Shown in pieces: positions 1 to 64,000 of a stretch of 64,000 bases of DNA. The DNA comes from Gluconacetobacter diazotrophicus PA1 5 (GTDB taxonomy: Bacteria > Pseudomonadota > Alphaproteobacteria > Acetobacterales > Acetobacteraceae). Where the stretch lies: NCBI RefSeq assembly GCF_000021325.1, contig NC_011365.1, forward strand, positions 806,001 through 870,000, given 5' to 3'. The stretch's first letter is position 1. Every line of letters starts with the position of its first letter. The notes under the pieces are model-generated. The model ran no database searches. It had not been told where the DNA came from and was given only the letters and a program-made list of their open reading frames with translations. The translations under genes and the position numbers were made by a program.

Positions 1-288
1 CAGCATCATCACGAGCGACAGCGGATCGACCGCGAACGACACATGCGCGTCGAACCCGTCCACGCGCATCCACTGCCACAGCACGATCCGCAGGGCCGGA
101 TGGGGCGCGGGCAGCAGGTCCACCGCCAGCCATCCGGTCAGCAGCGCCGACAGGCCCAGCGCCCCGGCGGCAATGATGCAGGCCGCGCGGGTGGACATAC
201 GGCCCGACCGCAGGAACAGGGGAAACAGGAACAGGATCGTGGCGGCCAGGAGCGGGCACAGGACGATCAGCGGCGGCAGCGCGGTCAT
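1..288 (-). CDS. nuoL: NADH-quinone oxidoreductase subunit L, N-terminal part (gene runs off the window)
   Basis: This is the start of the large proton-pumping membrane subunit L of complex I. Only about 96 residues are present because the gene leaves the window at its left edge. The visible part opens with a hydrophobic helix rich in Leu and Pro and ends with the conserved family element FDAHVSFAVDPLSLVM. The ATG lies 5 bases after the nuoK stop, and the order nuoJ-K-L is the standard one. Identification rests on position and this N-terminal motif. The subunit would form an antiporter-like channel in the inner membrane. Genes nuoM and nuoN are expected further left but cannot be seen here. 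Confidence 0.9.
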   Translation of the reverse strand, partial: MTALPPLIVLCPLLAATILFLFPLFLRSGRMSTRAACIIAAGALGLSALLTGWLAVDLLPAPHPALRIVLWQWMRVDGFDAHVSFAVDPLSLVMML

Positions 289-293
289 GATCG

Positions 294-608
294 CTATCCC
301 TTCAGGCGGTTGCCGGTATCGGCGTCCAGGGTCGGCCGCCCCGCCTGGTGCATCCGCAGCAGGATCGCCAGCCCGATCGCGGCCTCGGCCGCCGCCAGGG
401 ACAGGATCATCAGGAACATCACCTGCCCCTCCGCCGCATGCCAGCGCGTTCCGGCCGCGACGAAGGCCAGCGCCGCCGCATTCAGCATGATTTCAATGGA
501 CATCAGCATGAACAGCAGGTTGCGCCGCACCAGGACACCCAGCAGCCCCAGCGCGAACAGGCCGGCGGCCAGCAGCATCGCCATGTCCGGGGTGGGGCGC
601 ATGATCAT
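294..608 (-). CDS. nuoK: NADH-quinone oxidoreductase subunit K
   Basis: NuoK is a three-helix inner-membrane subunit of complex I, homologous to MrpC and mitochondrial ND4L. The 104-residue product has the expected length (about 100). It carries the conserved segment [19 protein letters not shown], with the membrane glutamate used in proton translocation, and a second acidic helix ([13 protein letters not shown]). The ATG at 608 overlaps the nuoJ stop as ATGA, which decides the start; an in-frame upstream extension to 845 lies wholly inside nuoJ and is not real. A second ATG at 602 is possible. It is translationally coupled in the nuo operon. Confidence 0.95.
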
Positions 609-1111
609 TCCCCCCCCTGAAGATGGCGGCCGATGCGAAAGGCGCTGGCCAGCCCGGCCAGAAGCAGGAACGACGCCAGTTCGACCGTCAGCGCATAGGG
701 CCCGTACAACACCAGCCCCACCTGCGCCGGACCGATGGGGCCGCCGCCGCCCGCCGGCGCGGTCACGGCCAGCGCACGCAGCAGCGCCGCCAGCAGGACA
801 CCGGCCAGCAGGACCGGGCCGATCCACACGCGCGGCACGATCCACGCCCGTTCGCGCCGCTGGTCCGTCGCCCCCAGGTTGAGCATCATGACCACGAATA
901 CGAACAGGACCATGATGGCGCCGGCATAGATGATGACTTCCAGCATGGCCGCGAAAGGCGCGCCCAACTGGAAAAAGATGCCGGCCAGCGCCAGCAGCAG
1001 CACGACCAGGTACAGCAGCGCGTGCACGGCATTCGCGCGCGTGACCGTCATGAAGGCGGCCAGCACGACCACCAGCGCGGACAGGGCGAAGGAGACATTC
1101 ATGTCCATCAC
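605..1111 (-). CDS. nuoJ: NADH-quinone oxidoreductase subunit J
   Basis: NuoJ is the membrane subunit of complex I equivalent to ND6. The 168-residue product has about five hydrophobic segments and the characteristic element [22 protein letters not shown], the helix with a pi-bulge found in this family. It is slightly shorter than the E. coli protein (184). The start at 1111 lies 2 bases after the nuoI stop; ATGs at 1108 and 1102 are alternatives. Its stop overlaps the nuoK start. It acts in the inner membrane, next to NuoK, in the quinone-to-pump coupling region. Confidence 0.95.
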
Positions 1112-1113
1112 CC

Positions 1114-1626
1114 TCAGGGCATCAGGCTGCGCACGTCGACTGGCGGGGATTCGCGTTCCGCTTCCCCCTTGTCCTTGCCCGGGATCGTCACGCCGGACAC
1201 GAGATAGAAGCTGTAATCGGGATATTTCCCGGTTCCCGAAATCAGCAGGTCCTCCTTTTCATAGACCAGGCTGGGGCGGACATATTCGCTCATCTCGAAA
1301 TCGGGGGTCAGCTGAATCGCGTAGGTCGGGCAGGCTTCCTCGCAGAATCCGCAGAAGATGCAGCGGGAAAAATTGATACGGAAATAATCCGGGTACCAGC
1401 GCCCGTCCTGTTCCGTTTTCTGCAGACTGATGCAGTCCACCGGGCAGGCCACGGCGCACAGGCCGCAGGCGACGCAGCGTTCCTGCCCGTCGGGATCGCG
1501 CGACAGGATGATGCGCCCGCGATAGCGCGGCGGCAGCGGCGGCTTGGTCTCGGGATAGCCCACCGTGACCCGGCGATGGGTCATGTGCCGGAAGGTCAGC
1601 CACAGCGTGCGCAGGATATCGAACAT
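1114..1626 (-). CDS. nuoI: NADH-quinone oxidoreductase subunit I (two [4Fe-4S] clusters)
   Basis: NuoI carries clusters N6a and N6b and passes electrons towards NuoB at the quinone site. The 170-residue product has two complete ferredoxin motifs: Cys51-x2-Cys54-x2-Cys57-x3-Cys61 and Cys89-x2-Cys92-x2-Cys95-x3-Cys99. The N terminus [12 protein letters not shown] is the amphipathic helix that anchors the subunit to the membrane arm. The start at 1626 is chosen because that helix begins there; the upstream extension is Arg/Cys-rich and overlaps the nuoH end. It sits 10 bases after nuoH. Confidence 0.97.
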
Positions 1627-1636
1627 CGCGGGCCCC

Positions 1637-2593
1637 CTATCCCGGCGCGCGCAGCAGCAGCACCGCGCCGGTCGCAACGATATTGAGCAAGGAAAGCGGC
1701 AGCAGGACCTTCCAGCCCAGCACCATCAACTGGTCGTAGCGCAGGCGCGGCAGCGCCGCGCGCAGCAGGATGAACAGGCCGGTCAGCACCCCGGTCTTCA
1801 GCGCGAACCACAGCCCCCCGGGCAGGACCGGCCCCTGCCATCCGCCCAGGTACAACGTCGCCACCAGGGCCGAGATCAGGACGATGCCCGCATATTCCGC
1901 CAGGAAGAACATGCCGAACTTCATGCCCGAATATTCGGTATGGAATCCGGCCCCCAGTTCGTTCTCGCCTTCCGGAAGATCGAACGGCAGGCGATGGGTT
2001 TCCGCGATTCCGGCCAGCAGGAACACGACGCAGCCCAGTGCCTGCGGGATGACGAACCACAGGCCCGACTGCGCCAGCACGATGTCGCGCAGGCTGAACG
2101 AATGCGCCGCCATGACCACGCCCAGGGCGGACAGGCCCATGAACACTTCGTAGCTGATCATCTGCGCCGCCGCCCGCAGCCCGCCCAGCAGGGCGTATTT
2201 GCTGTTCGACGCCCAGCCCGCCAGCACCACGGAATAGACCCCCATCCCCATGGCGGCGAAGACGAACAGCAGCCCGACATTCAGCCCGGCGGCGACGCTC
2301 CACCACGCGGTGACGGGGATGACCGCGAAGGACAGCAGCACCGTCATCATGCCGATGGTCGGCGCCAGGACGAACACGGCCCGGTCGGCGAACGGCGGAA
2401 TCCAGTCCTGCTTGAACAGGATCTTGATGCCGTCGGCCACGGCCTGCAGAACGCCGCCGGGCCCGACGCGGTTGGGCCCGTAGCGGTCCTGCCACACGCC
2501 CAGCAGGCGCCGCTCGACCCACGTCAGCGCCGTCGCCAGCCCCAGCAGGACCACCAGCGTGACGGCAATGATGGCGGGCATGGGAACGATCAT
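1637..2593 (-). CDS. nuoH: NADH-quinone oxidoreductase subunit H
   Basis: NuoH (ND1 family) forms the membrane part of the quinone-binding chamber of complex I. The 318-residue product is close to the E. coli length of 325. It shows [19 protein letters not shown] near the N terminus and, further on, [19 protein letters not shown], the conserved acidic loop of the family, and it has about eight hydrophobic helices. The ATG at 2593 overlaps the nuoG stop as ATGA, so the long in-frame extension to 3028 inside nuoG is rejected. Confidence 0.97.
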
Positions 2594-5280
2594 GACGCGT
2601 CCCCGCCCGCATGCCCGATATCGGCCCAGACGGGACTGACGATACCCTGCGCCCCGCCCGCATGCGCCGGACACAGCGCGACCCCGGGCGGCACCGCCGC
2701 ATCCCGCACCACCGGCAGGCCGATCGCCTGCCCCGCGAGCAGCAGAGTGGCATCCGCCGGCCAGTCCGTGCCCACGCGCAGCACCATCGGTTCCGCCCGC
2801 GCGGCGACCGGCGGCGACAGCGTGCTCAGTTCCTCGGTTCCGAACAGCAGTTCCTGCGGCAGCAGCAGGATGCGGTCCGTGGACGGCACGAAACGGGGGG
2901 GAATGTCGGCGTGCCAGGCAGGCGCGGCCGGCATGTCGCCATCCAGCAGGCGGACTCCCGCGTCGCCGCCGCGCATCGGGCCGCCGATTTCCTGCTGGAA
3001 GCGGTTCAGCGCCTGGACCGAATTCCATCCCGGCTGCTGATAGTACGGAACCAGCGCCCCCGGCATGTCCGCCCCGTACGATCCCTCCATCGACGGGGAG
3101 AGCGGCGTGTCCGGGTTGGCCACCGGCGGCCGGTCGCGCACGCTGACCTGGGCGCGCATCGCGGTACGCCCGTCGAAACGCGGGGGCGCCGAACGCACGC
3201 GCTGTCCGTCCAGCCGATAGGACGCATCCGGCGCGGCGGCCCCGATCCCGGCCAGGGCCGGGCAGGACGTGCCGATCGCGGCGACGATCGAATCCAGGTC
3301 GGCCCAGCCCGGATCACGCCCCACCGCGCGGGCCAGGTCGCGCGCCCAGCGCCATGCCGCCTGGATGGGCCGGTCGGGCGACAGCACGGGCAGGAAACGC
3401 TGGGCCCGTCCCTCGGCACTGACCAGCGTGCCGGCGCATTCCGAAAACGCGGCGGAGGGCAGCACGATATCCGCCCGCGCCATCAGTTGCGTCGCGACAT
3501 GGTCGATGACCACCAGATGCCGCACACCCGCCAGCAGGGCCTCCAGCGCGTCCGGCGCCATGCGGCGGGTCAGGTCGTTTTCCATCACCACCAGCGTGCC
3601 GATCCCGCCCGCCCGCACCATGCCGGCCACCGCGTCCAGGCTGACCCCGCCCAGCAGCGCCACGCCCATGCTGTTGCAGTCCGGCTGCATCACCGACAGG
3701 GCCACGTCGCGCCCCGCATGGGCCAGGGCGGTCGCGATGTTGGCGGCGGCGTGCGGCAGCGCCGCCATGCCGTAGTGCGACCCGGTGACGATCAGCGGCC
3801 GGCCGGCGGCGGACAGGGCCCGCGCGATCCGGTCCGCCAGGGCGGCCTCGTCCTCGGTCAGGTCCGCGACCTCGGGCGCGTTCATGTCGATCCGGTGCGC
3901 GATGGCGAAGCCCAGCCGCGCGATGTCGTCGGGGGCCGCGCGCCTTATGCCCTCGGCAATGTCGTCCAGGCCGGTGGCGCCGGGCGTCAGCACGAACAGC
4001 GGCACGCGCAGGCCGGTGCCCATGGTGCGCGCGGCGGCGTCCATCCAGCGCGGGACCTTGGCCGCGTCGGCGGCGCCGTAATCCGGCTGGCGCACCGCCT
4101 GGCGCAGCGCCAGCGCGACACGCGGGGCGGTCGCCGCCACGTCCTCGCCCAGGATCAGGACGGCATCGGCGCGTTCCATGTCGTGCAGGGTGGGATTGCG
4201 CGCCGGCGTGGCGCGCAGCAGGTTCGGCAGCGCGCAGGCCAGGTCGTGTTCCGCCCCCGTCAGGCCGGTGGAAAATCCCGCCGGACCCACCAGGTTGCGC
4301 AGGGCGAAATTCGCCTCGACCGACGCGCGCGCCGAGCCGATGCCCACCACCGGCCCGTCCGCCGCCATGTCCGCGAACCGGTCCAGCACGTCGCGCACGG
4401 CCGCGACCGCCTGCTGTCCGTCCACCCGGCGCAGGGGGACGCGCGGGCGGGACGGCGCCTGCGCGAAGCCATGGCCGAACCGCCCCCGGTCGCACAGGAA
4501 ATAGCGATTGACCGCGTCGTGGTAGCGGTTGATCACCCGCCGTACCGAGCCCTGGCGCGCGTTGACGATGGTATTGCAGCCGACCGCGCAATGGGGGCAG
4601 ACCGACGGCGCACCGTCCATGTCCCATTTGCGGACATAGACCGACGTGAAAGGCTTGTCGGTGAACACGCCGGTCGGACAGATTTCCACCAGGTTGCCGG
4701 CGAAGCCGCTTTCCAGCACGCCGCCGGCGGCGCGGCCGAAATAGACGTCGTTATGCGCGCCGAACGCCGCCAGGTCGGTGCCGCCGGCATAGTCGCGATA
4801 GAAGCGCACGCAGCGATAGCAGGCGATGCAGCGGTTCATCTCGTGCCGGACGAAGGGGCCCAGGTCCTGGTTGCGATGCGTGCGCTTGGGGAAGCGATAG
4901 CGCCGCGCGGCATGGCCGGTCATGACCGTCATGTCCTGCAGGTGGCATTCGCCGCCCTCGGCGCAGACCGGGCAGTCATGGGGGTGGTTGGTCATCAGCC
5001 ATTCGATGACCCCGGCACGGAAGTCCCGTGCCTCCTGATCCTCGATCGACAGGATCGCACCATCGGTGACCGGCGTCATGCACGCCATGACGATCCGCCC
5101 GCGCGTGTCGTCGGGGCCCGCGAACTGCCGCACCGCGCATTGCCGGCACGCCCCGACCGACCCCAGTTCGGGATGCCAGCAGAAATAGGGCAGGTCCGCG
5201 CCGCTTTCCAGGCACGCCTGCAGCAGGTTTTCATCCAGCCGGGCGGGGCAGTCTCGTCCGTCGATCCGGATCGTGGCCAT
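2590..5280 (-). CDS. nuoG: NADH-quinone oxidoreductase subunit G, long E. coli-type
   Basis: NuoG is the largest peripheral subunit of complex I and holds several Fe-S clusters in the NADH-to-quinone chain. In the 896-residue product I see the [2Fe-2S] ligands Cys34, Cys45, Cys48 and Cys67, the HDCPVCAEGGEC His-Cys cluster loop, the CIACYRC four-iron motif, and the extra CPHCAVGCNT motif of cluster N7, kept by the E. coli branch. The rest resembles a molybdopterin oxidoreductase fold without the cofactor. The length matches E. coli (about 908) rather than the shorter alphaproteobacterial and mitochondrial form (about 690). It is separated from nuoF by 9 bases. Confidence 0.97.
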   Translation of the reverse strand: MATIRIDGRDCPARLDENLLQACLESGADLPYFCWHPELGSVGACRQCAVRQFAGPDDTRGRIVMACMTPVTDGAILSIEDQEARDFRAGVIEWLMTNHPHDCPVCAEGGECHLQDMTVMTGHAARRYRFPKRTHRNQDLGPFVRHEMNRCIACYRCVRFYRDYAGGTDLAAFGAHNDVYFGRAAGGVLESGFAGNLVEICPTGVFTDKPFTSVYVRKWDMDGAPSVCPHCAVGCNTIVNARQGSVRRVINRYHDAVNRYFLCDRGRFGHGFAQAPSRPRVPLRRVDGQQAVAAVRDVLDRFADMAADGPVVGIGSARASVEANFALRNLVGPAGFSTGLTGAEHDLACALPNLLRATPARNPTLHDMERADAVLILGEDVAATAPRVALALRQAVRQPDYGAADAAKVPRWMDAAARTMGTGLRVPLFVLTPGATGLDDIAEGIRRAAPDDIARLGFAIAHRIDMNAPEVADLTEDEAALADRIARALSAAGRPLIVTGSHYGMAALPHAAANIATALAHAGRDVALSVMQPDCNSMGVALLGGVSLDAVAGMVRAGGIGTLVVMENDLTRRMAPDALEALLAGVRHLVVIDHVATQLMARADIVLPSAAFSECAGTLVSAEGRAQRFLPVLSPDRPIQAAWRWARDLARAVGRDPGWADLDSIVAAIGTSCPALAGIGAAAPDASYRLDGQRVRSAPPRFDGRTAMRAQVSVRDRPPVANPDTPLSPSMEGSYGADMPGALVPYYQQPGWNSVQALNRFQQEIGGPMRGGDAGVRLLDGDMPAAPAWHADIPPRFVPSTDRILLLPQELLFGTEELSTLSPPVAARAEPMVLRVGTDWPADATLLLAGQAIGLPVVRDAAVPPGVALCPAHAGGAQGIVSPVWADIGHAGGDAS

Positions 5281-5289
5281 GGCGTCCCC

Positions 5290-6576
5290 TTATGCCGCGT
5301 GGCGATGCGGGCAGCGGCCGAGGCGCAGATGCGCCTCGAACTCCGCCCGGAACAGGTTCAGTCCACTGGACAGCGGCGCGATGGCGCCGGGGGCATGCGC
5401 GCAGAAGGTGCGGCCCATCGGGCCGATCATGCGGGCATGATGGGCCAGCAGGTCCAGGTCGCCATCCTCGCCCCTGCCCTCCTCGATCGCGTCCAGCAGC
5501 CGTTCCACCCAGGGCAGCCCGTCGCGGCAGGGCGTGCACCAGCCGCAGGATTCCTGGGCGAAGAAATGTTCCAGGTTGCGCAGCATCCCGACCGGACAGG
5601 TCCGGTCGTCCAGCAGGATCGCAAGCCCCGTGCCCAGCCGGCTGCCGGCCTTCTCGACGGTGGCGTAGTCCATGGCGATGTCGATCGCCCCGCCGTCGAG
5701 AAAGGCGGTGGAGGCCCCGCCCGGCAGCAGCGCGCGCAGGCCGTAGCCGTCGCGCATGCCGCCGGCATGCTCCTCGATGATCTCACGCAGCGGGGTGCCC
5801 ATCGGCAGTTCCCACGCGCCCGGCCGCTTCACCCGGCCGCTGACGCCGAACAGCTTGGTCCCGCCATCCGGCCCGATGGCCAGCGCGCGGAACCACGCGG
5901 CGCCATTGGCCAGGATGTGTGGCACGTTGCACAGGGTTTCGACATTGTTGACGACCGAGGGCGCGCCCCACAGGCCGCCGACCTGCGGAAAGGGCGGCTT
6001 GCTGCGCGGCACCGCGCGGCTGCCCTCCAGCGCCGTCAGCAGCGCCGTTTCCTCGCCGCAGATATAGCGGCCGCCGCTGGCATGGACATGGATGTCGAAA
6101 TCGAAGCCCGAGCCCGCGATGTCCCGCCCCAGCCAGCCGACGGCCCGGGCCTCGTCGATCGCGCGGGTCAGGCGGTCCAGCGCCAGGTGATATTCCCCGC
6201 GCAGGAAGATCACGCCCTCGCCGGCCTGGATGGCATATCCCGCCACGATCATCCCCTCGATCAGTTGCAGGGGATTGCCCTCCAGCAGGATGCGGTCCTT
6301 GAAGGTGCCGGGCTCCATCTCGTCGGCATTGGCGACCAGGTATTTGCGCTGGTCCCCGGCCGGGGTCCTGGGTACGAAGCTCCATTTCTGCCCGGTGCCG
6401 AACCCGGCTCCGCCGCGCCCGCGCAGGCGTGAATCCGTGACCTCGGCAATGACGGCCTCCGGCGTCAGGTCGCGCAGCGCGCGCCGCAGCCCCTGCCAGC
6501 CGCCGGCGCGGCCATAGGCGGCGCAGTCCGGCGGGCCGGCGGCGTCGATCATGGCGGTCAGGGGGCGTTCGCTCAT
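5290..6576 (-). CDS. nuoF: NADH-quinone oxidoreductase subunit F (NADH and FMN site)
   Basis: NuoF oxidises NADH through FMN and passes electrons to cluster N3. The 428-residue product has the glycine-rich nucleotide/FMN loop LRGRGGAGFGTGQKW at about residues 51-65, and N3 ligands in SCGWCTPC (Cys344, Cys347, Cys350) with the distal Cys392. The start at 6576 overlaps the nuoE stop as ATGA, so the Arg/Gly-rich upstream extension to 6771 is discarded. It is cytoplasmic, at the tip of the peripheral arm, with NuoE and NuoG as direct partners. Confidence 0.97.
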   Translation of the reverse strand: MSERPLTAMIDAAGPPDCAAYGRAGGWQGLRRALRDLTPEAVIAEVTDSRLRGRGGAGFGTGQKWSFVPRTPAGDQRKYLVANADEMEPGTFKDRILLEGNPLQLIEGMIVAGYAIQAGEGVIFLRGEYHLALDRLTRAIDEARAVGWLGRDIAGSGFDFDIHVHASGGRYICGEETALLTALEGSRAVPRSKPPFPQVGGLWGAPSVVNNVETLCNVPHILANGAAWFRALAIGPDGGTKLFGVSGRVKRPGAWELPMGTPLREIIEEHAGGMRDGYGLRALLPGGASTAFLDGGAIDIAMDYATVEKAGSRLGTGLAILLDDRTCPVGMLRNLEHFFAQESCGWCTPCRDGLPWVERLLDAIEEGRGEDGDLDLLAHHARMIGPMGRTFCAHAPGAIAPLSSGLNLFRAEFEAHLRLGRCPHRHAA

Positions 6577-7067
6577 GCCGGGTGCCCCCGCACGTTGTCG
6601 GCGATGCGGTCGATCCCGGCCTCGTCCACATCGCCATGCAGCGTCCGGTCCACCAGCAGGGCCGGCGCGTGGTCGCAATGGCCCAGGCAGACGATCGGCA
6701 GCAGCGTCACCGCCCCGTCCGGCGTCGTCTGGCCGGGGCGGATGCCCAGCCGGTCGCACAGCCGCGCGCACAGCGCGTCACGCCCCATGATCCAGCACGA
6801 CACGCTGTCGCACATCATGATGACGTGCCGCCCGACCGGGCGGCGGAAGATCAGGTTGAAGAAGGTCGCGACCCCGTCCAGGTCCGCGACCGACAGGCCC
6901 GTCAGATCCGACAGTTCGGCCAGATGAGCGTCGCACACCCAGCCGAAGCGCGCCTGCACGGCGGCCAGCGCGCCCACCGACACCGCGCGCGGGTAATCGG
7001 CGGCCCGCACCATGGCCGCGATCTCGGCCTTCAGGTCGGGCGGCAGGGGCGGGTCAGCGGTCGACAT
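6573..7067 (-). CDS. nuoE: NADH-quinone oxidoreductase subunit E
   Basis: NuoE is a thioredoxin-fold [2Fe-2S] protein (cluster N1a) beside NuoF. The 164-residue product matches the family length (E. coli 166). It has the four ligands as a CDSVSC pair (Cys-x4-Cys) and a CLGHC pair (Cys-x3-Cys), and the [14 protein letters not shown] stretch of the family. Its start codon lies inside the last 14 bases of nuoCD, and its stop overlaps nuoF, consistent with translational coupling. Nothing unusual is seen in it. Confidence 0.96.
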
Positions 7068-8859
7068 CGGCCATCACGAAATCGATGCTGCCGATGATCG
7101 CGATCAGGTCGGCGATCATCCCGCCCCGGCTGATCAGCGGGATCATCTGCAGATGGGGAAAGGACGGGGTACGGATGCGCGTGCGATAGGACATCGTCCC
7201 CCCGTCGCTGATCAGGTGATAGGAATTGAGCCCCTTCGTCGCCTCGACGCAGGCATGGGCCTCGCCGGGCGGAATGACCGGCCCCCAGCTGACGGACAGG
7301 AAATGATGGATCAGGGTTTCGATGTCATGCATCGTCCGCGCCCGCGGCGGCGGCGTGGTCAGCCTGTGTTCCGCCTTGATCGCGCCCGCGGGCATGCCGT
7401 CCAGACATTGCCGGATGATGCGCAGGCTCTGGCGGATTTCCGCGATATGGACGCGCACCCGGTCGTAGCAATCGCCGTTCTGCGCCGTCGGAATATCGAA
7501 CTCCAGCTGGTCGTATCCCGAATAGGGGACCTTGCGCCGCAGGTCCCATTCCAGGCCGCAGGCCCGCAGGCCCGGCCCCGTCACCCCCCAGGCAATGGCT
7601 TCCGATACGTCGTAGGCGCCGACGCCGATGGTCCGTGCCCGGAAGATGGGATTGCGCATCACCATCTTTTCGTACTCGTCCAGGCGCGGCGGCAGATAGT
7701 CCAGGAAATCACGGATCAGCCCGTCCCAGCCGCGCGGCAGGTCCATCGCCACGCCGCCGATGCGGAACCAGGCGGGATGCATGCGAAAACCGCAGATGGC
7801 CTCGATGATTTCGAAAACCCGCTCGCGGTCGCTGAACATGTAGAAGACCGGCGACAACTGCCCGACATCCTGCGTCATGGTGCCGTAGAACACCAGGTGG
7901 CTGGCCACACGGAACAGTTCGGCCAGCATGACCCGGATCATCTGCGCCCGGGGCGGCACCGTGATGCCGGCCAATTTTTCCACCGCCATGACATAGGGGA
8001 AATTGTTCATGACGCCGCCCAGGTAATCGACCCGGTCGGTATAGGGAATGAAGCTGTGCCAGGACTGGCGCTCGCCCATCTTCTCGGCGCCACGATGGTG
8101 AAAACCGATATCGGGCACCGCATCGACGATCCGCTCGCCCTCCAGTTGCAAGACGATGCGAAACACCCCATGCACGCTGGGATGGTTCGGCCCCAGATTG
8201 AGGAACATGAAGTCGCTATGCGCCGAATGCCGCGCCATGCCCCACGCGCCGGGGTCGAAGCGCAGGGCCTGCTGTTCGGCCATTTCCTGGTCTTCGGTCA
8301 GACTGTAGGGCGGCATTTCGGTGGCGCGGGCGTAATGGTCCTTGCGCAGCGGGTGCCCGGTCCAGGTGGGCGGGGTCAGGATGCGCCGCAGGAACGGGTG
8401 GCCCTCGAACGTGATGCCGAACAGGTCCCAGACCTCGCGCTCGTACCAGTTCGCGTTGGGCCAAAAGTCCGCGATCGACGGCACCCGCGGCGCCTCGGCG
8501 GGCAACGGCACCTTCAGGCGCAGTGCGTCGCCCGCACCCCCCAGGGCCATGAAATGGCAGACCAGGGTAAAGGCGCAATCCGGCTGTCCGACGCGGTGCG
8601 CGCGCTGCCGTTCGTCGATCGCCGTCAGGTCGAACAGCATCCGCAGCGCCGCCGCCGGTTCGCGCAGCATGCCGACGACCGCGCGCAGGGAAGTCGGCGC
8701 GATCCAGGCCGTGGGCACTCCGTCGCGCGCCGTCTCGACCGCCAGCACCGTTCCCGGCCCCAGGTCGGAGACCTGCCCGAACATGGTGGCGCCGTCTCCG
8801 CTTTTCGCGGCGGGCGGTCCTGCGGTCATGGCGTCCGCCACCAGGTCGGGCACGATCAT
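7054..8859 (-). CDS. nuoC: NADH-quinone oxidoreductase fused subunit C/D
   Basis: This single 601-residue protein joins NuoC (30-kDa subunit, roughly residues 25-190) and NuoD (49-kDa subunit, roughly 210-601). It helps form the quinone pocket next to NuoB. The C part has the [20 protein letters not shown] signature; the D part has [13 protein letters not shown], which contributes the quinone-binding His, and the [13 protein letters not shown] element. Fusion of C and D is typical of E. coli-type complex I; most alphaproteobacteria keep them separate. The first ATG (8859) lies 12 bases after nuoB; an alternative start is Met11. Confidence 0.96.
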
Positions 8860-8871
8860 CGCGCGGCCCCG

Positions 8872-9507
8872 TCAGATCGTGTCGGGGCTGCGCAGGGTCT
8901 GCGCGGCGCGGCGCTGGTCGCGCTTCGCATCACGCAGGCTGGGCGGCGTGACCCGTTCGACACCCTGCGGCCCCACCATCCAGCTGAGCGGCCGGCGCTG
9001 CGTGCCCACGGAATCCTGCAGCAGCATCAGTCCTTCCAGCAGCGCATCCGGCCGGGGCGGGCAGCCCGGGACGTAGACATCGACCGGCAGGAAGCTGTCC
9101 ACCCCCTGCACCACGCTGTAGATGTCGTACATTCCGCCGGAATTGGCGCAGGACCCCATCGAGATCACCCAGCGCGGTTCCAGCATCTGGTCGTACAGAT
9201 ATTTGACGATCGGGGCCATCTTCACGAAGACGGTGCCGGAGATGACGATCAGGTCGGCCTCGCGCGGGGTGGCGCGCAGCACCTCGGACCCGAACCGGGC
9301 GATGTCGTATTTGCTGGTGAAGGCCGTCGCCATTTCGACGTAGCAGCAGGACAGGCCGAAATTGAACGGCCAGATCGAATTCTTCTGTCCCCAGGACACG
9401 AAATCCTGCAACCGCCCCATCACCAGGTTGCGTTTCACGGTTTCGGTCATGGTCGCGTCGCGCGGCGTGCCGGGTTCCTCGCCCGGTCGGGTCAGCGACC
9501 AGCGCAT
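8872..9507 (-). CDS. nuoB: NADH-quinone oxidoreductase subunit B (cluster N2)
   Basis: NuoB carries cluster N2, the last Fe-S centre before quinone. The 211-residue product has all ligands: the tandem Cys54-Cys55 in [10 protein letters not shown], Cys120 in [11 protein letters not shown] and Cys149 in [10 protein letters not shown]. The start at 9507 is chosen because the N terminus [11 protein letters not shown] then resembles the E. coli NuoB N terminus; this overlaps the nuoA end by 16 bases. Longer in-frame extensions lie inside nuoA. The protein is a peripheral subunit facing the membrane arm. Confidence 0.96.
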
Positions 9508-9926
9508 GATGCGTCCCCCGCCCTGCGATAGTCTATCCGGCGACGGGGAACAGGGCCCCAGTCCAGCGCGCCCCACCGCCACACATAGGCCAGCGCCGCC
9601 GCCAGCGAGGCGACGAACACCACCACCGCGCCATAGCCGCGCCACCCGGCGCCGACCGCCACCGGTGCCCACGAAAACAGGAAAACCGATTCCACGTCGA
9701 ATATGACGAAGAGCATCGCAACCAGGTAATATTGCACCGGGATGCGCAAATGCGCCGAACCGACCGGCAGGACACCGGATTCGAACGGCAGGTCCATCGA
9801 CCGCCCACGTGCCGCGCCGACGCGCCGGGTCCCGGAAACCGCCCCCAGGCCCAGCATCGCGGCCAGCAGGACCACGATCGCCACGGCATAGGAAAAGAGC
9901 GGATGCTGCGTGCAGAAGTCCGACAT
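9492..9926 (-). CDS. nuoA: NADH-quinone oxidoreductase subunit A
   Basis: NuoA (ND3 family) is a three-helix membrane subunit of complex I and the first gene of this operon. The 144-residue product has the family loop [24 protein letters not shown] (described in parts), followed by an acidic helix [12 protein letters not shown], and ends with the GALDWGP element seen in the E. coli protein. I chose the ATG at 9926; a GTG three codons upstream (9935) is also open and neither has a convincing ribosome binding site. About 130 bases separate it from the previous gene, so the operon promoter should lie there, but I could not assign -35/-10 boxes. Confidence 0.94.
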
Positions 9927-10056
9927 GGCCAACACCGCTGAGGTTGAAGTGACCGAAAATGACGGAATGTTCTGCGGTTAACGTGCCCTGCCCGGACCGG
10001 GTTCACCCTTTTTTACCCCGTTCACGCGTCCGTGTCGGGCCGATACCGGTGCGCGT

Positions 10057-11478
10057 TTACGGACGGTGTTTTACCGGGGGCTGTACTTCGGGGGGCATCG
10101 GGCTGATATAGGGCTGCGCGCGCAGCTTCGCCGCGTGGTCCTGCTTCGCGCGGTCCAGCAATACCGGGTCGCTCAGGATGTCGGTCGCCGTCGCCGCCAT
10201 GACCTTGGCGACATGGACCATGCCCTTGTGCGCGATCGGGGATTTTCCCTGCGCCGTCATCTGCCAGGAATGCAGCGCCGTGCCGATGGCGCAGGTCGCG
10301 CCCAGCGCCTGGACCGTCGGCACCGTCCAGCTGACATCGCCCACATCGGTCGATCCCAGCAGGATCGGCCCGGCCGGCGACGGATAGGGCAGGACGACGT
10401 CGCAGAGCGGTTTGTCGGTCGCCGGGGGCATTCCCACCTGGCGGAAGGCCGATGCGATATCTTCCGGGGTGAAGGTCGCCTGCATGCGGCGCGCGAAGGC
10501 CCGGTCGGCTTCGTCGAACGGCGGGGGGCCCAGCCGTTCCAGATTGGCTTGCATCGCGGCTTCCAGCGGCGGGTTGCCCAGCAGGTTGGCCATGCCGCTG
10601 ACCACCGCGCAGTCCACATGGGTCTCGGTCATCATCGCCGCGCCCTCGGCCACGCGGCGCACCCGGGCGGCCAGGGCCAGCATGTCCTCCAGTTCCGCCG
10701 CGCGGACGGTGTAGCGGATGACGACGCGCGACTGGACCACGTTCGGCGCGGCACCCCCCGCGTCCTGGTAGGCATAATGGATGCGCGATGTCGGCAGCAT
10801 GTGCTCGCGCAGGTAGTTGACGCCGACATTCATCAGTTCCGCCGCATCCAGCGCCGAGCGGCCCAGATGCGGGGCCGAGGCCGCATGGGCGGCACGGCCG
10901 GTGAAGGTGAAGTCCAGGCGCGTATTGGCCAGGGCGGCCGGCGGAAAGACGGTGGCGAACGCGAAGGGATGCCACGAAATCGCGGCATCGACATCGTCGA
11001 ACACCCCGGCGCGCACCATGAAGCCCTTCCCCGCGCCCCCCTCCTCGGCCGGGCAGCCGTAATAGCGCACGCGCCCCGGCGTGCCGGTGGCGGCCAGCCA
11101 GTCCTTGACCGCCGTCGCCGCCAGCAGCGCCGCCGAGCCCAGCAGGTTGTGCCCGCAGGCGTGGCCGTTCCCGCTGCCCGGCACGGGCTGGTGATGCAGC
11201 AGGCCGGCTTCCTGGCTCAGTCCCGGCAGCGCGTCGAACTCGCCCAGGATGGCGATGACGGGGCCGCCCGACCCGGCCTCGCCCATGACGGCGGTCGGCA
11301 GGTCCGCCACGTCGCGCGTGACGTGGAACCCTTCGGCCTGCAACGCCGCGTCATGCAGCGCGACCGAGCGGAATTCGTCGAAATTCAGTTCCGGCACGCC
11401 CCACACCGCATCGCTCAGCGCGATCAGCGGTGCCTTGCGGGCCTCGACGAATTCCCATACCGGCGCACTGTTTCGCAT
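10057..11478 (-). CDS. M20-family amidohydrolase, AbgB-like (p-aminobenzoyl-glutamate hydrolase type)
   Basis: The product (about 473 residues) is a zinc metallopeptidase of the M20/amidohydrolase family. Visible motifs are GHACGHNLLG (metal-ligand His), PAEEGGAGK (the Glu pair of the active site), a WHPF ligand and a dimerisation domain starting at about TRLDFTFTGRAAHAASAPHLGRS. The overall pattern is closest to AbgB, subunit B of p-aminobenzoyl-glutamate hydrolase, but no abgA or abgT lies next to it, so the substrate is uncertain. The start at 11478 has GGGGA six bases upstream; another ATG at 11508 is possible. No signal peptide, so likely cytoplasmic. Confidence 0.88.
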   Translation of the reverse strand: MRNSAPVWEFVEARKAPLIALSDAVWGVPELNFDEFRSVALHDAALQAEGFHVTRDVADLPTAVMGEAGSGGPVIAILGEFDALPGLSQEAGLLHHQPVPGSGNGHACGHNLLGSAALLAATAVKDWLAATGTPGRVRYYGCPAEEGGAGKGFMVRAGVFDDVDAAISWHPFAFATVFPPAALANTRLDFTFTGRAAHAASAPHLGRSALDAAELMNVGVNYLREHMLPTSRIHYAYQDAGGAAPNVVQSRVVIRYTVRAAELEDMLALAARVRRVAEGAAMMTETHVDCAVVSGMANLLGNPPLEAAMQANLERLGPPPFDEADRAFARRMQATFTPEDIASAFRQVGMPPATDKPLCDVVLPYPSPAGPILLGSTDVGDVSWTVPTVQALGATCAIGTALHSWQMTAQGKSPIAHKGMVHVAKVMAATATDILSDPVLLDRAKQDHAAKLRAQPYISPMPPEVQPPVKHRP

Positions 11479-11621
11479 CGCGGGTCCCCAATCGCTCGCC
11501 GGTACCATTCCCCGGCAACAGCCGCATCGTAGGCCATATGCGCCCCGTCAGGCCATCCTGCACACCGTGCCCGGCCACGGATATGCCGGCCTCGACGGAA
11601 CGACTGGGGTCGTGGCGCGGC

Positions 11622-12650
11622 TTACTGGCGGAAATCCAGCACCTTGCGTCCCTGGATCTTGCCTTCTTCCAGGTCGGTGAAGATCTGGTTGATGTTTTCC
11701 AGCCGGTCGGGCTCGATCACCGTCTTGACCTTGCCGTCGGCGAAGAAGGACACCGCCTCGATCATGTCCAGCCGCGTGCCGACGATCGATCCGCGCACCG
11801 TGGTCCCGGCCATGACCATGTCGAAGATGGAAATCGGGAATTCCCCCGGCGGCAGCCCGTTCAGCACGATCGTGCCGCCCCGGCGGGCAAAGCCCATCGC
11901 CTGCGAGAACGCGCTGCGCGACACGGCCGTGACCAGCGCGCCATGGGCGCCGCCGACCTGCGACTGGATGAAGGGGGCGGGATCGGTGGCGCGCGCGTTC
12001 ACCGTCAGCGCCGCGCCCAGGGCCTTTGCCGTGGCCAGCTTTTCGTCGTCGATATCGACGGCGATGACGTTCATCCCCATGGCGACGCCGTATTGCACCG
12101 CCATCTGGCCCAGCCCGCCGACACCCGACACCGCGACCCAGTCACCCGGCTTGGTGTCGGTCATCTTCAGGCCCTTGTAGACCGTCAGGCCGGCACAGAG
12201 CACGGGCGCCACCTGCAGCGGGTCGATCGTCTTCGGCAGGTGGGCGACGTAACTGGGATCGGCCACCACATATTCGGCGAAGCAGCCATTGACGGTGTAG
12301 CCGGTATCGTCCTGGCTGGCGCACAGCGTTTCCCACCCGCCCAGGCAGTGCTCGCAATGGCCGCAGGCCGAATACAGCCACGGCACGCCGACGACATCGC
12401 CCAGCTTGACCCATTTGACCGCGCTGCCCACGGACACGACGTGGCCCACGCCCTCGTGCCCCGGGATGAAGGGCGGATTCGGCTTCACGGGCCAGTCCCC
12501 CCGGGCGGCGTGCAGGTCGGTGTGGCAGACGCCGCACGCGTCCATCTTGACCAGGATCTGGTCCGGCCGGATCGAGGGAATATCCAGCTCTTCGATCGTC
12601 AGCGGCTTGCCGAACTCACGAACGACAGCGGCCTTCATCTTTCCAGTCAT
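11622..12650 (-). CDS. adhP: Zinc-dependent alcohol dehydrogenase, AdhP/AdhA type
   Basis: This medium-chain NAD-dependent alcohol dehydrogenase interconverts short primary alcohols and aldehydes in the cytoplasm. The 342-residue product has the catalytic zinc residues Cys42 (GVCHTDLH) and His65 (PGHEGVG), the four structural-zinc cysteines 96, 99, 102 and 110, and the VSGVGGLGQMAVQ Rossmann loop. The start at 12650 is fixed by a strong GGGGGA ribosome site. A candidate FNR/FixK box lies about 90 bases upstream, suggesting induction at low oxygen. In acetic acid bacteria the main ethanol oxidase is the membrane quinoprotein, so this soluble enzyme probably works in aldehyde reduction or anaerobic redox balance. 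Confidence 0.93.
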   Translation of the reverse strand: MTGKMKAAVVREFGKPLTIEELDIPSIRPDQILVKMDACGVCHTDLHAARGDWPVKPNPPFIPGHEGVGHVVSVGSAVKWVKLGDVVGVPWLYSACGHCEHCLGGWETLCASQDDTGYTVNGCFAEYVVADPSYVAHLPKTIDPLQVAPVLCAGLTVYKGLKMTDTKPGDWVAVSGVGGLGQMAVQYGVAMGMNVIAVDIDDEKLATAKALGAALTVNARATDPAPFIQSQVGGAHGALVTAVSRSAFSQAMGFARRGGTIVLNGLPPGEFPISIFDMVMAGTTVRGSIVGTRLDMIEAVSFFADGKVKTVIEPDRLENINQIFTDLEEGKIQGRKVLDFRQ

Positions 12651-12737
12651 GCTCGTTCCCCCAAGGATTGTATCCGCAGATCGCATCCGCGGATCGTCTC
12701 TGTGGCGTAGTCTTACACAGCTCCCTTCCGGCACGAC

Positions 12738-12751
12738 CTGATCTGCATCAA
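12738..12751 (-). promoter_or_regulatory. Candidate FNR/FixK-type binding site upstream of adhP
   Basis: The 14-mer CTGATCTGCATCAA matches the Crp/FNR-family consensus TTGAT-N4-ATCAA at nine of ten fixed positions. Its centre is about 94 bases upstream of the adhP ATG. A transcript starting near 12703 would place it at -41.5, the classical activator position; a weak -10-like TAAGAC lies around 12710-12715 on the minus strand. The match is seen directly; function and start point are inference. Confidence 0.5.
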
Positions 12752-12795
12752 GCCGGCCCGCCAGGGTGCCGGAGTAGGCTCCCGTTCGGGTTTGG

Positions 12796-12806
12796 TTGTA
12801 TAGACA
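12796..12806. promoter_or_regulatory. Possible HutC-type operator in front of the GntR regulator
   Basis: TTGTATAGACA lies 44 bases before the start of the HutC-like regulator gene, in the region shared with divergent adhP. HutC-subfamily repressors bind TTGTAT-type dyads, and this element has one good half (TTGTAT) and one imperfect half. It could mediate autoregulation. The evidence is one short imperfect motif plus position. Confidence 0.3.
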
Positions 12807-12849
12807 CCCATCGACATCCGGCAACCGCCCCACGGAGTCCCCCCCCTCG

Positions 12850-13563
12850 ATGCCCGACAGCATCCCGCCCACCCGGTACGGCCAGGTCAAGCACTATGTC
12901 CTGGACCGTGTCCGAAGCGGCGAATGGCCCGCCGGGCACCGGTTGCCGTCCGAAAGCGCGCTGGTCGCGACGCTGGGCGTATCGCGCATGACGGTGCATC
13001 GGGCCCTGCGCGAACTGACGGCCGAGGGCGTGGTGAACCGTGCCCAGGGGGTGGGCACGTTCGTATCGCCCCCCGCGATCGACGCGGAATTCCTGGAACT
13101 GCGCGACATCGCCGACGACATCGCGGCCGGCGGACAGGCCCATCACGCGCGCGTCGTGGCGCTGGAGACCGTACGCGCGGACATGGACCTAGCCATCGCG
13201 TTCGGCCAGCGGCCAGGGGCGCGGCTGTTCCACTCGGTCATCGTCCATGACGAGGGCGGTATCCCGCTGCAGGTCGAAGACCGCTTCGTGTCGCCGCATT
13301 TCGCGCCCGCCTATCTGGCGCAGGATTTCTCGCTGGCCCATCCGCACCGGTATCTGTCGCTGATCGCCCGGCCCGAGAACGTCGAGCACGTGGTCTTCGC
13401 CATCACGCCCGACGCGCGGCTGCGCGGGCTGCTGGACCTCGACACGCCGGAAGCCTGTCTGCAACTGGTCCGCCGCACCTGGGTGGAGGGCCGCGTCGTC
13501 ATGAAGGGCATCTTCACCTATCCGGGCAGCCGCTATAGCCTGAGCGGCCGTTCGGGGCGGTGA
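12850..13563 (+). CDS. GntR-family transcriptional regulator, HutC subfamily
   Basis: A 237-residue repressor-like protein with an N-terminal winged helix (YGQVKHYVLDRVRSGEW, then RLPSESALVATLGVSRMTVHRALRELTAEG at about residues 25-60) and a C-terminal UTRA ligand-binding domain. The pattern matches the histidine-utilisation repressor HutC, which senses urocanate, but no hut gene is present, so its ligand and targets are unknown. The start at 12850 has a GGAG about 15 bases upstream. Divergent adhP and the downstream phosphoesterase are candidate targets by position. Its TGA overlaps a GTG that could start the next gene. Confidence 0.9.
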   Translation: MPDSIPPTRYGQVKHYVLDRVRSGEWPAGHRLPSESALVATLGVSRMTVHRALRELTAEGVVNRAQGVGTFVSPPAIDAEFLELRDIADDIAAGGQAHHARVVALETVRADMDLAIAFGQRPGARLFHSVIVHDEGGIPLQVEDRFVSPHFAPAYLAQDFSLAHPHRYLSLIARPENVEHVVFAITPDARLRGLLDLDTPEACLQLVRRTWVEGRVVMKGIFTYPGSRYSLSGRSGR

Positions 13564-13604
13564 CGGCCGCCCCGGCGACGACCGATCAGGACACACGCGC
13601 CGGC

Positions 13605-15254
13605 ATGATTCGCAGAACGCTCCCCTTCCTCGCCATTCCCCTGGCCACGACCCTGCTGGCCGCGTCCGCCTGGGGGGCCGGGCCGCCACCCGCCGTGACC
13701 ACGACGCCGATCAGGCATCTGGTTGTGGTGTACGACGAGAACGTGTCGTTCGACCATTATTTCGCGACCTACCCGCAGGCGGCGAACCCGCCGGGCGAAC
13801 CGGCCTTCGTCGCGGGGGCCGGCACGCCGCCGGCCAACACCCTGGCCGCGACCGGCCTGCTGACCGCCAACCCCAACGCCGGTCCGGCCAATGGCCGGGA
13901 TGCCAGCCTGCCGTTCCGGCTGGACAGGACGCAGGCCGCCACCGCCGACCAGAACCATGCCTATACCGCCGAACAACTGGCCTATCACGGTGGCAGGGCC
14001 GACCTGTTTCCCCGCCATACCGGGCGCGGTACGCCCGGCGGCGTGGGGGCGTTCGCCACCCGGGGACAGGTCATGGGCTATTTCGACGGCAATACCGTCA
14101 CCGCTCTGTGGCGCTATGCCCAGCGCTTCGCCATGAGCGACGCGGCCTATACCGATACCTACGGCCCCTCCACCCCCGGGGCGCTGGAGGTCGTGTCGGG
14201 GCAGACCAACGGCATGCAGATCGTCGCGACCACGCAGAAGCCGGCCACGCGGCAGGCCCATTCCCCCTACATCGCCGACGGGCAGGGCGGCTGGACGATG
14301 ATCGGCGACATCGACCCCGCCCATGACGTCTGCTCGGTGCCGAAGGACCAGGTCGTGATGCGCGGGCGCAATATCGGCGACCTGCTGAACGGCGCCGGGA
14401 TTTCCTGGGGCGGGTTCATGGGCGGATTCGACCTGACCGTGCGCAACCCGGACGGGTCCACCGGGTGCCAGCGGGCCACGGCCTCGCCCGTCGTGGGGCA
14501 GACGATCACCGACTACATTCCCCATCACAACTGGTTCCAGTATTTCCCCAGCACCGCCAACCCGACCCATGCGCGCCCCGGATCGATCGCCGCCATCGGC
14601 CATACGCTGGGCGCGGACGGCGTCACGCCGGACCCGGCCAATCACGAATACGACCTGCGCGATTTCTTCGCCGCCGTGCGCGCGGGACACCTGCCGGCGG
14701 TCTCGTTCCTGAAACTGCCCGCCTATCAGGACGGCCATGCCGGCTATTCCGACCCGCTGGACGAGCAGCAGGGCATCGTCGACATCGTGAACCTGCTGCA
14801 GCAGCGTCCGGAATGGCGTGACACCGCGATCATCATCGCATGGGACGATTCGGACGGGTGGTACGACCATGCCTTCGTCCGGCCGACCCATTCGTCGGCG
14901 GCGCCGGGGGGCGACCAATCGGCGGACCAGCTGGATGGCCCCGGCCGCTGCGGCACGGCGCCACGTCCGCCGGGCGTCGCGGGCCAGCCGGTCGATGGCC
15001 GCTGCGGCCCGGGAACCCGCATTCCGCTGCTGGTCGTCTCGCCCTGGGCGCGGGTCAATCATGTCGGCCACGCCCTGGTCACCCAGAGTTCGATCACCCG
15101 CTTCATCGAGGATAACTGGCTGGGCGGCGCACGCCTGGGTGGCGGGGCCTTCGACGCCGACGCCCATGATCTGGGGGACCTGTTCGACTTTACCCGTCCG
15201 CCGCGCCTGACGCCGCTGCTGCTGGACCCCCAAACCGGCCAGGAGGCCCGATAG
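13605..15254 (+). CDS. Secreted phosphoesterase of the phospholipase C / acid phosphatase superfamily
   Basis: The 549-residue product starts with a signal peptide (MIRRTLPFLAIPLATTLLAASAWG) and continues with HLVVVYDENVSFDHYFATYPQ, the N-terminal metal/nucleophile region of the PF04185 phosphoesterase family, where a Glu-Asn pair and a following Ser/Thr are conserved. Later elements are LPAVSFLKLPAYQDGHAGYSDP and IIAWDDSDGWYDH, which supply further metal ligands. It probably cleaves phosphomono- or diesters outside the inner membrane. I chose the ATG at 13605 because the signal peptide starts there; a GTG at 13560 overlapping the regulator stop is also open. Confidence 0.88.
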   Translation: MIRRTLPFLAIPLATTLLAASAWGAGPPPAVTTTPIRHLVVVYDENVSFDHYFATYPQAANPPGEPAFVAGAGTPPANTLAATGLLTANPNAGPANGRDASLPFRLDRTQAATADQNHAYTAEQLAYHGGRADLFPRHTGRGTPGGVGAFATRGQVMGYFDGNTVTALWRYAQRFAMSDAAYTDTYGPSTPGALEVVSGQTNGMQIVATTQKPATRQAHSPYIADGQGGWTMIGDIDPAHDVCSVPKDQVVMRGRNIGDLLNGAGISWGGFMGGFDLTVRNPDGSTGCQRATASPVVGQTITDYIPHHNWFQYFPSTANPTHARPGSIAAIGHTLGADGVTPDPANHEYDLRDFFAAVRAGHLPAVSFLKLPAYQDGHAGYSDPLDEQQGIVDIVNLLQQRPEWRDTAIIIAWDDSDGWYDHAFVRPTHSSAAPGGDQSADQLDGPGRCGTAPRPPGVAGQPVDGRCGPGTRIPLLVVSPWARVNHVGHALVTQSSITRFIEDNWLGGARLGGGAFDADAHDLGDLFDFTRPPRLTPLLLDPQTGQEAR

Positions 15255-15259
15255 GGGCC

Positions 15260-16615
15260 GTGCCGCGCCGATCGGACAGCGGCCGGGTATGGTTCATCCT
15301 GCTGCTGCCGGTCCTGTGGCTGTGTTCGCCGGGGGATCGGCCGGCCCGTGCGGCGGGCGGTCCGGCGCCCGCGGCCTGCCAGCCCCTGTCGGACGGGCGC
15401 AACCCCTGCCCCGTCGCCCTGCGTCGCCCGCCCGCCGCCCCGCTTTCGGCGATGGCCCTGGCAGGGCGCGACATTTTCCATGATCCGGCCCTGTCGGGGT
15501 CGGGACGGCTATCCTGCGCGTCCTGCCACGACCGGGCGCGCCATTACGGGCCGGCGGGTGCCGCCATGGTGGCGCGCGGTGGGGTCGACCTGTCGCGGGA
15601 CGGGCTGCGCGCCGTCCCGACCCTGGCCTATCTGGAGCGCCGCCCCGCCTTCAGCATCGGCCCCGACAATGCCGAAAGCGAAGCCCCGCCGCCGCCCGTC
15701 GCGACCGGCCTCCCCCACGCCGCCAAGACCGCGCAGAACAATGCGGCGACCGCTGCCAACATGGTCCCGCAGGGCGGCCTGTTTTGGGACGGCCGTGCCG
15801 ACACGCTGCAACAGCAGGCGACAGGCCCGCTGTTCGACCCCCGGGAAATGGCGTCCAGCCGCGCCGTCGTCCTGGCCCGGCTGGCGCGGGCCCCCTACAC
15901 CCCTACCCTCTATCGCCTGGGCGGCCCGGCCGTCGCGCGGTCGCCGGACCTGCTGTTGGCCGAGGCCCTGTTCGCCGTGGCGCGCTACCAGATCGAAGAC
16001 CCCGCCTTCCATCCCTACGCCAGCCCCTTCGACGACTGGCTGGAGGGAAAGACGCGCCTGTCCCCCGCCCAGCGCCGGGGCTATCTGCTGTTCAACGACC
16101 CGGCGAAGGGCAATTGCGCGGCATGCCACCCCGACCGGCCGGGGGCCGACGGCAGGCCGCCGCTGTTCACCGACCATCAGTTCGAGGCCCTGGGCGCCCC
16201 CCGGAACCGGGCACTGGCCGCCAACCGCGATCCGTCCTTCCACGATCTGGGGCTGTGCGGGCCGCCGCGCGCCGACATGGCGGGCCAAAGTGCGATGTGC
16301 GGCCTGTTCGCGACCCCCACGCTACGCAATGTCGCGACGCGCCACACCTTTTTCCATAACGGGGTGTTCCGCACCTTGGACGACGTCCTGGCCTTCTACA
16401 CCTTCCGCGACGTCGATCCCGGACGCATCTATCCCGTGGGGCCGGATGGGCAGGTGCGGAAATTCGACGATCTGCCCGATCGCTACCAGACCAATATCGA
16501 CGTGGCCGATGCCCCGTTCGACCGGCACCCCGGCGACGCGCCGCCCCTGACCCCGGACGAGCGGCGGGACATCGTCGCCTTCCTGGACATGCTGACCGAT
16601 CGCCCCGCCCGCTGA
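15260..16615 (+). CDS. Di-haem cytochrome c peroxidase-like protein
   Basis: A periplasmic di-haem protein of the bacterial cytochrome c peroxidase/MauG family, 451 residues. It has an N-terminal hydrophobic export segment and two haem c motifs, CASCH (Cys86, Cys89, His90) and CAACH (Cys286, Cys289, His290), which is the standard spacing for the two domains. A further conserved block FATPTLRNVATRHTFFHNG lies near the C terminus. It starts with GTG five bases after the phosphoesterase stop, so the two are probably co-transcribed. It may reduce hydrogen peroxide or oxidise an unknown partner; why it lies between two phosphoesterases is unclear. Confidence 0.9.
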   Translation: MPRRSDSGRVWFILLLPVLWLCSPGDRPARAAGGPAPAACQPLSDGRNPCPVALRRPPAAPLSAMALAGRDIFHDPALSGSGRLSCASCHDRARHYGPAGAAMVARGGVDLSRDGLRAVPTLAYLERRPAFSIGPDNAESEAPPPPVATGLPHAAKTAQNNAATAANMVPQGGLFWDGRADTLQQQATGPLFDPREMASSRAVVLARLARAPYTPTLYRLGGPAVARSPDLLLAEALFAVARYQIEDPAFHPYASPFDDWLEGKTRLSPAQRRGYLLFNDPAKGNCAACHPDRPGADGRPPLFTDHQFEALGAPRNRALAANRDPSFHDLGLCGPPRADMAGQSAMCGLFATPTLRNVATRHTFFHNGVFRTLDDVLAFYTFRDVDPGRIYPVGPDGQVRKFDDLPDRYQTNIDVADAPFDRHPGDAPPLTPDERRDIVAFLDMLTDRPAR

Positions 16616-16634
16616 CGCGCGGGGAGATGGTCCC

Positions 16635-19121
16635 CTACGCCGCGCCCATGGCCGGATCGGTCCGCCCCGGGTTCCCGGTTTCGACCCGGCCCGCGAACTG
16701 ATACAGCAGATCGCCCTCGGTTGGGCTGGTCAGGGTGACGTCGTACCACATCGCGTCCTGACGCAGGGCGAACGGCGCCTCGACGCTCCGTCCCGGCGGC
16801 ACATGCAGCGTCCGCGCCGTGCCGTGCGCGGCCAGGGTACAGGTTATGTCGATTGCCTTCGTCCCGTGATTGGTGACGCGCACCAGCAGATCCGCATCCT
16901 TGCCGTGCAGATAGAGGCATTCCGCCCATAACGGCACGCCGTCCCGCCGCCCCCTGTACCGACGATAAAAGCCGTTCGGCGCATGGACCGACACGTCGTA
17001 GAGCCCGTCGAGAAATGCCGAACCGCCGAATGCCGTGCTCAGCGTATCCCCGGCCGCGACGGCGTAGGTCCCTGCCTGCATGCCGCCATCGGGTGCGGCG
17101 GCATGACGATAGACATTGAACGGCAGCCCGGCCGACCGTGCGCCATGCAGCGTCGTACCGGCGCGCATACGCAGGCTGACCAGCCTGCCATCCTTCGACA
17201 TGCCGCCGTCGCAATAGGGCTCGTAGGGCAGAGCGCAGGCCGGACGCGTGCCGGGCTCCTGCCGGATCACCCGCCGCAAGGTGGCGGGGTCGGCGCGCAG
17301 GGCGGCTATCTCCGCATCATCCAGCGCGCGAAAGCCGCCCGGCATCGGCCGGTCACGCGCGTCCTCTATCATATGCAGATGGGCGTCGCGGTCCAGGAAA
17401 GGCAGGGTCGGCACCGTACCGTCATAGGGCCGGAAGCAGGAGGTCAGGTCGCCGCTGATGGCGCGGCGCCAGGGCGAGATATTGGTCTCGGTGACCGTCC
17501 TGCCGAACTTGCCCTGGATGAAGGCTTCCAGAAAGCGCAACGTCGAGGTGTGTTCGAACAGTTGGGAATTGACCCAACCGCCCCGGCTCCAGGGCGAGGC
17601 CACGATCATCGGCACACGGAAGCCCAGCCCGATCGGGCCGCTGCGGGCCAGGCGTTCGGGCACGCCTCGGTCCGTTTCATCCTTCGCGGTGGTGTATTCC
17701 AGCCCGTCCGGTCCGATGCCGGCGGAAGAACGACCGGTGTCCGGGCGCGTGGGGTCCGGGGCCGCGTAGGAACAGCAATGGTCGAAATAACCGTCATTTT
17801 CATCATAGGTGATGATGAAAATGGTCTTTTTCCAGATATCGGGATTTTCGGTCAGGATATCCATGACTTCCGACACGTACCACGCGCCGTACCACGGCGA
17901 GGTCGGATGGTCGGAAAAATGCCCCGGTGCCGACAGCCACGATACGACAGGCAGGCTGCCCGCTTTCACATCCTGGCGGAACTGATGCAGGAGGTCGCCC
18001 TTCGGCGCATCCATGTGAGTGGTCTTTTCTCCGTCATGGAAGGCCAGACGGTCCAGCTTGCGATAATTCGGATCACCGCTGTTGATGACGAACGCCTTCT
18101 CGAACAACGTACGTTCCTGCGGTGTCAGCCTGTCCATCGTCTGGTCGGCCAGGCCGCGACGGCGCGTCAGGACATCGAGCAGCATCCGCGCCTCGGCCAA
18201 CTGCTCCTCATGCGCTTCGGAAATGAGCATTTCCCGGCTGTTGAGCCGGTCGATATGGCCCTGGCAGTCGGCGATGCGCGCCTCGAGCCAGTCGGCGAAA
18301 CCGGGATTGGCCGAAACGCAATACTGATCGAAGCATTCCAGAACGTTCGTGCCGAAATTCCCCAGCCACGCCCGTTCCGGCTCGCTCATGCCGCCGGTCT
18401 GCGTCAGTTCGTTCTGGTAGTATTTCCACGAAATTCCGGCCTGTTCCAGTCGTTCCGGAAAGGTGGCCCACGTCATGCCGCCCTCCAGGATCTCGCCATT
18501 GCGCATATACACGTTCGACGACGTATCCTGCCGGTCGCGCACGGTTCCGGTCATGAACAGCAGCCGATTGGGCGTGGTACTGGTCATCGCGCCGCAGTAA
18601 TTCTGGTCGCAGACGGTAAAGGCGTCGGCCAGCGCGTAGTAAAAAGGCAGGTCCTCGCGCGTGTAGTGGCCCATTGTCAGCGGATAGCGATCATAGCCCT
18701 TGTGATGCGACTTCTTGGCATCAATCCATCCGTCATGACCGCCGCCATTCCAGGCATCGACCTGGCTGTCGCGGGAATGGGGGATCGAGCCCATCCAGGT
18801 CACGCGCGTATCGCGGATGTTCAGCCGCCAGGGCAGATACGTCTCCCCCGCCTTGCCGGTCTGCGCAAAGACCGGATTGCCGTTGGCCAGGCGCATCGCA
18901 CGCGGGTCGTTGAAGCCGCGCACACCCTGCAGCGTGCCGAAGACGTGGTCGAACGAGCGGTTTTCCTGCATCAGGATCACGACATGCTCGGCGTCCTGCC
19001 AGGTCGAGCCCGGATTCGGTGCAATGGCGAAAGCACGGCGGATGGGATCAGACAGCAACGACGCGCCACCCGCCGCTCCGGACAGAAGGGCGTATTTCAG
19101 GAAATCTCTGCGTGTGGCCAT
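16635..19121 (-). CDS. plcN: Phosphocholine-specific phospholipase C, Tat-exported
   Basis: An 828-residue phospholipase C of the PlcH/PlcN family, hydrolysing phosphatidylcholine-type lipids. The N terminus MATRRDFLKYALLSGAAGG is a twin-arginine signal. The catalytic region starts with HVVILMQENRSFDHVFGTLQGVRGF, and further on DPNYRK and IFIITYDENDGYFDH are seen. The last 200 residues contain two beta-rich domains typical of these enzymes. The gene is convergent with the peroxidase gene, 19 bases apart. An 11-bp perfect inverted repeat lies 46 bases upstream of the start and may control it. Phosphate scavenging is a likely role; that is inference. Confidence 0.93.
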   Translation of the reverse strand: MATRRDFLKYALLSGAAGGASLLSDPIRRAFAIAPNPGSTWQDAEHVVILMQENRSFDHVFGTLQGVRGFNDPRAMRLANGNPVFAQTGKAGETYLPWRLNIRDTRVTWMGSIPHSRDSQVDAWNGGGHDGWIDAKKSHHKGYDRYPLTMGHYTREDLPFYYALADAFTVCDQNYCGAMTSTTPNRLLFMTGTVRDRQDTSSNVYMRNGEILEGGMTWATFPERLEQAGISWKYYQNELTQTGGMSEPERAWLGNFGTNVLECFDQYCVSANPGFADWLEARIADCQGHIDRLNSREMLISEAHEEQLAEARMLLDVLTRRRGLADQTMDRLTPQERTLFEKAFVINSGDPNYRKLDRLAFHDGEKTTHMDAPKGDLLHQFRQDVKAGSLPVVSWLSAPGHFSDHPTSPWYGAWYVSEVMDILTENPDIWKKTIFIITYDENDGYFDHCCSYAAPDPTRPDTGRSSAGIGPDGLEYTTAKDETDRGVPERLARSGPIGLGFRVPMIVASPWSRGGWVNSQLFEHTSTLRFLEAFIQGKFGRTVTETNISPWRRAISGDLTSCFRPYDGTVPTLPFLDRDAHLHMIEDARDRPMPGGFRALDDAEIAALRADPATLRRVIRQEPGTRPACALPYEPYCDGGMSKDGRLVSLRMRAGTTLHGARSAGLPFNVYRHAAAPDGGMQAGTYAVAAGDTLSTAFGGSAFLDGLYDVSVHAPNGFYRRYRGRRDGVPLWAECLYLHGKDADLLVRVTNHGTKAIDITCTLAAHGTARTLHVPPGRSVEAPFALRQDAMWYDVTLTSPTEGDLLYQFAGRVETGNPGRTDPAMGAA

Positions 19122-19450
19122 TGTCTACTCGCGCAAGACCCGCCGGATGAGGGGCATATAAGATGAGTGTCGTATAGGTCAGTGCCTATACGACAGACCT
19201 CCCGGTTTCCCTTATGACAATTCAATGACAAGGCGTCGGTGACGCAGCCCGGATATCCGACGCACGCCGCATGGAAATCGATGGAATATTTCACGCACTT
19301 TATATTAACGCTAAAATAATATTGCGCATACGGCGACTATCTTGTCAGCATGCTGGCCAGTCGCCTCTCCCCGGACCCGCGGCCCTGTCGCGGGCGCGCC
19401 TTACGTCCTATCCTGAGCCATCCCTATGTGATCCGGAGAGAATGCGACCG
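19122..19450. other. Divergent intergenic region between plcN and ridA
   Basis: These 329 bases separate two divergent genes and must hold both promoters. Besides the inverted repeat at 19168-19195, the segment 19290-19330 is AT-rich (runs of TTAACGCTAAAATAATATT). An open frame from 19271 runs into ridA, but its protein has no coding character before Met at 19451. I see no other gene. Confidence 0.6.
19168..19195. promoter_or_regulatory. 11-bp perfect inverted repeat upstream of plcN
   Basis: TGTCGTATAGG (19168-19178) and CCTATACGACA (19185-19195) are perfect complements around a 6-base spacer. The element ends 46 bases before the plcN start codon, a position fitting an operator or a hairpin in the 5' leader. 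No T tract follows on either strand, so a terminator is unlikely. It does not resemble a PHO box. Confidence 0.5.
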
Positions 19451-19801
19451 ATGTCCCCCATTACCCGCCTGCAACCCGAGACCCGTCTGACCGGTGCCGT
19501 CATCCATAACGGTGTGGTCTATCTGGCCGGACAGGTGACCGAAGACGTGACGCTGGATATCGAAGGCCAGATGGCCGACATCCTGCGCCAGGTCGACGCC
19601 CAGCTTGCGGAAGCCGGCACCGACAAGAGCCGTCTGCTGAGCGTGCAGATCTTCCTGGCGAACATGGACGACCTGGACGGCATGAACCGCGCCTGGGACG
19701 TATGGCTGGACCGGGACAACAAACCCGCCCGCGCCACTGTCGAGGCGCGTCTGGCCGATCCGCTCTGGCGGGTCGAACTCACTGCCATCGCAGCCTTGTA
19801 A
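19451..19801 (+). CDS. RidA-family enamine/imine deaminase
   Basis: A 116-residue cytoplasmic protein of the RidA/YjgF family, which hydrolyses reactive 2-aminoacrylate and similar enamines released by PLP enzymes. Family features are the VYLAGQVTED segment, the TDKSRLLSVQIFLANMDDLDGMNRAWDVWL block and the C-terminal PARATVEARLADPLWRVELTAIA with the conserved Arg. It is of the subgroup lacking the C-terminal Glu-rich extension. The start at 19451 has a GGAGAG upstream; ATG 19442 is an alternative. It is convergent with ilvE, whose PLP chemistry could produce related imines. Confidence 0.9.
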   Translation: MSPITRLQPETRLTGAVIHNGVVYLAGQVTEDVTLDIEGQMADILRQVDAQLAEAGTDKSRLLSVQIFLANMDDLDGMNRAWDVWLDRDNKPARATVEARLADPLWRVELTAIAAL

Positions 19802-19823
19802 AGCGTCAGGGCGCTGCCCTGTG

Positions 19824-19848
19824 CCCCAAAGGGCCGAGCCCTTTGGGG
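19824..19848. terminator. Hairpin between convergent ridA and ilvE
   Basis: CCCCAAAGGGC (19824-19834) and GCCCTTTGGGG (19838-19848) form a perfect 11-bp stem with a 3-base loop, centred between two converging genes. There is no T run on either side, but position and stability suggest a shared bidirectional terminator. Confidence 0.55.
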
Positions 19849-19866
19849 TAGCTGGTCGTCCTGGGT

Positions 19867-20961
19867 TCAGGCGACGTGCTGGACCCAGCCATAGGGGTCC
19901 GGGTTCTGCCCGCGCTGGATGCCGATCAATGCGCCGCGCAGGCTTTCGGTGATCGGATCGGCGCCGTTGCCGCTGCCGATCACGACCTCGCCCCTATGGC
20001 CGCACAGGCGGCCGATCGGGGTCACGACCGCCGCCGTTCCGCAGGCGAAGGCTTCCTTCAGGCGACCGCTGGCGGCGTCCGCATAGCACTGGTCGATGCT
20101 GTACGGCTCCTCGCGCACCGTCAGGCCACGGTCGCGCGCCAGTGTCAGGATCGCGTCGCGGGTGATGCCCGGCAGGATCGTGCCCCCCAGCGGCGGGGTG
20201 ACCAGCGATCCGTCATCCAGCACGAAGAAAATGTTCATGCCGCCCATTTCCTCGACCCATCGGTGTTCGACGGCGTCCAGGAACAGGACCTGATCGCACC
20301 CGTGGGTCTTCGCCTCGCGCTGGGCCAGCAGGCTTGCGGCATAGTTGCCACCGCATTTGGCCGCCCCCGTGCCGCCCACGGCCGCGCGGGTATAATCCTC
20401 GGACACCCAGACGGAGACGGCGCCCCCGCTGAAATACGATCCGACCGGCGAGGCGATGACGATGAACAGATATTCCGACGAGGGCTTCACGCCCAGGAAC
20501 GCCTCGCTGGCGATCATGAACGGCCGCAGGTACAGGCTGGCGTTCTCGCCGGTCGGAATCCAGTCGCGGTCGACCCGCACCAGTTCCCGCACCGCCGCCA
20601 GGAACAGCGCATCCGGCACCGGGGCCATCGCCATGCGTTCGGCGGACTGATAGAACCGGCAGGCATTCGCATCGGGCCGGAACATCACCACGCCGCCATC
20701 GGCGGCGCGATAGGCCTTCATGCCCTCGAAAATTTCCTGGGCGTAGTGCAGCACCGCCGCGGCCGGGTCCAGCGGGATCGGGGCCCGGGCCTCGATCGTC
20801 GGGTTATGCCAGCCCTGCCCTTCCTTGTAGCGTACGACAGCCATGTGGTCGGTGAAGACGCGACCGAATCCCGGATTGGCCAGCAATTCCGTGCGCCGTG
20901 CCGCCGGAACCGGCGCGGGATGCGGAAGATGCGTAAAACGAAATTGGTCGGCGCTGTCCAT
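19867..20961 (-). CDS. ilvE: Branched-chain amino acid aminotransferase
   Basis: A fold-type IV PLP enzyme that transfers the amino group between glutamate and the 2-oxo acids of leucine, isoleucine and valine. The 364-residue product is of the longer class (mitochondrial/Mycobacterium-like, about 360 residues). It has the FEGMKAYR element, the PLP lysine Lys202 in GTGAAKCGGNYAAS, and EMGGMNIFFV followed by TPPLGGTILPGITRDAIL. It starts at 20961 and is monocistronic by spacing. A stable hairpin lies in the leader. Catalysis occurs in the cytoplasm at the last step of branched-chain amino acid synthesis. Confidence 0.95.
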   Translation of the reverse strand: MDSADQFRFTHLPHPAPVPAARRTELLANPGFGRVFTDHMAVVRYKEGQGWHNPTIEARAPIPLDPAAAVLHYAQEIFEGMKAYRAADGGVVMFRPDANACRFYQSAERMAMAPVPDALFLAAVRELVRVDRDWIPTGENASLYLRPFMIASEAFLGVKPSSEYLFIVIASPVGSYFSGGAVSVWVSEDYTRAAVGGTGAAKCGGNYAASLLAQREAKTHGCDQVLFLDAVEHRWVEEMGGMNIFFVLDDGSLVTPPLGGTILPGITRDAILTLARDRGLTVREEPYSIDQCYADAASGRLKEAFACGTAAVVTPIGRLCGHRGEVVIGSGNGADPITESLRGALIGIQRGQNPDPYGWVQHVA

Positions 20962-20986
20962 GATCCTGCTCTTTCACCACCACATC

Positions 20987-21006
20987 GGCGCGGCCTCTGC
21001 CGCGCC
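20987..21006. terminator. GC-rich hairpin between the aldehyde dehydrogenase gene and ilvE
   Basis: GGCGCGGC (20987-20994) and GCCGCGCC (20999-21006) are perfectly complementary with a 4-base loop. It lies 25 bases upstream of ilvE and 77 bases downstream of the aldehyde dehydrogenase gene on the same strand. It may end the upstream transcript or sit in the ilvE leader. No T run or leader peptide is evident. Confidence 0.35.
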
Positions 21007-21082
21007 AGCCCGAAACGGCCCCCTTACGCGCCCGCGACGCGGGCCGGACCGATCGGTCAGAGTCCCCAGATCGCGCCGCGCG

Positions 21083-22528
21083 TCAAGCCGGATAGTCGCG
21101 CATCGAGAAGAAGCGGGTGTCCAGATAGGCATCCAGCGCTTCGGTCCCGCCTTCCGATCCGTACCCGGAATCGCCGATTCCGCCGAACGGGACTTCGGGC
21201 AGTCCCAGGCCCAGGTGGTTGACGGTCAGCATGCCGGTCCGGACCTCGTCCCTCAGGCGGGCCGCCGTGCGCCCCGAACCGGTAAAGGCATAGGCTGCCA
21301 GGCCGTAAGGCAGGCGGTTCGCCTCGCCCACCGCATCGTCCAGCGTGTCGAACGGGCACATCAGCGCCACGGGACCGAACGGCTCCTCGTTCATGATGCG
21401 CATCTCGGTGGTCAGGTCGCGCAGGACCGTGGGCGCGAAGAAATACCCCGCATTGCCCACCCGCTGGCCGCCGGTCACGATCTCCGCCCCCCGGGCGGTG
21501 GCATCGCCGATCAGGGCCTCCATCGCGTCCACGCGCCGGACATTGGCCAGCGGTCCCATGGTGGTGCCGGACTGCAGCCCGTCGCCGACCTGAACCTTCC
21601 GGGCCAGTTCCGCGAACCGTTCGACGAAGCGGCCGAAGACCGGGCGTTCCACCAGGAAGCGGGTGGGCGAGACGCAGACCTGTCCGGCATTGCGGAACTT
21701 CGCCGCCACCAGCGTGGTCGCGGCCCGGTCGAGATCGGCATCGGCGCACACGATCGCCGGACCATGGCCGCCCAGTTCCATCGTCGCGCGCTTCATGTGC
21801 GATCCGGCCAGGGCCGCCAGCATCTTGCCCACGGCGGTCGATCCGGTGAACGTCACCTTGCGGATGGCCGGATGCGCGATCAGCGTTTCCGAGATTTCGG
21901 ACGGCGTGCCGTAGACCAGCCCGATCACCCCCGCCGGTACCCCGGCATCGGCGAAGGCCCGCACCAGGGCGGCCGGCGAGGCCGGCGTTTCCTCGGCGGC
22001 CTTGACGATGATCGAGCACCCGGTGGCCAGCGCCGCGCCCACCTTGCGCACCACCTGGTTGACCGGGAAATTCCACGGCGAGAACGCGGCGACCGGACCG
22101 ACCGGGGTGCGGATCACCGCCTGGGTCACGCCCACGGCGCGGGCGGGAATCAGGCGGCCATAGGCGCGACGCCCCTCTTCCGCCAGCCAGTCGATCGTAT
22201 CCGCCGCCGCCAGCAGTTCCGTCCGGGCCTCGGCCACGGGCTTGCCCTGTTCCATCGTCATGATCGGGGCCACCGTTTCGACCCGCTCGCGCAGCAGGGT
22301 CGCCGCCTGCCGCATGATCCTGTAGCGGTCGAACACCGACATCCGGCTCCAGACCGCGAAGCCGCGCCCGGCCGCCGCGGCCGCCGCCGCCAGTTCGGGC
22401 TGGCCGGCATGGGCCACGCGGCCGATGACCTGTTCCGTCGCGGGGTTCACCACGTCGACGAACCGTCCGTCGCTGGCCGCGATCCACTGCCCGTCGATGA
22501 ACAGCAGCGTCTCGGGATACTGGGACAT
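21083..22528 (-). CDS. NAD(P)-dependent aldehyde dehydrogenase, succinate-semialdehyde dehydrogenase type
   Basis: An aldehyde dehydrogenase superfamily enzyme of 481 residues. It shows the catalytic glutamate Glu251 in ELGGHGPAIV and the nucleophile Cys285 in RNAGQVCVSPTR, the cofactor loop FTGSTAVGK and the C-terminal PFGGIGDSGYGSEGG. The pattern fits the GabD/succinate-semialdehyde dehydrogenase group, which oxidises small aldehydes to acids; the exact substrate cannot be read from sequence. The start at 22528 has GGAG about 10 bases upstream. No gab genes adjoin it, so it may be a general aldehyde scavenger. Confidence 0.9.
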   Translation of the reverse strand: MSQYPETLLFIDGQWIAASDGRFVDVVNPATEQVIGRVAHAGQPELAAAAAAAGRGFAVWSRMSVFDRYRIMRQAATLLRERVETVAPIMTMEQGKPVAEARTELLAAADTIDWLAEEGRRAYGRLIPARAVGVTQAVIRTPVGPVAAFSPWNFPVNQVVRKVGAALATGCSIIVKAAEETPASPAALVRAFADAGVPAGVIGLVYGTPSEISETLIAHPAIRKVTFTGSTAVGKMLAALAGSHMKRATMELGGHGPAIVCADADLDRAATTLVAAKFRNAGQVCVSPTRFLVERPVFGRFVERFAELARKVQVGDGLQSGTTMGPLANVRRVDAMEALIGDATARGAEIVTGGQRVGNAGYFFAPTVLRDLTTEMRIMNEEPFGPVALMCPFDTLDDAVGEANRLPYGLAAYAFTGSGRTAARLRDEVRTGMLTVNHLGLGLPEVPFGGIGDSGYGSEGGTEALDAYLDTRFFSMRDYPA

Positions 22529-22595
22529 GGCGGGATCTCCATCGGGTATGGGGCAATTCGCCAGAACGTGCCCCAAGCGCCGGTTCGGGTCAAAA

Positions 22596-22672
22596 AGGCT
22601 GTTTCAAAAGTTCTGCTGCTGAGCGCAGGAAACGCGCGTCGAATCGCCGCAGCAGGGCTTTTGAAACAGCCT
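22596..22672. repeat. 77-bp hairpin element with 15-bp perfect terminal inverted repeats
   Basis: AGGCTGTTTCAAAAG (22596-22610) is repeated exactly inverted at 22658-22672. Inside it a second complementary pair CTGCTGC (22613-22619) and GCAGCAG (22649-22655) extends the stem across a 2x2 mismatch, leaving a 29-base loop. It lies between the start sides of two divergent genes. Termini of this type resemble insertion-sequence ends, so it may be a MITE or an IS-derived remnant. I see no open frame and no obvious target duplication. Confidence 0.6.
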
Positions 22673-22746
22673 CAAGGCCGATCGGCGGCACCAATCACCA
22701 TCGTCCCGCGTTCCTCCGCAAAGGGGGCGTGGCACGGGGGGCGGGC

Positions 22747-23724
22747 ATGTTCAGGGCGATCATAATCGACAGGGACGCGGACGGCTATCGTGCCACGCTG
22801 CGCACGCTGGAACCGGCACGCCTGCCGGAGGGCGACGTGACGGTGCGGGTGGAATATTCGGCGGTGAACGACAAGGACGCGCTGGCCCTGACCGGGCGAG
22901 CCCCGGTGGTGCGGCGCTTTCCCATGGTGCCGGGCATCGACCTGGCAGGGGTCGTCGCACAATCCGACCATCCGGGCTACCGCTCCGGCGACCGCGTGGT
23001 CCTGAATGGCTGCGGCGTGGGCGAAAGCCACTGGGGCGGCCTGTCGCAACTGGCGCGGGTGCGCGGTGACTGGCTGGTGCCGCTGCCCCGCGCCTTCAGC
23101 ACCCGGCAGGCCATGGCCATCGGTACCGCCGGCTTTACCGCCATGCTGTGCGTTCTGGCCCTGGAACGGCAGGGATTGACCCCGCATTCGGGCGACGTGG
23201 TCGTGACCGGGGCATCGGGCGGCGTCGGCGGCATCGCGATCGTGCTGCTGTCACGGCTGGGCTATCGCGTCGTTGCCGTGACGGGGCGGACCGGTGACGA
23301 CGCATATCTGCGCGCCCTGGGCGCGGACGACGTGATGGATCGCGCCGTCCTGTCGCATCCGGGCCCCCCGCTGGCACAGGCGCGATGGGCCGGGGCGGTG
23401 GACGTGGCGGGCGGGCAGGTCCTGGCCAGCATCTGTGCCGCCATGCAGTATCGCGGCATCGTCACCGCATGCGGGCTGGCGGGCGGCATGGCCTTTCCGG
23501 TCACGGTCGCCCCCTTCATCCTGCGCAGCGTCACCCTGGTCGGCATCGACGGCGTCATGTGTCCCCGCCCCGACCGTATCGAGGCCTGGCGGCGGCTGGC
23601 GCAGGACCTGGACCCGGCGGAACTGGAACCGATGACGCAGGACATCACGCTGTCGGACGTGGTTCCCGCCGCCACGGACCTTCTGGAAGGTCGCGTTCGC
23701 GGGCGCATCGTGGTCGCCCTCTGA
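22747..23724 (+). CDS. acuI: AcuI/YhdH-type quinone oxidoreductase (acrylyl-CoA reductase-like)
   Basis: A 325-residue zinc-free medium-chain reductase. It has the AVNDKDALALTGRAPVVRRFPMVPGIDLAGVV N-terminal block of the YhdH/AcuI group and the NADPH-binding VVTGASGGVGGIAIVLLSRLG motif. Members reduce acryloyl-CoA to propionyl-CoA or act on quinones; AcuI protects against acrylate toxicity. The start at 22747 precedes the conserved MFRAIIIDRD; the six-residue upstream extension is not conserved in character. It is divergent from the aldehyde dehydrogenase gene. The substrate is inferred from family only. Confidence 0.82.
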   Translation: MFRAIIIDRDADGYRATLRTLEPARLPEGDVTVRVEYSAVNDKDALALTGRAPVVRRFPMVPGIDLAGVVAQSDHPGYRSGDRVVLNGCGVGESHWGGLSQLARVRGDWLVPLPRAFSTRQAMAIGTAGFTAMLCVLALERQGLTPHSGDVVVTGASGGVGGIAIVLLSRLGYRVVAVTGRTGDDAYLRALGADDVMDRAVLSHPGPPLAQARWAGAVDVAGGQVLASICAAMQYRGIVTACGLAGGMAFPVTVAPFILRSVTLVGIDGVMCPRPDRIEAWRRLAQDLDPAELEPMTQDITLSDVVPAATDLLEGRVRGRIVVAL

Positions 23725-23733
23725 CCGGACGGC

Positions 23734-24315
23734 CTATGCGCCGCGCACGTCGGAGCGGCAGAAGAGCGGCCCGAGATCGAAACGCGAAAATTGCTGGATA
23801 TGGTATTCGACGGTCGAGTGATATCCGTGAAAGAGTGCGACGATACCCGCGACCACGGCCAGCACGCCCAGCACGGTCCGCCCTCCGCCGGGGGGCGGAC
23901 CCGCCAGGCGATAGAAGACGCCCACGACGGCCACGCCCACCACCCCGCCGACGATGACCTCGGTGACGGTGTGGCAGCCCAGCACGACGCGCGACAGTCC
24001 CAGCACGCAGGCGATGGCAACCGTGACCCCCATCAGGATCGACCGGCGCACGGGCAGGACCGCCAGCAGGCAGCCATAGACCATCGTGCCGGCCATGGTG
24101 TGGCCGCTGGGACTGTAGAGAACCCGGTCCGGCGGCAGGCCGCAGGCCTCGAACCAGAGTTTCAGCATCAGGATCAGTCCCGATCCGCCGCACGTCACCA
24201 GGCCCCAGACCAGCGCGAAACGCCAGGAGCGGAACAGCAGGAAGGTCACGAAAACCATGATTTGCAAGGGAATGACGACAGACTGATCCGCAAGATCGGT
24301 CACGAAAGACATCAT
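23734..24315 (-). CDS. PAP2-family membrane phosphatase
   Basis: A 193-residue integral membrane protein of the PAP2/PgpB superfamily, acting on lipid phosphates or pyrophosphates. The three family motifs are recognisable: a degenerate first motif around KLWFEACGLPPDR, the PSGHT motif in YSPSGHTMAGT, and SRVVLGCHTVTEV with the nucleophilic His (Glu replaces the usual Asp). Five to six hydrophobic helices are present. It is convergent with the acuI-like gene, 9 bases apart. A role in recycling undecaprenyl pyrophosphate near a polysaccharide locus is attractive but unproven. Confidence 0.87.
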   Translation of the reverse strand: MMSFVTDLADQSVVIPLQIMVFVTFLLFRSWRFALVWGLVTCGGSGLILMLKLWFEACGLPPDRVLYSPSGHTMAGTMVYGCLLAVLPVRRSILMGVTVAIACVLGLSRVVLGCHTVTEVIVGGVVGVAVVGVFYRLAGPPPGGGRTVLGVLAVVAGIVALFHGYHSTVEYHIQQFSRFDLGPLFCRSDVRGA

Positions 24316-24493
24316 TGGCCCCGCATCTCCTCGCCCGCCCGGCGAAAACAGGGTATCAACCTCGTTCCGATCTGGACATATCTTTTACCATGTGTTTGAA
24401 ATAAAAATAGATTATCATTTCGCTTCCGTAGGCTGACAGTCTGGACCCGACACGATGCCAGAGGGGAATGACCGGGGTGATGGAGATCAGACG

Positions 24494-24661
24494 ATGCCGG
24501 AACCCAGCATGAGAACGGTCGATCATCCGGCCGACAGGACGGAACAGACCCCTGATCCCCTGCGTCCCGCCCGCGGCGTGATGCGGGCGGTGCTGGCCGG
24601 GGCCGTGCTATGGATTGCGATCCTGCTGGGCCTGTTCCTGCTCTGGCACCACCACGGATAG
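24494..24661 (+). CDS. Small single-helix membrane protein
   Basis: A 55-residue hypothetical protein with one C-terminal transmembrane helix (VLAGAVLWIAILLGLFLLW) and a short His-rich tail (HHHG). The ATG at 24494 is preceded by GGAG at 8-base spacing, which is why I prefer it to the ATG at 24455. Similar tiny proteins with an Arg-Ala-Val helix start are common in alphaproteobacteria, but no function is known to me. It is convergent with the acyltransferase gene, with 8 bases between. Confidence 0.6.
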   Translation: MPEPSMRTVDHPADRTEQTPDPLRPARGVMRAVLAGAVLWIAILLGLFLLWHHHG

Positions 24662-24669
24662 GCCGGGCA

Positions 24670-25926
24670 TCACGGTACCACGGCGACGGGGGCCGACATC
24701 GTCCTGCGCGTCAGATGACGGCCCAGGGCGATCGCGGGCTGTTCGATCCAGTGGAAGCCGAGGGTTGCCACCGCCAGCGACAGGATGATCGACACGGCCA
24801 GGATGGCCGGCATGGGCATATGGCCGTGAAGCGCGTGGACCATGGCCATCAGCACCGGCATATGCACCAGATAGAGGCTGTAGGAAATGCTGCCCAGCCA
24901 CTGGAAGGGTCGCAGGTCGAGCCAGCGGCTGGCGCGCTGGCTGTGCAGGGCGATCATGATCGCGGCGACCGACCCGCCCGCGACCGACAACTGCCAGATG
25001 ATATTCTTCGTCACGTCGATCGCAACGTGCGCCCCGATTCCGGGAGCCCACGCCATCAACGCCGCCTCCGTCGCGGGCATGCTGCGCTGGAAGGCGATAT
25101 AGGCCCCCACGACCGAGAGGATCGCGACGCAGCGGTGGATGACCGGCATCGACCGCCAGACATGCCAAAGCCGTTCACGCCCCTGGTGTAGAAGAATACC
25201 CACGACGAACAGCGGCATATAGTCCAGGGTCAGCAGCAGGCTGGTCCCGAAGGACAGGGGTACGACCTCGTCCCGGGCCGACATGATGCCGCAGGACAGC
25301 AGATACAGGACTGCGACCCCGGCGATACCAATCGCCCGATAGCGCGTCATGACCAGGTAGAGCAGCGGAAAAATCAACGAGACCCGCATTTCGACCACCA
25401 GGGACCACATCGGTGGATCGAGGCTTTGCAGGGCCGGCGTTCCGATCATGGCCAGGTGTCCCAACAGCACCGCAAAGGCAGGCACCACCGACCATTGCCC
25501 CTGCGACAGCCAGTCACTGGCTTCGGGCACACGGTCCCCCGCCGCCGGGACCAGCCCCCAGACCATGGCCGACACCAGGATGATCGCGGCGAAAGGAAGG
25601 TAGATGCGGCAGAGGCGGCGGACCACGAAGCGCCCATAACCTCCCGCGCGGGGACCGGAAAGCGAAATCGCCAGCACATAGCCGCTGAGAACGAAGAACA
25701 GGCCCACACAGCGCGGCCCGTCGACAAGAAGGCCGAGCGGCGTGTAGCGCAGCAGGAAAGCCGGGCGCAGGAACAGCCATAACGATGACGGTTCGGCCAT
25801 GTCATGCCACGGCCGCGGCATCGCCAGCCATGCATGATGCAGAAGGACAACGAACGCCGCGATGCCACGAATGGCATCAAGTTCGTGATTGCGTCTCAAC
25901 CTGCGCCTCCATACGCGGTGGAACAT
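24670..25926 (-). CDS. Membrane acyltransferase, OafA/YrhL-type (acyltransferase 3 family)
   Basis: A 418-residue multi-pass inner-membrane protein that probably adds acetyl or other acyl groups to the exopolysaccharide. Near the N terminus it has NHELDAIRGIAAFVVLLHHAW with the family Arg and the catalytic-type His pair, later LFFVLSGYVLA and RIYLPF, and about ten helices; the end has SYSLYLVHMPV. The start at 25926 fits the family N terminus (RRRLRRNHELDAIRG); the upstream open frame to 26076 overlaps the polymerase gene region and lacks coding character. Position at the end of the leftward exopolysaccharide genes supports a decorating role. Confidence 0.88.
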   Translation of the reverse strand: MFHRVWRRRLRRNHELDAIRGIAAFVVLLHHAWLAMPRPWHDMAEPSSLWLFLRPAFLLRYTPLGLLVDGPRCVGLFFVLSGYVLAISLSGPRAGGYGRFVVRRLCRIYLPFAAIILVSAMVWGLVPAAGDRVPEASDWLSQGQWSVVPAFAVLLGHLAMIGTPALQSLDPPMWSLVVEMRVSLIFPLLYLVMTRYRAIGIAGVAVLYLLSCGIMSARDEVVPLSFGTSLLLTLDYMPLFVVGILLHQGRERLWHVWRSMPVIHRCVAILSVVGAYIAFQRSMPATEAALMAWAPGIGAHVAIDVTKNIIWQLSVAGGSVAAIMIALHSQRASRWLDLRPFQWLGSISYSLYLVHMPVLMAMVHALHGHMPMPAILAVSIILSLAVATLGFHWIEQPAIALGRHLTRRTMSAPVAVVP

Positions 25927-25975
25927 GGAACGGGACCCGTCACCGCGATGTTCGATGGGTCCTGATCGTTGGGGA

Positions 25976-27463
25976 CTATGCCACGCTGCTTCCGACCATC
26001 TGGGACAGAGCGACCGGCCCCGGGACATGCGGCCACACCGGCGTTGACGGAATGTCCGGCCGGCCTTGGGTTTCATACGGCCAGCGGTTTTCCGCGGCCC
26101 ACACCCTGATGCGGGCGACCGCGGCGATCACCATGGCCATCATCAGGTAGAAGTCAGGAAACCCGATGGTTGGACCGGACATGATGGCCGCCACCATGCG
26201 CCCGGCCAGCGCGGCAAGACCACCATCGATCATCAGGCGTTCGGGACAGATGGGGACGAGGCGGCGGGCCTGCATGGCGCTTCGTACCAGTCGCACATCG
26301 AAGATCAGCATGCCCGCCACGCCGACGACGCCGATCGTCGAAAGCAGGCTGGGAATGAGACTGGAGGCCCGGTTGCTTCCCCAGCCGCTGCCCAGCCCGA
26401 ATGTCTGCGGCACCACCGCCAGCGCGTCGCGGTCGGCCATCGACCGTTCCTGATAGGATTCGGAATCCTGTTTGTCGGCGGTCGATTGGAACACCAGTTC
26501 CATCGCCGGCAGCAGGCGCGGCTCGATCGTGATCAGGACCAGTGACCCGAAGCCCGCAATCGCCGCGCCGATGGCGAGGAAACGGCCGACACGGCCGAAC
26601 AGCCGGATCGAACCGGTGGCCAGCGCCGCCGCGGGAAGGATCAGGAATCCCACGGCCATCGTGGCGAAACCGGTTGTGGATGTGGTGGTGAGCAGGGCGA
26701 CGGCGGCAACCGGAATCAGGGCCCGCAGCATGCGCAGGCGATATCCCTGCAGTCCGGCCCAGATCGTGGAATACAGAATCCCCGACAGGTAGGCGCCGCA
26801 TGCCGATGGTTCGGTGAACGATCCGTTGATGCGGGGCACCGACCCGGCCATCTGCCCGTCGAAGATAACCCATCCGGGATTGGAATACAGAAAGGCGGAG
26901 GGAAACGGCACGCCGGCCAGCCGGTGCGCGAGCTGCCAGAAGCAGAGTATGCAGACCACCCAGCCACTGAAAAGATACGCGCGATACAGGCGGTCGATCC
27001 GGATATCGGCCCGCGTCAGGAATCCCGCCGCCAGGACCGTGAGCATGACGTTGACCATCAGATAGATATCCTGGGTGATGTTGCCGAAACTGGGGGCCAG
27101 CAGGACCTGCTGCGCGGTGGAATCATTCCTCTGCGGCCACACCAGGACGCTGTTCATGAACACGCGCGGCAGAATCACCGAACCCAGGACGGCCCACGCC
27201 GCCGTCAGCACGAAAGGCATATAGAGCGCGCGCGCCGCCCGGTCCCCCGGATAGCGCGCGCCCAGCATGCGTTGCAGCATGGCGTAGGATATGAAGCCCA
27301 GGGTCGGCACCAGGACCGGCTGCACCCCCCCGCCGCCCAGAACCAGCGCCGCCGCCGCCGGAAAGGCCCCCGCCAGCAGCAGGACTTCCAGCATCCTGGC
27401 GGGCCGCAGCCACAGCAGGAAGCAGAGGGGAAAAACGATAAGGCCGAAAAGAGGTACGGACAC
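25976..27463 (-). CDS. O-antigen ligase/polymerase-like membrane protein (Wzy/GumE-like)
   Basis: A 495-residue protein with about twelve hydrophobic segments and a central large loop, as in Wzy polymerases and O-antigen ligases. The loop contains GSFTEPSACGAYLSGILYS, and a second conserved-looking stretch is ERSMADRDALAVVPQTFGLGSGWGSNRASS with the Arg/Gly pattern of the family. In Wzx/Wzy systems it would join flipped repeat units in the periplasm. It starts with GTG at 27463, with GGAGG nine bases upstream. A lack of strong sequence motifs in this family limits certainty, but its locus has all other Wzx/Wzy components. Confidence 0.8.
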   Translation of the reverse strand: MSVPLFGLIVFPLCFLLWLRPARMLEVLLLAGAFPAAAALVLGGGGVQPVLVPTLGFISYAMLQRMLGARYPGDRAARALYMPFVLTAAWAVLGSVILPRVFMNSVLVWPQRNDSTAQQVLLAPSFGNITQDIYLMVNVMLTVLAAGFLTRADIRIDRLYRAYLFSGWVVCILCFWQLAHRLAGVPFPSAFLYSNPGWVIFDGQMAGSVPRINGSFTEPSACGAYLSGILYSTIWAGLQGYRLRMLRALIPVAAVALLTTTSTTGFATMAVGFLILPAAALATGSIRLFGRVGRFLAIGAAIAGFGSLVLITIEPRLLPAMELVFQSTADKQDSESYQERSMADRDALAVVPQTFGLGSGWGSNRASSLIPSLLSTIGVVGVAGMLIFDVRLVRSAMQARRLVPICPERLMIDGGLAALAGRMVAAIMSGPTIGFPDFYLMMAMVIAAVARIRVWAAENRWPYETQGRPDIPSTPVWPHVPGPVALSQMVGSSVA

Positions 27464-27511
27464 GGGATCGGCCTCCGGTCAGGAAGGAAGAGAGGACGGA
27501 AATCGCGATGC

Positions 27512-28720
27512 TTAACCCCCAGCCCCACCCGTCAGTTGCGTCACGCCGGGCCCGGTCGTATCGAGAAGGGCCGCATCGACGACGTCGCGGATCGCGCGGC
27601 GGAACATCTCTTCGGAAAAACGCAGGGCATTTTCCCGGCACAGCTCCACTGTCATCAGGGATTCGAGGGCGGCAAAGCGTTCCACGGCGTCAACGATGGC
27701 GTCCGCGTCCTGCTGGTCGAACAGCAGCCCGGTCGGGCCGCCGGCGTCGCCCACCCCCCGCACGATGTCCAGCGCGCCGCCGCGCCCGAACGCGATCACC
27801 GGCGTGCCGCAGGCCTGGGCCTCGACCATGGCGATGCCGAAATCCTCTTCCGCCGCGAAGACGAACGCGCGTGCCGCCTGCATCAGGTGCAGCAATTCCT
27901 CGCTTCCCACCTTGCCCCGCATTTCGATATTGGGCGCACCGGCCGCGACGGCGACGATCTGGTCGCGTTCGGGACCATCCCCCACGACGATCAGCCGGCG
28001 CTGCGGCATGCGCCGGAATGCCTCGACCACGAGATCGACGCGCTTGTACGGGACGAGGCGCGAGACAACCACATAGGCGTCGCGGACCTGGACCACGGGC
28101 CGGAAGCGCGTGACATCGACGGGGGGATAGATGACGACGGACGACCGGCGATAGACCTTGCGAATCCGCCGCTGGATATAGCTGGAATTGGCAATGAACA
28201 CGTCCACGCCGTTGGCCGAGCGCACGTCCCAGTTGCGAAGCCGGTGCAGCAGCCAGCGGGCGAACAATCCCTTCGGCCCGCGCTCCAGCCCGCTTTGCTT
28301 CAGATAGGCGGCCTGCATGTCCCATGCGTAGCGCATCGGGGAATGGACATAGCAGATATGGATCTGGTCGGGGCCGGTAATCACCCCCTTGGCAACGGCG
28401 TGGTTGCTGGAAATGACGAGATCGAACCCGGAAAGATCGAGCTGTTCGATGGCGATCGGCATCAGGCCGATATAGTTCCTGAAGCGTTTGCGAGCGAACG
28501 GCAGGTGCTGGATGAACGTCGTGGTGACTTTGCGCTGGCCCAGCATGCCGCGTTCGGACGGCGGCATGAAATCGACGATCGCGAAGATCTCGGCCTGGGG
28601 AAAGACCTTGAGGATCTGCTCGACGACACGTTCCGACCCCGCGAAATGTTCCAGCCACTCATGAACGACGGCCACCTTCAGCATCGGTGCGACGGACGGA
28701 TCGGGCTGCATGACGGTCAC
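27512..28720 (-). CDS. Glycosyltransferase family 4, exopolysaccharide assembly
   Basis: A 402-residue cytoplasmic GT4 (GT-B fold) enzyme. The N-terminal KVAVVHEWLEHFAGSERVVEQILKVFP and the middle YVHSPMRYAWDM are typical of WbaZ-like mannosyltransferases; the nucleotide-sugar site has VSRLVPYKRVDLVVEAF and the E-x7-E motif in EEDFGIAMVEAQACGTPVIAF. The start is GTG at 28720, supported by GGGAGG eight bases upstream; an ATG three codons later is poorly spaced. It lies between the GumB-like gene and the polymerase gene. The sugar transferred cannot be determined from sequence. Confidence 0.88.
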   Translation of the reverse strand: MTVMQPDPSVAPMLKVAVVHEWLEHFAGSERVVEQILKVFPQAEIFAIVDFMPPSERGMLGQRKVTTTFIQHLPFARKRFRNYIGLMPIAIEQLDLSGFDLVISSNHAVAKGVITGPDQIHICYVHSPMRYAWDMQAAYLKQSGLERGPKGLFARWLLHRLRNWDVRSANGVDVFIANSSYIQRRIRKVYRRSSVVIYPPVDVTRFRPVVQVRDAYVVVSRLVPYKRVDLVVEAFRRMPQRRLIVVGDGPERDQIVAVAAGAPNIEMRGKVGSEELLHLMQAARAFVFAAEEDFGIAMVEAQACGTPVIAFGRGGALDIVRGVGDAGGPTGLLFDQQDADAIVDAVERFAALESLMTVELCRENALRFSEEMFRRAIRDVVDAALLDTTGPGVTQLTGGAGG

Positions 28721-28744
28721 GATATATACCTCCCGTATCTTCCA

Positions 28745-29323
28745 TCAGAAGTGGCGTTCATAAATCTTCAGGACGTCCCCGGGCTTGACGTAGTCCTGTG
28801 GATTAAGGCGCCCCACCACCGTATGGTCGCCTTCCTGCCGGACGACGTAGGCCCGGTCTTCCAGCGCGCGATAGGTGAATCCGCCGGCCGATGCGACGGC
28901 CGTCAGCATCGTCATGAAAGGCTGATACGCATACTGGCCCGGCCGTGCGACCTCGCCCAGGATCGAGACCAGGCGATAGGCCGTCACTTCGACCGTGACG
29001 TTCGGCTGCCGCACCATGCGCGCCTTCTCCAGCGCGGCGGAAATTTCCGCCGCGAATTCGGAGGTGGTCAGTCCTTCCGCCTGCAGGTGGCCGGCCAGCG
29101 GGAATGCGACCTTGCCGTTGCTGTCGACCCGGAAATCGGACGTCAGCTGGTCCTGACCGTAGGTAAGAACCCGGATCTGGTCATCGACCCCCAGGCGATA
29201 CTGGTTGGGATCGTATGCCGCCACCGGATCGAGGGACGATCCGGCGGCGCATCCGCTCAGAACGGTTGCCATGCCGAAAAGCACCACGGCGGAACGACGG
29301 CTGGTGAGACTGGTCGTCGGCAT
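28745..29323 (-). CDS. gumB: Polysaccharide export outer-membrane lipoprotein (GumB/Wza family)
   Basis: A 192-residue secretin-like export protein that forms the outer-membrane channel for the exopolysaccharide. A lipoprotein signal ends at LSGC, followed by YRLGVDDQIRVLTYGQDQLTSDFRVDSNGKVAFPLAGHL (Poly_export domain) and a SLBB-type region around VSILGEVARPGQYAYQPFMTMLTAVASAGGFTYRA. It is short like GumB, lacking the extra Wza domains. The ATG at 29323 has GGGAG ten bases upstream and places the signal peptide at the start; ATG 29347 is less likely. The partner should be the GumC-like protein across the promoter region. Confidence 0.9.
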   Translation of the reverse strand: MPTTSLTSRRSAVVLFGMATVLSGCAAGSSLDPVAAYDPNQYRLGVDDQIRVLTYGQDQLTSDFRVDSNGKVAFPLAGHLQAEGLTTSEFAAEISAALEKARMVRQPNVTVEVTAYRLVSILGEVARPGQYAYQPFMTMLTAVASAGGFTYRALEDRAYVVRQEGDHTVVGRLNPQDYVKPGDVLKIYERHF

Positions 29324-29366
29324 TCTGGATATGCTCCCGTATCGCATGGGCTGGAGATCACAAGGG

Positions 29367-30680
29367 CTAAAGCGCCAGATGCGCGCTGAGCAGGACGGTA
29401 TGGTCGGAAAATGTCCTGTATCCCACTGTCTTCTGGCTGGAAAAGTTGTAGTTCAACGTTACGCTCAGGTGACGGTTCAGCAGCCACTGGGCGCCCGCGC
29501 CAATATTATAGACTGTCTGGTTGGACGCGATCTGGTCGAGGATCGTGTTTCTCAGCACACCCGACGCTGCGGAATAATCCGCCTTCTCGATTCCGGCCTG
29601 CGCGTTCAGTACCAGGTTGCGTCCGTAATTGTGACGGACACCGATCTGTGCGGAGGTATAGCTGAAGCCGACAACGTTCTCGAAGGCGCCGTCCTCGATC
29701 CCGTGACGCACCGAAAGCGTCATCGTCGTCAGGCGGGTGGGATTCCATCCCAGTTCCGCCTCGGCGATCGGGGAGGTGATCCGCTGGTAGAGGGACGAGC
29801 GATAGACCCGTGTCTGATAGCCGACCAGGGCACGGAAGCGAAGTGGCCCCGACAGGCCGAAATCCATGCCGGCCATCGCCGACACACCGTTTGAATCGCG
29901 GGACGGAACGCCCGGGGTACGGTCCAGATAGCGGATTTCCGTCCCCTGCAGAATCACGAGAATCTGGGTCGTCCCGGCAAGGTCGTACCGACCGGTCACG
30001 CCCTCGGTGATCGTGGCCCTGTTGCGATAGGTCTGGTCGAGTTGGCCCGGAACAAGAACGACACGGTCGAAATTGTAACGGTTGATACCGGCTTCGGGAA
30101 TGAAGCTGAAGCGCCCGTGGGTCGTCGCCGTATAGCTGAGGCGGACGTCGTCATACTGATAGGGTATGGGACGGCTGAGGATCAGCGCGCCGAGGTCCAT
30201 CGGTGTCTGGACCAGCGACAGATGGGTGTAGGCCATGCCCAGCCGGTCGTGGCCGAAATCATGCACCGCGCCCAGGCCGACCGTCCAGTTTGTACGGTTC
30301 TGTATGGACTGGGATGGAAAGCGGTAATCGTCGACGGATATTTCGGCATGGACCTGGTCGCGCTGCCATACGGCCGCCCCTGCCAGCCGGGCATGCGTCG
30401 TTTCCATGACGCCGCCGGTTCCGTTCGCTAGGCGGGCGATATCGGAATCATAGCCGATCGACTCCGCCGCGTCGGCGTCTATACGCAGGGGGCCGTAACG
30501 AAGGCCAAGCGGCGCGTATTCTTCCAGCGCGCGAACCTGTGCCGGCTCGGTCATGATATCGCCGAACCCGCTTCCCATGGGCGGAAAATACGTATCGAGT
30601 ACCTGGGCGGATGCACTATCCGGCAGGAACAGAGGGACAACGACTATCAGCCCCAGACTGACGTATAATGTTGTTCTCAC
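29367..30680 (-). CDS. Outer-membrane beta-barrel protein of the exopolysaccharide locus
   Basis: A 437-residue protein with a clear signal peptide (MRTTLYVSLGLIVVVPLFLPDSASA) and many alternating beta strands ending in an aromatic/hydrophobic strand (HTVLLSAHLAL), the pattern of BBP2-type outer-membrane barrels found beside polysaccharide secretion genes. It may act as an accessory exit pore or anchor for the polymer. I chose GTG at 30680 because AAGG lies six bases upstream and the signal peptide starts there; an upstream GTG at 30740 adds twenty residues before the signal. It is the promoter-proximal gene of the leftward operon. Confidence 0.8.
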   Translation of the reverse strand: MRTTLYVSLGLIVVVPLFLPDSASAQVLDTYFPPMGSGFGDIMTEPAQVRALEEYAPLGLRYGPLRIDADAAESIGYDSDIARLANGTGGVMETTHARLAGAAVWQRDQVHAEISVDDYRFPSQSIQNRTNWTVGLGAVHDFGHDRLGMAYTHLSLVQTPMDLGALILSRPIPYQYDDVRLSYTATTHGRFSFIPEAGINRYNFDRVVLVPGQLDQTYRNRATITEGVTGRYDLAGTTQILVILQGTEIRYLDRTPGVPSRDSNGVSAMAGMDFGLSGPLRFRALVGYQTRVYRSSLYQRITSPIAEAELGWNPTRLTTMTLSVRHGIEDGAFENVVGFSYTSAQIGVRHNYGRNLVLNAQAGIEKADYSAASGVLRNTILDQIASNQTVYNIGAGAQWLLNRHLSVTLNYNFSSQKTVGYRTFSDHTVLLSAHLAL

Positions 30681-31091
30681 CGGATACCTTGCAAATATGG
30701 CGATTCCAAACGGCCGCAACGTCCCGATCGTTTCATCCACGTGATTTATTTTTATTTCCTGTCACTGTGCGGGCGTTTGACCGAACCTATATCGCTTGAC
30801 TCCAGTTTTATTTTCATCCGCCTTCGCCGATCGCTATCACGTTTTTCTGATCACGATAGCTGCGCCTTCATTTCGACTTTTTTTGAGCCCCCCCCTTTCG
30901 GGAGGAAACCTTGCCAGTGTCGCCGCGTATACCCCTCCGGACTGGACACGACTACATTACGTAACGATATATTTCATATTTCCCGCCCGCCAACATAAAT
31001 TGCTTATTTTTATATCGTATATAATCGCTTTTTTTAAAATTATCGACACCTGATTTTAATTATTTATTTTTATTTTAGCCGGGGATGTGTT
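30681..31091. promoter_or_regulatory. Divergent control region of the exopolysaccharide locus, AT-rich on its gumD side
   Basis: These 411 bases separate the leftward and rightward exopolysaccharide operons. The second half (about 30960-31090) is strikingly AT-rich against a GC-rich background, with runs of T and a perfect TATAAT at 31020-31025, 67 bases before the gumD start; no well-spaced -35 is seen. The first half has a C8 tract near 30890. I see no gene. AT-rich control regions are typical targets of nucleoid-type or Ros/MucR-type regulators. Confidence 0.55.
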
Positions 31092-32594
31092 ATGGATACA
31101 CAGGTTTCCAGCATCATTATTGGCGTTGCTGACGCGGCCGGTCAGGTGCCGGAAAGCAATATCCTTACCCTGGCCAGCGGTCCGACGCCCGCGCTTCCGT
31201 CGGATCTTCGCCGTTTTCGTTACTTTTCCGCAACTGCCCTGATGATGGGCGATGCGCTGGCGTTCGCGCTTGCGCTCGCGACTGTTCACCTGTCCTCCGC
31301 CTTTTCGGCATCGACGTCGCTGCTGGTCCCCGACGGGCACCTGGCGACGGAAAAGAGCCTGTGGCTTTCGATCTTCATGATGGCGGGTCTGGTCTATTAT
31401 TTTTCGACCAAGGGCCATTATCGCGACCGGCTGCCGTTCTGGAGCGAGGTCCCGCAGATCATCGCGATCTCGGTGGCCGCCATGACCGTGGCGGCCGGGT
31501 TCGGCGTCCTGCTCGGCTCGCTGCATGATGCCGCGCGGATGACGGAGCAATGGGTCGTCTTTGCCGCGCTGGCGATTTCCCTGCGCCAGATCGCCAAGCA
31601 CACCTTGCATCATTTCGGGCTGTGGCAGCTTCCGGTTCTTCTGGTCGGCGACACCGAAACCTGCAACAAGACCATCGAGGCATTTTCCAGCGAGCGTCTG
31701 CCCGGTCTGCGGGCGGTCGACTGCATTTCCTCGGAATCCCTGCTGCGCGTGGCGCCTTCGCATCTGACCCGGGTACTTCTGACGCGGTACGGCGCGGTAC
31801 GACTGGTCCTGGCCATCGATGTCAACGAAGCCGCCGGCCGCGCGGTCATTTCACGCGTGACGCGGGGCCGGGTGCCGTTTTCGCTGGTCCCGCAGATGGC
31901 CGACATACCCATCGACCATAGCCGTCTGTCCTATTTCAGCTTCGACACCATGATGCTGACATTTCGCAGCAAGCTGGACCTGCCGTTCCACCGCGCGACC
32001 AAAATCGCGTTCGACGTGGCGGTGGCGTCCGCGCTGCTGTTCCTGGCACTGCCCGTGTTCCTTATACTCTATGGGCTGGTGCGGATGGATGGCGGCCCGG
32101 CGACCTTCGGACATCTGCGCGTCGGACGAAATGGACAGCCCTTCCGCTGCCTGAAGTTCCGCACCATGGTGCCGAACGCGGAGGAGGTCCTGGCCGACCT
32201 GCTGGCCCGGGACGCCCATGCCGCCGCCGAATGGGCCGCGACGCGCAAGCTGACGAACGATCCGCGGATCACCGCGATCGGCCGCCTGCTGCGCCAGACC
32301 AGCCTGGATGAACTGCCGCAGCTTCTGAATGTGCTGCGCCTGGACATGAGCCTGGTCGGACCACGGCCGATCGTGACGGCCGAAGCAGATCATTACGGTG
32401 ACGACATGGAGTACTACCATGCGATCCGCCCGGGCATCACCGGCCTGTGGCAGGTCAGCGGACGGAGCGACACGTCGTATCCGCGACGGGTGCAACTGGA
32501 CAACTGGTATGTCCGTAACTGGAGCCTGTGGAACGACGTCGTGATCCTTGCCAGGACGGTGCCGGCCGTCCTGTTCCGGAACGGCGCCCGATAG
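31092..32594 (+). CDS. gumD: Undecaprenyl-phosphate glucose phosphotransferase (GumD/WbaP type)
   Basis: This enzyme starts the repeat unit by moving sugar-1-phosphate, usually glucose-1-P, to undecaprenyl phosphate. The 500-residue product has four to five N-terminal helices, a middle domain, and the C-terminal bacterial sugar transferase domain (from about residue 300): FDVAVASALLFLALPVF, then GRNGQPFRCLKFRTMVPNAEE, LRQTSLDELPQLLNVLRLDMSLVGPRP and YHAIRPGITGLWQVSGR, with the catalytic Asp-Glu pair. A GGGGATG ribosome-site-like sequence precedes the ATG. It is the first gene of the rightward operon and defines the pathway as Wzx/Wzy-dependent. Confidence 0.94.
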   Translation: MDTQVSSIIIGVADAAGQVPESNILTLASGPTPALPSDLRRFRYFSATALMMGDALAFALALATVHLSSAFSASTSLLVPDGHLATEKSLWLSIFMMAGLVYYFSTKGHYRDRLPFWSEVPQIIAISVAAMTVAAGFGVLLGSLHDAARMTEQWVVFAALAISLRQIAKHTLHHFGLWQLPVLLVGDTETCNKTIEAFSSERLPGLRAVDCISSESLLRVAPSHLTRVLLTRYGAVRLVLAIDVNEAAGRAVISRVTRGRVPFSLVPQMADIPIDHSRLSYFSFDTMMLTFRSKLDLPFHRATKIAFDVAVASALLFLALPVFLILYGLVRMDGGPATFGHLRVGRNGQPFRCLKFRTMVPNAEEVLADLLARDAHAAAEWAATRKLTNDPRITAIGRLLRQTSLDELPQLLNVLRLDMSLVGPRPIVTAEADHYGDDMEYYHAIRPGITGLWQVSGRSDTSYPRRVQLDNWYVRNWSLWNDVVILARTVPAVLFRNGAR

Positions 32595-32674
32595 AGCCGC
32601 ACAGTCCGAAAGCCCGACCGCCGCAAGGCCGTTTCGATGAAATCTCCCTACGCCCCCATGCGAGAGATCGTGCG

Positions 32675-34789
32675 ATGAACCAGCTTCAATTATCTCCCTT
32701 GGCCGGCCTTTCGGGCATGCCGACGGACAGTCAGCATGTTCCCCCCACGCAGGTATTCCGCATCCTTGGGCGCCATCGCCTGGCGGTCGTGCTGGTGACG
32801 GTGGGGATGTTCGCTCCGGCGGTGGCGTTCATCGAGACGATGAAACCCTATTACACCGCGACGGCGATGCTGATGGTGGGCACGCGGCAGGCGTCCTTCC
32901 GCGACCTGCAGGCCACGGTATCGACCCCCGACATCGATGCCGTCGGCATCAATACGCAGGTCGGCGTCCTGCGCAGTTCGACCATTGCCCGGGCGGTGAC
33001 CGAACGCCTGAACCTGGTCGACGATCCGGAATTCCGCAAGGTCCTCGATACCGTGCCGCTCAAGGCCCGGATCGTCCTTGCCGTGCAGAAGCTGTTCGGC
33101 ATCGCGCCGCCGCCCGCGCCCCCCATGACGCCGGCGGCGCGGCTGCAGGCGACGGCGCTCGTGCTGGCCGACAAGGTCAATATCCTCAATGACGGCCGGT
33201 CCTATATCATCACGATCACGGCGAAGACCGACAATCCGGCATCCAGCGCCAGGATCGCGAATGCCTATGCGGACGCCTATTTCGAATCCCGGCGTCACAT
33301 GAAGGTCGCTGCGACATGGCGGGCCAATGCCCTGCTGGATGAACAGATCGTCCCGTTGCGCGAAAGGCTGCGTCATGCGGAACAGGCCGTCGAGGCATTT
33401 CGCGAACAGAATGGCCTGATCTCGGCCCGCCTGGAACATATGCCCGGCACGCCGGAGGCCGATGCGACCACGGTCGCCGACGAGCAGTTGATGCGCATGA
33501 ACCAGGAACTGGTCACCGCCCAGGCCGCGTTGGAGGAAAAGCGCGCACGCTATTCGGAAGTCCGGACCGCGGAACGCAACGGCACGGTGGGGAACCTGCC
33601 GGACGTGGTCTCGGCCCCGCTGATCCAGCAATTGCAGAACCAGCAGGCCCAGTTGAGCAGCCGCGTGTCCAGCCTCAGCCGCTCCGTCCTGGACGGCAAT
33701 CCCGAGATGCAGGCCGCCCAGGCCGCCGCCGCCCAGGTGCGGCGCCAGATCGGCGCCGAGACGGCGCGGATCGCCGACAGCATCGCCAAGGATGTCAGCG
33801 GGGCGCAGGCGCGCGTCGCGGCGCTGAGCCACGCCGTGGACAGCCTGCAGAAGCAGGTGACCGCCGAAAACCAGGCCAATGTCACCCTGCGCCAGCTGGA
33901 AAGCGAGGCCAACGCCGCACGCGTCGTCTACCAGGATTATCTGGGCCGCTTTGCCCAGACCTCGACCCAGGCGCAGTTGCAGGAACCGGAAGCGGAACTG
34001 ATTTCGCGCGCCGAGATCCCGCTGGGCTTTTCGGGGCCGCCGCGGACCCAGTACCTGGCCATCGCCCTGCTGTTCTCGATGCTGTGCGGGACCGGCGCGG
34101 CCCTGCTGGCGGATCGCATTCGCAAGGGAATCCGCAGCACGTCGCAACTGGATTCGGTCCCCGGCCTGTTCACGCTGGGCATGGTCCCGGTCTTCAACGG
34201 CGCTCTGGTGCGGCATTACCGGTCCGCTGCCGCAGGCGTCTCCTCGGCCTATGTCGAGACGATCGAGAACATCCGCAGCATCCTGTGCTTCGGTCACAGC
34301 CGCTTCCGCGCCAAGGTGGTCCTGGTCACCTCCGCCCGCCCCGGGGAAGGCAAGACGACCTTTGCCGTGTCCCTGGCCGCCAATGCGGGCCGCGACCTGC
34401 AACGCGCGCTGGTGATCGACTGCGATTCCCGCAACCCCTCGGCATTGGGCGCGCTGGGCAAGACGGACCAGGCCAGCGACAATTCCCTGCCCGGTGAGCG
34501 TGGCCACGGGCAGGCTGGCGCGCGACGTGATGCCGGGGGTCGATATCCTGACCATGCGGCCGCCGGGCGAACGCAATTACGCCATGGTGTCGCCGATGGA
34601 ACTGAGCCGCGTCCTGACGCAGTTTTCACCCCATTACGACATGATCGTCCTGGACACCCCCCCGATCCTGGCCTTCCCCGATGCCGCCGTCCTGGCCCAG
34701 CAGACCGACGGCATCGTCATGGTCGTCAAATGGGGGTTGACCGGGTCCATGGAACTGACCGAGGCGATGCGGATCCTGCATGCCTATGA
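32675..34789 (+). CDS. gumC: GumC/Wzc-type polysaccharide co-polymerase, truncated by a frameshift in the kinase domain
   Basis: The protein should control chain length and link polymerase to the GumB-like exporter. It has an N-terminal Wzz domain with a first helix at about residues 35-52, a long coiled coil (about 200-470), a second helix at about 500, then a BY-kinase domain with Walker A GEGKTT (residues 557-562) and VIDCDSRNPS. After about residue 606 the frame changes: the reading continues as Arg/Gly/Pro-rich nonsense to a stop at 34787-34789, while the true C terminus continues in the next frame. Removing one C from the CCC at 34490-34492 would restore a 740-residue protein, the usual length. 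The start at 32675 follows a GAGAG site. Confidence 0.85.
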   Translation: MNQLQLSPLAGLSGMPTDSQHVPPTQVFRILGRHRLAVVLVTVGMFAPAVAFIETMKPYYTATAMLMVGTRQASFRDLQATVSTPDIDAVGINTQVGVLRSSTIARAVTERLNLVDDPEFRKVLDTVPLKARIVLAVQKLFGIAPPPAPPMTPAARLQATALVLADKVNILNDGRSYIITITAKTDNPASSARIANAYADAYFESRRHMKVAATWRANALLDEQIVPLRERLRHAEQAVEAFREQNGLISARLEHMPGTPEADATTVADEQLMRMNQELVTAQAALEEKRARYSEVRTAERNGTVGNLPDVVSAPLIQQLQNQQAQLSSRVSSLSRSVLDGNPEMQAAQAAAAQVRRQIGAETARIADSIAKDVSGAQARVAALSHAVDSLQKQVTAENQANVTLRQLESEANAARVVYQDYLGRFAQTSTQAQLQEPEAELISRAEIPLGFSGPPRTQYLAIALLFSMLCGTGAALLADRIRKGIRSTSQLDSVPGLFTLGMVPVFNGALVRHYRSAAAGVSSAYVETIENIRSILCFGHSRFRAKVVLVTSARPGEGKTTFAVSLAANAGRDLQRALVIDCDSRNPSALGALGKTDQASDNSLPGERGHGQAGARRDAGGRYPDHAAAGRTQLRHGVADGTEPRPDAVFTPLRHDRPGHPPDPGLPRCRRPGPADRRHRHGRQMGVDRVHGTDRGDADPACL

Positions 34790-34898
34790 CGCCCGCGTGC
34801 TGGGCAGCGTCCTGACGCAGGTCCCGGCCCGGGGACTGGAAAGCGCCGAGAAGCGCCAGTTGGGGATCTATCGTCAGTACGGCCTGCTGACCTCCTGA
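34494..34898 (+). CDS. Displaced C-terminal part of the GumC/Wzc kinase domain
   Basis: This 134-residue frame contains the part of the tyrosine-kinase-like domain missing from the preceding gene: GVDILTMRPPGERNYAM, then the Walker B element HYDMIVLDTPPILAFPDA and TDGIVMVVKWGLT. It opens with GTG but shows no ribosome site of its own, and it overlaps the upstream frame, so independent translation is doubtful. It most likely records a frameshift (mutation, sequencing error or, less likely, +1 recoding). The C terminus has only two tyrosines (IYRQYG), not the Tyr cluster of classical Wzc. Confidence 0.8.
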   Translation: MSVATGRLARDVMPGVDILTMRPPGERNYAMVSPMELSRVLTQFSPHYDMIVLDTPPILAFPDAAVLAQQTDGIVMVVKWGLTGSMELTEAMRILHAYDARVLGSVLTQVPARGLESAEKRQLGIYRQYGLLTS

Positions 34899-34944
34899 AT
34901 CCGGCCCCACGTCCCTCCAATGCCGGTATGGGCAGGAGTTTTCA

Positions 34945-36030
34945 ATGCAGTCCGCGCTTTACGTCAACAGCCGCTTCCTGACCCAGCCCCTGAGCGGCGT
35001 GCAGCGCTTCGCGACCGAGATCACCAGCGCCATCGGCCGGGTCTGGAGCGCCAATGACGTCAGCCGCCCCATCCTGCTGACCCCGGCGGCGGCATTGATC
35101 GCGGACGGCCCCGGGGATCTGGAGCGCCAGTTCGTCGGACGCCGGCAGGGACAGATCTGGGAGCAGATCGACCTGCCGCGCCGGGCCCGGGACGGCGTGC
35201 TGCTGAACCTGGGCAACACGGCCCCCATCATGGGGCGGCGGCAACTGGTGGTCTTGCATGACGCAGGCATTTTCAGCCAGCCCGACGCCTATTCGTGGCG
35301 CTTCCGCCTGTGGTACCGCGTCCTGCACAACCTGCTGCTGCGTACGCGCTCGCGCCTGGTCACGGTGTCGGAATTTTCCCGCGGGGAACTGGCGCGCCAC
35401 CTCGGCGTCGTGGCGGAGCGTTTCGCGGTGATCCCCGAAGGGGCAGATCATATCTCGCGCCTTGCCGCCGACCATGCGGTTCTGGCGCGGCACGGGCTTG
35501 CGACGGGACGCTATGTCCTGGTCGTCGGCAACCTGGCGCCGCACAAGAACCTGGCCAGCCTGGGCGTGCTGGCGCGCATGCTGGCCGCCCGCGACATCGC
35601 CCTGGTCATCACCGGCGCCCTGAACCGGTCCGTGTTCAACGGGCAGGACGGGATCACGCTGCCCGCGCCGGCCCATTATATCGGCCGCGTCAGCGACACG
35701 GAACTGTGCGCCCTGTACCAGAACGCCGCGTGCTTCGTCTTTCCGTCCCGATACGAGGGATTCGGCCTGCCGGCGGTCGAGGCCATGGCGTGCGGCTGCC
35801 CCGTGGTCGCGTCCTCGATCCCCGCCCTGCGCGAAGTCTGCGCCGATGCCGCGCTCTATGCCCATCCCGACGACCCCGTCGCGATCGCCAGTACCGTGGC
35901 CCGCGTGATCGACACACCGGGGTTGGCGCAGGACATGCGCATGAAGGGCATGGCACGCGCCGCCGGCTTTACCTGGGACAAGGCGGCGCGCGCGCTTCTG
36001 GACCTGGTGCATGACAGGGAAGCCGCATGA
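34945..36030 (+). CDS. Glycosyltransferase family 4
   Basis: A 361-residue GT-B fold transferase for exopolysaccharide repeat-unit assembly. It shows LYVNSRFLTQPLSGVQRFATEI at the N terminus (a common start in mannosyl- and rhamnosyltransferases of this group), VTVSEFSRGELARHLGV, the nucleotide-binding VVGNLAPHKNL, and the E-x7-E motif in YEGFGLPAVEAMACGCPVVAS. The start at 34945 has AGGAG at good spacing. It is followed without a gap by a small secreted protein gene (TGA then ATG). Similar enzymes transfer mannose; that is a family guess, not a demonstration. Confidence 0.9.
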   Translation: MQSALYVNSRFLTQPLSGVQRFATEITSAIGRVWSANDVSRPILLTPAAALIADGPGDLERQFVGRRQGQIWEQIDLPRRARDGVLLNLGNTAPIMGRRQLVVLHDAGIFSQPDAYSWRFRLWYRVLHNLLLRTRSRLVTVSEFSRGELARHLGVVAERFAVIPEGADHISRLAADHAVLARHGLATGRYVLVVGNLAPHKNLASLGVLARMLAARDIALVITGALNRSVFNGQDGITLPAPAHYIGRVSDTELCALYQNAACFVFPSRYEGFGLPAVEAMACGCPVVASSIPALREVCADAALYAHPDDPVAIASTVARVIDTPGLAQDMRMKGMARAAGFTWDKAARALLDLVHDREAA

Positions 36031-36432
36031 ATGATGCGCCATCCGACAAAACGCCATCTGGCATGGGCCGCCTGCGTGCTTGCCCTCCTTGCGGCGTCGC
36101 CCCGCCCGGCCGTGGCGCAGGATGACCCGATAGCCGGCTTCCTGCCCGAGGCCAACGGTCCCGCGACGGTCGTCTGGTGCAGCGTCCAGGCGGACCAGCG
36201 GCTGTTCATCAGCGACCTGATCCGCGTGGCCAGCACGTCGCGGGTCGCGCTGGGCGTCTATGGCGGGCGGTTCGGGCGGACGGTCAACGCCCGATACGGG
36301 CTGCATCTGGGCCTGGAGATCAATTACTGCCATCGGTTCAAAACCCGCGCTGCCGCGGCGACCGCCCGTGCCGCCATGATCGGACGCACGGCCGCGCAGA
36401 ATGTCGGCATTGTCGACGTGGGAGTCTACTGA
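36031..36432 (+). CDS. Hypothetical small exported protein in the exopolysaccharide operon
   Basis: A 133-residue protein with an export signal (KRHLAWAACVLALLAASPRPAVAQ) and a mature part of about 103 residues with two cysteines, in VVWCSVQ and INYCHRF. I do not recognise a family. Its ATG directly follows the stop of the preceding glycosyltransferase gene, so the two are co-translated, which supports it being a real gene with a periplasmic or surface role in the same pathway. The cysteines could form a disulphide. Confidence 0.7.
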   Translation: MMRHPTKRHLAWAACVLALLAASPRPAVAQDDPIAGFLPEANGPATVVWCSVQADQRLFISDLIRVASTSRVALGVYGGRFGRTVNARYGLHLGLEINYCHRFKTRAAAATARAAMIGRTAAQNVGIVDVGVY

Positions 36433-36471
36433 TCGTGTCTTCACGCTGCCACTTTCAACAAGAAATGCCAC

Positions 36472-37689
36472 ATGAATAAGTTTTCAATACCGTCGCGAAC
36501 CCGCTCAATGACCGACATGCAGCGTCCCGTCAGGGCCTTTGTACAGCTCAGCTATGGATACGGGGCCACGAACTGGCATACGCGATGGAAGGATGGCAGC
36601 CTTCTGGGCGTCAACGAGGAATATGCCTACGGATATCAGCGCGCCGCCGAACCCAGCTTCAGCGTGACGCAGTCCGAGGACGAACGGGAACGCCTGCCCG
36701 GCCGTGCCATCCGCTATGCCGTACGCCTGCTGCTGGGGTTCGATTTCGTCCATGCCTGGCGCAACCGGTCCGGCATATGGAACAGCGATATCGTCTGGAC
36801 CCATACCGAGGCCCAGTCCATGGCGGTCCTGCTGCTGTTCCGCCTGTACCCCTGGCGGCGGCACCCCCGGATCATCGCGCAGAGCGTCTGGCTGCTCGAC
36901 CGATGGGCACATGAATCCCGGAAGAACCGGCTGATATTCCGTGCCCTGCTGTCCCGTGCGGATGTCCTGACGTTTCATTCGCCGTGCAACAGGGCGGCGG
37001 CGGCGCGGCTCTTCCCCGGCACGCGCACCGAACTGGTCGAGTTCGGCATCCGTGCCGACGACATGATCGTCCGGCCGCCGCGCCCGGCGCGGCAGACCAT
37101 CAGGGTCCTGTCGTTGGGCAATGACCGCCATCGGGACTGGGAGACGCTGCTGCGGGCCACGGCGGAGCTGCCGTGCCGGTTGACGATCGCGACCACGGAC
37201 CCGGCGGCGCGGCGGCGCATCGCCCGATACGGCCACGCGACATTGGCGTCCCTGAAAAACAATGCCGACCTGCTGGCCCTGTACGACCAGGCGGATCTGG
37301 TCGTCGTGCCGCTCGGTCCCAACCTGCATGCATCCGGCCTGACCACCATCCAGGAAGCCATCACGCGGGGCGTGCCGGTAATTACGACCGATGTCGGCGG
37401 ACTGCGGCATTATTTCGACCATGACGCCGTCACCTATGTCCCGCCCGGCGACATCGCGGCCCTGGCGCACGCGATCACGGACCTGGCGGCCGACACGCCG
37501 CGCCAGGCCGCGATGACCGCCAATGCCCAGCGGCGGATGCGGGAATGCCTGAATTCGCAGACCTACGCCGCGCGGCACGTCGCCCTTTCGTACGAGCTTC
37601 TGACCCTGCAACCGGACGCCGTCCATCATCCCGAACCGGCGACGCAGGACAGGCGCGCCACCCATCATTATGCCGGAGCCGTACCATGA
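36472..37689 (+). CDS. Glycosyltransferase, GT4-like
   Basis: A 405-residue GT-B fold protein, cytoplasmic. The donor-site half is recognisable: VLSLGNDRHRDWETLLRATAEL, ADLVVVPLGPNLHASGLTTIQEAITRGVPVITTDVGGL and a following YVPPGDIAALAHAI. The usual E-x7-E is weak (one Glu in IQEAITRG), so its subfamily is unclear. The N-terminal half (SYGYGATNWHTRWKDG) is unusual. It shares an ATGA junction with the next GT2 gene. It presumably adds one of the later sugars of the repeat unit. The start codon is weakly supported; Met13 is an alternative. Confidence 0.82.
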   Translation: MNKFSIPSRTRSMTDMQRPVRAFVQLSYGYGATNWHTRWKDGSLLGVNEEYAYGYQRAAEPSFSVTQSEDERERLPGRAIRYAVRLLLGFDFVHAWRNRSGIWNSDIVWTHTEAQSMAVLLLFRLYPWRRHPRIIAQSVWLLDRWAHESRKNRLIFRALLSRADVLTFHSPCNRAAAARLFPGTRTELVEFGIRADDMIVRPPRPARQTIRVLSLGNDRHRDWETLLRATAELPCRLTIATTDPAARRRIARYGHATLASLKNNADLLALYDQADLVVVPLGPNLHASGLTTIQEAITRGVPVITTDVGGLRHYFDHDAVTYVPPGDIAALAHAITDLAADTPRQAAMTANAQRRMRECLNSQTYAARHVALSYELLTLQPDAVHHPEPATQDRRATHHYAGAVP

Positions 37690-38573
37690 CGCCCCTCCCA
37701 ACTCTCGTGATCGGCATCGTCAGTTGCGGACGTCCCGGCATCCTGAGGGAAACGGTCCAGGAATTACGCAAGCAGAGCTATCCGGCCAGCCGGATCATCG
37801 TCTGCACGCCCCGTGCATCCGACGCGGACGGTCTGGCCGAGGCCGACGGACTGACGATCCTGCGCGGGCCGATCGGCGCGTGCCACCAGCGAAACGTGAT
37901 CCTGGACCATGCCGGTGACAACGACGTCATCGTCTTCTTCGACGACGATTTCCTGCCGGACCGGAACTACCTGAAAGTATGCGCCGAGGTCTTCGGCGCC
38001 TCCCCAGGCATCTTGGCCGCGACCGGCCGGGTCCTTGCGGATGGAGCGAAGGGACCGGGCTTTTCGATGGAAGAAGCCCGGCAGATGCTGGACAACCCCA
38101 GGATCAACGACAATCCCGCCCAGTCCTCGGTCGAGGACGCATGGAGCAGCTACGGCTGTAACATGGCGTTCCGCATTCCGGCCGTCCAGCGGCACGGCGT
38201 GCGCTTCGATGAGCGGCTGCCGCTTTACGCCTGGTATGAAGATATCGATTTTTCCCGAAGGCTGGGCCGCCACGGCCGCGTCGTCAGGATGAACGCGGCC
38301 AAGGGCATTCACCTGGCGAGCAAGACCGGCAAGACCCCCGGACGCCGCCTGGGATATTCGCAGGTCGCGAACCCGATCTATCTGTCGCGCAAGGGCACGT
38401 TTCCGTGGGACCACACGCTGCGCAGCGTCGGGCGCAATATCACCATGAACCTGATGCGCAGCCTGTGGCCCGAACCCTATGTCGACCGCAGGGGCCGGCT
38501 GCTCGGCAATGGTCTGGCCCTGATGGACCTGTTGCGCGGGCGCATTGCGCCGGAACGTATCCTGACCCTGTAG
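37686..38573 (+). CDS. Glycosyltransferase family 2
   Basis: A 295-residue GT-A fold transferase. It begins with LVIGIVSCGRPGILRETVQELRKQSYP, continues to the nucleotide-sugar/metal motif DVIVFFDDDFLPD (DxD) and has YAWYEDIDFSRRLGRHGRV with the catalytic-base-type ED. The ATG at 37686 overlaps the previous stop (ATGA), which discards a longer frame. No transmembrane helix is seen, so it should act on lipid-linked intermediates at the cytoplasmic face. Donor and acceptor unknown. Confidence 0.9.
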   Translation: MTPLPTLVIGIVSCGRPGILRETVQELRKQSYPASRIIVCTPRASDADGLAEADGLTILRGPIGACHQRNVILDHAGDNDVIVFFDDDFLPDRNYLKVCAEVFGASPGILAATGRVLADGAKGPGFSMEEARQMLDNPRINDNPAQSSVEDAWSSYGCNMAFRIPAVQRHGVRFDERLPLYAWYEDIDFSRRLGRHGRVVRMNAAKGIHLASKTGKTPGRRLGYSQVANPIYLSRKGTFPWDHTLRSVGRNITMNLMRSLWPEPYVDRRGRLLGNGLALMDLLRGRIAPERILTL

Positions 38574-38588
38574 CACGGAGCGCGATCC

Positions 38589-39434
38589 ATGCTCTTTTCC
38601 CTGGTTGTGCCGACGCTCGGACGCGTCGAAGAGCTTCATGCCCTTCTGCTCTCGCTGACGAAACAGGATATCCAGAGTTTCGAAGTCATCATCGTGGACC
38701 AGAACGATGACGACCGGCTGCTGCCGGTCATCGCCACGTTTGGCGACCGGCTGACGATCCGCCATATCCGCAGCCCGGTCCGCCGCTGCAATCATGCGCG
38801 CAACCTGGGCGCCCGCCATGCCACGGGGGACATCATCACCTTCCCCGACGATGACTGCGAATATCCGCCGGATGTCCTGTCGCAGGTCGAGGCCCGCTTC
38901 CGCACCCAGCCCGAACTGGGCTTCCTGACCGGATCGGTGATCCTGCCCGGCGGGCAGGCCGGACGGTCGGGACGATGGCTGGCGCATGACAGCGCGATCG
39001 ACGGCCAGACGGTGTGGACCTGCCTGATCGAATTCAACCTGTTCATCCGCAGAAGCATATTCGACGCCGTGGGCGGTTTCGACGAGGCGATCGGGCCCGG
39101 AACACCGTTCGGATCGGGCGAGGGCCAGGACCTGGCCCTGAGAATGCTGGCCAGGAAGGTTACCGGCTTTTACGCCTATACGCTCAAGATCATCCACCCG
39201 GACAAACCCGTGGTGCTGAACGTAGCCCGCGCCTTCCTGTACGGACGCGGCGTCGGGCGCGTGATGCGGAAGAACGGATGCGACCGGGAAACCGTGGCCC
39301 GGTTCCTGGTGCGCCCGATCGGCGGGGTCGCGGTCCACCTGGCCAAATTCGATATGCTGGTCGCGCGCTACTACCTGATGACGTTCCTGGGCCGCCTGGC
39401 CGGGTACGGAAATGCCGTCCCTTCAGGAAGATGA
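38589..39434 (+). CDS. Glycosyltransferase family 2
   Basis: A 281-residue GT-A fold transferase. FSLVVPTLGRVEELHALLLSL starts the domain; IITFPDDDCEYPPD carries the DxD metal motif and GEGQDLALRMLARK the catalytic acidic residues. A GGAG ribosome site precedes the ATG. It is the last glycosyltransferase before the flippase gene, separated from it by 409 bases of non-coding sequence. Together with the neighbouring transferases and GumD it suggests a repeat unit of roughly five sugars; that count is only an inference from gene number. Confidence 0.9.
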   Translation: MLFSLVVPTLGRVEELHALLLSLTKQDIQSFEVIIVDQNDDDRLLPVIATFGDRLTIRHIRSPVRRCNHARNLGARHATGDIITFPDDDCEYPPDVLSQVEARFRTQPELGFLTGSVILPGGQAGRSGRWLAHDSAIDGQTVWTCLIEFNLFIRRSIFDAVGGFDEAIGPGTPFGSGEGQDLALRMLARKVTGFYAYTLKIIHPDKPVVLNVARAFLYGRGVGRVMRKNGCDRETVARFLVRPIGGVAVHLAKFDMLVARYYLMTFLGRLAGYGNAVPSGR

Positions 39435-39843
39435 CCATGCGCCGGCAATCCGCCCCGAGGAACCGCAGGGACCGGAAGACGTTCAATGGCCCGGCGACAT
39501 GGAAAAACCGCAGGTTTCGACGCGAAGCCCTTCGATATCCGGCTTCCGGCGTCGATCGCGGCCCGATTGCCTGACGATTCAGTCGAATAAGGATCCGACC
39601 CATTATATCCGAGGCCGCCCTCGGGCCAACCCGTTACGATTTCATACCGAAATACAGAGACGCAAATCATCATGTGGCCGCCAAGATGACGAATGACATC
39701 GCTTTCGAGATCTGGAGACGGAACCGGAGACGCTTTCGGGCGGCGCACGGGATCATCGGCATGGACCATCGGCGTCGCCAGCCCCGCGGGGAATAGCGAA
39801 CTGCCCCCGCCAGACACGGCTGGTATCGACACGAGGTGTATTC
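39435..39843. other. Gene-free stretch before the flippase gene
   Basis: About 409 bases with no convincing coding frame: short frames on both strands have Arg/Pro-rich, low-complexity translations with no recognisable domain. No strong hairpin or T run is apparent. The last 20 bases hold a GAGGTG ribosome site for the flippase gene. It may be decayed coding sequence or hold an internal promoter. Confidence 0.5.
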
Positions 39844-41373
39844 ATGACGTCCTCAGCCCCGCTTGCGCCTCCGCAACCCCGGCATATCCTGTCCAATACG
39901 GGTTGGAACATCTTTGGCCGGATTCTGCCGATTTTCGTGGCGATCCTGGTGACGCCGAAGCTCATTCACCTGCTGGGCCTGTCACGCTGGGGCGTGTTCA
40001 CCATCGCCCTGACCCTGATCGGCACGTTCGGTATCTTCGATTTCGGCCTGGGCCGGGCATTGACTCGTGCCATCGCCGACCGGGCGACCGACAGCCCCCG
40101 GCAGGACACCGCCGACCTGGTCCTGACCGGAATTCTCGCCCTTGGCGGCATCGGGCTTGTCGCCGGGTTCGTCGCGGCGGCATCGGCCGGTCTGTGGGTC
40201 ACGCACGGCCTGAAGATTCCGCACGAACTGGAACAGGAAGTGAAGCTGTCGTTCTGGGTCTTCTGCGCTACGGCGCCGTTTGTGATGGTCAACGCCGCGA
40301 TGTGGGGCGTCGTGACGGCGTATCAGGATTTCAAATCCATCAACCTGATCAACATGCCGTTTTCGATCATGTATTATGTCGGTCCGCTGCTGATCCTGCT
40401 GGTCTGGAACAATCTGATCGGCGTCATGCTGGTGCTGGCCGTATGCCGGCTATGGATGACCGTCAGCTATGGGCGGCTTTGCTATCGGCTGATCCCCCAG
40501 TTGCGCAGGGCACGGGCCCGTCCGCGCCTGCTTCTGCCGCTGTTTCGCATCGGCGGGTGGATGACCGTGTCCAACGTGGCCTATCCGATCCTGTCCTATA
40601 TGGACCGGTTCATGATCGCCAGCGTGATTTCGGCGGCCGCGACCAGCTTCTACACCACGCCGGCGGATGTCGTGGGGCGCTTCGGCCTGCTGACCAATGC
40701 CGTCACGGGTTCGGCCTACCCTGCCTTTGCGGCGTCATGGCGCAAGGACGTGGCATTGACCGTCAAGCTCTACCAGACGAGCGTGCTGACGGTGGTGGCG
40801 CTGCTCTTCCCGGTCTGCCTGTGCGGCGCGCTGTTCAGCCACGACATCCTGTCGATCTGGATCGACGCCGATTTCGCCGCGCACAGCAGCATGATCATGA
40901 AGCTGCTCTGCCTCGGCGTCTTTATTTCCGGCATCGATTCCGTGTCCGCCGGCTTCCTGGACGGTATCGGGCGACCGGACGCCAGTGCCAAACTGTCCAT
41001 CGGCGAACTGCTGATCTATACGCCCATCCTGCTCCTGTTCCTGACGTCCTTCGGCGTGGTCGGGGCGGCCTTCGCGTGGGCGTTGCGCACCACGATCGAT
41101 TTCATCATCCGGACGGCGATGAGCATCTACCTCTACAGACCCCTGTCAGGCGCGATCGGCCGCATCCTGCCGGCCGCTCTGTGCGGTTCCGCATCGCTTT
41201 GCATCGCACTTTTCGACATGCCCCGTCCGGTTGCCATCATGGTCGCCGCGCTGCTCCTGGGGGCGTTTTATGGAATCCTGTGGTTCGCCTGCCTCGACAT
41301 TTCCGAGCGAAAGGCTTTCCTTCGCTTTTCGGACATCATCGCGGTCAGGCTTGTGAAGTCGCGGGCCGTGTAG
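39844..41373 (+). CDS. Wzx-type oligosaccharide flippase (GumJ-like)
   Basis: A 509-residue multi-pass membrane protein of the polysaccharide-exporter branch of the MOP superfamily, with about fourteen helices. The N terminus ILSNTGWNIFGRILPIFVAILVTPKLIHLLG and the following FTIALTLIGTFGIFDFGLGRALTRAIAD are characteristic of Wzx. It would flip undecaprenyl-linked repeat units to the periplasm for the polymerase. A GAGGTG site precedes the start. An intrinsic terminator follows 37 bases after the stop, closing the rightward exopolysaccharide operon. Confidence 0.9.
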   Translation: MTSSAPLAPPQPRHILSNTGWNIFGRILPIFVAILVTPKLIHLLGLSRWGVFTIALTLIGTFGIFDFGLGRALTRAIADRATDSPRQDTADLVLTGILALGGIGLVAGFVAAASAGLWVTHGLKIPHELEQEVKLSFWVFCATAPFVMVNAAMWGVVTAYQDFKSINLINMPFSIMYYVGPLLILLVWNNLIGVMLVLAVCRLWMTVSYGRLCYRLIPQLRRARARPRLLLPLFRIGGWMTVSNVAYPILSYMDRFMIASVISAAATSFYTTPADVVGRFGLLTNAVTGSAYPAFAASWRKDVALTVKLYQTSVLTVVALLFPVCLCGALFSHDILSIWIDADFAAHSSMIMKLLCLGVFISGIDSVSAGFLDGIGRPDASAKLSIGELLIYTPILLLFLTSFGVVGAAFAWALRTTIDFIIRTAMSIYLYRPLSGAIGRILPAALCGSASLCIALFDMPRPVAIMVAALLLGAFYGILWFACLDISERKAFLRFSDIIAVRLVKSRAV

Positions 41374-41410
41374 ACAACATGCGCGCGGAATGGTCCGGCC
41401 CTGTTTTCCC

Positions 41411-41431
41411 GACCGCGTCGGTCTTTTTTTT
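41411..41431 (+). terminator. Intrinsic terminator after the flippase gene
   Basis: GACCG (41411-41415), loop CGT and CGGTC (41419-41423) form a short stem followed directly by eight T residues (41424-41431). This is a classical rho-independent terminator shape, although the stem is only 5 bp. It separates the exopolysaccharide operon from the next gene set. Confidence 0.6.
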
Positions 41432-41710
41432 GACACACTTCAAAACCGGTTATCCGGGCGAGCGTTGATACGTTCGAGAGAGGCGCGTTTATTAAAAAAT
41501 TCAACGCGTTAATTGCAGATCGTTATTTTAACGTCTTGTCTGAACGTTTTTTATTCCAGACACCGAAAACAGAAATAATTATAGAATTGATTTTTATACT
41601 GAACACATTTTTACATCATTATTTATGAAGCACGGTTTAATATATTCTGTCAAGCAGAGACATTTAAAAACTCCGCCCGCTCAATCCGACAAGAACATAC
41701 CGAGAAATCG
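41432..41710 (+). promoter_or_regulatory. AT-rich leader/promoter region of the E1-lipoyl module
   Basis: After the terminator, about 280 bases without a gene lead to the transglutaminase-like gene. From about 41490 to 41670 the sequence is markedly AT-rich (runs such as TTATTAAAAAATTC and TTTTTATACTGAAC), much like the control region before gumD. Several -10-like TATACT and TATATT strings occur, but I cannot choose one. The genes downstream are tightly overlapping, so this should be their main promoter. Confidence 0.5.
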
Positions 41711-42904
41711 ATGACCGAATTACTGCAATTCGCGGACCGCTACAGGACCATCGATGAATCTCGGATTCTGAAGGCGCTTCTGCTTTTGGGCTGGGCGTTC
41801 ACCGACGATACCGCGCATGCCCTGGCCATGACGCGCCAGGCGCTGGACCGGTGGATCGGGTCCGGCCTGCAATTCCACCGGGATCGTCTGGGACAGCGCC
41901 TGTTCGATCCGGTGGAGGTAGTACATTTCCTGAAATCGCGCGGGCGGCAGGGACAGGATGATTTCTGGTCCTCATGCTACGTCCCGACCAGCCGGCTGCT
42001 GGTCGGGGAACTGGGCGGCCGCGACAGCCCGCATATGGACATCACCATCGGGCGCACGTTCGCCCGCGGTGCGTTCGCCCCCGACAGGACGCTGCGGCTA
42101 CGCATGCCGCTGCCGTTGCGATCGCGATGCGATTATCTGGATGTCCGGCCCTGGCCCTGCGACGGGGGGACGATCAGCATCAGCGACGGCCGCATGGATG
42201 TGCGGATCCGTCCGGACGGGCAAGGCGACATCACGATCGGGGCGGATGTCTTCCTCGCTCCCCTGCCGGACGGCGGGCCCGAGGATGACGCCGATCGCGA
42301 GATCTTCCTTCGTCCCAGCGAAGGCCTGATCAGGATCACGGATCCGGTCGCGGCGCTTGCACGCCGCCTGGCCGGGACGGCACCGACGGAACGGGCCGTG
42401 CGGGCCTTCTGGTCCTTCATCATGGACGAACTGATCAACAGCCCGGTCCATTACGATCAGATCCGGGCCGACGCCCCCCTGGACTGGGTCCTGGAGGCCG
42501 GATGCTACGACTGCCAGCTTGGCGCGGCGCTTCTGATCGGCCTGTGCCGCGCGCGGGGTATTCCCGCACGCCTGGTGGGCGGCCATTTCCTGTACCGGCA
42601 TTCGCCGACCCTTCATTACTGGGCCGAAATCTGGACGGAGGATGCGGGATGGCGTCCGTTCGACTTCATGAGCTGGGACCTGTCCCACGGCGGACAGGAT
42701 TCCGCCTGGCGCGACCATTTTTACGGGCGGACCGATGCCCGGATGATCACGCAGTGCCTGCCGCGCCGCTGCGTGGGGCCCGTGGGCGTCGCCATACCCG
42801 CCACCTGGCGCGTGCTGCAGACCGCGCGCGGCAAGGGTGTGGATATCGACATGGTCGGGCTGGATGGCGCATCGATCTACACCGACCGGGTCACCGTCAT
42901 ATGA
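41711..42904 (+). CDS. Transglutaminase-like superfamily protein, first gene of an unusual operon
   Basis: A 397-residue protein without signal peptide. The C-terminal half has a transglutaminase-core fold: EAGCYDCQLGAALLIGLCRARGIPARLVGG with candidate nucleophile Cys265 (or Cys268), HYWAEIW with His302, and GWRPFDFMSWD with Asp318, so the Cys-His-Asp triad is complete. Bacterial members are often proteases or amidases rather than crosslinkers. The first 80 residues include a helix-turn-helix-like stretch (TRQALDRWIGSG), and residues 85-200 appear beta-rich. Its stop overlaps the next gene (ATGA), so it is coupled to the SGNH-like/GT2/E1 genes. Substrate unknown. Confidence 0.8.
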   Translation: MTELLQFADRYRTIDESRILKALLLLGWAFTDDTAHALAMTRQALDRWIGSGLQFHRDRLGQRLFDPVEVVHFLKSRGRQGQDDFWSSCYVPTSRLLVGELGGRDSPHMDITIGRTFARGAFAPDRTLRLRMPLPLRSRCDYLDVRPWPCDGGTISISDGRMDVRIRPDGQGDITIGADVFLAPLPDGGPEDDADREIFLRPSEGLIRITDPVAALARRLAGTAPTERAVRAFWSFIMDELINSPVHYDQIRADAPLDWVLEAGCYDCQLGAALLIGLCRARGIPARLVGGHFLYRHSPTLHYWAEIWTEDAGWRPFDFMSWDLSHGGQDSAWRDHFYGRTDARMITQCLPRRCVGPVGVAIPATWRVLQTARGKGVDIDMVGLDGASIYTDRVTVI

Positions 42905-43701
42905 AACGTCTGACGCTGTTTTCCAAAGGCAATGTCGATATCCACGACACGCTGCATTCCTGCCGCATCGGCGGCGTGCTGCAGTGGAACGGAATCAACG
43001 ATGCCCTGCGGGAGTCCTGGCCCGGCGTGTCCGCCCGCGTCCGGCACGAAACCTGGACACGGTCCGACGCCCTGCTGGCGGCCGGCGGCACGATCCCGGC
43101 CTCGCTGGCCGCCCGCGACATTCCGCTGGGCAGCTATCCGATGAAGAGCCAGTTCAGCACCGCGATCTTCACGACCGAGGCCGATGCGATCCTGCTCTCG
43201 ATCCAGGCCGACATCACGACGAAGCTGGGCCGTCATCGCAGCGAGGGCTACCTGCTCTATCCCAACGATATCGCGACATGGCGCGACGAGGACAGGGCCT
43301 GGTTCCGCTCCGAATTCGATATGATCGGGCTTCTGGACGTCGAGGAGTCCATGCGGCATCTCGACGCCCTGATCGGAAGGATTCGCGAAACGCGGGACGT
43401 TCCGATCCTGGTCTATAACCTGTCCCCGGTCATACCGGGCGATACGACCCATTGCTACATGGGCCTGGACGAGACGTTTCCCGTCCGCATACGGCGTTTC
43501 AACCAGGGACTGATCGACCTTTCGGGCACCACCGGCATATCGATCGTCGATGTCGATACCATTGTCGCCCGTCATGGCGCGGATCGGCTGAAGCTCGATA
43601 CCGTCCATCTGACGCCGGAAGGATACCGGCGCGTGGCGGAGGAAGTCGTGCGGATTCTCGCCGACCTGGGTGTCCTCGACAGCACGGAGGAAGCAAGATG
43701 A
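42901..43701 (+). CDS. SGNH-hydrolase-like protein lacking the usual GDS serine
   Basis: A 266-residue protein of SGNH/GDSL-like layout. The block-V Asp-x-x-His is clear (Asp233 and His236 in LDTVHLTPEGYRRVAEEV), and LVYNLSPVIPG sits where the Asn block is expected, but the N-terminal block reads LFSKGNVDIHDTL, with Val in place of the nucleophilic Ser of GDS. It may be a binding protein or use another nucleophile. It overlaps both neighbours with ATGA junctions. Its middle (DAILLSIQ and so on) resembles the large SGNH-like protein at 47966-49330, indicating paralogy within the cluster. Confidence 0.75.
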   Translation: MKRLTLFSKGNVDIHDTLHSCRIGGVLQWNGINDALRESWPGVSARVRHETWTRSDALLAAGGTIPASLAARDIPLGSYPMKSQFSTAIFTTEADAILLSIQADITTKLGRHRSEGYLLYPNDIATWRDEDRAWFRSEFDMIGLLDVEESMRHLDALIGRIRETRDVPILVYNLSPVIPGDTTHCYMGLDETFPVRIRRFNQGLIDLSGTTGISIVDVDTIVARHGADRLKLDTVHLTPEGYRRVAEEVVRILADLGVLDSTEEAR

Positions 43702-44756
43702 GAGCGAGCGTCGTCATTCGTTCCCGCAACGAAGCGGACCGGCTGCGCCTGACCCTGGCATCGCTTGCCAGCCAGACCGAGGCCGCGGAAGTCGTCGTCG
43801 TCAATGACGGGTCCACCGACCATACGGCGGAGGTCATCGAAGACGCCAGGGCCGAACTGGATATCGTGTCCGTTCACCATGCCCGCCCGGCCGGGCGATC
43901 GGCGGCGGCCAATACCGGCGGCACCCATGCCACGGGGGACATCCTGATCTTCCTGGATGGCGACACCCTTGCCGGGCCCGACCTGGTCGCGGACCATCTG
44001 GCGATCCACCGCCAACGGCCCGGCGTGGTGGTCCGTGGCGAGAACTTCCATCTGCGCTGCACCCGCCCGTTCCTGGACCCCGAACGCGGCACGCCCCGGC
44101 CCGGCGAGGAAGAACGGGTCGCGCGCATGTCGGAGGCCGAACGGGCGCGGGCGATCGTCACCCGCGCGCAGGTCACGCAGCGGTTCGATGAAATTGACCA
44201 TCGCGCCCAGGCCGGCGTCTATCCCGGTTTCGGCCCGCGCAAGCTGTACGAACTGGAAATGGAGGCCCTGCGGGCGGAAGGGGATTGCGGCGTCCTGTGG
44301 GCTGCCGCCGCCGGTGCCAACCAGTCGGTGCCGCGCGATGCCTTCGCCCGTGCGGGGGGATTTCATCCCGACATATCGATCAACGAACATCGCGAACTGG
44401 CACTGCGCCTGTGCCAGGCGGGGCTGAAGATGGTGGCCGGCGCGGCACGCAGCTATCACTTGATCCATCGTAGCGGCTGGCGGGACCCGCTGGAGGACAA
44501 GGACTGGGAGGACATCTTCTACCAGGCCCATCCGCGCGCCGACGTCGCCCTGCTGCCGCTGCTGTGGCAGAGCCTGAGCGACACCGCGATCATTCCGGAA
44601 GATTTCCGCATTCTGTCGCTGCCGCACCTGGCCGAGATCGCCGGGTCCTACGAGGGCCTGCCCAGCCGCGAGGCCGTGCGCGAGGCCTACATGGCGGCAC
44701 GGGAAGCGACGCTGTCGGAGTCCGACATTCGTTCCAACATTCCCTGGGGAACATGA
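43698..44756 (+). CDS. Glycosyltransferase family 2 with extended C-terminal domain
   Basis: A 352-residue GT-A transferase. The core is MRASVVIRSRNEADRLRLTLASLASQ, VVVVNDGSTDHTAEVIEDA and GDILIFLDGDTLAGPD (DxD motif), with GANQSVPRDAFARAGGFHPDISINEHRELALRL later. An insert between about residues 115 and 190 (charged, helical) and a C-terminal 80-residue extension ending in ESDIRSNIPWGT are not part of the basic fold. It is embedded between two SGNH-like genes by ATGA overlaps, so it is likely a committed step of this module rather than part of the gum-like operon. Confidence 0.88.
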   Translation: MRASVVIRSRNEADRLRLTLASLASQTEAAEVVVVNDGSTDHTAEVIEDARAELDIVSVHHARPAGRSAAANTGGTHATGDILIFLDGDTLAGPDLVADHLAIHRQRPGVVVRGENFHLRCTRPFLDPERGTPRPGEEERVARMSEAERARAIVTRAQVTQRFDEIDHRAQAGVYPGFGPRKLYELEMEALRAEGDCGVLWAAAAGANQSVPRDAFARAGGFHPDISINEHRELALRLCQAGLKMVAGAARSYHLIHRSGWRDPLEDKDWEDIFYQAHPRADVALLPLLWQSLSDTAIIPEDFRILSLPHLAEIAGSYEGLPSREAVREAYMAAREATLSESDIRSNIPWGT

Positions 44757-45613
44757 CCATGGCACAGGTTTCCATGACAGCTTTCGTATCGGATTCGGAA
44801 CAGCCGGCCGTCGCCTGCGCCGCCGATTTCCTGACCGAGGGATTGCGGCAGGAAGGCACCCCGCTGTCCTGCACGATGGTGGCCAGCATGGATGATCTGC
44901 CGGGCGCACCGGCCGATTCCATCCGCCTTTCATCCCTCGTCCCCTGGGTCGAGACGCTGGACACGCCATGGCCGGTGCTGGAGCAGCAGATCCGGCAGCA
45001 CTATGCGACGCTGTGCGCAGGCGGCGCACCGGTTCTGATTGCCACGGTGTTCCGCCATGTCGGCCCGCAGGCGGACCCCGACCGGTCCGATGTCCTGCTG
45101 GTGCGGATCCGTCGGCTGAACCTGCTGGCGGCCGAACTGTCGCGCGAATATGGCGCCTTCGTCATCGACCTGGACCGGATATTCGCCGATATCGGGGCCC
45201 TGCGGCTGGAGACCGACTACCGTCTGGACGGCGCGGCGGCCCGCGAACTGGCCGGACATGCCGTGGCGCTGGGCATCGTGGATAACGGGTTGGACGCCGT
45301 CCTGCCGTACGAGGCGCAGGAGCGCGTGAAGGCGGTCATTGCCGCCCGTCGTCCCGCGACGCGGCCGCCCCCGGAAATCACGCCGAGAAACATGGTGACC
45401 ATGGGCAAGGGACGGCGGCGGCAGGTCGTCTCGACGATCACCGACACCGACCAGGAGAACCAGGTCGGCCGGCTGATCCGGCTGGTGATGAAACGGCAGA
45501 TGGACCCGGCGCAGGCCATGGAAAAACTAGTCCATGCCGTGCGCAAGCGCGGCGTGCAGGAAAGCCTGGGCCTGCTGACCACCGGCGTCATCCGCGCATT
45601 CGGCGCGAGGTAG
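44753..45613 (+). CDS. Divergent SGNH-like protein without catalytic residues
   Basis: A 286-residue protein that I relate to the SGNH-like proteins of this cluster by its alternating strand-helix pattern: DSIRLSSLVPWVETL, APVLIATVFRHVG, VLLVRIRRLNLLAAELSREYGAFVIDLDRIFADIG and YRLDGAAARELAGHAVALG. The last element sits where block V should be, but there is no Asp-x-x-His. A C-terminal basic tail (KGRRRQVVSTITDTDQEN and beyond) follows. It begins in an ATGA overlap with the GT2 gene and ends 2 bases before E1-alpha. Function unknown; a non-catalytic scaffold or substrate-binding role is possible. Confidence 0.65.
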   Translation: MTMAQVSMTAFVSDSEQPAVACAADFLTEGLRQEGTPLSCTMVASMDDLPGAPADSIRLSSLVPWVETLDTPWPVLEQQIRQHYATLCAGGAPVLIATVFRHVGPQADPDRSDVLLVRIRRLNLLAAELSREYGAFVIDLDRIFADIGALRLETDYRLDGAAARELAGHAVALGIVDNGLDAVLPYEAQERVKAVIAARRPATRPPPEITPRNMVTMGKGRRRQVVSTITDTDQENQVGRLIRLVMKRQMDPAQAMEKLVHAVRKRGVQESLGLLTTGVIRAFGAR

Positions 45614-45615
45614 AC

Positions 45616-46551
45616 ATGAGCCATATCGATCGTATCGAGGCCCTGCGCGACATGATGCTGATCCGGGCCTTCGAGGAGGCGCTGTCGGCGCGCAAGGACC
45701 ATGGCTTCCAGCTTCTGTCGTCGGGCGAGGAAGCGGTTGCCGTCGGCCTGGCCTCGGCGCTGGAGGCGGGCGATCAGTTGCTGACCGGTGGACGGTCGAT
45801 CGGCCCCATCCTGGCACGCGGCGTGGCGCCCGAGCGGGTCATGGCCGAACTGCTGGGCCGGACCGGCGGCATGAATCGCGGGCGCGCCGGCCGTGGCCAC
45901 ATGTCGGCGCCCGATGACGGCTTTTTCGGCGCGCACGCGGTGGTGGGCGGCAATATCAGCATCGCGGCCGGGGTGGCGCTGGCCCGGCAGATGGACGGGA
46001 CCGGCGGCATTGTCGTCATCCTGTTCGGCGACGGTGCCTGCGGCGCCGGGGCGCTGCACGAAACGCTGAACATGGCGGCCCTGTGGAAGCTGCCGCTGCT
46101 GTTCGTGTGCAACAACAACCAGCTTTCGGTTTCGACCGCGCGCGAGGCTGCGCTGGCCGTCCCGCGCCTGTCGGACCTGGGGGCCACGTTCGGATTGTGG
46201 GCCCGGACGATCGACGGGCTGGATGTCGGCCTGGTCGCCGCCACCGCCGCCGAGGCCGTCCGCCATGTCCGCGACGGACGGGGGCCGGCCTTTCTGGAAT
46301 GCACGTCCATCCGCCTGCGCTCGCACTCCACCACGGCGCGGGAGACCCGCAGCCGGGCCGAACTGACCGCGCTGCGGACGCATTGCCCGATCGAGCGCAC
46401 GATCACGGCCCTGCGGACCGAAGGCATCCTGGATGCGGCGGATCTGGAGCGGATGCAGCAGCAGGCGACCAGCCGCGCGACACAGGCCCTGGCCTATGCC
46501 GACGCCTCACCCTACCCGGACGCAGAGGAGGTCCTGCATCATGTTGGATAG
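45616..46551 (+). CDS. 2-oxoacid dehydrogenase E1 component, alpha subunit (TPP-dependent)
   Basis: A 311-residue thiamine-diphosphate enzyme subunit of the pyruvate/acetoin/branched-chain dehydrogenase E1-alpha family. The TPP/Mg motif runs from GDGACGAGALHETLN (GDG at 138-140) to the NN pair (166-167) in FVCNNNQLS, and GRAGRGHMSAPDDGFFGAHAVVGGNISIAAGVALA is the conserved active-site loop region. It is the short form, typical of acetoin or biosynthetic types. It overlaps the beta-subunit gene by 11 bases. With E1-beta it would decarboxylate a 2-oxo acid and acylate a lipoyl domain; the substrate cannot be read from sequence. Confidence 0.88.
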   Translation: MSHIDRIEALRDMMLIRAFEEALSARKDHGFQLLSSGEEAVAVGLASALEAGDQLLTGGRSIGPILARGVAPERVMAELLGRTGGMNRGRAGRGHMSAPDDGFFGAHAVVGGNISIAAGVALARQMDGTGGIVVILFGDGACGAGALHETLNMAALWKLPLLFVCNNNQLSVSTAREAALAVPRLSDLGATFGLWARTIDGLDVGLVAATAAEAVRHVRDGRGPAFLECTSIRLRSHSTTARETRSRAELTALRTHCPIERTITALRTEGILDAADLERMQQQATSRATQALAYADASPYPDAEEVLHHVG

Positions 46552-47530
46552 CCATGGCCTGACAACCACCCGGATGTTCTTTCGCGAGGGCGTCGCGCGC
46601 GCCGTCCGCGAGGAAATGACGCGTGATCCCCGTATCCTGATCATGGGGCAGGACGTCGGGGCCTTCGGCGGTTCCTACCGGGAATTCGATGGGCTGTACC
46701 CGATCTTCGGGCCCGGGCGCATTCGCGACACGCCGGTGGCGGAAGCCGCCACCATCGGAATTGCCGCCGGCGCCGCCGCCGCCGGGTATCGCCCGCTGGT
46801 CAGCATCACCTACATGGATTTCCTGATGCTGGGCTTCGACGCGCTGATCAATTACGCGGCCAAGCTGCGCTATAAATCGGCCGGGACCCTGACGGCGCCG
46901 CTGGTGGTGAAGACGACGGCCGGCGCGCACGGCCAGGGCGTGGCCCATTCGCAATGCATCGAGGCCTGGCTGATGAGCGTCCCGGGCCTGACGGTCGTGG
47001 CGCCGGCCACCCCGGCCGACGCCTACGGGCTGATGAAGACGGCCCTGCGGCATGACGGGCCCGTCGTCTATATCGACCACAAGCGGCTGTTCCCCGCCCC
47101 GGGCGAGGTGCCGGTGATCGAGGAACCGGTTCCCTTCGGGCAGGCCTGCGTCCGGCGCACGGGGCGGGACGTGACGCTGGTCACCCATGGCTACATGGTC
47201 CAGGTGGCCCTGGAGGCGGCGCGCGCGCTCGAATACCAGGACATATCCTGCGAAGTCATCGACCTGCGCAGCCTGGCGCCGCTGGACATCGGAACCGTGA
47301 CGGCGTCCGTCGCGCGGACGGGGCGATTGCTGACCCTGGAGGAAGGCCAGACCGTCTGCGGCGTCGGCGCCGAGGTGGCCAGCCAGATGTTCGAACGGAT
47401 CGGCCCCAGGCCGTGGATCCGCATCGGCGCCCTTCCCGCGCCCGTTTCATCGAATCCGGTTCTGGAGACGGCGTGCGTTCCCGATGCGGCACGCGTTGCC
47501 CGAACCGTGTGCGCGCTTATGGCGCAATAG
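46541..47530 (+). CDS. 2-oxoacid dehydrogenase E1 component, beta subunit
   Basis: A 329-residue E1-beta subunit. It has RILIMGQDVGAFGGSYREFDGLYPIFGPGRIRDTPVAEAATIGIAAGAA with the TPP-activating glutamate Glu68, KTTAGAHGQGVAHSQCIEAWLMSVPGLTVVAPATPADAYGLMKTAL, and the C-terminal transketolase domain with VIDLRSLAPLD and RLLTLEEGQTVCGVGAEV. All expected blocks are present, so the enzyme looks active. The start at 46541 lies inside the E1-alpha end. No E2 catalytic or E3 gene follows; instead a free lipoyl domain is encoded 137 bases downstream. Confidence 0.9.
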   Translation: MLDSHGLTTTRMFFREGVARAVREEMTRDPRILIMGQDVGAFGGSYREFDGLYPIFGPGRIRDTPVAEAATIGIAAGAAAAGYRPLVSITYMDFLMLGFDALINYAAKLRYKSAGTLTAPLVVKTTAGAHGQGVAHSQCIEAWLMSVPGLTVVAPATPADAYGLMKTALRHDGPVVYIDHKRLFPAPGEVPVIEEPVPFGQACVRRTGRDVTLVTHGYMVQVALEAARALEYQDISCEVIDLRSLAPLDIGTVTASVARTGRLLTLEEGQTVCGVGAEVASQMFERIGPRPWIRIGALPAPVSSNPVLETACVPDAARVARTVCALMAQ

Positions 47531-47633
47531 AGCAGATCGTGGTCGGGTGAAATCACCTGACCACGTGAAGATGCTCGGAAAACAAAAGACTGGAGCAATT
47601 CAGCTGGTTCTATCCGATGACTGATTGCTCCAG
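47530..47633. repeat. Composite element of two palindromic units between E1-beta and the lipoyl gene
   Basis: Unit 1 (47530-47576) has an inner 13-bp stem, 47538-47550 against 47553-47565, with one G-T wobble, and an outer GAGCA/TGCTC stem. Unit 2 (47590-47633) has CTGGAGCAAT against ATTGCTCCAG, perfect over 10 bp and extendable to 13 with one bulged T, around a 17-base loop. Both contain GAGCA. The structure resembles REP/RIME-type intergenic palindromes of proteobacteria. It could act as mRNA stability or attenuation element within the operon. Confidence 0.6.
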
Positions 47634-47667
47634 AGCGCGATCGACCACCCAAACCAGGAAAACATGC

Positions 47668-47973
47668 ATGATCTACCAATTATCCGTTCCCGCCGCGGTG
47701 CCCGGGGTCGAGGAAATTCGTATCCTCGAATGGCATGGCGATGCCGGGACCGCCTTTGCGCCGGGCGACCTGATTGTCGAACTGGAGACCCACAAGGCGG
47801 TCGTCGAGGTGCGGGCGGGCCAGGCCGGCATCCTGCGGGCAATTCACGCCCAGCCCGGCGACTGGTGCGCGGTCGGGCTGCGGCTGGCGCTGTTCAGCGA
47901 CGAGGCGGACGAGCCCCTGCCCGACGGGGATGTCGCGGCAGCCGACATCCCCGTCGCGTTCGAAATTACCTGA
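47668..47973 (+). CDS. Free-standing lipoyl (biotinyl/lipoyl-attachment) domain protein
   Basis: A 101-residue protein that is a single lipoyl-domain hammerhead: EIRILEWHGDAGTAFAPGDLIVELETHKAVVEVRAGQAGILRAIHAQPGDWCAVGLRLALF (parts). The attachment turn is ETHKA, with Lys43 in the position of the lipoylated lysine of ETDKA. No E2 catalytic or subunit-binding domain follows. It has an AGGA ribosome site. By context it would be the acyl acceptor of the adjacent E1. Its 3' end overlaps by 8 bases the 3' end of the oppositely oriented SGNH-like gene, a tail-to-tail overlap. Confidence 0.82.
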   Translation: MIYQLSVPAAVPGVEEIRILEWHGDAGTAFAPGDLIVELETHKAVVEVRAGQAGILRAIHAQPGDWCAVGLRLALFSDEADEPLPDGDVAAADIPVAFEIT

Positions 47974-49330
47974 CCAGGGCGGCAGGAGTTCCGACCGGTC
48001 GCGTTTCCGACAGCGCCTGGAGGATCTCCTGCCTCAGGGCCACCGCCATCTGTCCGCTTTGGTGAATTCCGTCCGGCAGATGCATGCCCCCGCCGAGTTC
48101 GGCACCCAGCGCGTCGACGTCGATGATGGTCAGGTCGCGGCTTTCCGCCACGTCATGCAGCATCAGGTTCCATTCCTTGGCGGCGATATTGGACAGCGTG
48201 TCGCTGAGCGGGGCATCGAAGGCCAGGTAGCTGGAGATATCCTCGTATCCCGACGTCGACATGCGATTGAGCACCATGACGCGGCTTCTGGTCGTGGCGG
48301 CCAGGGTATCGATCAGCGTTTCGTAATCGCGGCGGATCGCATCCACCGGGCGCCTGACCGATTCGAAGGAACCGGCGATCCACGCCCGGATGGCCGGGCC
48401 CGCCGCCGCCAGGTGGTGACGTATGACATGCAGGGGGTAGCCCAGCGTCCGGTGACGCAGGATCGCCTGCGGTTCCACGCTCAGGGACAGCAGAACGGCG
48501 TCCGGCGGCCCGAGACGGGTCGAACCGTCGGCACCGAACACCGTGTAGCGATCCTTCAGCGGTGCGTTCTGCAGGACCGACAGCAACGCCCCGGCGAACA
48601 TCCAGTCATCCGCCGTCGGCGCCACCGCCCCGCTGCCCAGGAAACGCCGCAGATCCTCGGCGATCGCATCGAACTGCGCCGGAGTCCGCGACAACTGGTC
48701 GATCAGGATCGGCGTGCAGGGGGCGACGGGATGATCGGGCACAAAGACGAACTGCGAGGATCGCCGTTCGGCTTCGAACATTTCCAGGAACGCGGATTGC
48801 TCGCCCAGTACGACGCCGGCCGCGTCGCAGACCCCCATGCTGAGCAGCGTGACAGGTGTCTCCCCGTCCTCATGCCACCACGCGCGGCTGCGTCCGAACC
48901 AGCCGGAAAGCAGGCCCGCATGCACGTCGGCCAGGGCCGTCATCCGCCGCCCGGCCAGCATCAGCAGACGAAGGCGCCCCGGATCGTCGTCCTGGACCTC
49001 GCCGTCGGGTTCGATATGGCCCAGGATCGTATTCGGGTCCCATGTATCGACACCGCGAATGGCCAGGTAGCCGCCGCGGGCCATGTCGTCCTGCACGGTC
49101 AGGCGGCCGGACACACGGGGCGCGAAGGCCACCTGCATCTCCAGTTCCCCGGCCATGGACGCGCCGGCGGCAATCCGCACACCCGATGGTTCCAGGCTGA
49201 TATTGCAATAGGCGACCGGCTGACCGGCCCGACAGAACTGGCCGGATTCACGCAGCCAGCGCAGGCTGGAACGAACAATGGTATAGCCGTCGGCCTTGAG
49301 CGCGCCGAAACGCAGGGGAATCCTGTTCAT
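47966..49330 (-). CDS. Large SGNH-like protein with beta-rich N-terminal region
   Basis: A 454-residue protein without signal peptide. Residues 1-120 are beta-rich and include ESGQFCRAGQPVAYCNISL, which resembles one half of a lipoyl/biotinyl hammerhead. Residues from about 190 on form an SGNH-like domain with DAVLLSLS, RVMVLNRMSTSGYED (Asn-block-like) and a clear block V, LPDGIHQSG, with Asp420 and His423. I cannot place a GDS serine with confidence. It resembles the product of 42901-43701 in its C-terminal half. It is coupled by ATGA overlap to the upstream lipoyl-like gene. A hydrolase or O-acyltransferase acting on the acyl carrier is a plausible but unproven role. Confidence 0.72.
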   Translation of the reverse strand: MNRIPLRFGALKADGYTIVRSSLRWLRESGQFCRAGQPVAYCNISLEPSGVRIAAGASMAGELEMQVAFAPRVSGRLTVQDDMARGGYLAIRGVDTWDPNTILGHIEPDGEVQDDDPGRLRLLMLAGRRMTALADVHAGLLSGWFGRSRAWWHEDGETPVTLLSMGVCDAAGVVLGEQSAFLEMFEAERRSSQFVFVPDHPVAPCTPILIDQLSRTPAQFDAIAEDLRRFLGSGAVAPTADDWMFAGALLSVLQNAPLKDRYTVFGADGSTRLGPPDAVLLSLSVEPQAILRHRTLGYPLHVIRHHLAAAGPAIRAWIAGSFESVRRPVDAIRRDYETLIDTLAATTRSRVMVLNRMSTSGYEDISSYLAFDAPLSDTLSNIAAKEWNLMLHDVAESRDLTIIDVDALGAELGGGMHLPDGIHQSGQMAVALRQEILQALSETRPVGTPAALVR

Positions 49331-49695
49331 GAATGCCGTCCTGTCCACATGCCGTCGTGATGAATGATACCGGCCACGGTGCAGCGCACCGGCCGATCCA
49401 CCTCCTGATCCAGGGATTCGTCGGGATCGGTGGAAAACAGCGCCAGACGATCGCCAAGGGCGCAGTACTGTCCCGGCGACAGGTCGATCCGCCGCAGGAA
49501 GACGGCCTCGCGCAGCACCACTCGATAATAGGAAACCGGCGGACATTCCTGGGCAAACGCACTGCTGAGATCGACGCTGAGGTCCATCAGCTTGCTGCCC
49601 ATCCGCAGCGCCGCATCGGGCGCGGCATAGACACATTCCGTGGTCGCGCCGGACATCTGGGGAATGAGTGAAGTGAGCTTGAATTCATAGAGCAT
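49327..49695 (-). CDS. Lipoyl-like domain protein without an attachment lysine motif
   Basis: A 122-residue protein whose C-terminal half, DLSPGQYCALGDRLALFSTDPDESL, closely parallels GDWCAVGLRLALFSDEADEPL of the free lipoyl protein 1.4 kb away. The ETHKA turn is replaced by a different, longer segment (SSAFAQECPPVSYYRVVL), so it should not be lipoylated. It may be a structural paralogue that pairs with the carrier or the SGNH-like enzyme. It starts at 49695, next to a long divergent promoter region, and its stop overlaps the next start (ATGA). I know of no named family for it. Confidence 0.62.
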   Translation of the reverse strand: MLYEFKLTSLIPQMSGATTECVYAAPDAALRMGSKLMDLSVDLSSAFAQECPPVSYYRVVLREAVFLRRIDLSPGQYCALGDRLALFSTDPDESLDQEVDRPVRCTVAGIIHHDGMWTGRHS

Positions 49696-50196
49696 GCAGC
49701 CCCTCGCCCCGTAATGTAATTATTGAAAATTATACTGATTATATTGCCATATTTGATCGCTTCGGGTGCGGAATATATCCGGATCGAAAAGCAACGAAAC
49801 AGCAAACGCCCTTCCTTTCGGTACGTTCCCCCACCGCCCGCACCGTTTCTCCGATATGGCCGATTTTGTCTCGTATTGTGGATTTTCCGTTGCGTTGTCA
49901 TGGCTCTTGCCGATCGACGATATTTCTCCATACCCTGCCGCGGCTGGCGTCCTCGCCCTGATCTTCCTGTCACGACCAAACCGGGGCTGGAACGGGGTGC
50001 AACCGCCTCGTGCCTGCGGCGTAATCATCGGGCAATGCTCGACCGATCGAGATCAGTGGGACTGATCGTCCCATCGCCGGACGGCACGAGAGCGATGGTC
50101 CGGCAAAAACCGAAAAATTCGAGCCCGCGTGATTTTATATATTATCCTATCGGACCATATGACAAATTCCATTTAATACAGGGAATACGGAATACC
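49696..50196. promoter_or_regulatory. Divergent intergenic region between the lipoyl-like gene and the GT87-like gene
   Basis: About 500 bases with no supported gene. An open frame does run through it into the glycosyltransferase gene, but its first 158 residues are of mixed, non-family character. Both ends are AT-rich (49715-49760 and 50110-50195), the middle is GC-rich. It must hold promoters for both directions; I cannot assign boxes. Confidence 0.5.
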
Positions 50197-51510
50197 ATGC
50201 AAAACCTGCGCATATCCCTGACCAAAGGGAATTGGAGCATGACAATTTCCCTCCTGATATCGTTGGCTATTTTATCGATATTTATCAATATATGGTTTCC
50301 TCTATATTTTATAAAACCTCCCCTGTTCATGGCCGATTTCCGCGACTGCTATTACGACGCGGCCGATGCCGTGCTGAGGCATGGCAGGGGCGCGCTGGTT
50401 CCGTTTCTCATGAACAGAAAATTCGTCAATTGGCCCATCGACGTCTACCTGTTCGCCCCGTTCCCCTATATGGGCCCCACCGGGGCGGCGATCGTCTTTT
50501 CCATTCTGGGGCTGCTGGCCGTGGTCGGGTCCTTCCTGATCCTGACGAAAGGGTGCAACACCAGGAAGAAGATTCTGGTGTTCTTCCTTTTTATCTGCAA
50601 CGGCCCTTTGTGGTACAGCATGTTCGACATGGGCAACACGACCCATTTCATATTCCTCCTGCTTATCCTGAGCCTCGGCCTGCTGAAGAAGAAGCGGATG
50701 TATTCCGTTGGCCTGCTGATCGGATTTTCCGCCACCATCAAGCCGATGATTTCGATCTTCTTCCTCTATTTCCTGTATCGGCGAAACTGGCGCGCCGCCG
50801 GGGCCTGCGCGGCGATCGTGGCCGTGACGGCCGTATCGTCCGTGGCGGTCTTCGGCTGGCCTGTCACGCGCGGATGGTACGAGTGGTGCATTGTCCGCTA
50901 TACGCAGCAGACCATCGGCGCCTTCAACAATCAGTCCATCAACGCGTTCCTGCTGCGGCTTGCGACAGGGCCGAAATATGTCTTCGACTGGTATCTGCAT
51001 GACCTGCCGTTTTCCATGACCCTGGTGTCGAAGGCATTGGCGATCGTCATCCTCGCGCTGACCACCATCGCGAGCCTGGCCTGGCGATCCCGGGCAGCCC
51101 GGACGGGCCGGAGCGCGGCTGACCTGTCGGATATATTCGATTTTTCGCTGTTGATCGCATTCTGCGTCATCACCAGCCCCGTATCGTGGACGCATTATTA
51201 TCTGCTGCTGCTGATGCCGTGGAGTGCCTACATCACAGGCCGGCTGCCGTTGCATGGCGGCCCGCTGACGGACAGGCTGGTCTGGTGCAGCATCATACTC
51301 GTTTCGATGCCGGTGACCTATCCGTCCATCCTGGCAGGCCGCATCGGGTTCCTCGCCACACGCACGCTTGCATCGGCATGGCTGATCGGTGCGGTGCTCT
51401 TCCTGATCGCGTTGTGCCGCAGCGGCCTGCTCGCACGATCGACAGCACGTATTCCTGATGGTATCAGCACGCGGAAGACCGAGGACACCATGGCGCTGTC
51501 GCGCTTCTGA
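50197..51510 (+). CDS. GT87-like (DUF2029) membrane glycosyltransferase
   Basis: A 437-residue polytopic membrane protein with about ten helices, consistent with GT-C fold polyprenol-phosphate-mannose-dependent transferases of family GT87. The first periplasmic loop contains LFMADFRDCYYDAADAVLRHGRG, with the acidic pair that is catalytic in this group; GFSATIKPMISIFFLYFLYRRNWRAAG and TSPVSWTHYYLLLLMPW match the typical inner blocks. It would use a lipid-linked sugar in the periplasm. The start at 50197 precedes the first helix; ATG 50239 is a poor alternative because its GGAG is too close. Codon use at the N terminus is more AT-rich than in neighbours. Confidence 0.8.
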   Translation: MQNLRISLTKGNWSMTISLLISLAILSIFINIWFPLYFIKPPLFMADFRDCYYDAADAVLRHGRGALVPFLMNRKFVNWPIDVYLFAPFPYMGPTGAAIVFSILGLLAVVGSFLILTKGCNTRKKILVFFLFICNGPLWYSMFDMGNTTHFIFLLLILSLGLLKKKRMYSVGLLIGFSATIKPMISIFFLYFLYRRNWRAAGACAAIVAVTAVSSVAVFGWPVTRGWYEWCIVRYTQQTIGAFNNQSINAFLLRLATGPKYVFDWYLHDLPFSMTLVSKALAIVILALTTIASLAWRSRAARTGRSAADLSDIFDFSLLIAFCVITSPVSWTHYYLLLLMPWSAYITGRLPLHGGPLTDRLVWCSIILVSMPVTYPSILAGRIGFLATRTLASAWLIGAVLFLIALCRSGLLARSTARIPDGISTRKTEDTMALSRF

Positions 51511-51538
51511 CGGGGTCTCCGGCTTCGCGGGGCGATCG

Positions 51539-51562
51539 AGATGAGGGGCGATCCCCTCATCT
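51539..51562. terminator. Hairpin between convergent genes
   Basis: AGATGAGGGG (51539-51548) and CCCCTCATCT (51553-51562) form a perfect 10-bp stem with a CGAT loop, between the ends of the GT87-like gene and the convergent SMR-like gene. No T run follows. Position fits a shared bidirectional terminator. Confidence 0.5.
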
Positions 51563-51571
51563 GGAGCCGCG

Positions 51572-51952
51572 CTATTGCGCGCGTGCCATGATGACGACGC
51601 CGGACAGAATCACCAGCAGGCCGATGATTCGCGTGGGGTGGATCTGCTCGCCCAGCAGGACGATGCCCGCCCCCACGGTCATGACGATGCCCAGCGCAAC
51701 GCAAGGATAGGCCTGGGAGACGTCGATACGCGCCAGGACCAGAAGCCACACGACGGCGCTGGAACCGAAGGCCAGCAATCCCAGCACGATCGACGGATTC
51801 AGCGCCACCGCCGCGAAGACCTGTCGCAGGTCGGACCGGGTGGCGATCACGGCCTGCACCGACGGGGCGGACATCCCCATCTTCAGCAGGATCTGGGCCG
51901 AGGACGACAATAGAACGCTGAACAGCACGAGAGAAACCGTCCCGAATTTCAT
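51572..51952 (-). CDS. SMR/EamA-type four-helix membrane protein
   Basis: A 126-residue protein with four hydrophobic helices, as in small multidrug resistance and ArnE/ArnF-like proteins. Elements are SLVLFSVLLSSSAQILLKMGMS with the Ala-Gln-Lys pattern of EamA halves, DVSQAYPCVALGIVMTVGAGIVLLGEQIH and RIIGLLVILSGVVIMAR. In glycolipid gene clusters such proteins are thought to flip undecaprenyl-linked sugars. CAGGAG lies eight bases before the ATG, and it shares an ATGA junction with the upstream membrane protein gene. No SMR glutamate in the first helix is seen, which argues against cation drug export. Confidence 0.8.
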   Translation of the reverse strand: MKFGTVSLVLFSVLLSSSAQILLKMGMSAPSVQAVIATRSDLRQVFAAVALNPSIVLGLLAFGSSAVVWLLVLARIDVSQAYPCVALGIVMTVGAGIVLLGEQIHPTRIIGLLVILSGVVIMARAQ

Positions 51953-53703
51953 GATTGGGTGCTCCTGGAGGAAAAGAGGCAAAGCCGTCCGAAACGGGCG
52001 AGGGGCGGTCGCGGGTCGGTCCGGGCGCAGCCATCGACGACATAGGCGATGCCGTTCCGGGCCGCGTAATCCAGACGGTCCGGCAGGGTCTTCAGTGCCC
52101 GGACTTCGGTGATTCTGGCGTGCCACGTGGGGTAATAGGCGGGCGCCCACATCACCGCCGCCCCCGCGGGGGACGAGACCCATGACTGCCGATGGGAAAA
52201 ATAGGTGAAGACGGGCGCCCCCTCTGAAAGCCCGTCCTGAAACGCGTCGTTCTTCGCCGACATGCCCATTCCCCATGATATCCCGGGCGGGTTGAGGAAC
52301 AGGGCGTCCACGGCCGTATGAGCCCGCGCCCATGTGCCCAGGGCCTGCCAGTCGTCGCGCTTCTGGACGGCGACCCGGCTTGAAACGGCGGCGCGATAGA
52401 TCAGTGCCACGTTGAAGGCGACCCCGGCCAGCAGGAGCGCCGGCGCCGCGTAACGGCGCAGGCCGACCGCCACCGCCGGCCGCCACCGCCGCACCACCAG
52501 AAGCACGAGGACCAGCGGCATGAAGATCTTGAGCGTGCAGGACAGCACAAAGAGCAAGGGGGCCCACACGAGGCGATCCGACGCCGTGCCGGAAAAGACC
52601 CACCTGGTCGCCAGTGCGGCGACGGCGATGGCCGACAACATGTGAACCGTGCTGCCCGAGCGCAGCAGATGCAGGTTCAGCAGCAGGCGGGAATGGCTGA
52701 GGAACGGAAGAAACACACCCGCGATCCAGACGGAGGCCGCCCCCCACAACGCGGCCTTCAGGGCGGCGCGCGATGTCGGCAGCATCGACGCGGTCGCAAG
52801 GCCGCAGCAGAAAATGACCGCAAGCAGGCCCTGTTCCCGGTGGCTCGTGCTCCAGATCAGGAAATGGTACGGGAAGAACGACTGCAGGAAGCCGACATAG
52901 TCGAAGGAAGGTGCCTCCCGCGTATAGGGGTTGGCCAGGATGTTATGGACAACCGGAGCGGCGAACGCCGCAAGGATCCCGACCCCCCAGGCCGCCTGAC
53001 GCGCGAGCGTACGCCCGGCCACTCCGTGGTGCCGCCAGTGCGACCAGATGATGAAGACGAGTGGCACCAGGGTCCAGACACCGACGAACGCATTCAGGAA
53101 GAACGTCACCCCGTTCACGGCCAGCGAAGCGGTGATCCGTCCCCGTCCGGCCCAGACCAGCGCCAGGAGCATCGTGCCGTTTGCCATTTCGGAGTGCGTG
53201 AAACTGCTGATCAGCAGGCCACCCACGCCGGCATTGGAAAATCCCCGGATCGTCGATGAAAGCAGGACGAGGGCCGTGAATGTCGCCACCTCCATCACGG
53301 ATCCGCATTCCAGAAGGGTCGCCCATTCCATGATGCTGAACACCAGGATCATGCGCGACAGAATCTGGAAGGCGAACAGGATCGTATAGACATGGGGCCC
53401 GTTCGCGCTTCCGGACAGCATCTGCCAGAAGCCGGATGCGTAGAAGCGCAGGCTCTGTATGAACGGGTCGGTCGCGAATTGCGGCTCGTGATACAGGCCC
53501 GCCAGGATCGGCATCTGATAGTAATTGTTCTCCTCCCCGGCGGCGTATCCCGACAGGGCCAGCGAAAGCAGCGTTCCGACCAACATGACGGCGAACGTCG
53601 CGCGCCGGTCGGGCACGGGCCTGGCATGGTCGGGAAACGACCAGGGGCGCACGGCCGCCGGGGCTGGCGCTTCCAGGGGCGGGAAGGTATCGGACAGGTT
53701 CAT
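51949..53703 (-). CDS. Multi-pass membrane protein, GT-C-like, paralogue 1
   Basis: A 584-residue protein with roughly twelve helices and a soluble C-terminal domain of about 130 residues. The N-terminal loop after the first helix reads NNYYQMPILAGLYHEPQFATDPFIQSLRFYASGFW (in parts), and further blocks are NGVTFFLNAFVGVWT and FFPYHFLIWSTSHREQ. The C-terminal part (DDWQALGTWARAHTAVDALFLNPPG, then FTYFSHRQSWV) resembles that of uncharacterised membrane proteins of the DUF6798 kind. The topology fits a GT-C glycosyltransferase but the function is not established. It is a tandem duplicate of the next gene. TGGAG lies nine bases before the start. Confidence 0.72.
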   Translation of the reverse strand: MNLSDTFPPLEAPAPAAVRPWSFPDHARPVPDRRATFAVMLVGTLLSLALSGYAAGEENNYYQMPILAGLYHEPQFATDPFIQSLRFYASGFWQMLSGSANGPHVYTILFAFQILSRMILVFSIMEWATLLECGSVMEVATFTALVLLSSTIRGFSNAGVGGLLISSFTHSEMANGTMLLALVWAGRGRITASLAVNGVTFFLNAFVGVWTLVPLVFIIWSHWRHHGVAGRTLARQAAWGVGILAAFAAPVVHNILANPYTREAPSFDYVGFLQSFFPYHFLIWSTSHREQGLLAVIFCCGLATASMLPTSRAALKAALWGAASVWIAGVFLPFLSHSRLLLNLHLLRSGSTVHMLSAIAVAALATRWVFSGTASDRLVWAPLLFVLSCTLKIFMPLVLVLLVVRRWRPAVAVGLRRYAAPALLLAGVAFNVALIYRAAVSSRVAVQKRDDWQALGTWARAHTAVDALFLNPPGISWGMGMSAKNDAFQDGLSEGAPVFTYFSHRQSWVSSPAGAAVMWAPAYYPTWHARITEVRALKTLPDRLDYAARNGIAYVVDGCARTDPRPPLARFGRLCLFSSRSTQS

Positions 53704-53740
53704 GTCAGGTCGCTCCAGCCGCCCAGGGACGTGGCTTCCG

Positions 53741-55465
53741 TCATGCTGCGGAATGTTGCGGAACGGCGAAGACGCACAGCCGGCTGAATTGGGCGACCGG
53801 TACCGGCGAATCGGATTGGCCGCAGCCATCGACCACGTAGGACATGCCGTGCCGATCGGCATAGCGCAGACGGTCGGGCAGGCTCTTCAGCCGGCGGACA
53901 TCCACCATCCTGTCATGCCATTCCGGGTAATAGGCGGGCGCCCACAGCACGTTCGCACCGGCACGCGGGAACACCCAGGCTCTACGATGCGAAAAATAGG
54001 AAAAAACGGTGTTCCCGATCGCCAGTTCGTTCTGGCCGGCGTCACCCTTGGGAAGCAGGCTCGCCTCCGGCAGCAGGTCGATCGGGATCAGGAACATCGC
54101 GCGCACCGGCGTCTGTATCCGCGCCCAGGTGCCCAGGGCCTGCCAGTCGGCCCGCTTCGCCAGGAAAGTGTGGTCGAACGCCATGGTATGGTAGATGCGC
54201 ACCCCGCAGAACAGGATCGTCATCAGCAGCAGAACCGGTGCCATGACGGAAAGCCGCGGATTGGACAGGAAGCGCCACGGCCGGCGCCGCAGCAGCAGAA
54301 CCAGCAGCATGAACGGCGCCAGGATCTTGAGGGTGCAGGACGCCAGCATGAGGGCCGGCGCCCACAGGGTGCGGTCCATGGTATTGCGCGAGAACACCCA
54401 CCGGGTCGTCAGCGCGGCGACGGCAATCGCCGCGAGCATGTACACGGTGGTACCCGACCGCAGGAGGTGCAGGTTCAGCAGCATGCGGGAATGCGTTGCG
54501 AAGGGCAGGACGGCACCCGTCACCCAGACCGCGATCGCCCCCCACAGGGCGGTCGTCAGAAAGGCATTGGGTCGGCGCAGCATCATGGCGGCGAGCATTC
54601 CGCTGCAGAACATTGCGGGGAAGATAACCTTGTCCCGGATGGAGATGTCCCAGACCAGGAAATGATAGGGGAAGAACGCTTCCAGGAAGGCGATGTAATC
54701 GAAGGGCGGCGTGACCGTGACATAGGGATTGGCCAGCATGTTGCGAACGACCGGGACGGCCAGGACGACGAAACACGCCAGGCCGGGCGCCGCCTGAATC
54801 CCAAGCGTCCGCAGGGTCCAGTCCTTCCGCCGCCATTGGCGCCAGAGGATGAAGGCCAGGGGAACGGCGGTCCAGACGGCCACAAAGGCATTGAGGAAAA
54901 ACGTCACGCCGTTGATGGCGAACGCGGCACCGATCCGCCGCCGTGCCGCCCAGGCCAGCGCGATCAGCGTCGTCGCGTTCGCGACCTCCGATTGCGTGAA
55001 ACTGTCGATCAGAAGCCCCCCCGCCCCTGCTTCGGCATAGCCCTGAAGGATCGACGCGAACGCGACGAGCGTCGTGAACACGATCCGTTCCCTGACGCTG
55101 TCGAAACCCAGCAGGCTGGCCCAGGCCAGCATGCCCGCGAACAGAAGCATGCGTGACAGGATCAGGAAAAAGAACAGGATTCCGAAGACCTGGGGGCCGT
55201 TGATGGTCCCGGACAGAATTTGCCAGAAACCGGAGGAGTAGAAGCGCAGGCTTTGAATGAACAGGTCGTCCGCGAACTGGGGTTCATTGTAAAGCCCCGC
55301 CAGAATGGGAAGGTGGTAGAAATTGTTCACCTGCCCGCCGGCATATTGGGACGAGATCAGGGACAGCAGGGTCCCCCAGAGGACGATCCCGAGCGTGACG
55401 CGCCAGTCCGACGCCCTGTGCGTCTCCAGGGCCGCCTCATGATGCATCGGCAGAGAAATCGTCAT
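53741..55465 (-). CDS. Multi-pass membrane protein, GT-C-like, paralogue 2
   Basis: A 574-residue protein aligned along its whole length with the preceding one: NNFYHLPILAGLYNEPQFADDLFIQSLRFYSSGFW (in parts), NGVTFFLNAFVAVWT, FFPYHFLVWDISIRD, WQALGTWARIQTPVRAMFLIP and VFSYFSHRRAWV. Both keep the acidic residues of the first periplasmic loop, which are candidate catalytic positions if these are GT-C enzymes. The start is one base after the HAD-UbiA stop, so the genes are co-transcribed. Gene order HAD-UbiA, paralogue 2, paralogue 1, SMR-like suggests a lipid-linked sugar pathway. Confidence 0.72.
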   Translation of the reverse strand: MTISLPMHHEAALETHRASDWRVTLGIVLWGTLLSLISSQYAGGQVNNFYHLPILAGLYNEPQFADDLFIQSLRFYSSGFWQILSGTINGPQVFGILFFFLILSRMLLFAGMLAWASLLGFDSVRERIVFTTLVAFASILQGYAEAGAGGLLIDSFTQSEVANATTLIALAWAARRRIGAAFAINGVTFFLNAFVAVWTAVPLAFILWRQWRRKDWTLRTLGIQAAPGLACFVVLAVPVVRNMLANPYVTVTPPFDYIAFLEAFFPYHFLVWDISIRDKVIFPAMFCSGMLAAMMLRRPNAFLTTALWGAIAVWVTGAVLPFATHSRMLLNLHLLRSGTTVYMLAAIAVAALTTRWVFSRNTMDRTLWAPALMLASCTLKILAPFMLLVLLLRRRPWRFLSNPRLSVMAPVLLLMTILFCGVRIYHTMAFDHTFLAKRADWQALGTWARIQTPVRAMFLIPIDLLPEASLLPKGDAGQNELAIGNTVFSYFSHRRAWVFPRAGANVLWAPAYYPEWHDRMVDVRRLKSLPDRLRYADRHGMSYVVDGCGQSDSPVPVAQFSRLCVFAVPQHSAA

Positions 55466-55466
55466 G

Positions 55467-56912
55467 TCACGACGCCGCCAGGAAGATCATGATCGAGCAT
55501 GCGACGGCAACGCAGCTCGTGCGGTCGCGCAACGCCCAGATGACCGGGTCGTCATGCATGTGCCGCCGATGGGCGACGATCAGCACCCGGCCCAGCAGGA
55601 AGAGCAGGATCGGTGACAGCAGCCACAGCATATCGGGGTGCCGGTACGTCGCCTTGACCGAATCCGATGCGATATACAGCGAAAAGACCGTCACCGCGTT
55701 GGTCCCGGACGCCGCCGCCAGGGACGCCAGTACCACCAGGTCGTCCTTCTTGTAGTCCCGGCTGCTGGAATCCGGCAGGTTCGCATCCAGCCGGGTCAGC
55801 AATTCCGTATAGCGCTTGATAAGGGCCAGGGACGTGAACACGAACAGCGAAAATGCCAGGATCCATTCCGACAGGACGATCCCCGTCGCCGCCGCGCCCC
55901 CGACCAGCCGGGCCGTGTACAGCAGCGCAAGCCCCACCACGTCCCCCAGTTTCTTGCGCTTCAGCCAGAAGGAATAGCCCGTCGTCAGCACGACGTAGCC
56001 GAACAGCGTGACGCTGAAGATCAATGGCAGGAACAGGCAGAGCGCGATGGCGCACAGTCCCAGTATCGGGATCGCGGCCAGCGCCGCGTGGATCGACACC
56101 CTGCCGCTGGCCAGCGGGCGCCTTTTCTTGGTGGGATGCGACCGGTCGTCACGCAGATCCACCAGGTCGTTCACCAGATAGATGGCCGATGCCGAGGCGC
56201 AGAAGGCCAGGAAGGCGGCGCAGCTTTGCAGCAGGACCGTCAGGCTGAACGCATGGGCGGCCAGGGCCGGCAGAAAGACCAGGACGTTTTTCGCATATTG
56301 ATGGACACGCAGGGCGCGCGCCCATGTCTTCAGCGACTGGGGCGGCTTGTCCAGGATTTCGACGCGGTCTGGGCCCGATGCGTGCAGCTTGCGCCGCGAC
56401 CCGCCATCCAGCCCGATCGCGTGACATCGCCGCGCGTGGCGCCAGATTTCCAGGTCGTCACGATGATTGCCGACATAATCGAAGCCTTTTTCTCCGAAGG
56501 CTTCGACGAGGACGCGGGCCTTGTTCGCGCCCGACAGGTTGTTGTGCGTGTCGCTGGCGAATATTCCATCGAACCCGCCCAGATGCTGGGTCACGGCCCG
56601 CGCGTAGCGTTCGTTCGAAGCCGTGGCCAGGAAGATCGGCCGCCCCTGGGCCCGCGCCTGGTCGATCAGGTCCAGAACCGCGTCCTGGTAGGGTAGCGTC
56701 ATGGCATCGATTTCGACCCGCGAGGCCAGCGCATGCTTCAGGTGCGCCTTCCCCTTGGCCAGGGAGGAACACAGATGCGGAAGGCTGGCGAATTCCTGAC
56801 CGATACAGGCGAAAAACGATTCGATCAGCAGATCCGAGGCGATCAATGTGCCATCCAGATCCACGACCAATGGATATTGGGTGTCATGATCCAGCAATAA
56901 TGAGGAATCCAT
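55467..56912 (-). CDS. HAD-UbiA fusion, polyprenyl-phosphate transferase-like
   Basis: A 481-residue protein with an N-terminal HAD hydrolase domain (VVDLDGTLIASD with the DxDxT motif, then FLATASNERYARAV and FDYVGNHRDDLEIW) and a C-terminal UbiA prenyltransferase domain of about eight helices, with SASAIYLVNDLVDLRDDRSHPTKKRRPLASG holding the first Asp-rich motif. The fusion resembles decaprenyl-phosphate phosphoribosyltransferase relatives, in which the phosphatase domain could remove the 5-phosphate after transfer. The ATG at 56912 follows GGGGCGAG. It leads the operon of two GT-C-like proteins and an SMR-like protein; its upstream region is AT-rich. Confidence 0.85.
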   Translation of the reverse strand: MDSSLLLDHDTQYPLVVDLDGTLIASDLLIESFFACIGQEFASLPHLCSSLAKGKAHLKHALASRVEIDAMTLPYQDAVLDLIDQARAQGRPIFLATASNERYARAVTQHLGGFDGIFASDTHNNLSGANKARVLVEAFGEKGFDYVGNHRDDLEIWRHARRCHAIGLDGGSRRKLHASGPDRVEILDKPPQSLKTWARALRVHQYAKNVLVFLPALAAHAFSLTVLLQSCAAFLAFCASASAIYLVNDLVDLRDDRSHPTKKRRPLASGRVSIHAALAAIPILGLCAIALCLFLPLIFSVTLFGYVVLTTGYSFWLKRKKLGDVVGLALLYTARLVGGAAATGIVLSEWILAFSLFVFTSLALIKRYTELLTRLDANLPDSSSRDYKKDDLVVLASLAAASGTNAVTVFSLYIASDSVKATYRHPDMLWLLSPILLFLLGRVLIVAHRRHMHDDPVIWALRDRTSCVAVACSIMIFLAAS

Positions 56913-57128
56913 CTCTCGCCCCAATATATATATTAAATTTATGCGTAAAAATTCGGAAAATAATATTAGACGTTATTTAAATTTCTATACTTTTATGAAC
57001 TTGTATTCGCCGAACCCGACGGGTCGCCATCATTCGGCACGCGGATCATTGATGCGACCGCGAAAGCAACATCTTCCGGCGATGAAAGTTTCCCGCCCGC
57101 GACGGAATTCCGCCACGATGCCGGCGTG

Positions 57129-58511
57129 TCAGCGGCGCCGCGGCATGTAACTGCCGGCCCACAGGATGGCGGCGTTGGCCACCAGCCCCACAAGTCCGGG
57201 ATTGATCCCGCCCAGATCGACACCGCCCAGATACAGTCCGACCGAAAGCCCGTCCCCGGCCAGCAATCCGGCGACCAGCGCCGCCGGTCTGACCGGCCGG
57301 GCAAGCAGGATAGCGAACAGGCCGGGCGCCGCCTGCGTCACGCCAAAATAATACATGGTGTTCAGCTTGACCAGGACGCCGGACGCGTGTGCCGCGCTGA
57401 CGACCGAAAACAGCAGATAGAGCGCGATCACGACCTGCGCGCCGTAGCGCTGCTGGCGATCCGACAGGCCATGCAGCAGGTTGTGCGATACCAGCGAACC
57501 GATCGCCAGGCACATTCCGGCCAGGACCACCAGCGCCGACAGGGTGCAGGCCGCGGCCACCAGCCCGTCCATCCAGCCGGGCAGCAGCGCCAGCGACACG
57601 GTCATGAACGCATCGTTCGGCGTGGGCAGCGCCATGCCCGACCGGCGCGCATACTCGGCGACCAGGTACAGGAACGGGAACATCAGCATATAGAGCGGCA
57701 TCAGGACCTGGTTGCGCCGGACGATCCGCCGCGAGCGCCCGGTGAACAGGAACGCCACCGTCTGCGGCGCGACGCAGAAGCCGATCGACTGCAGGATGAC
57801 GGTGGACATGGCGAAGGCCTCGTCCCGCCCGGTGGGACGGATATCCGCGATGTCCTGCCCGACCGCCCGCCCGGCCTGGTGCGGGTCCGGCAGGTGGCCC
57901 ATGGCCAGCAGGGCCGCGCCGCCGACCGCCACCACCGCGACGATCATCAGCACATCCTTCAGGATCGAGACATAGGCCGGGGCGCGTATCCCCGACAGCG
58001 CGACCCAGAAGAACGCCATCACCGCCGCCAGCGTCGTCAGCAGGATGCTGGGCACCTGCCAGCCGAAGCCCTGCAGCACCGTCAGCAGGCCGACGAACTG
58101 CATGTCGCCGAACGGCAACAGGAACAGGATGGCATTCAGCGCCATGGCGATTTCGACCGCCCGGCTGCCGACATGGTGGCGGAACAGGTCCGCCAGGGTC
58201 AGGGCATTGCAGGCCTGTCCGGCCTGCCAGATCCTGGGATTGAGGAAATACCCCACCGGAAAGGCCAGCACGATGTAGCTGAGGAACCAGAGTACGAACG
58301 CCGTGCCGTGGCTGACCGTGCCGGCGGGAAAGCCCAGCACGGTGCCGATGCTGTACGTCTCGCCCACCGCCAGGAAGAACAGCAGCGCACCGCCGAACTG
58401 CCCCGAGGCGACGAAGAAATCCCGCGTTCCCTGGTGATGGTGCCCTCGCCGGGAATAAAGCGCGATCCCCAGCGACAGCAGGATCACGAGGCAGAACGTC
58501 ACACTTGACAT
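57129..58511 (-). CDS. Sodium:solute symporter family transporter
   Basis: A 460-residue secondary transporter of the SSS family (LeuT fold) with about thirteen helices. Family features are DFFVASGQFGGALLFFLAVGETYSIGTVLGFPAGTVSHG in the first helices, ALTLADLFRHHVGSRAVEI and SGIRAPAYVSILKDVLMIVAVV. It would import an organic solute with sodium or protons in the inner membrane; the substrate (acid, sugar or nucleoside-like) is not deducible. It is 6 bases downstream of the DUF3311 gene on the same strand, a pairing common for this branch. Confidence 0.9.
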   Translation of the reverse strand: MSSVTFCLVILLSLGIALYSRRGHHHQGTRDFFVASGQFGGALLFFLAVGETYSIGTVLGFPAGTVSHGTAFVLWFLSYIVLAFPVGYFLNPRIWQAGQACNALTLADLFRHHVGSRAVEIAMALNAILFLLPFGDMQFVGLLTVLQGFGWQVPSILLTTLAAVMAFFWVALSGIRAPAYVSILKDVLMIVAVVAVGGAALLAMGHLPDPHQAGRAVGQDIADIRPTGRDEAFAMSTVILQSIGFCVAPQTVAFLFTGRSRRIVRRNQVLMPLYMLMFPFLYLVAEYARRSGMALPTPNDAFMTVSLALLPGWMDGLVAAACTLSALVVLAGMCLAIGSLVSHNLLHGLSDRQQRYGAQVVIALYLLFSVVSAAHASGVLVKLNTMYYFGVTQAAPGLFAILLARPVRPAALVAGLLAGDGLSVGLYLGGVDLGGINPGLVGLVANAAILWAGSYMPRRR

Positions 58512-58517
58512 GGGATG

Positions 58518-58784
58518 TCAGTCGTCATCGCCGAGATGGCGGTCATGCAGGACCCATACCGTGCCCAGGCAGGCGGAGGTCAGGACGAACCACGCGAACA
58601 GCCAGGCCGTCACGACCGGGAAGCCCAGGATCGTGCCCCGCACCCGGTCCAGCCACGGCAGAGCCAGATCCACGGCGCAGAACGGGATACCGATCCCGAC
58701 GGCCAGCCGCCATCGCGGCAGCACGGGCGACGGTCCGTTCGGCAGGATGACGGGTGCGGCATCCGCGGGCGGATCATCGATCAT
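58518..58784 (-). CDS. DUF3311-type small membrane protein, symporter partner
   Basis: An 88-residue protein with two hydrophobic helices, WRLAVGIGIPFCAVDLALPWLDRV and VTAWLFAWFVLTSACLGTVWVLH, and a short acidic tail (DRHLGDDD). The pattern IPF...LPWLDRV...G.P is that of DUF3311, whose members are usually encoded directly before sodium:solute symporters and are thought to be subunits of them. I used ATG 58784; a GTG one codon earlier is equally open. It is the first gene of a two-gene operon. Confidence 0.8.
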   Translation of the reverse strand: MIDDPPADAAPVILPNGPSPVLPRWRLAVGIGIPFCAVDLALPWLDRVRGTILGFPVVTAWLFAWFVLTSACLGTVWVLHDRHLGDDD

Positions 58785-58825
58785 CACGGCATGATCCGTA
58801 CCCGCCCGGTCGCGGTCAAGCCGGT

Positions 58826-59563
58826 TTATTCCGTTTTGGAAACCATATCCGCCGGGCCCGGGCTCCGGTCCTTCAGGTTCCGGTACAGGTGATAGGACAG
58901 CAGGGTCTTCGCGTCGGTGCGGCCGATCCCGGGGATCGCATCCAGGTCGATGATCCGCAGATGGATCGTTTCATGCTCGCAGGCATTGCCGGTCCGTCGC
59001 CCGTCCAGCGCCCGCATGGCCTGCGCGTCGATATCCAGATCGACGGCGTAGAGCGTGATCGCCTCGTCGCATCCGCCGGGCGACAGCCAGACGGTGGTCA
59101 GTTCGACCAGCATGTCGGCCCGCACGGTCAGGTCGGTGCCGACTTCCTCGGCCAGTTCGCGCAGGGCGGTGCTGACAAGCTGGCCGCCGTCCAGCATGCC
59201 GGCCGGCAGCGCCAGCAGGTCGGGGCAGGCCACCGGCAGGCGCGGCTCGCACGTCAGGATGGTCCGCGGGGGATGGCCGGGACAATGCAGCACCACCAGC
59301 ACCGACACCGAATCCCCCCGCAGCAGGGCCGCGCCCGGGACCTGCCGCCCGGCATGCCAGGCGTCGGCCTCCACCAGAATGAAGCCCACCCTGTGTCCGA
59401 AGAAGACGACGTCCCGCACCGCCACGGCGCGCAGGTCGAACCGCGACGCGGCCTGCAGCAGCCAGCGCCGGAAATGCGGCGCGGCACGGACGTCGGCATG
59501 GCGATCCGGCGGGACCGAAACAGCGAAGGTGACCGGAATCCCGTCCATGTCCACCGTGTCCAT
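58826..59563 (-). CDS. Nudix hydrolase-like protein with an altered Nudix box
   Basis: A 245-residue cytoplasmic protein with a Nudix domain at about residues 85-220. The Nudix box is LPAGMLDGGQLVSTALRELAEEVG: the metal-binding REUxEExG core is intact, but the preceding Glu is Gln and the spacer is one residue short. Layout resembles ADP-sugar pyrophosphatases (GDP-mannose/ADP-ribose type). The first 80 residues are not typical. GGAGGGG lies seven to eight bases before the ATG. Substrate unknown; nucleotide-sugar turnover is possible. Confidence 0.82.
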   Translation of the reverse strand: MDTVDMDGIPVTFAVSVPPDRHADVRAAPHFRRWLLQAASRFDLRAVAVRDVVFFGHRVGFILVEADAWHAGRQVPGAALLRGDSVSVLVVLHCPGHPPRTILTCEPRLPVACPDLLALPAGMLDGGQLVSTALRELAEEVGTDLTVRADMLVELTTVWLSPGGCDEAITLYAVDLDIDAQAMRALDGRRTGNACEHETIHLRIIDLDAIPGIGRTDAKTLLSYHLYRNLKDRSPGPADMVSKTE

Positions 59564-59587
59564 ACCGTCTGCCCCTCCAAAATCGAT

Positions 59588-60355
59588 TCAGGTCATTTTC
59601 AGGTGAAACATGACCGTGATACGCGCCGACGCCGGCATGCGCCCCGACAGAACGGTGCAATGCACCGTCCGGCCGGCCGCCAGGGCCGCTTCGTCCAGAT
59701 CGTCATAGCCGGTACTGCGCGCCAGTTCAGCATGGGCGACGGCCCCGTCGGGGCCGAGCTGCAACGACAGTTCGGCCTCCCCTTCTTCATGCAGTCGCCG
59801 CGCCATGGGCGGGTACCGGCCGGCCGGCCGGTCGCAGACCGGTGCCGCCGGGGGTGCCGGGGCCACCGGCTTCACGGGGGCAGCAGCCGGCTCCGGCGGG
59901 GAAAGCGGGGCGGGCTTTGCCGGGGCGGGGACCGGTACGGTCGCCTGCTGCCTCGCCACGCGCGGCGCGTGGGACGGCATCGCTCTGGGACGGGGTACGA
60001 TCCGGTCGGCATCCCGGTCCGCCGGCATCACGGGCCGCGAAGGCGGGGTGTCGGGCCGGGGCCCGGGCGGCGGCGGCTCCGGCGGCGTGGCCGCCGGTGT
60101 GGGTGGGGGCGGCTTTGGCGCGGCGACGGGGGGCAGGAAATACATTTCCACCACGCGCGCCATGGACGGCACCGGAATCGGCCGCCCCCACGGGAAGACG
60201 ACCAGCCCGAAAAGGCCATGGAGCAGCAGCGCCGCGACCATCACCGCCGGGACCAGGCCGCGCGACGCGGGCGCGGCCTGGCGCATCAGGCGGTCGCGCC
60301 GCCCCCGGTCCGGGACAGCGGCCGCGCGCATCACGGTGTCGGCTCCGTCACTCAT
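59588..60355 (-). CDS. TonB-family energy transducer
   Basis: A 255-residue protein of TonB architecture: an N-terminal helix (VPAVMVAALLLHGLFGLVVF, about 35-54), a long Pro/Ala-rich periplasmic spacer (about 75-175) and a C-terminal domain with RYPPMARRLHEEGEAELSLQLGPDGAVAHAELARSTGYDDLDEAALAA (in parts). It transmits proton-motive force to outer-membrane receptors. ExbB and ExbD are not next to it. It is divergent from the DUF2946-like and copper-receptor genes, with 95 bases between, so it probably serves that receptor. The start at 60355 is the first Met outside antisense-like upstream sequence. Confidence 0.88.
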   Translation of the reverse strand: MSDGADTVMRAAAVPDRGRRDRLMRQAAPASRGLVPAVMVAALLLHGLFGLVVFPWGRPIPVPSMARVVEMYFLPPVAAPKPPPPTPAATPPEPPPPGPRPDTPPSRPVMPADRDADRIVPRPRAMPSHAPRVARQQATVPVPAPAKPAPLSPPEPAAAPVKPVAPAPPAAPVCDRPAGRYPPMARRLHEEGEAELSLQLGPDGAVAHAELARSTGYDDLDEAALAAGRTVHCTVLSGRMPASARITVMFHLKMT

Positions 60356-60450
60356 GGTCGCCAGAAAAGGCCGAACACGGCAATTTGACAACCACCGCCG
60401 CCGGGGGCGACAAGAGCGGCGATCCGTAAAGAGGCATATCCGTCCGCTCC

Positions 60451-60903
60451 ATGACGCGCGCCGCCCTTCCTGCGACACGGCCGATTTGCGGCCGCTGGCT
60501 GATCGTCGCGCTGACCCTGATCGGCCTGCTGAGCCAGTTGCTGATCCAGAGCCGCGCACTGCCCGACGAGATGCCGCGCGCCACGATCGAACGCCTGACG
60601 GGCATCGATATCGCGTGCACGATGCCGGCGCGCCCCCATGACGACGGCATGGCAGGCATGCGGATGGACGGGGCGCCGCAGGTGACACCCGACGGCCATC
60701 ACCCTGCCGCTCCGGACCACGGCGATTCGTGCCCGCTCTGCCCGCTGCTGCATCTGCCGGTCGTGACGCTGACGACGCTGGCGTTCCTGCCGTTGCCGCC
60801 AATGGTGTGGGCACGGCCGCGCAGCCGCCCCGCCCAGCCACGGGCCCCGCCCGTGCGCGGCTGCGGACTACCGCCGTCACGGGGGCCCCCTGCCGCTGCC
60901 TGA
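60451..60903 (+). CDS. DUF2946-like small protein with metal-binding motifs
   Basis: A 150-residue protein with an N-terminal helix (RWLIVALTLIGLLSQLLIQS), a Met/His/Asp-rich central part (DDGMAGMRMDG, GHHPAAPDHGD) and a CPLC motif in DSCPLCPLLHLPV, followed by a second hydrophobic segment. This is the pattern of DUF2946 proteins, which often accompany copper-related genes. Its position directly before the copper receptor supports a role in copper handling in the periplasm. The ribosome site is weak and the C-terminal 30 residues are Arg/Pro-rich. Confidence 0.75.
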   Translation: MTRAALPATRPICGRWLIVALTLIGLLSQLLIQSRALPDEMPRATIERLTGIDIACTMPARPHDDGMAGMRMDGAPQVTPDGHHPAAPDHGDSCPLCPLLHLPVVTLTTLAFLPLPPMVWARPRSRPAQPRAPPVRGCGLPPSRGPPAAA

Positions 60904-61044
60904 CCCGTAGCGCCGACGGCCCACGCCACCCGAATGCCCAGACCACGCCCGCGCCCTGGTGCCCGCACCATGCCGCGTGGCCCATGCGGACAGGCGGGCA
61001 TGACGCCGCCGGCTGACATCCCGTCAGTTCAGGACAGCCCATCC

Positions 61045-63210
61045 ATGTCACGTTTTCCCGCAGCCCCCTCGCCTGCCGAGGCGGCACTCTGCGGCTGCAT
61101 CGTCGCCTTCTGCGCCCATGCCGCCCCGGCCCGCGCCGGCGATCCGGTAGTTACCCTGCCTTCGCTCTCGATCGAGGCCACGGATCTTCCATCGCTGGCG
61201 GACAGTCCGCTTTCCGCCTCCTCGCCCGGCGCCAGCGACCGCGCGGCCGCGCAACTCGGCAGCCCCGACGCCGTCGCCCTGTTCCACGACACGCCCGGCT
61301 TCAGCGCCTATTCGGCCGGCGGGATCTCGTCGCTTCCGGTGCTGAACGGCATGGCGGACGACCGGGTGGCGACCGTCGTCGACGGAGTGCGGATCAGCGC
61401 GGGGTGCCCCAATCACATGAACCCCGCCATGTCCTATATCGACCCGGACAGCGTGCAGACCGCGACCGCGATCGCCGGGATCACGCCGGTCAGCCTGGGC
61501 GGCGACAGTACCGCCGGCACGGTCGATGTCGAGCGGCGCGACCCCCAATTCGCCCGGAAGGGCCAGGTCCTGGTCACCGGCCATGTCACCGGCAATTACC
61601 GCAGCAATGGCGGCGGGTCCGGGGCGTCGGGCACCGTCACGCTGGCGGACGACACGTTCAGCCTGCGCTACACGGCTTCCTACGCCCATGCCGGCGATTA
61701 TCACGCGGGCGGCGACGGGGGCGTGGTGCGCTCGACCGATTACCTGACCTTCAACCATGCCGTGACCCTGGGCATGCACAAGGGCAACCATCTGCTGGCC
61801 CTGACGGCAGGCCAGCAGGATACCCCCTACGAGGGCTTTCCCAACCAGTACATGGACATGACCAACAACCGGTCGACCTACGTGAACGGCAAGTACGACG
61901 GCAGTTTCGACTGGGGCGACCTTGAGGTCCGGGGCTACTGGCAACGGGTCGATCACGTCATGGACATGCTGGGCGACAAGGGGGGCCATTCCCCCACCAC
62001 CGGCATGCCCATGAACACCGATTCCCGGATGGCGGGCTATACGCTCAAGGCGACCATCCCGCTGGGGCCGCGCGACACGCTCCGGCTCGGCAGTTCGTTC
62101 GATCATGACGGGCTGAACGACTGGTGGCCGCCGTTGCAGGGCAGCATGATGATGGGACCGGGAACGTTCCATAACGTCAATAACGGCCACCGCGACCGGC
62201 TGGGGCACTACGCGGAATGGGAAGCACGCTGGACGCCCCGCCTGTCCACCCTGCTCGGGTTCCGCAACGACCTCGTCATGATGAATACCGGACCGGTCTC
62301 GCCCTATTCCTGGACCGGCATGATGGCGGCGGCGGACGCCACGGCCGCCCGGGCGTTCAACGCGATGGACAGGGGCCGTACCGACGTCAATTTCGACGTC
62401 ACGGCCCTGACGCGCTGGCAGGCGCTGGACAGCCTGACGATCGAAGGCGGCTATGCCCGCAAGACGCGCTCGCCCAACCTCTATGAACGCTATGCGTGGG
62501 GCCGGGGCGCCATGGCAACGAAGATGATCGGCTGGTTCGGCGACGGCAACGGCTATGTCGGCAACCCGAACCTGACGCCCGAAATCGCCAATACCGCCAG
62601 CATCACGATCGACTGGCACGACCCGCACGGACAGGCATGGGACCTGAAGATCCAGCCCTACTACACCTACACGCATCACTATGTGAACGTCGTGCGCCTG
62701 GCGCAGTACAGCAACGGCACGTCGCGGCTGGAATTCGTCAACCATGACGCCCAGAGCTACGGCATCAATGCCTCCGGCTCGTACCGTCTGTGGAACACGG
62801 TCCGGTATGGCCAGGGCGACCTGGTCGGCACCGTCGACTGGGTGCGCGGGCAGGATCTGGTGACCCGTTCCGGCCTGTACCACCAGATGCCGGCCAACGG
62901 CATGGTCGGTGTGCACGAGACGGTCGGAAACTGGACCGGCCGCGTCGAGATGACGTTCGTGAAATCGAAGGACACCGTCGACCGGCTGCGCAACGAGCCG
63001 CGCACGCCGGGCTATGCGCTGCTGGGCCTGGGGGGAAGCTATCGCTGGCGCTACCTGGCGCTCAACGCCGGCATCGATAATGTCATGAACCAGAAATATT
63101 ATCTGCCGCTTGGGGGATTGTCGCTGGGCGACTACGACGCGACGGGCGTTCTCGGCCCGCTGAAGGGCATGGGCCGGTCGTTCAATGTCAGCCTGACCGG
63201 GTCGTTCTGA
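61045..63210 (+). CDS. TonB-dependent copper receptor (OprC/NosA-like)
   Basis: A 721-residue outer-membrane receptor: signal peptide (to about residue 31), plug domain (about 35-165, with DRVATVVDGVRISAGCPNHMNPAMSYIDP) and a 22-strand type barrel ending in Phe (NVSLTGSF). Met/His-rich loops such as GCPNHMNPAM, NQYMDMTNNRS and HVMDMLGDKGGHSPTTGMPMN are typical of the TonB-dependent copper receptor family. It would take up copper, using the adjacent TonB. The start at 61045 begins the signal peptide and follows AGGA; the upstream open frame is a shadow of non-coding sequence. Confidence 0.9.
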   Translation: MSRFPAAPSPAEAALCGCIVAFCAHAAPARAGDPVVTLPSLSIEATDLPSLADSPLSASSPGASDRAAAQLGSPDAVALFHDTPGFSAYSAGGISSLPVLNGMADDRVATVVDGVRISAGCPNHMNPAMSYIDPDSVQTATAIAGITPVSLGGDSTAGTVDVERRDPQFARKGQVLVTGHVTGNYRSNGGGSGASGTVTLADDTFSLRYTASYAHAGDYHAGGDGGVVRSTDYLTFNHAVTLGMHKGNHLLALTAGQQDTPYEGFPNQYMDMTNNRSTYVNGKYDGSFDWGDLEVRGYWQRVDHVMDMLGDKGGHSPTTGMPMNTDSRMAGYTLKATIPLGPRDTLRLGSSFDHDGLNDWWPPLQGSMMMGPGTFHNVNNGHRDRLGHYAEWEARWTPRLSTLLGFRNDLVMMNTGPVSPYSWTGMMAAADATAARAFNAMDRGRTDVNFDVTALTRWQALDSLTIEGGYARKTRSPNLYERYAWGRGAMATKMIGWFGDGNGYVGNPNLTPEIANTASITIDWHDPHGQAWDLKIQPYYTYTHHYVNVVRLAQYSNGTSRLEFVNHDAQSYGINASGSYRLWNTVRYGQGDLVGTVDWVRGQDLVTRSGLYHQMPANGMVGVHETVGNWTGRVEMTFVKSKDTVDRLRNEPRTPGYALLGLGGSYRWRYLALNAGIDNVMNQKYYLPLGGLSLGDYDATGVLGPLKGMGRSFNVSLTGSF

Positions 63211-63214
63211 ATCG

Positions 63215-64000
63215 TCAGGCGGCGTCGTACCAGTCGCGGTACCAGGCGACGAAGGCGTCGATCCCGTCCTGCAGCGCGGTGGCGGGACGATAGCCGGTCA
63301 GATGTTCCAGGATCGTGCAGTCGGCCCAGGTCCGGGGCACGTCGCCGGGCTGCATCGGCAGGTTGTGACGGATGGCCGTCCGCCCCGTCGCCCGTTCGAT
63401 GGCGCCGATGAAATCGCCCAGGGCGACGGGCTGGCCATGGCCGACATTCACCACGCGGAACGGTGCGACCGGGCTGACGCCCCGCCGGGTGGGGGTCGTC
63501 ACCGCCGGCGCGTGCGGCAGCAGGCGGCAGAGCGCCTCGACCACGTCGTCGATATAGGTGAAGTCCCGTTCCATCTGCGCGTTATTGTAGACGTCGATCG
63601 GGCGGCCGCCGAGGATGTTGCTGGTGAAGCGGAACAGCGCCATGTCCGGCCGCCCCCATGGGCCGTAGACGGTGAAGAACCGGCAGGCGGTGATCGGCAG
63701 CCCGTACAGGTGGGCATGGGAATGACCGATCTCCTCGCACGCCTTCTTGGTCGCGCCGTAGAGGCTGAGCGGGTGATTGCAGGCCTGGTCCTCGGTAAAC
63801 GGGCTCTCGGCGCTGGCCCCGTAGACCGACGAGGTCGAGGCCAGGACGAAATGCCGCACGCCCAGCGTCTTGATCGCTTCCAGCAGGTTATGGGTGCCCA
63901 CGATGTTGGCGCTGATATAGGCGCCGGGATTTTCCAGGCTGTACCGCACCCCGGCTTGGGCGGCGAGGTGAATGACGATGTCCGGGCGCGCCTCGCGGCA
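63215..64000 (-). CDS. NAD-dependent nucleotide-sugar epimerase, UDP-glucuronate 4-epimerase-like (5' end outside the window)
   Basis: The C-terminal about 262 residues of a short-chain dehydrogenase-type epimerase; the gene enters from the right edge, so the N-terminal glycine-rich NAD motif is missing. Visible are DIVIHLAAQAGVRYSLENP, the catalytic TSSVYG and YGATKKACE (Tyr-x3-Lys), and RFFTVYGPWGRPDMALFRF, which fit UDP-glucuronate 4-epimerases (LpsL/Cap1J type). It would make UDP-galacturonate for surface polysaccharides. It is convergent with the copper receptor gene, 4 bases apart. Confidence 0.88.
   Translation of the reverse strand, partial: CREARPDIVIHLAAQAGVRYSLENPGAYISANIVGTHNLLEAIKTLGVRHFVLASTSSVYGASAESPFTEDQACNHPLSLYGATKKACEEIGHSHAHLYGLPITACRFFTVYGPWGRPDMALFRFTSNILGGRPIDVYNNAQMERDFTYIDDVVEALCRLLPHAPAVTTPTRRGVSPVAPFRVVNVGHGQPVALGDFIGAIERATGRTAIRHNLPMQPGDVPRTWADCTILEHLTGYRPATALQDGIDAFVAWYRDWYDAA

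Follow-up and report, generated by a model that had tools for sequence, protein, structure and literature searches.

A conserved nine-gene cassette joining a dedicated 2-oxoacid dehydrogenase-type E1 and a free-standing lipoyl carrier to SGNH-like proteins: a possible acyl-transfer pathway

In most known settings, lipoyl domains serve as the arms of dehydrogenase complexes or of the glycine cleavage system. A biosynthetic role is described in passages of PMC6335953 for the quinocarcin and scleric acid clusters, in which a dedicated E1 alpha/beta pair and a lipoyl domain (QncN/QncL/QncM and SclQ1-4) supply a C2-acyl unit to biosynthesis and not to catabolism, with a ketose phosphate proposed as the unusual donor of the E1. 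The lipoyl domain of these systems is fused to the catalytic domain of an acyltransferase, and an ACP and an NRPS receive the acyl unit. On the acyl-transfer side, the closest described proteins are DltD, PatB and OatA, which place an SGNH fold beside an acyl donor and work with an extracellular Ser-His-Asp triad and a membrane partner. In the Dlt system, the SGNH protein transfers carrier-fed acyl groups, as stated in parts of PMC12148441.

The cassette that we describe here shares elements with all of these systems. Like the quinocarcin and scleric acid clusters it has a dedicated E1 pair with a lipoyl protein, but this protein is free, and no E2-type acyltransferase, ACP or NRPS is encoded among the nine genes. 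It resembles pyruvate and other 2-oxoacid dehydrogenase complexes in combining E1 alpha and beta subunits that keep their catalytic residues with a lipoyl domain, whereas it differs from them by an altered E1-alpha pocket, the free carrier and the lack of an E2 catalytic domain and an E3. Unlike DltD, PatB and OatA, its SGNH-like proteins have a cysteine in block I (SC, according to our reading of the alignment), a KGNxD motif (SA) or a degenerate sequence (SB), and no membrane partner is linked to them. No published description of the nine-gene cassette was found in the open-licence literature.

All nine reading frames of the initial annotation are present (Table 1) in the window, the 64,000-nucleotide stretch of Gluconacetobacter diazotrophicus PA1 5 that was analysed. 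The ATGA-type junctions noted there measure 4 bases on the plus strand (42901/42904, 43698/43701 and 44753/44756) and on the minus strand between SC and LL (49327/49330). The two E1 genes share 11 bases, and 137 bases separate E1-beta from LIP. In a search for a conserved promoter or terminator, site counts were no higher than in shuffled sequences.

Table 1. Genes of the cassette, with positions in the window.
Gene	Position	Strand	Product
TG	41711..42904	+	transglutaminase-like protein, 397 aa
SA (SGNH-A)	42901..43701	+	266 aa, KGNxD replacing GDS block, His236 kept
GT	43698..44756	+	family 2 glycosyltransferase, 352 aa
SB (SGNH-B)	44753..45613	+	286 aa, degenerate SA paralogue
E1-alpha	45616..46551	+	2-oxoacid dehydrogenase-type, 311 aa
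E1-beta	46541..47530	+	329 aa, Transket_pyr + Transketolase_C
LIP	47668..47973	+	free-standing lipoyl carrier, 101 aa, Lys43 within ELETHKA
SC (SGNH-C)	47966..49330	-	454 aa, N-terminal beta-rich part + SGNH part
LL	49327..49695	-	lipoyl-domain homologue without lipoyl lysine, 122 aa

A scan of the genomes of 84,980 species with one cassette member as the query gave 23 loci in scattered, mostly alphaproteobacterial hosts, with a patchy distribution. All nine families are found in 12 of the 19 loci outside the Gluconacetobacter group, and five of the seven incomplete loci there are contigs shorter than 6 kb. Within the genus, LIP and SC occur in the identical 7 of 14 genomes. LIP lies at most 70 bases after E1-beta in the 16 other loci measured, and SC and LL are adjacent with a 4-base overlap in 9 of 13. 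Since the same families stand together in unrelated genomes, their linkage exceeds chance, and the nine genes form a conserved cassette. The initial annotation had staked its interpretation on such linkage, which proved to be conserved. Distance correlations between the families (0.78-0.93 over 36 family pairs) fit joint inheritance, which shared species history alone could also produce. The nine-gene set is not invariable, as judged from L080 (a 9.8 kb contig), where SB, SC and TG are missing, and L084 (8.9 kb), which carries six families and neither E1 nor LIP. We do not claim L084 as a variant lacking E1 because its contig begins beside SB, 55 bases before that gene. Among 72,556 plasmid records, the query P0008 had no match and P0002 had one, while P0012 matched mostly unrelated TPR proteins.

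The genes around the cassette bear on where its product might end up. By eye, genes upstream of it in the window read as an Und-P sugar transferase, a Wzc-type protein, several glycosyltransferases and a flippase, and EPS-type genes also stand beside it in loci of the Gluconacetobacter group, as they do at L070, L071 and L073. The polysaccharide made by the upstream locus might thus be acylated by the cassette before export, in line with the surface product that had been suggested from the position of the genes. By the same reading, however, no EPS-type genes were seen beside the cassette in L072, L076, L077, L078 and L085, so that an EPS locus does not always accompany the cassette when it travels, and none of the nine proteins resembles a membrane protein or a transporter. 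The surface setting is a weak pointer, and we consider the decoration of an exported polysaccharide rather unlikely.

E1-alpha matches the Pfam family E1_dh (1.4e-56), and E1-beta matches Transket_pyr (1e-36) and Transketolase_C (7.8e-30). Catalytic residues are retained in all 20 aligned E1-alpha and all 19 aligned E1-beta members, including the GDG...N motif and His237 of E1-alpha (20/20) and, in E1-beta, the Glu and His matching beta-59 and beta-128 (19/19), the latter a histidine implicated in lipoate acetylation in passages of PMC2663715. LIP matches Biotin_lipoyl (2.3e-9), and its Lys43, invariant in 15 of 15 aligned rows, lies in what appears from the sequence to be a modifiable-lysine motif. 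The matches listed for it are Biotin_lipoyl in Pfam and E2 or biotin-carrier models in NCBIfam, and the GcvH family is not among them. The dedicated E1 and free lipoyl carrier first recognised in the window are thus borne out. Beyond the initial annotation, three positions in the E1-alpha pocket are replaced, by Leu33, Gly59 and Ile62, in 20 of 20 members; the two housekeeping alpha subunits tested have other residues there.

The absence of an E2 catalytic domain and an E3, also noted at first sight, extends from the window to 28 fetched cassette stretches, several of which are short contigs; in tblastn searches, for which two E2 proteins and an E3 from this genome served as queries, only the lipoyl domain of the carrier was matched at the cassette stretches. 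The only two E2 catalytic domains (PF00198) of the genome are at PDH and OGDH. LipB is present in the genome, as are LipA and E3 by our reading. No acyltransferase domain or ACP that could receive the acyl unit was matched by Pfam in the nine proteins. An ordinary dehydrogenase variant, in which E1 and LIP would produce acyl-CoA for catabolism together with the E2 core and E3 of the housekeeping complexes, could draw on these E2 and E3 proteins elsewhere in the genome and would agree with the 38-39% identity between the E1 subunits and the PDH subunits of the same genome. We rejected an ordinary dehydrogenase operon as the main reading because no E2 or E3 was found at any fetched cassette locus and the E1-alpha pocket is altered throughout. 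LIP also lacks the parts that bind an E2 core, and six linked non-dehydrogenase families would be left unexplained, which makes such a variant highly improbable.

The E1 pair could instead be a carboligase that adds a pyruvate-derived two-carbon unit to a sugar carbon, providing a branched sugar for GT. AviB1 and AviB2 of avilamycin biosynthesis are E1-like. Passages of PMC4753412 propose that AviB1/AviB2 and Pau11/Pau12 install a C-4 acetyl branch from pyruvate and mention C-4 branched octoses in Gram-negative O-antigens; the altered pocket would suit another substrate as well. A carboligase, however, needs no lipoyl carrier, yet Lys43 of LIP is invariant and its gene closely follows E1-beta, and sugar-nucleotide genes are absent among the nine. 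We regard this possibility as improbable.

LL, the ninth protein, has no Pfam match. Its profile matches that of LIP (probability 97.4, E 1.1e-11), and its predicted fold (pLDDT 88.4) resembles lipoyl domains, with a modest Foldseek match to 1ghj (E 0.066, TM 0.83 by target length). LL is a lipoyl-domain homologue of LIP and not an unrelated protein, a relationship that is absent from the initial annotation. The lipoyl or biotinyl lysine is absent and replaced by a stretch with Cys51-Pro52, which is invariant in 16 of 16 members.

The SGNH-like identity of SA, SB and SC was suggested at the outset, and family-wide scans and profile comparison support it. In the window, the three proteins score 3.1e-7 (SA), 0.0025 and 0.068 against Lipase_GDSL_2, all below the Pfam cut-off; across the families, this model is matched by 22 of 22 SA and 8 of 14 SC members. 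The SA profile is matched by those of SB (probability 97.3, E 2.3e-11) and SC (probability 99.4, E 4.9e-21), and by these profiles the three proteins are paralogues, which is a further addition to the initial annotation. The serine nucleophile of block I is absent: SA has KGN[VL]D and SC has Gly-x-Cys at the place that we assigned to block I by reading the alignment. K9, G10, N11, D13 and H236 of SA are found in 22 of 22 members, and G166, C168 and H423 of SC in 14 of 14, so that the block V histidine is kept in every aligned SA and SC, whereas SB has none there. Without the serine in SA and the histidine in SB, hydrolysis or transfer by these two proteins is doubtful. In SC, the spatial pairing of Cys168 and His423 is putative, as the active-site loop 416-423 is modelled with pLDDT below 50. 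Foldseek gave no structural match for SC at E 0.001 or better, and profile searches of the PDB gave no relevant match for SC or SA. A lipoyl identity for the N-terminus of SC was considered and is not claimed; the model is beta-rich and its top Foldseek match is an E2 model (E 0.015), but profile comparison (probabilities 2.4 and 23.5) did not support it.

A partly similar arrangement occurs on the Planktothrix agardhii plasmid NZ_LR882947.1, where three coding regions adjoin: one with a domain resembling SA (28% identity), one for a lipoyl-like protein (profile probability 93.2) and one for another SGNH protein, which has a GGCD motif. The SA-like part is fused to a methyltransferase and the other SGNH protein to TPRs, and neither E1 nor LIP is present. 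Upstream lie an ACP as well as AMP-binding and FAD pieces; since these pieces look incomplete, an ACP-fed variant is a lead only.

The remaining two proteins are the glycosyltransferase and the transglutaminase-like protein. GT matches Glycos_transf_2 (3.7e-22), and its linked homologues in loci outside the closest relatives are 41-71% identical. TG matches Transglut_core (3.4e-15) and has the triad Cys268, His302 and Asp318 in 16 of 16 aligned members. This triad would fit a pathway to a specialised metabolite or a peptide-type compound: the transglutaminase-like enzyme would couple an acyl group held as a thioester to an amine, giving a small product that stays in the cell or is excreted. 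Fortin et al. (2007, listed among the references of PMC5216899) reportedly showed that a transglutaminase homologue catalyses a condensation step on an antibiotic assembly line, that of andrimid, and the self-contained and patchy cassette would agree with such a pathway. Folds of this type are more often proteases or amidases, however, TG stands apart from the other genes at some loci, no TG was found in L080, and the nine proteins include no adenylation domain and no carrier domain except LIP. A pathway of this kind seems to us a minority possibility.

The initial annotation is partly supported overall; the glycan, peptide or lipid made by GT that it proposed as acceptor is hypothetical. What we infer for the substrate, acceptor, product and chemistry of the cassette is a cytosolic acyl-transfer pathway in which a free lipoyl carrier loaded by E1 feeds SGNH-type acyltransferases and replaces acyl-CoA or acyl-ACP; we give this reading a probability of about 40%. 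The dedicated E1 would take a 2-oxo acid, or cleave a ketose phosphate, and reductively acylate the lipoyl group on Lys43 of LIP, from which the acyl group would move to the SGNH-type proteins. SC, with its Cys/His pair, might be the likeliest acyltransferase, with SA as a partner or second enzyme, and SB would be a degenerate paralogue with perhaps a structural role. LL has a cysteine on its prosthetic hairpin and may work with SC as a docking partner or a second acyl acceptor. GT would make or extend the acceptor, TG would form or break an amide on it, and the housekeeping E3 would re-oxidise the dihydrolipoyl group. More speculatively, and somewhat unlikely as a whole, the cassette might run an acyl economy free of CoA and ACP, in which E1-charged LIP feeds a cysteine-type SGNH enzyme, the hairpin cysteine of LL relays or docks, and an acylated or amide-linked glycoside is built wholly by the nine travelling genes.

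In summary, the cassette is a defined nine-gene unit in the cultivable hosts Gluconacetobacter, Novosphingobium and Aureimonas, and it offers several unnamed protein families as well as a lipoyl-like protein in which a cysteine is conserved. If the proposed pathway is true, a free lipoyl carrier that is charged by a dedicated E1 and feeds something other than an E2 would join CoA and ACP as a third currency of acyl transfer, with a distinct set of enzymes.

All nine genes that the initial annotation had assigned to the cassette are present in the window as it described them. They encode a transglutaminase-like protein (TG), three SGNH proteins (SA, SB and SC), a family 2 glycosyltransferase (GT), the subunits of a 2-oxoacid dehydrogenase-type E1 (E1-alpha and E1-beta), a free-standing lipoyl carrier (LIP) and a second lipoyl-fold protein (LL); the LIP and SC genes share 8 bases. 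In the genus search, LIP had strong matches (E below 1e-40) in 7/14 genomes, and the SC matches (7/14) fell in the identical seven; the weaker LIP matches were E2 lipoyl domains, present in all 14. TG was matched in 6/13 genomes, namely the same seven without the species' other genome, which lay outside the set of that search. Four congeners carry all nine families inside one 20 kb stretch in changed order, and in a fifth the cassette is interrupted by contig ends. E1-beta and LIP are separated by 137 bases that contain two inverted repeats, with arms of 13 and 10 bases; in three Gluconacetobacter relatives the spacing is 28 bases.

Features in the window and in loci of other genomes (L-numbers)
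Feature	Record	Coordinates	Strand
TG, SA, GT, SB, E1-alpha, E1-beta, LIP	window		plus
SC, LL (convergent to LIP side)	window		minus
Inverted repeat	window	47538-47565	
Inverted repeat	window	47590-47633	
Transporter, GT-C-like and HAD-UbiA genes	window	51572-56924	minus
Acyltransferase-3-type protein	window	24670-26076	minus
Acyltransferase-3-type protein	L052	11458-12675	
Second GT2	L068	10393-11208	
AMP-binding frame	L063	5346-6740	
SA-like domain, lipoyl-like protein, second SGNH protein in a row	L087 (NZ_LR882947.1), Planktothrix agardhii plasmid	13651-17241	

Evenly drawn searches show that the cassette is rare: SC and SA were each found in 2/289 genomes of the class, and SA in 1/398 genomes of the phylum, the window genome itself, at a stricter E-value (1e-10). 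Scanning genome contigs with the SA alignment gave 23 loci, all of which contain SA by design because it served as the query. Their hosts include Gluconacetobacter (3), Nguyenibacter, Acidocella MAGs, Novosphingobium, Aureimonas endophytica, other Sphingomonadales and Rhizobiales MAGs, and MAGs labelled Verrucomicrobia, Eremiobacterota, Kuenenia, Aromatoleum and Gammaproteobacteria. Among the 19 loci from beyond the Gluconacetobacter group (L068-L086), 12 hold the full nine families, counting L083 though a contig end cuts its TG; five are contigs of 3.0–5.7 kb with two to five families each, SB, SC and TG are missing from L080 (9.8 kb), and E1 and LIP from L084 (8.9 kb). Most often the genes run SA-GT-SB-E1a-E1b-LIP and face SC-LL, and TG may lie on either side. 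An 11-base overlap of E1a and E1b recurs in 18/19 loci, and a 4-base overlap of LL and SC in 9/13. One contig of 51,412 bases (L085, identical to L063, G300:C26) is titled Candidatus Kuenenia at NCBI. This label looks wrong because the GTDB-based set places genome G300 in the window genome's own class, and faulty binning may also account for the other odd labels (Verrucomicrobia, Eremiobacterota MAGs).

LIP carries an ELETHKA motif, with Lys43 kept in 15/15 aligned sequences (the window and, after removal of near duplicates, 14 of 16 loci). The closest NCBIfam model to E1-alpha is pyruvate dehydrogenase E1-alpha, at 271.9 bits and thus below the cut-off of 393.85; E1-alpha is 38% identical to the PDH subunit of its own genome and 33% to the acetoin-type subunit. 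In 20/20 cassette E1-alphas, aligned to 1ni4 after removal of a 66-residue fragment, Leu, Gly and Ile replace His63, Tyr89 and His92 (human PDHA1 numbering), presumably in the substrate pocket; at these positions the housekeeping alphas, two in number, carry His, Tyr/His and His. Phe61, Arg90, His263 and GDG are retained, as are, in 19/19 E1-betas (one 75-residue fragment dropped), the Glu and His matching beta-59 and beta-128. The beta-128 His is linked to lipoate acetylation in PMC2663715. Because the catalytic residues, among them this His, are kept and three alpha positions are replaced, the cassette E1 looks, from its sequence, able to act on lipoyl and to have a changed substrate pocket. 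The window genome contains four clear E1_dh matches and a weak fifth, two E2 catalytic domains, located at PDH and OGDH, and one LipB-type gene.

Profile comparison identified SA, SB and SC as paralogues. All 22 aligned SA sequences carry KGN[VL]D together with His236, all 14 of SC carry Gly166-x-Cys168 and His423, and SB retains Asp155 in 18/18 but no His. In our reading of the alignment, Cys168 of SC would occupy the place of the SGNH serine; a Foldseek search with the SC model (pLDDT 78.7, weak around His423) gave nothing at E 0.001 or better. The Cys-His-Asp triad of TG is present in 16/16, and its PDB relatives include 3isr (E 3.5e-7) and 6g49 (E 3.6e-6).

The Pfam scan of LL gave no match. 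Against the PDB, the LL family profile picks up lipoyl domains of E2 proteins (best E 3.1e-4); it also aligns with the profile of LIP (probability 97.4, E 1.1e-11), and the predicted model (pLDDT 88.4) is lipoyl-domain-like by Foldseek (1ghj, TM by target length 0.83, E 0.066; 1gjx, 0.78, E 0.024). A longer stretch stands in place of the lysine hairpin, with Cys51-Pro52 kept in 16/16 (window plus 15 of 17 loci). A distant row was found on the Planktothrix plasmid, where the SA-like SGNH part is fused to a methyltransferase, the lipoyl-like protein is annotated "hypothetical" and the second SGNH protein is an SGNH-TPR protein with a GGCD motif. Because this row lacks E1 and LIP and lies downstream of an ACP and seemingly incomplete pieces of AMP-binding and FAD enzymes, it hints, as a lead from a single record, that SA-LL-SC is a core that different carriers can feed.

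In 7/23 loci a second GT2 gene lies next to TG or LL (Glycos_transf_2 8.1e-14 in L068); none was seen in the window. Directly upstream of LL in L063 lies a frame that is PaaK/CapK-like by eye (Pfam AMP-binding 5.5e-5, below cut-off). The cassette setting in the Gluconacetobacter group is an EPS locus; for Gluconacetobacter diazotrophicus, a gum cluster, GDI2535-GDI2552, which may or may not fall inside the window, is described in PMC2765452. Elsewhere in the window, a small multidrug-type transporter, two similar GT-C-like membrane proteins and a HAD-UbiA fusion, assigned by eye, look like a polyprenyl-phosphate sugar route; in L049 and L051, syntenic relatives of this set separate LIP from TG. 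Acyltransferase-3-type proteins, also assigned by eye, occur in the window and in L052, in the latter between LL and TG.

We propose that E1 would charge LIP with an acyl group, which the SGNH-type proteins, assisted by LL, would take from acyl-LIP as donor, while GT would make the acceptor and TG would act on an amide. The use of a dedicated E1 instead of acetyl-CoA probably means that the acyl group is absent from the CoA pool. The acyl-supply half has a precedent in QncN/L/M and SclQ1-4, where E1-lipoyl supply provides a biosynthetic acyl unit (PMC6335953). The main chemical rival is that the cassette E1 might instead add a C2 branch to a sugar, by analogy with the E1-type AviB1/AviB2; such branching by that pair is proposed in PMC4753412. 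A search of open-licence papers found this gene set nowhere described. To our knowledge, the combination of a carrier, three SGNH paralogues, a Cys-type lipoyl homologue, a GT2 and a TG is without precedent.
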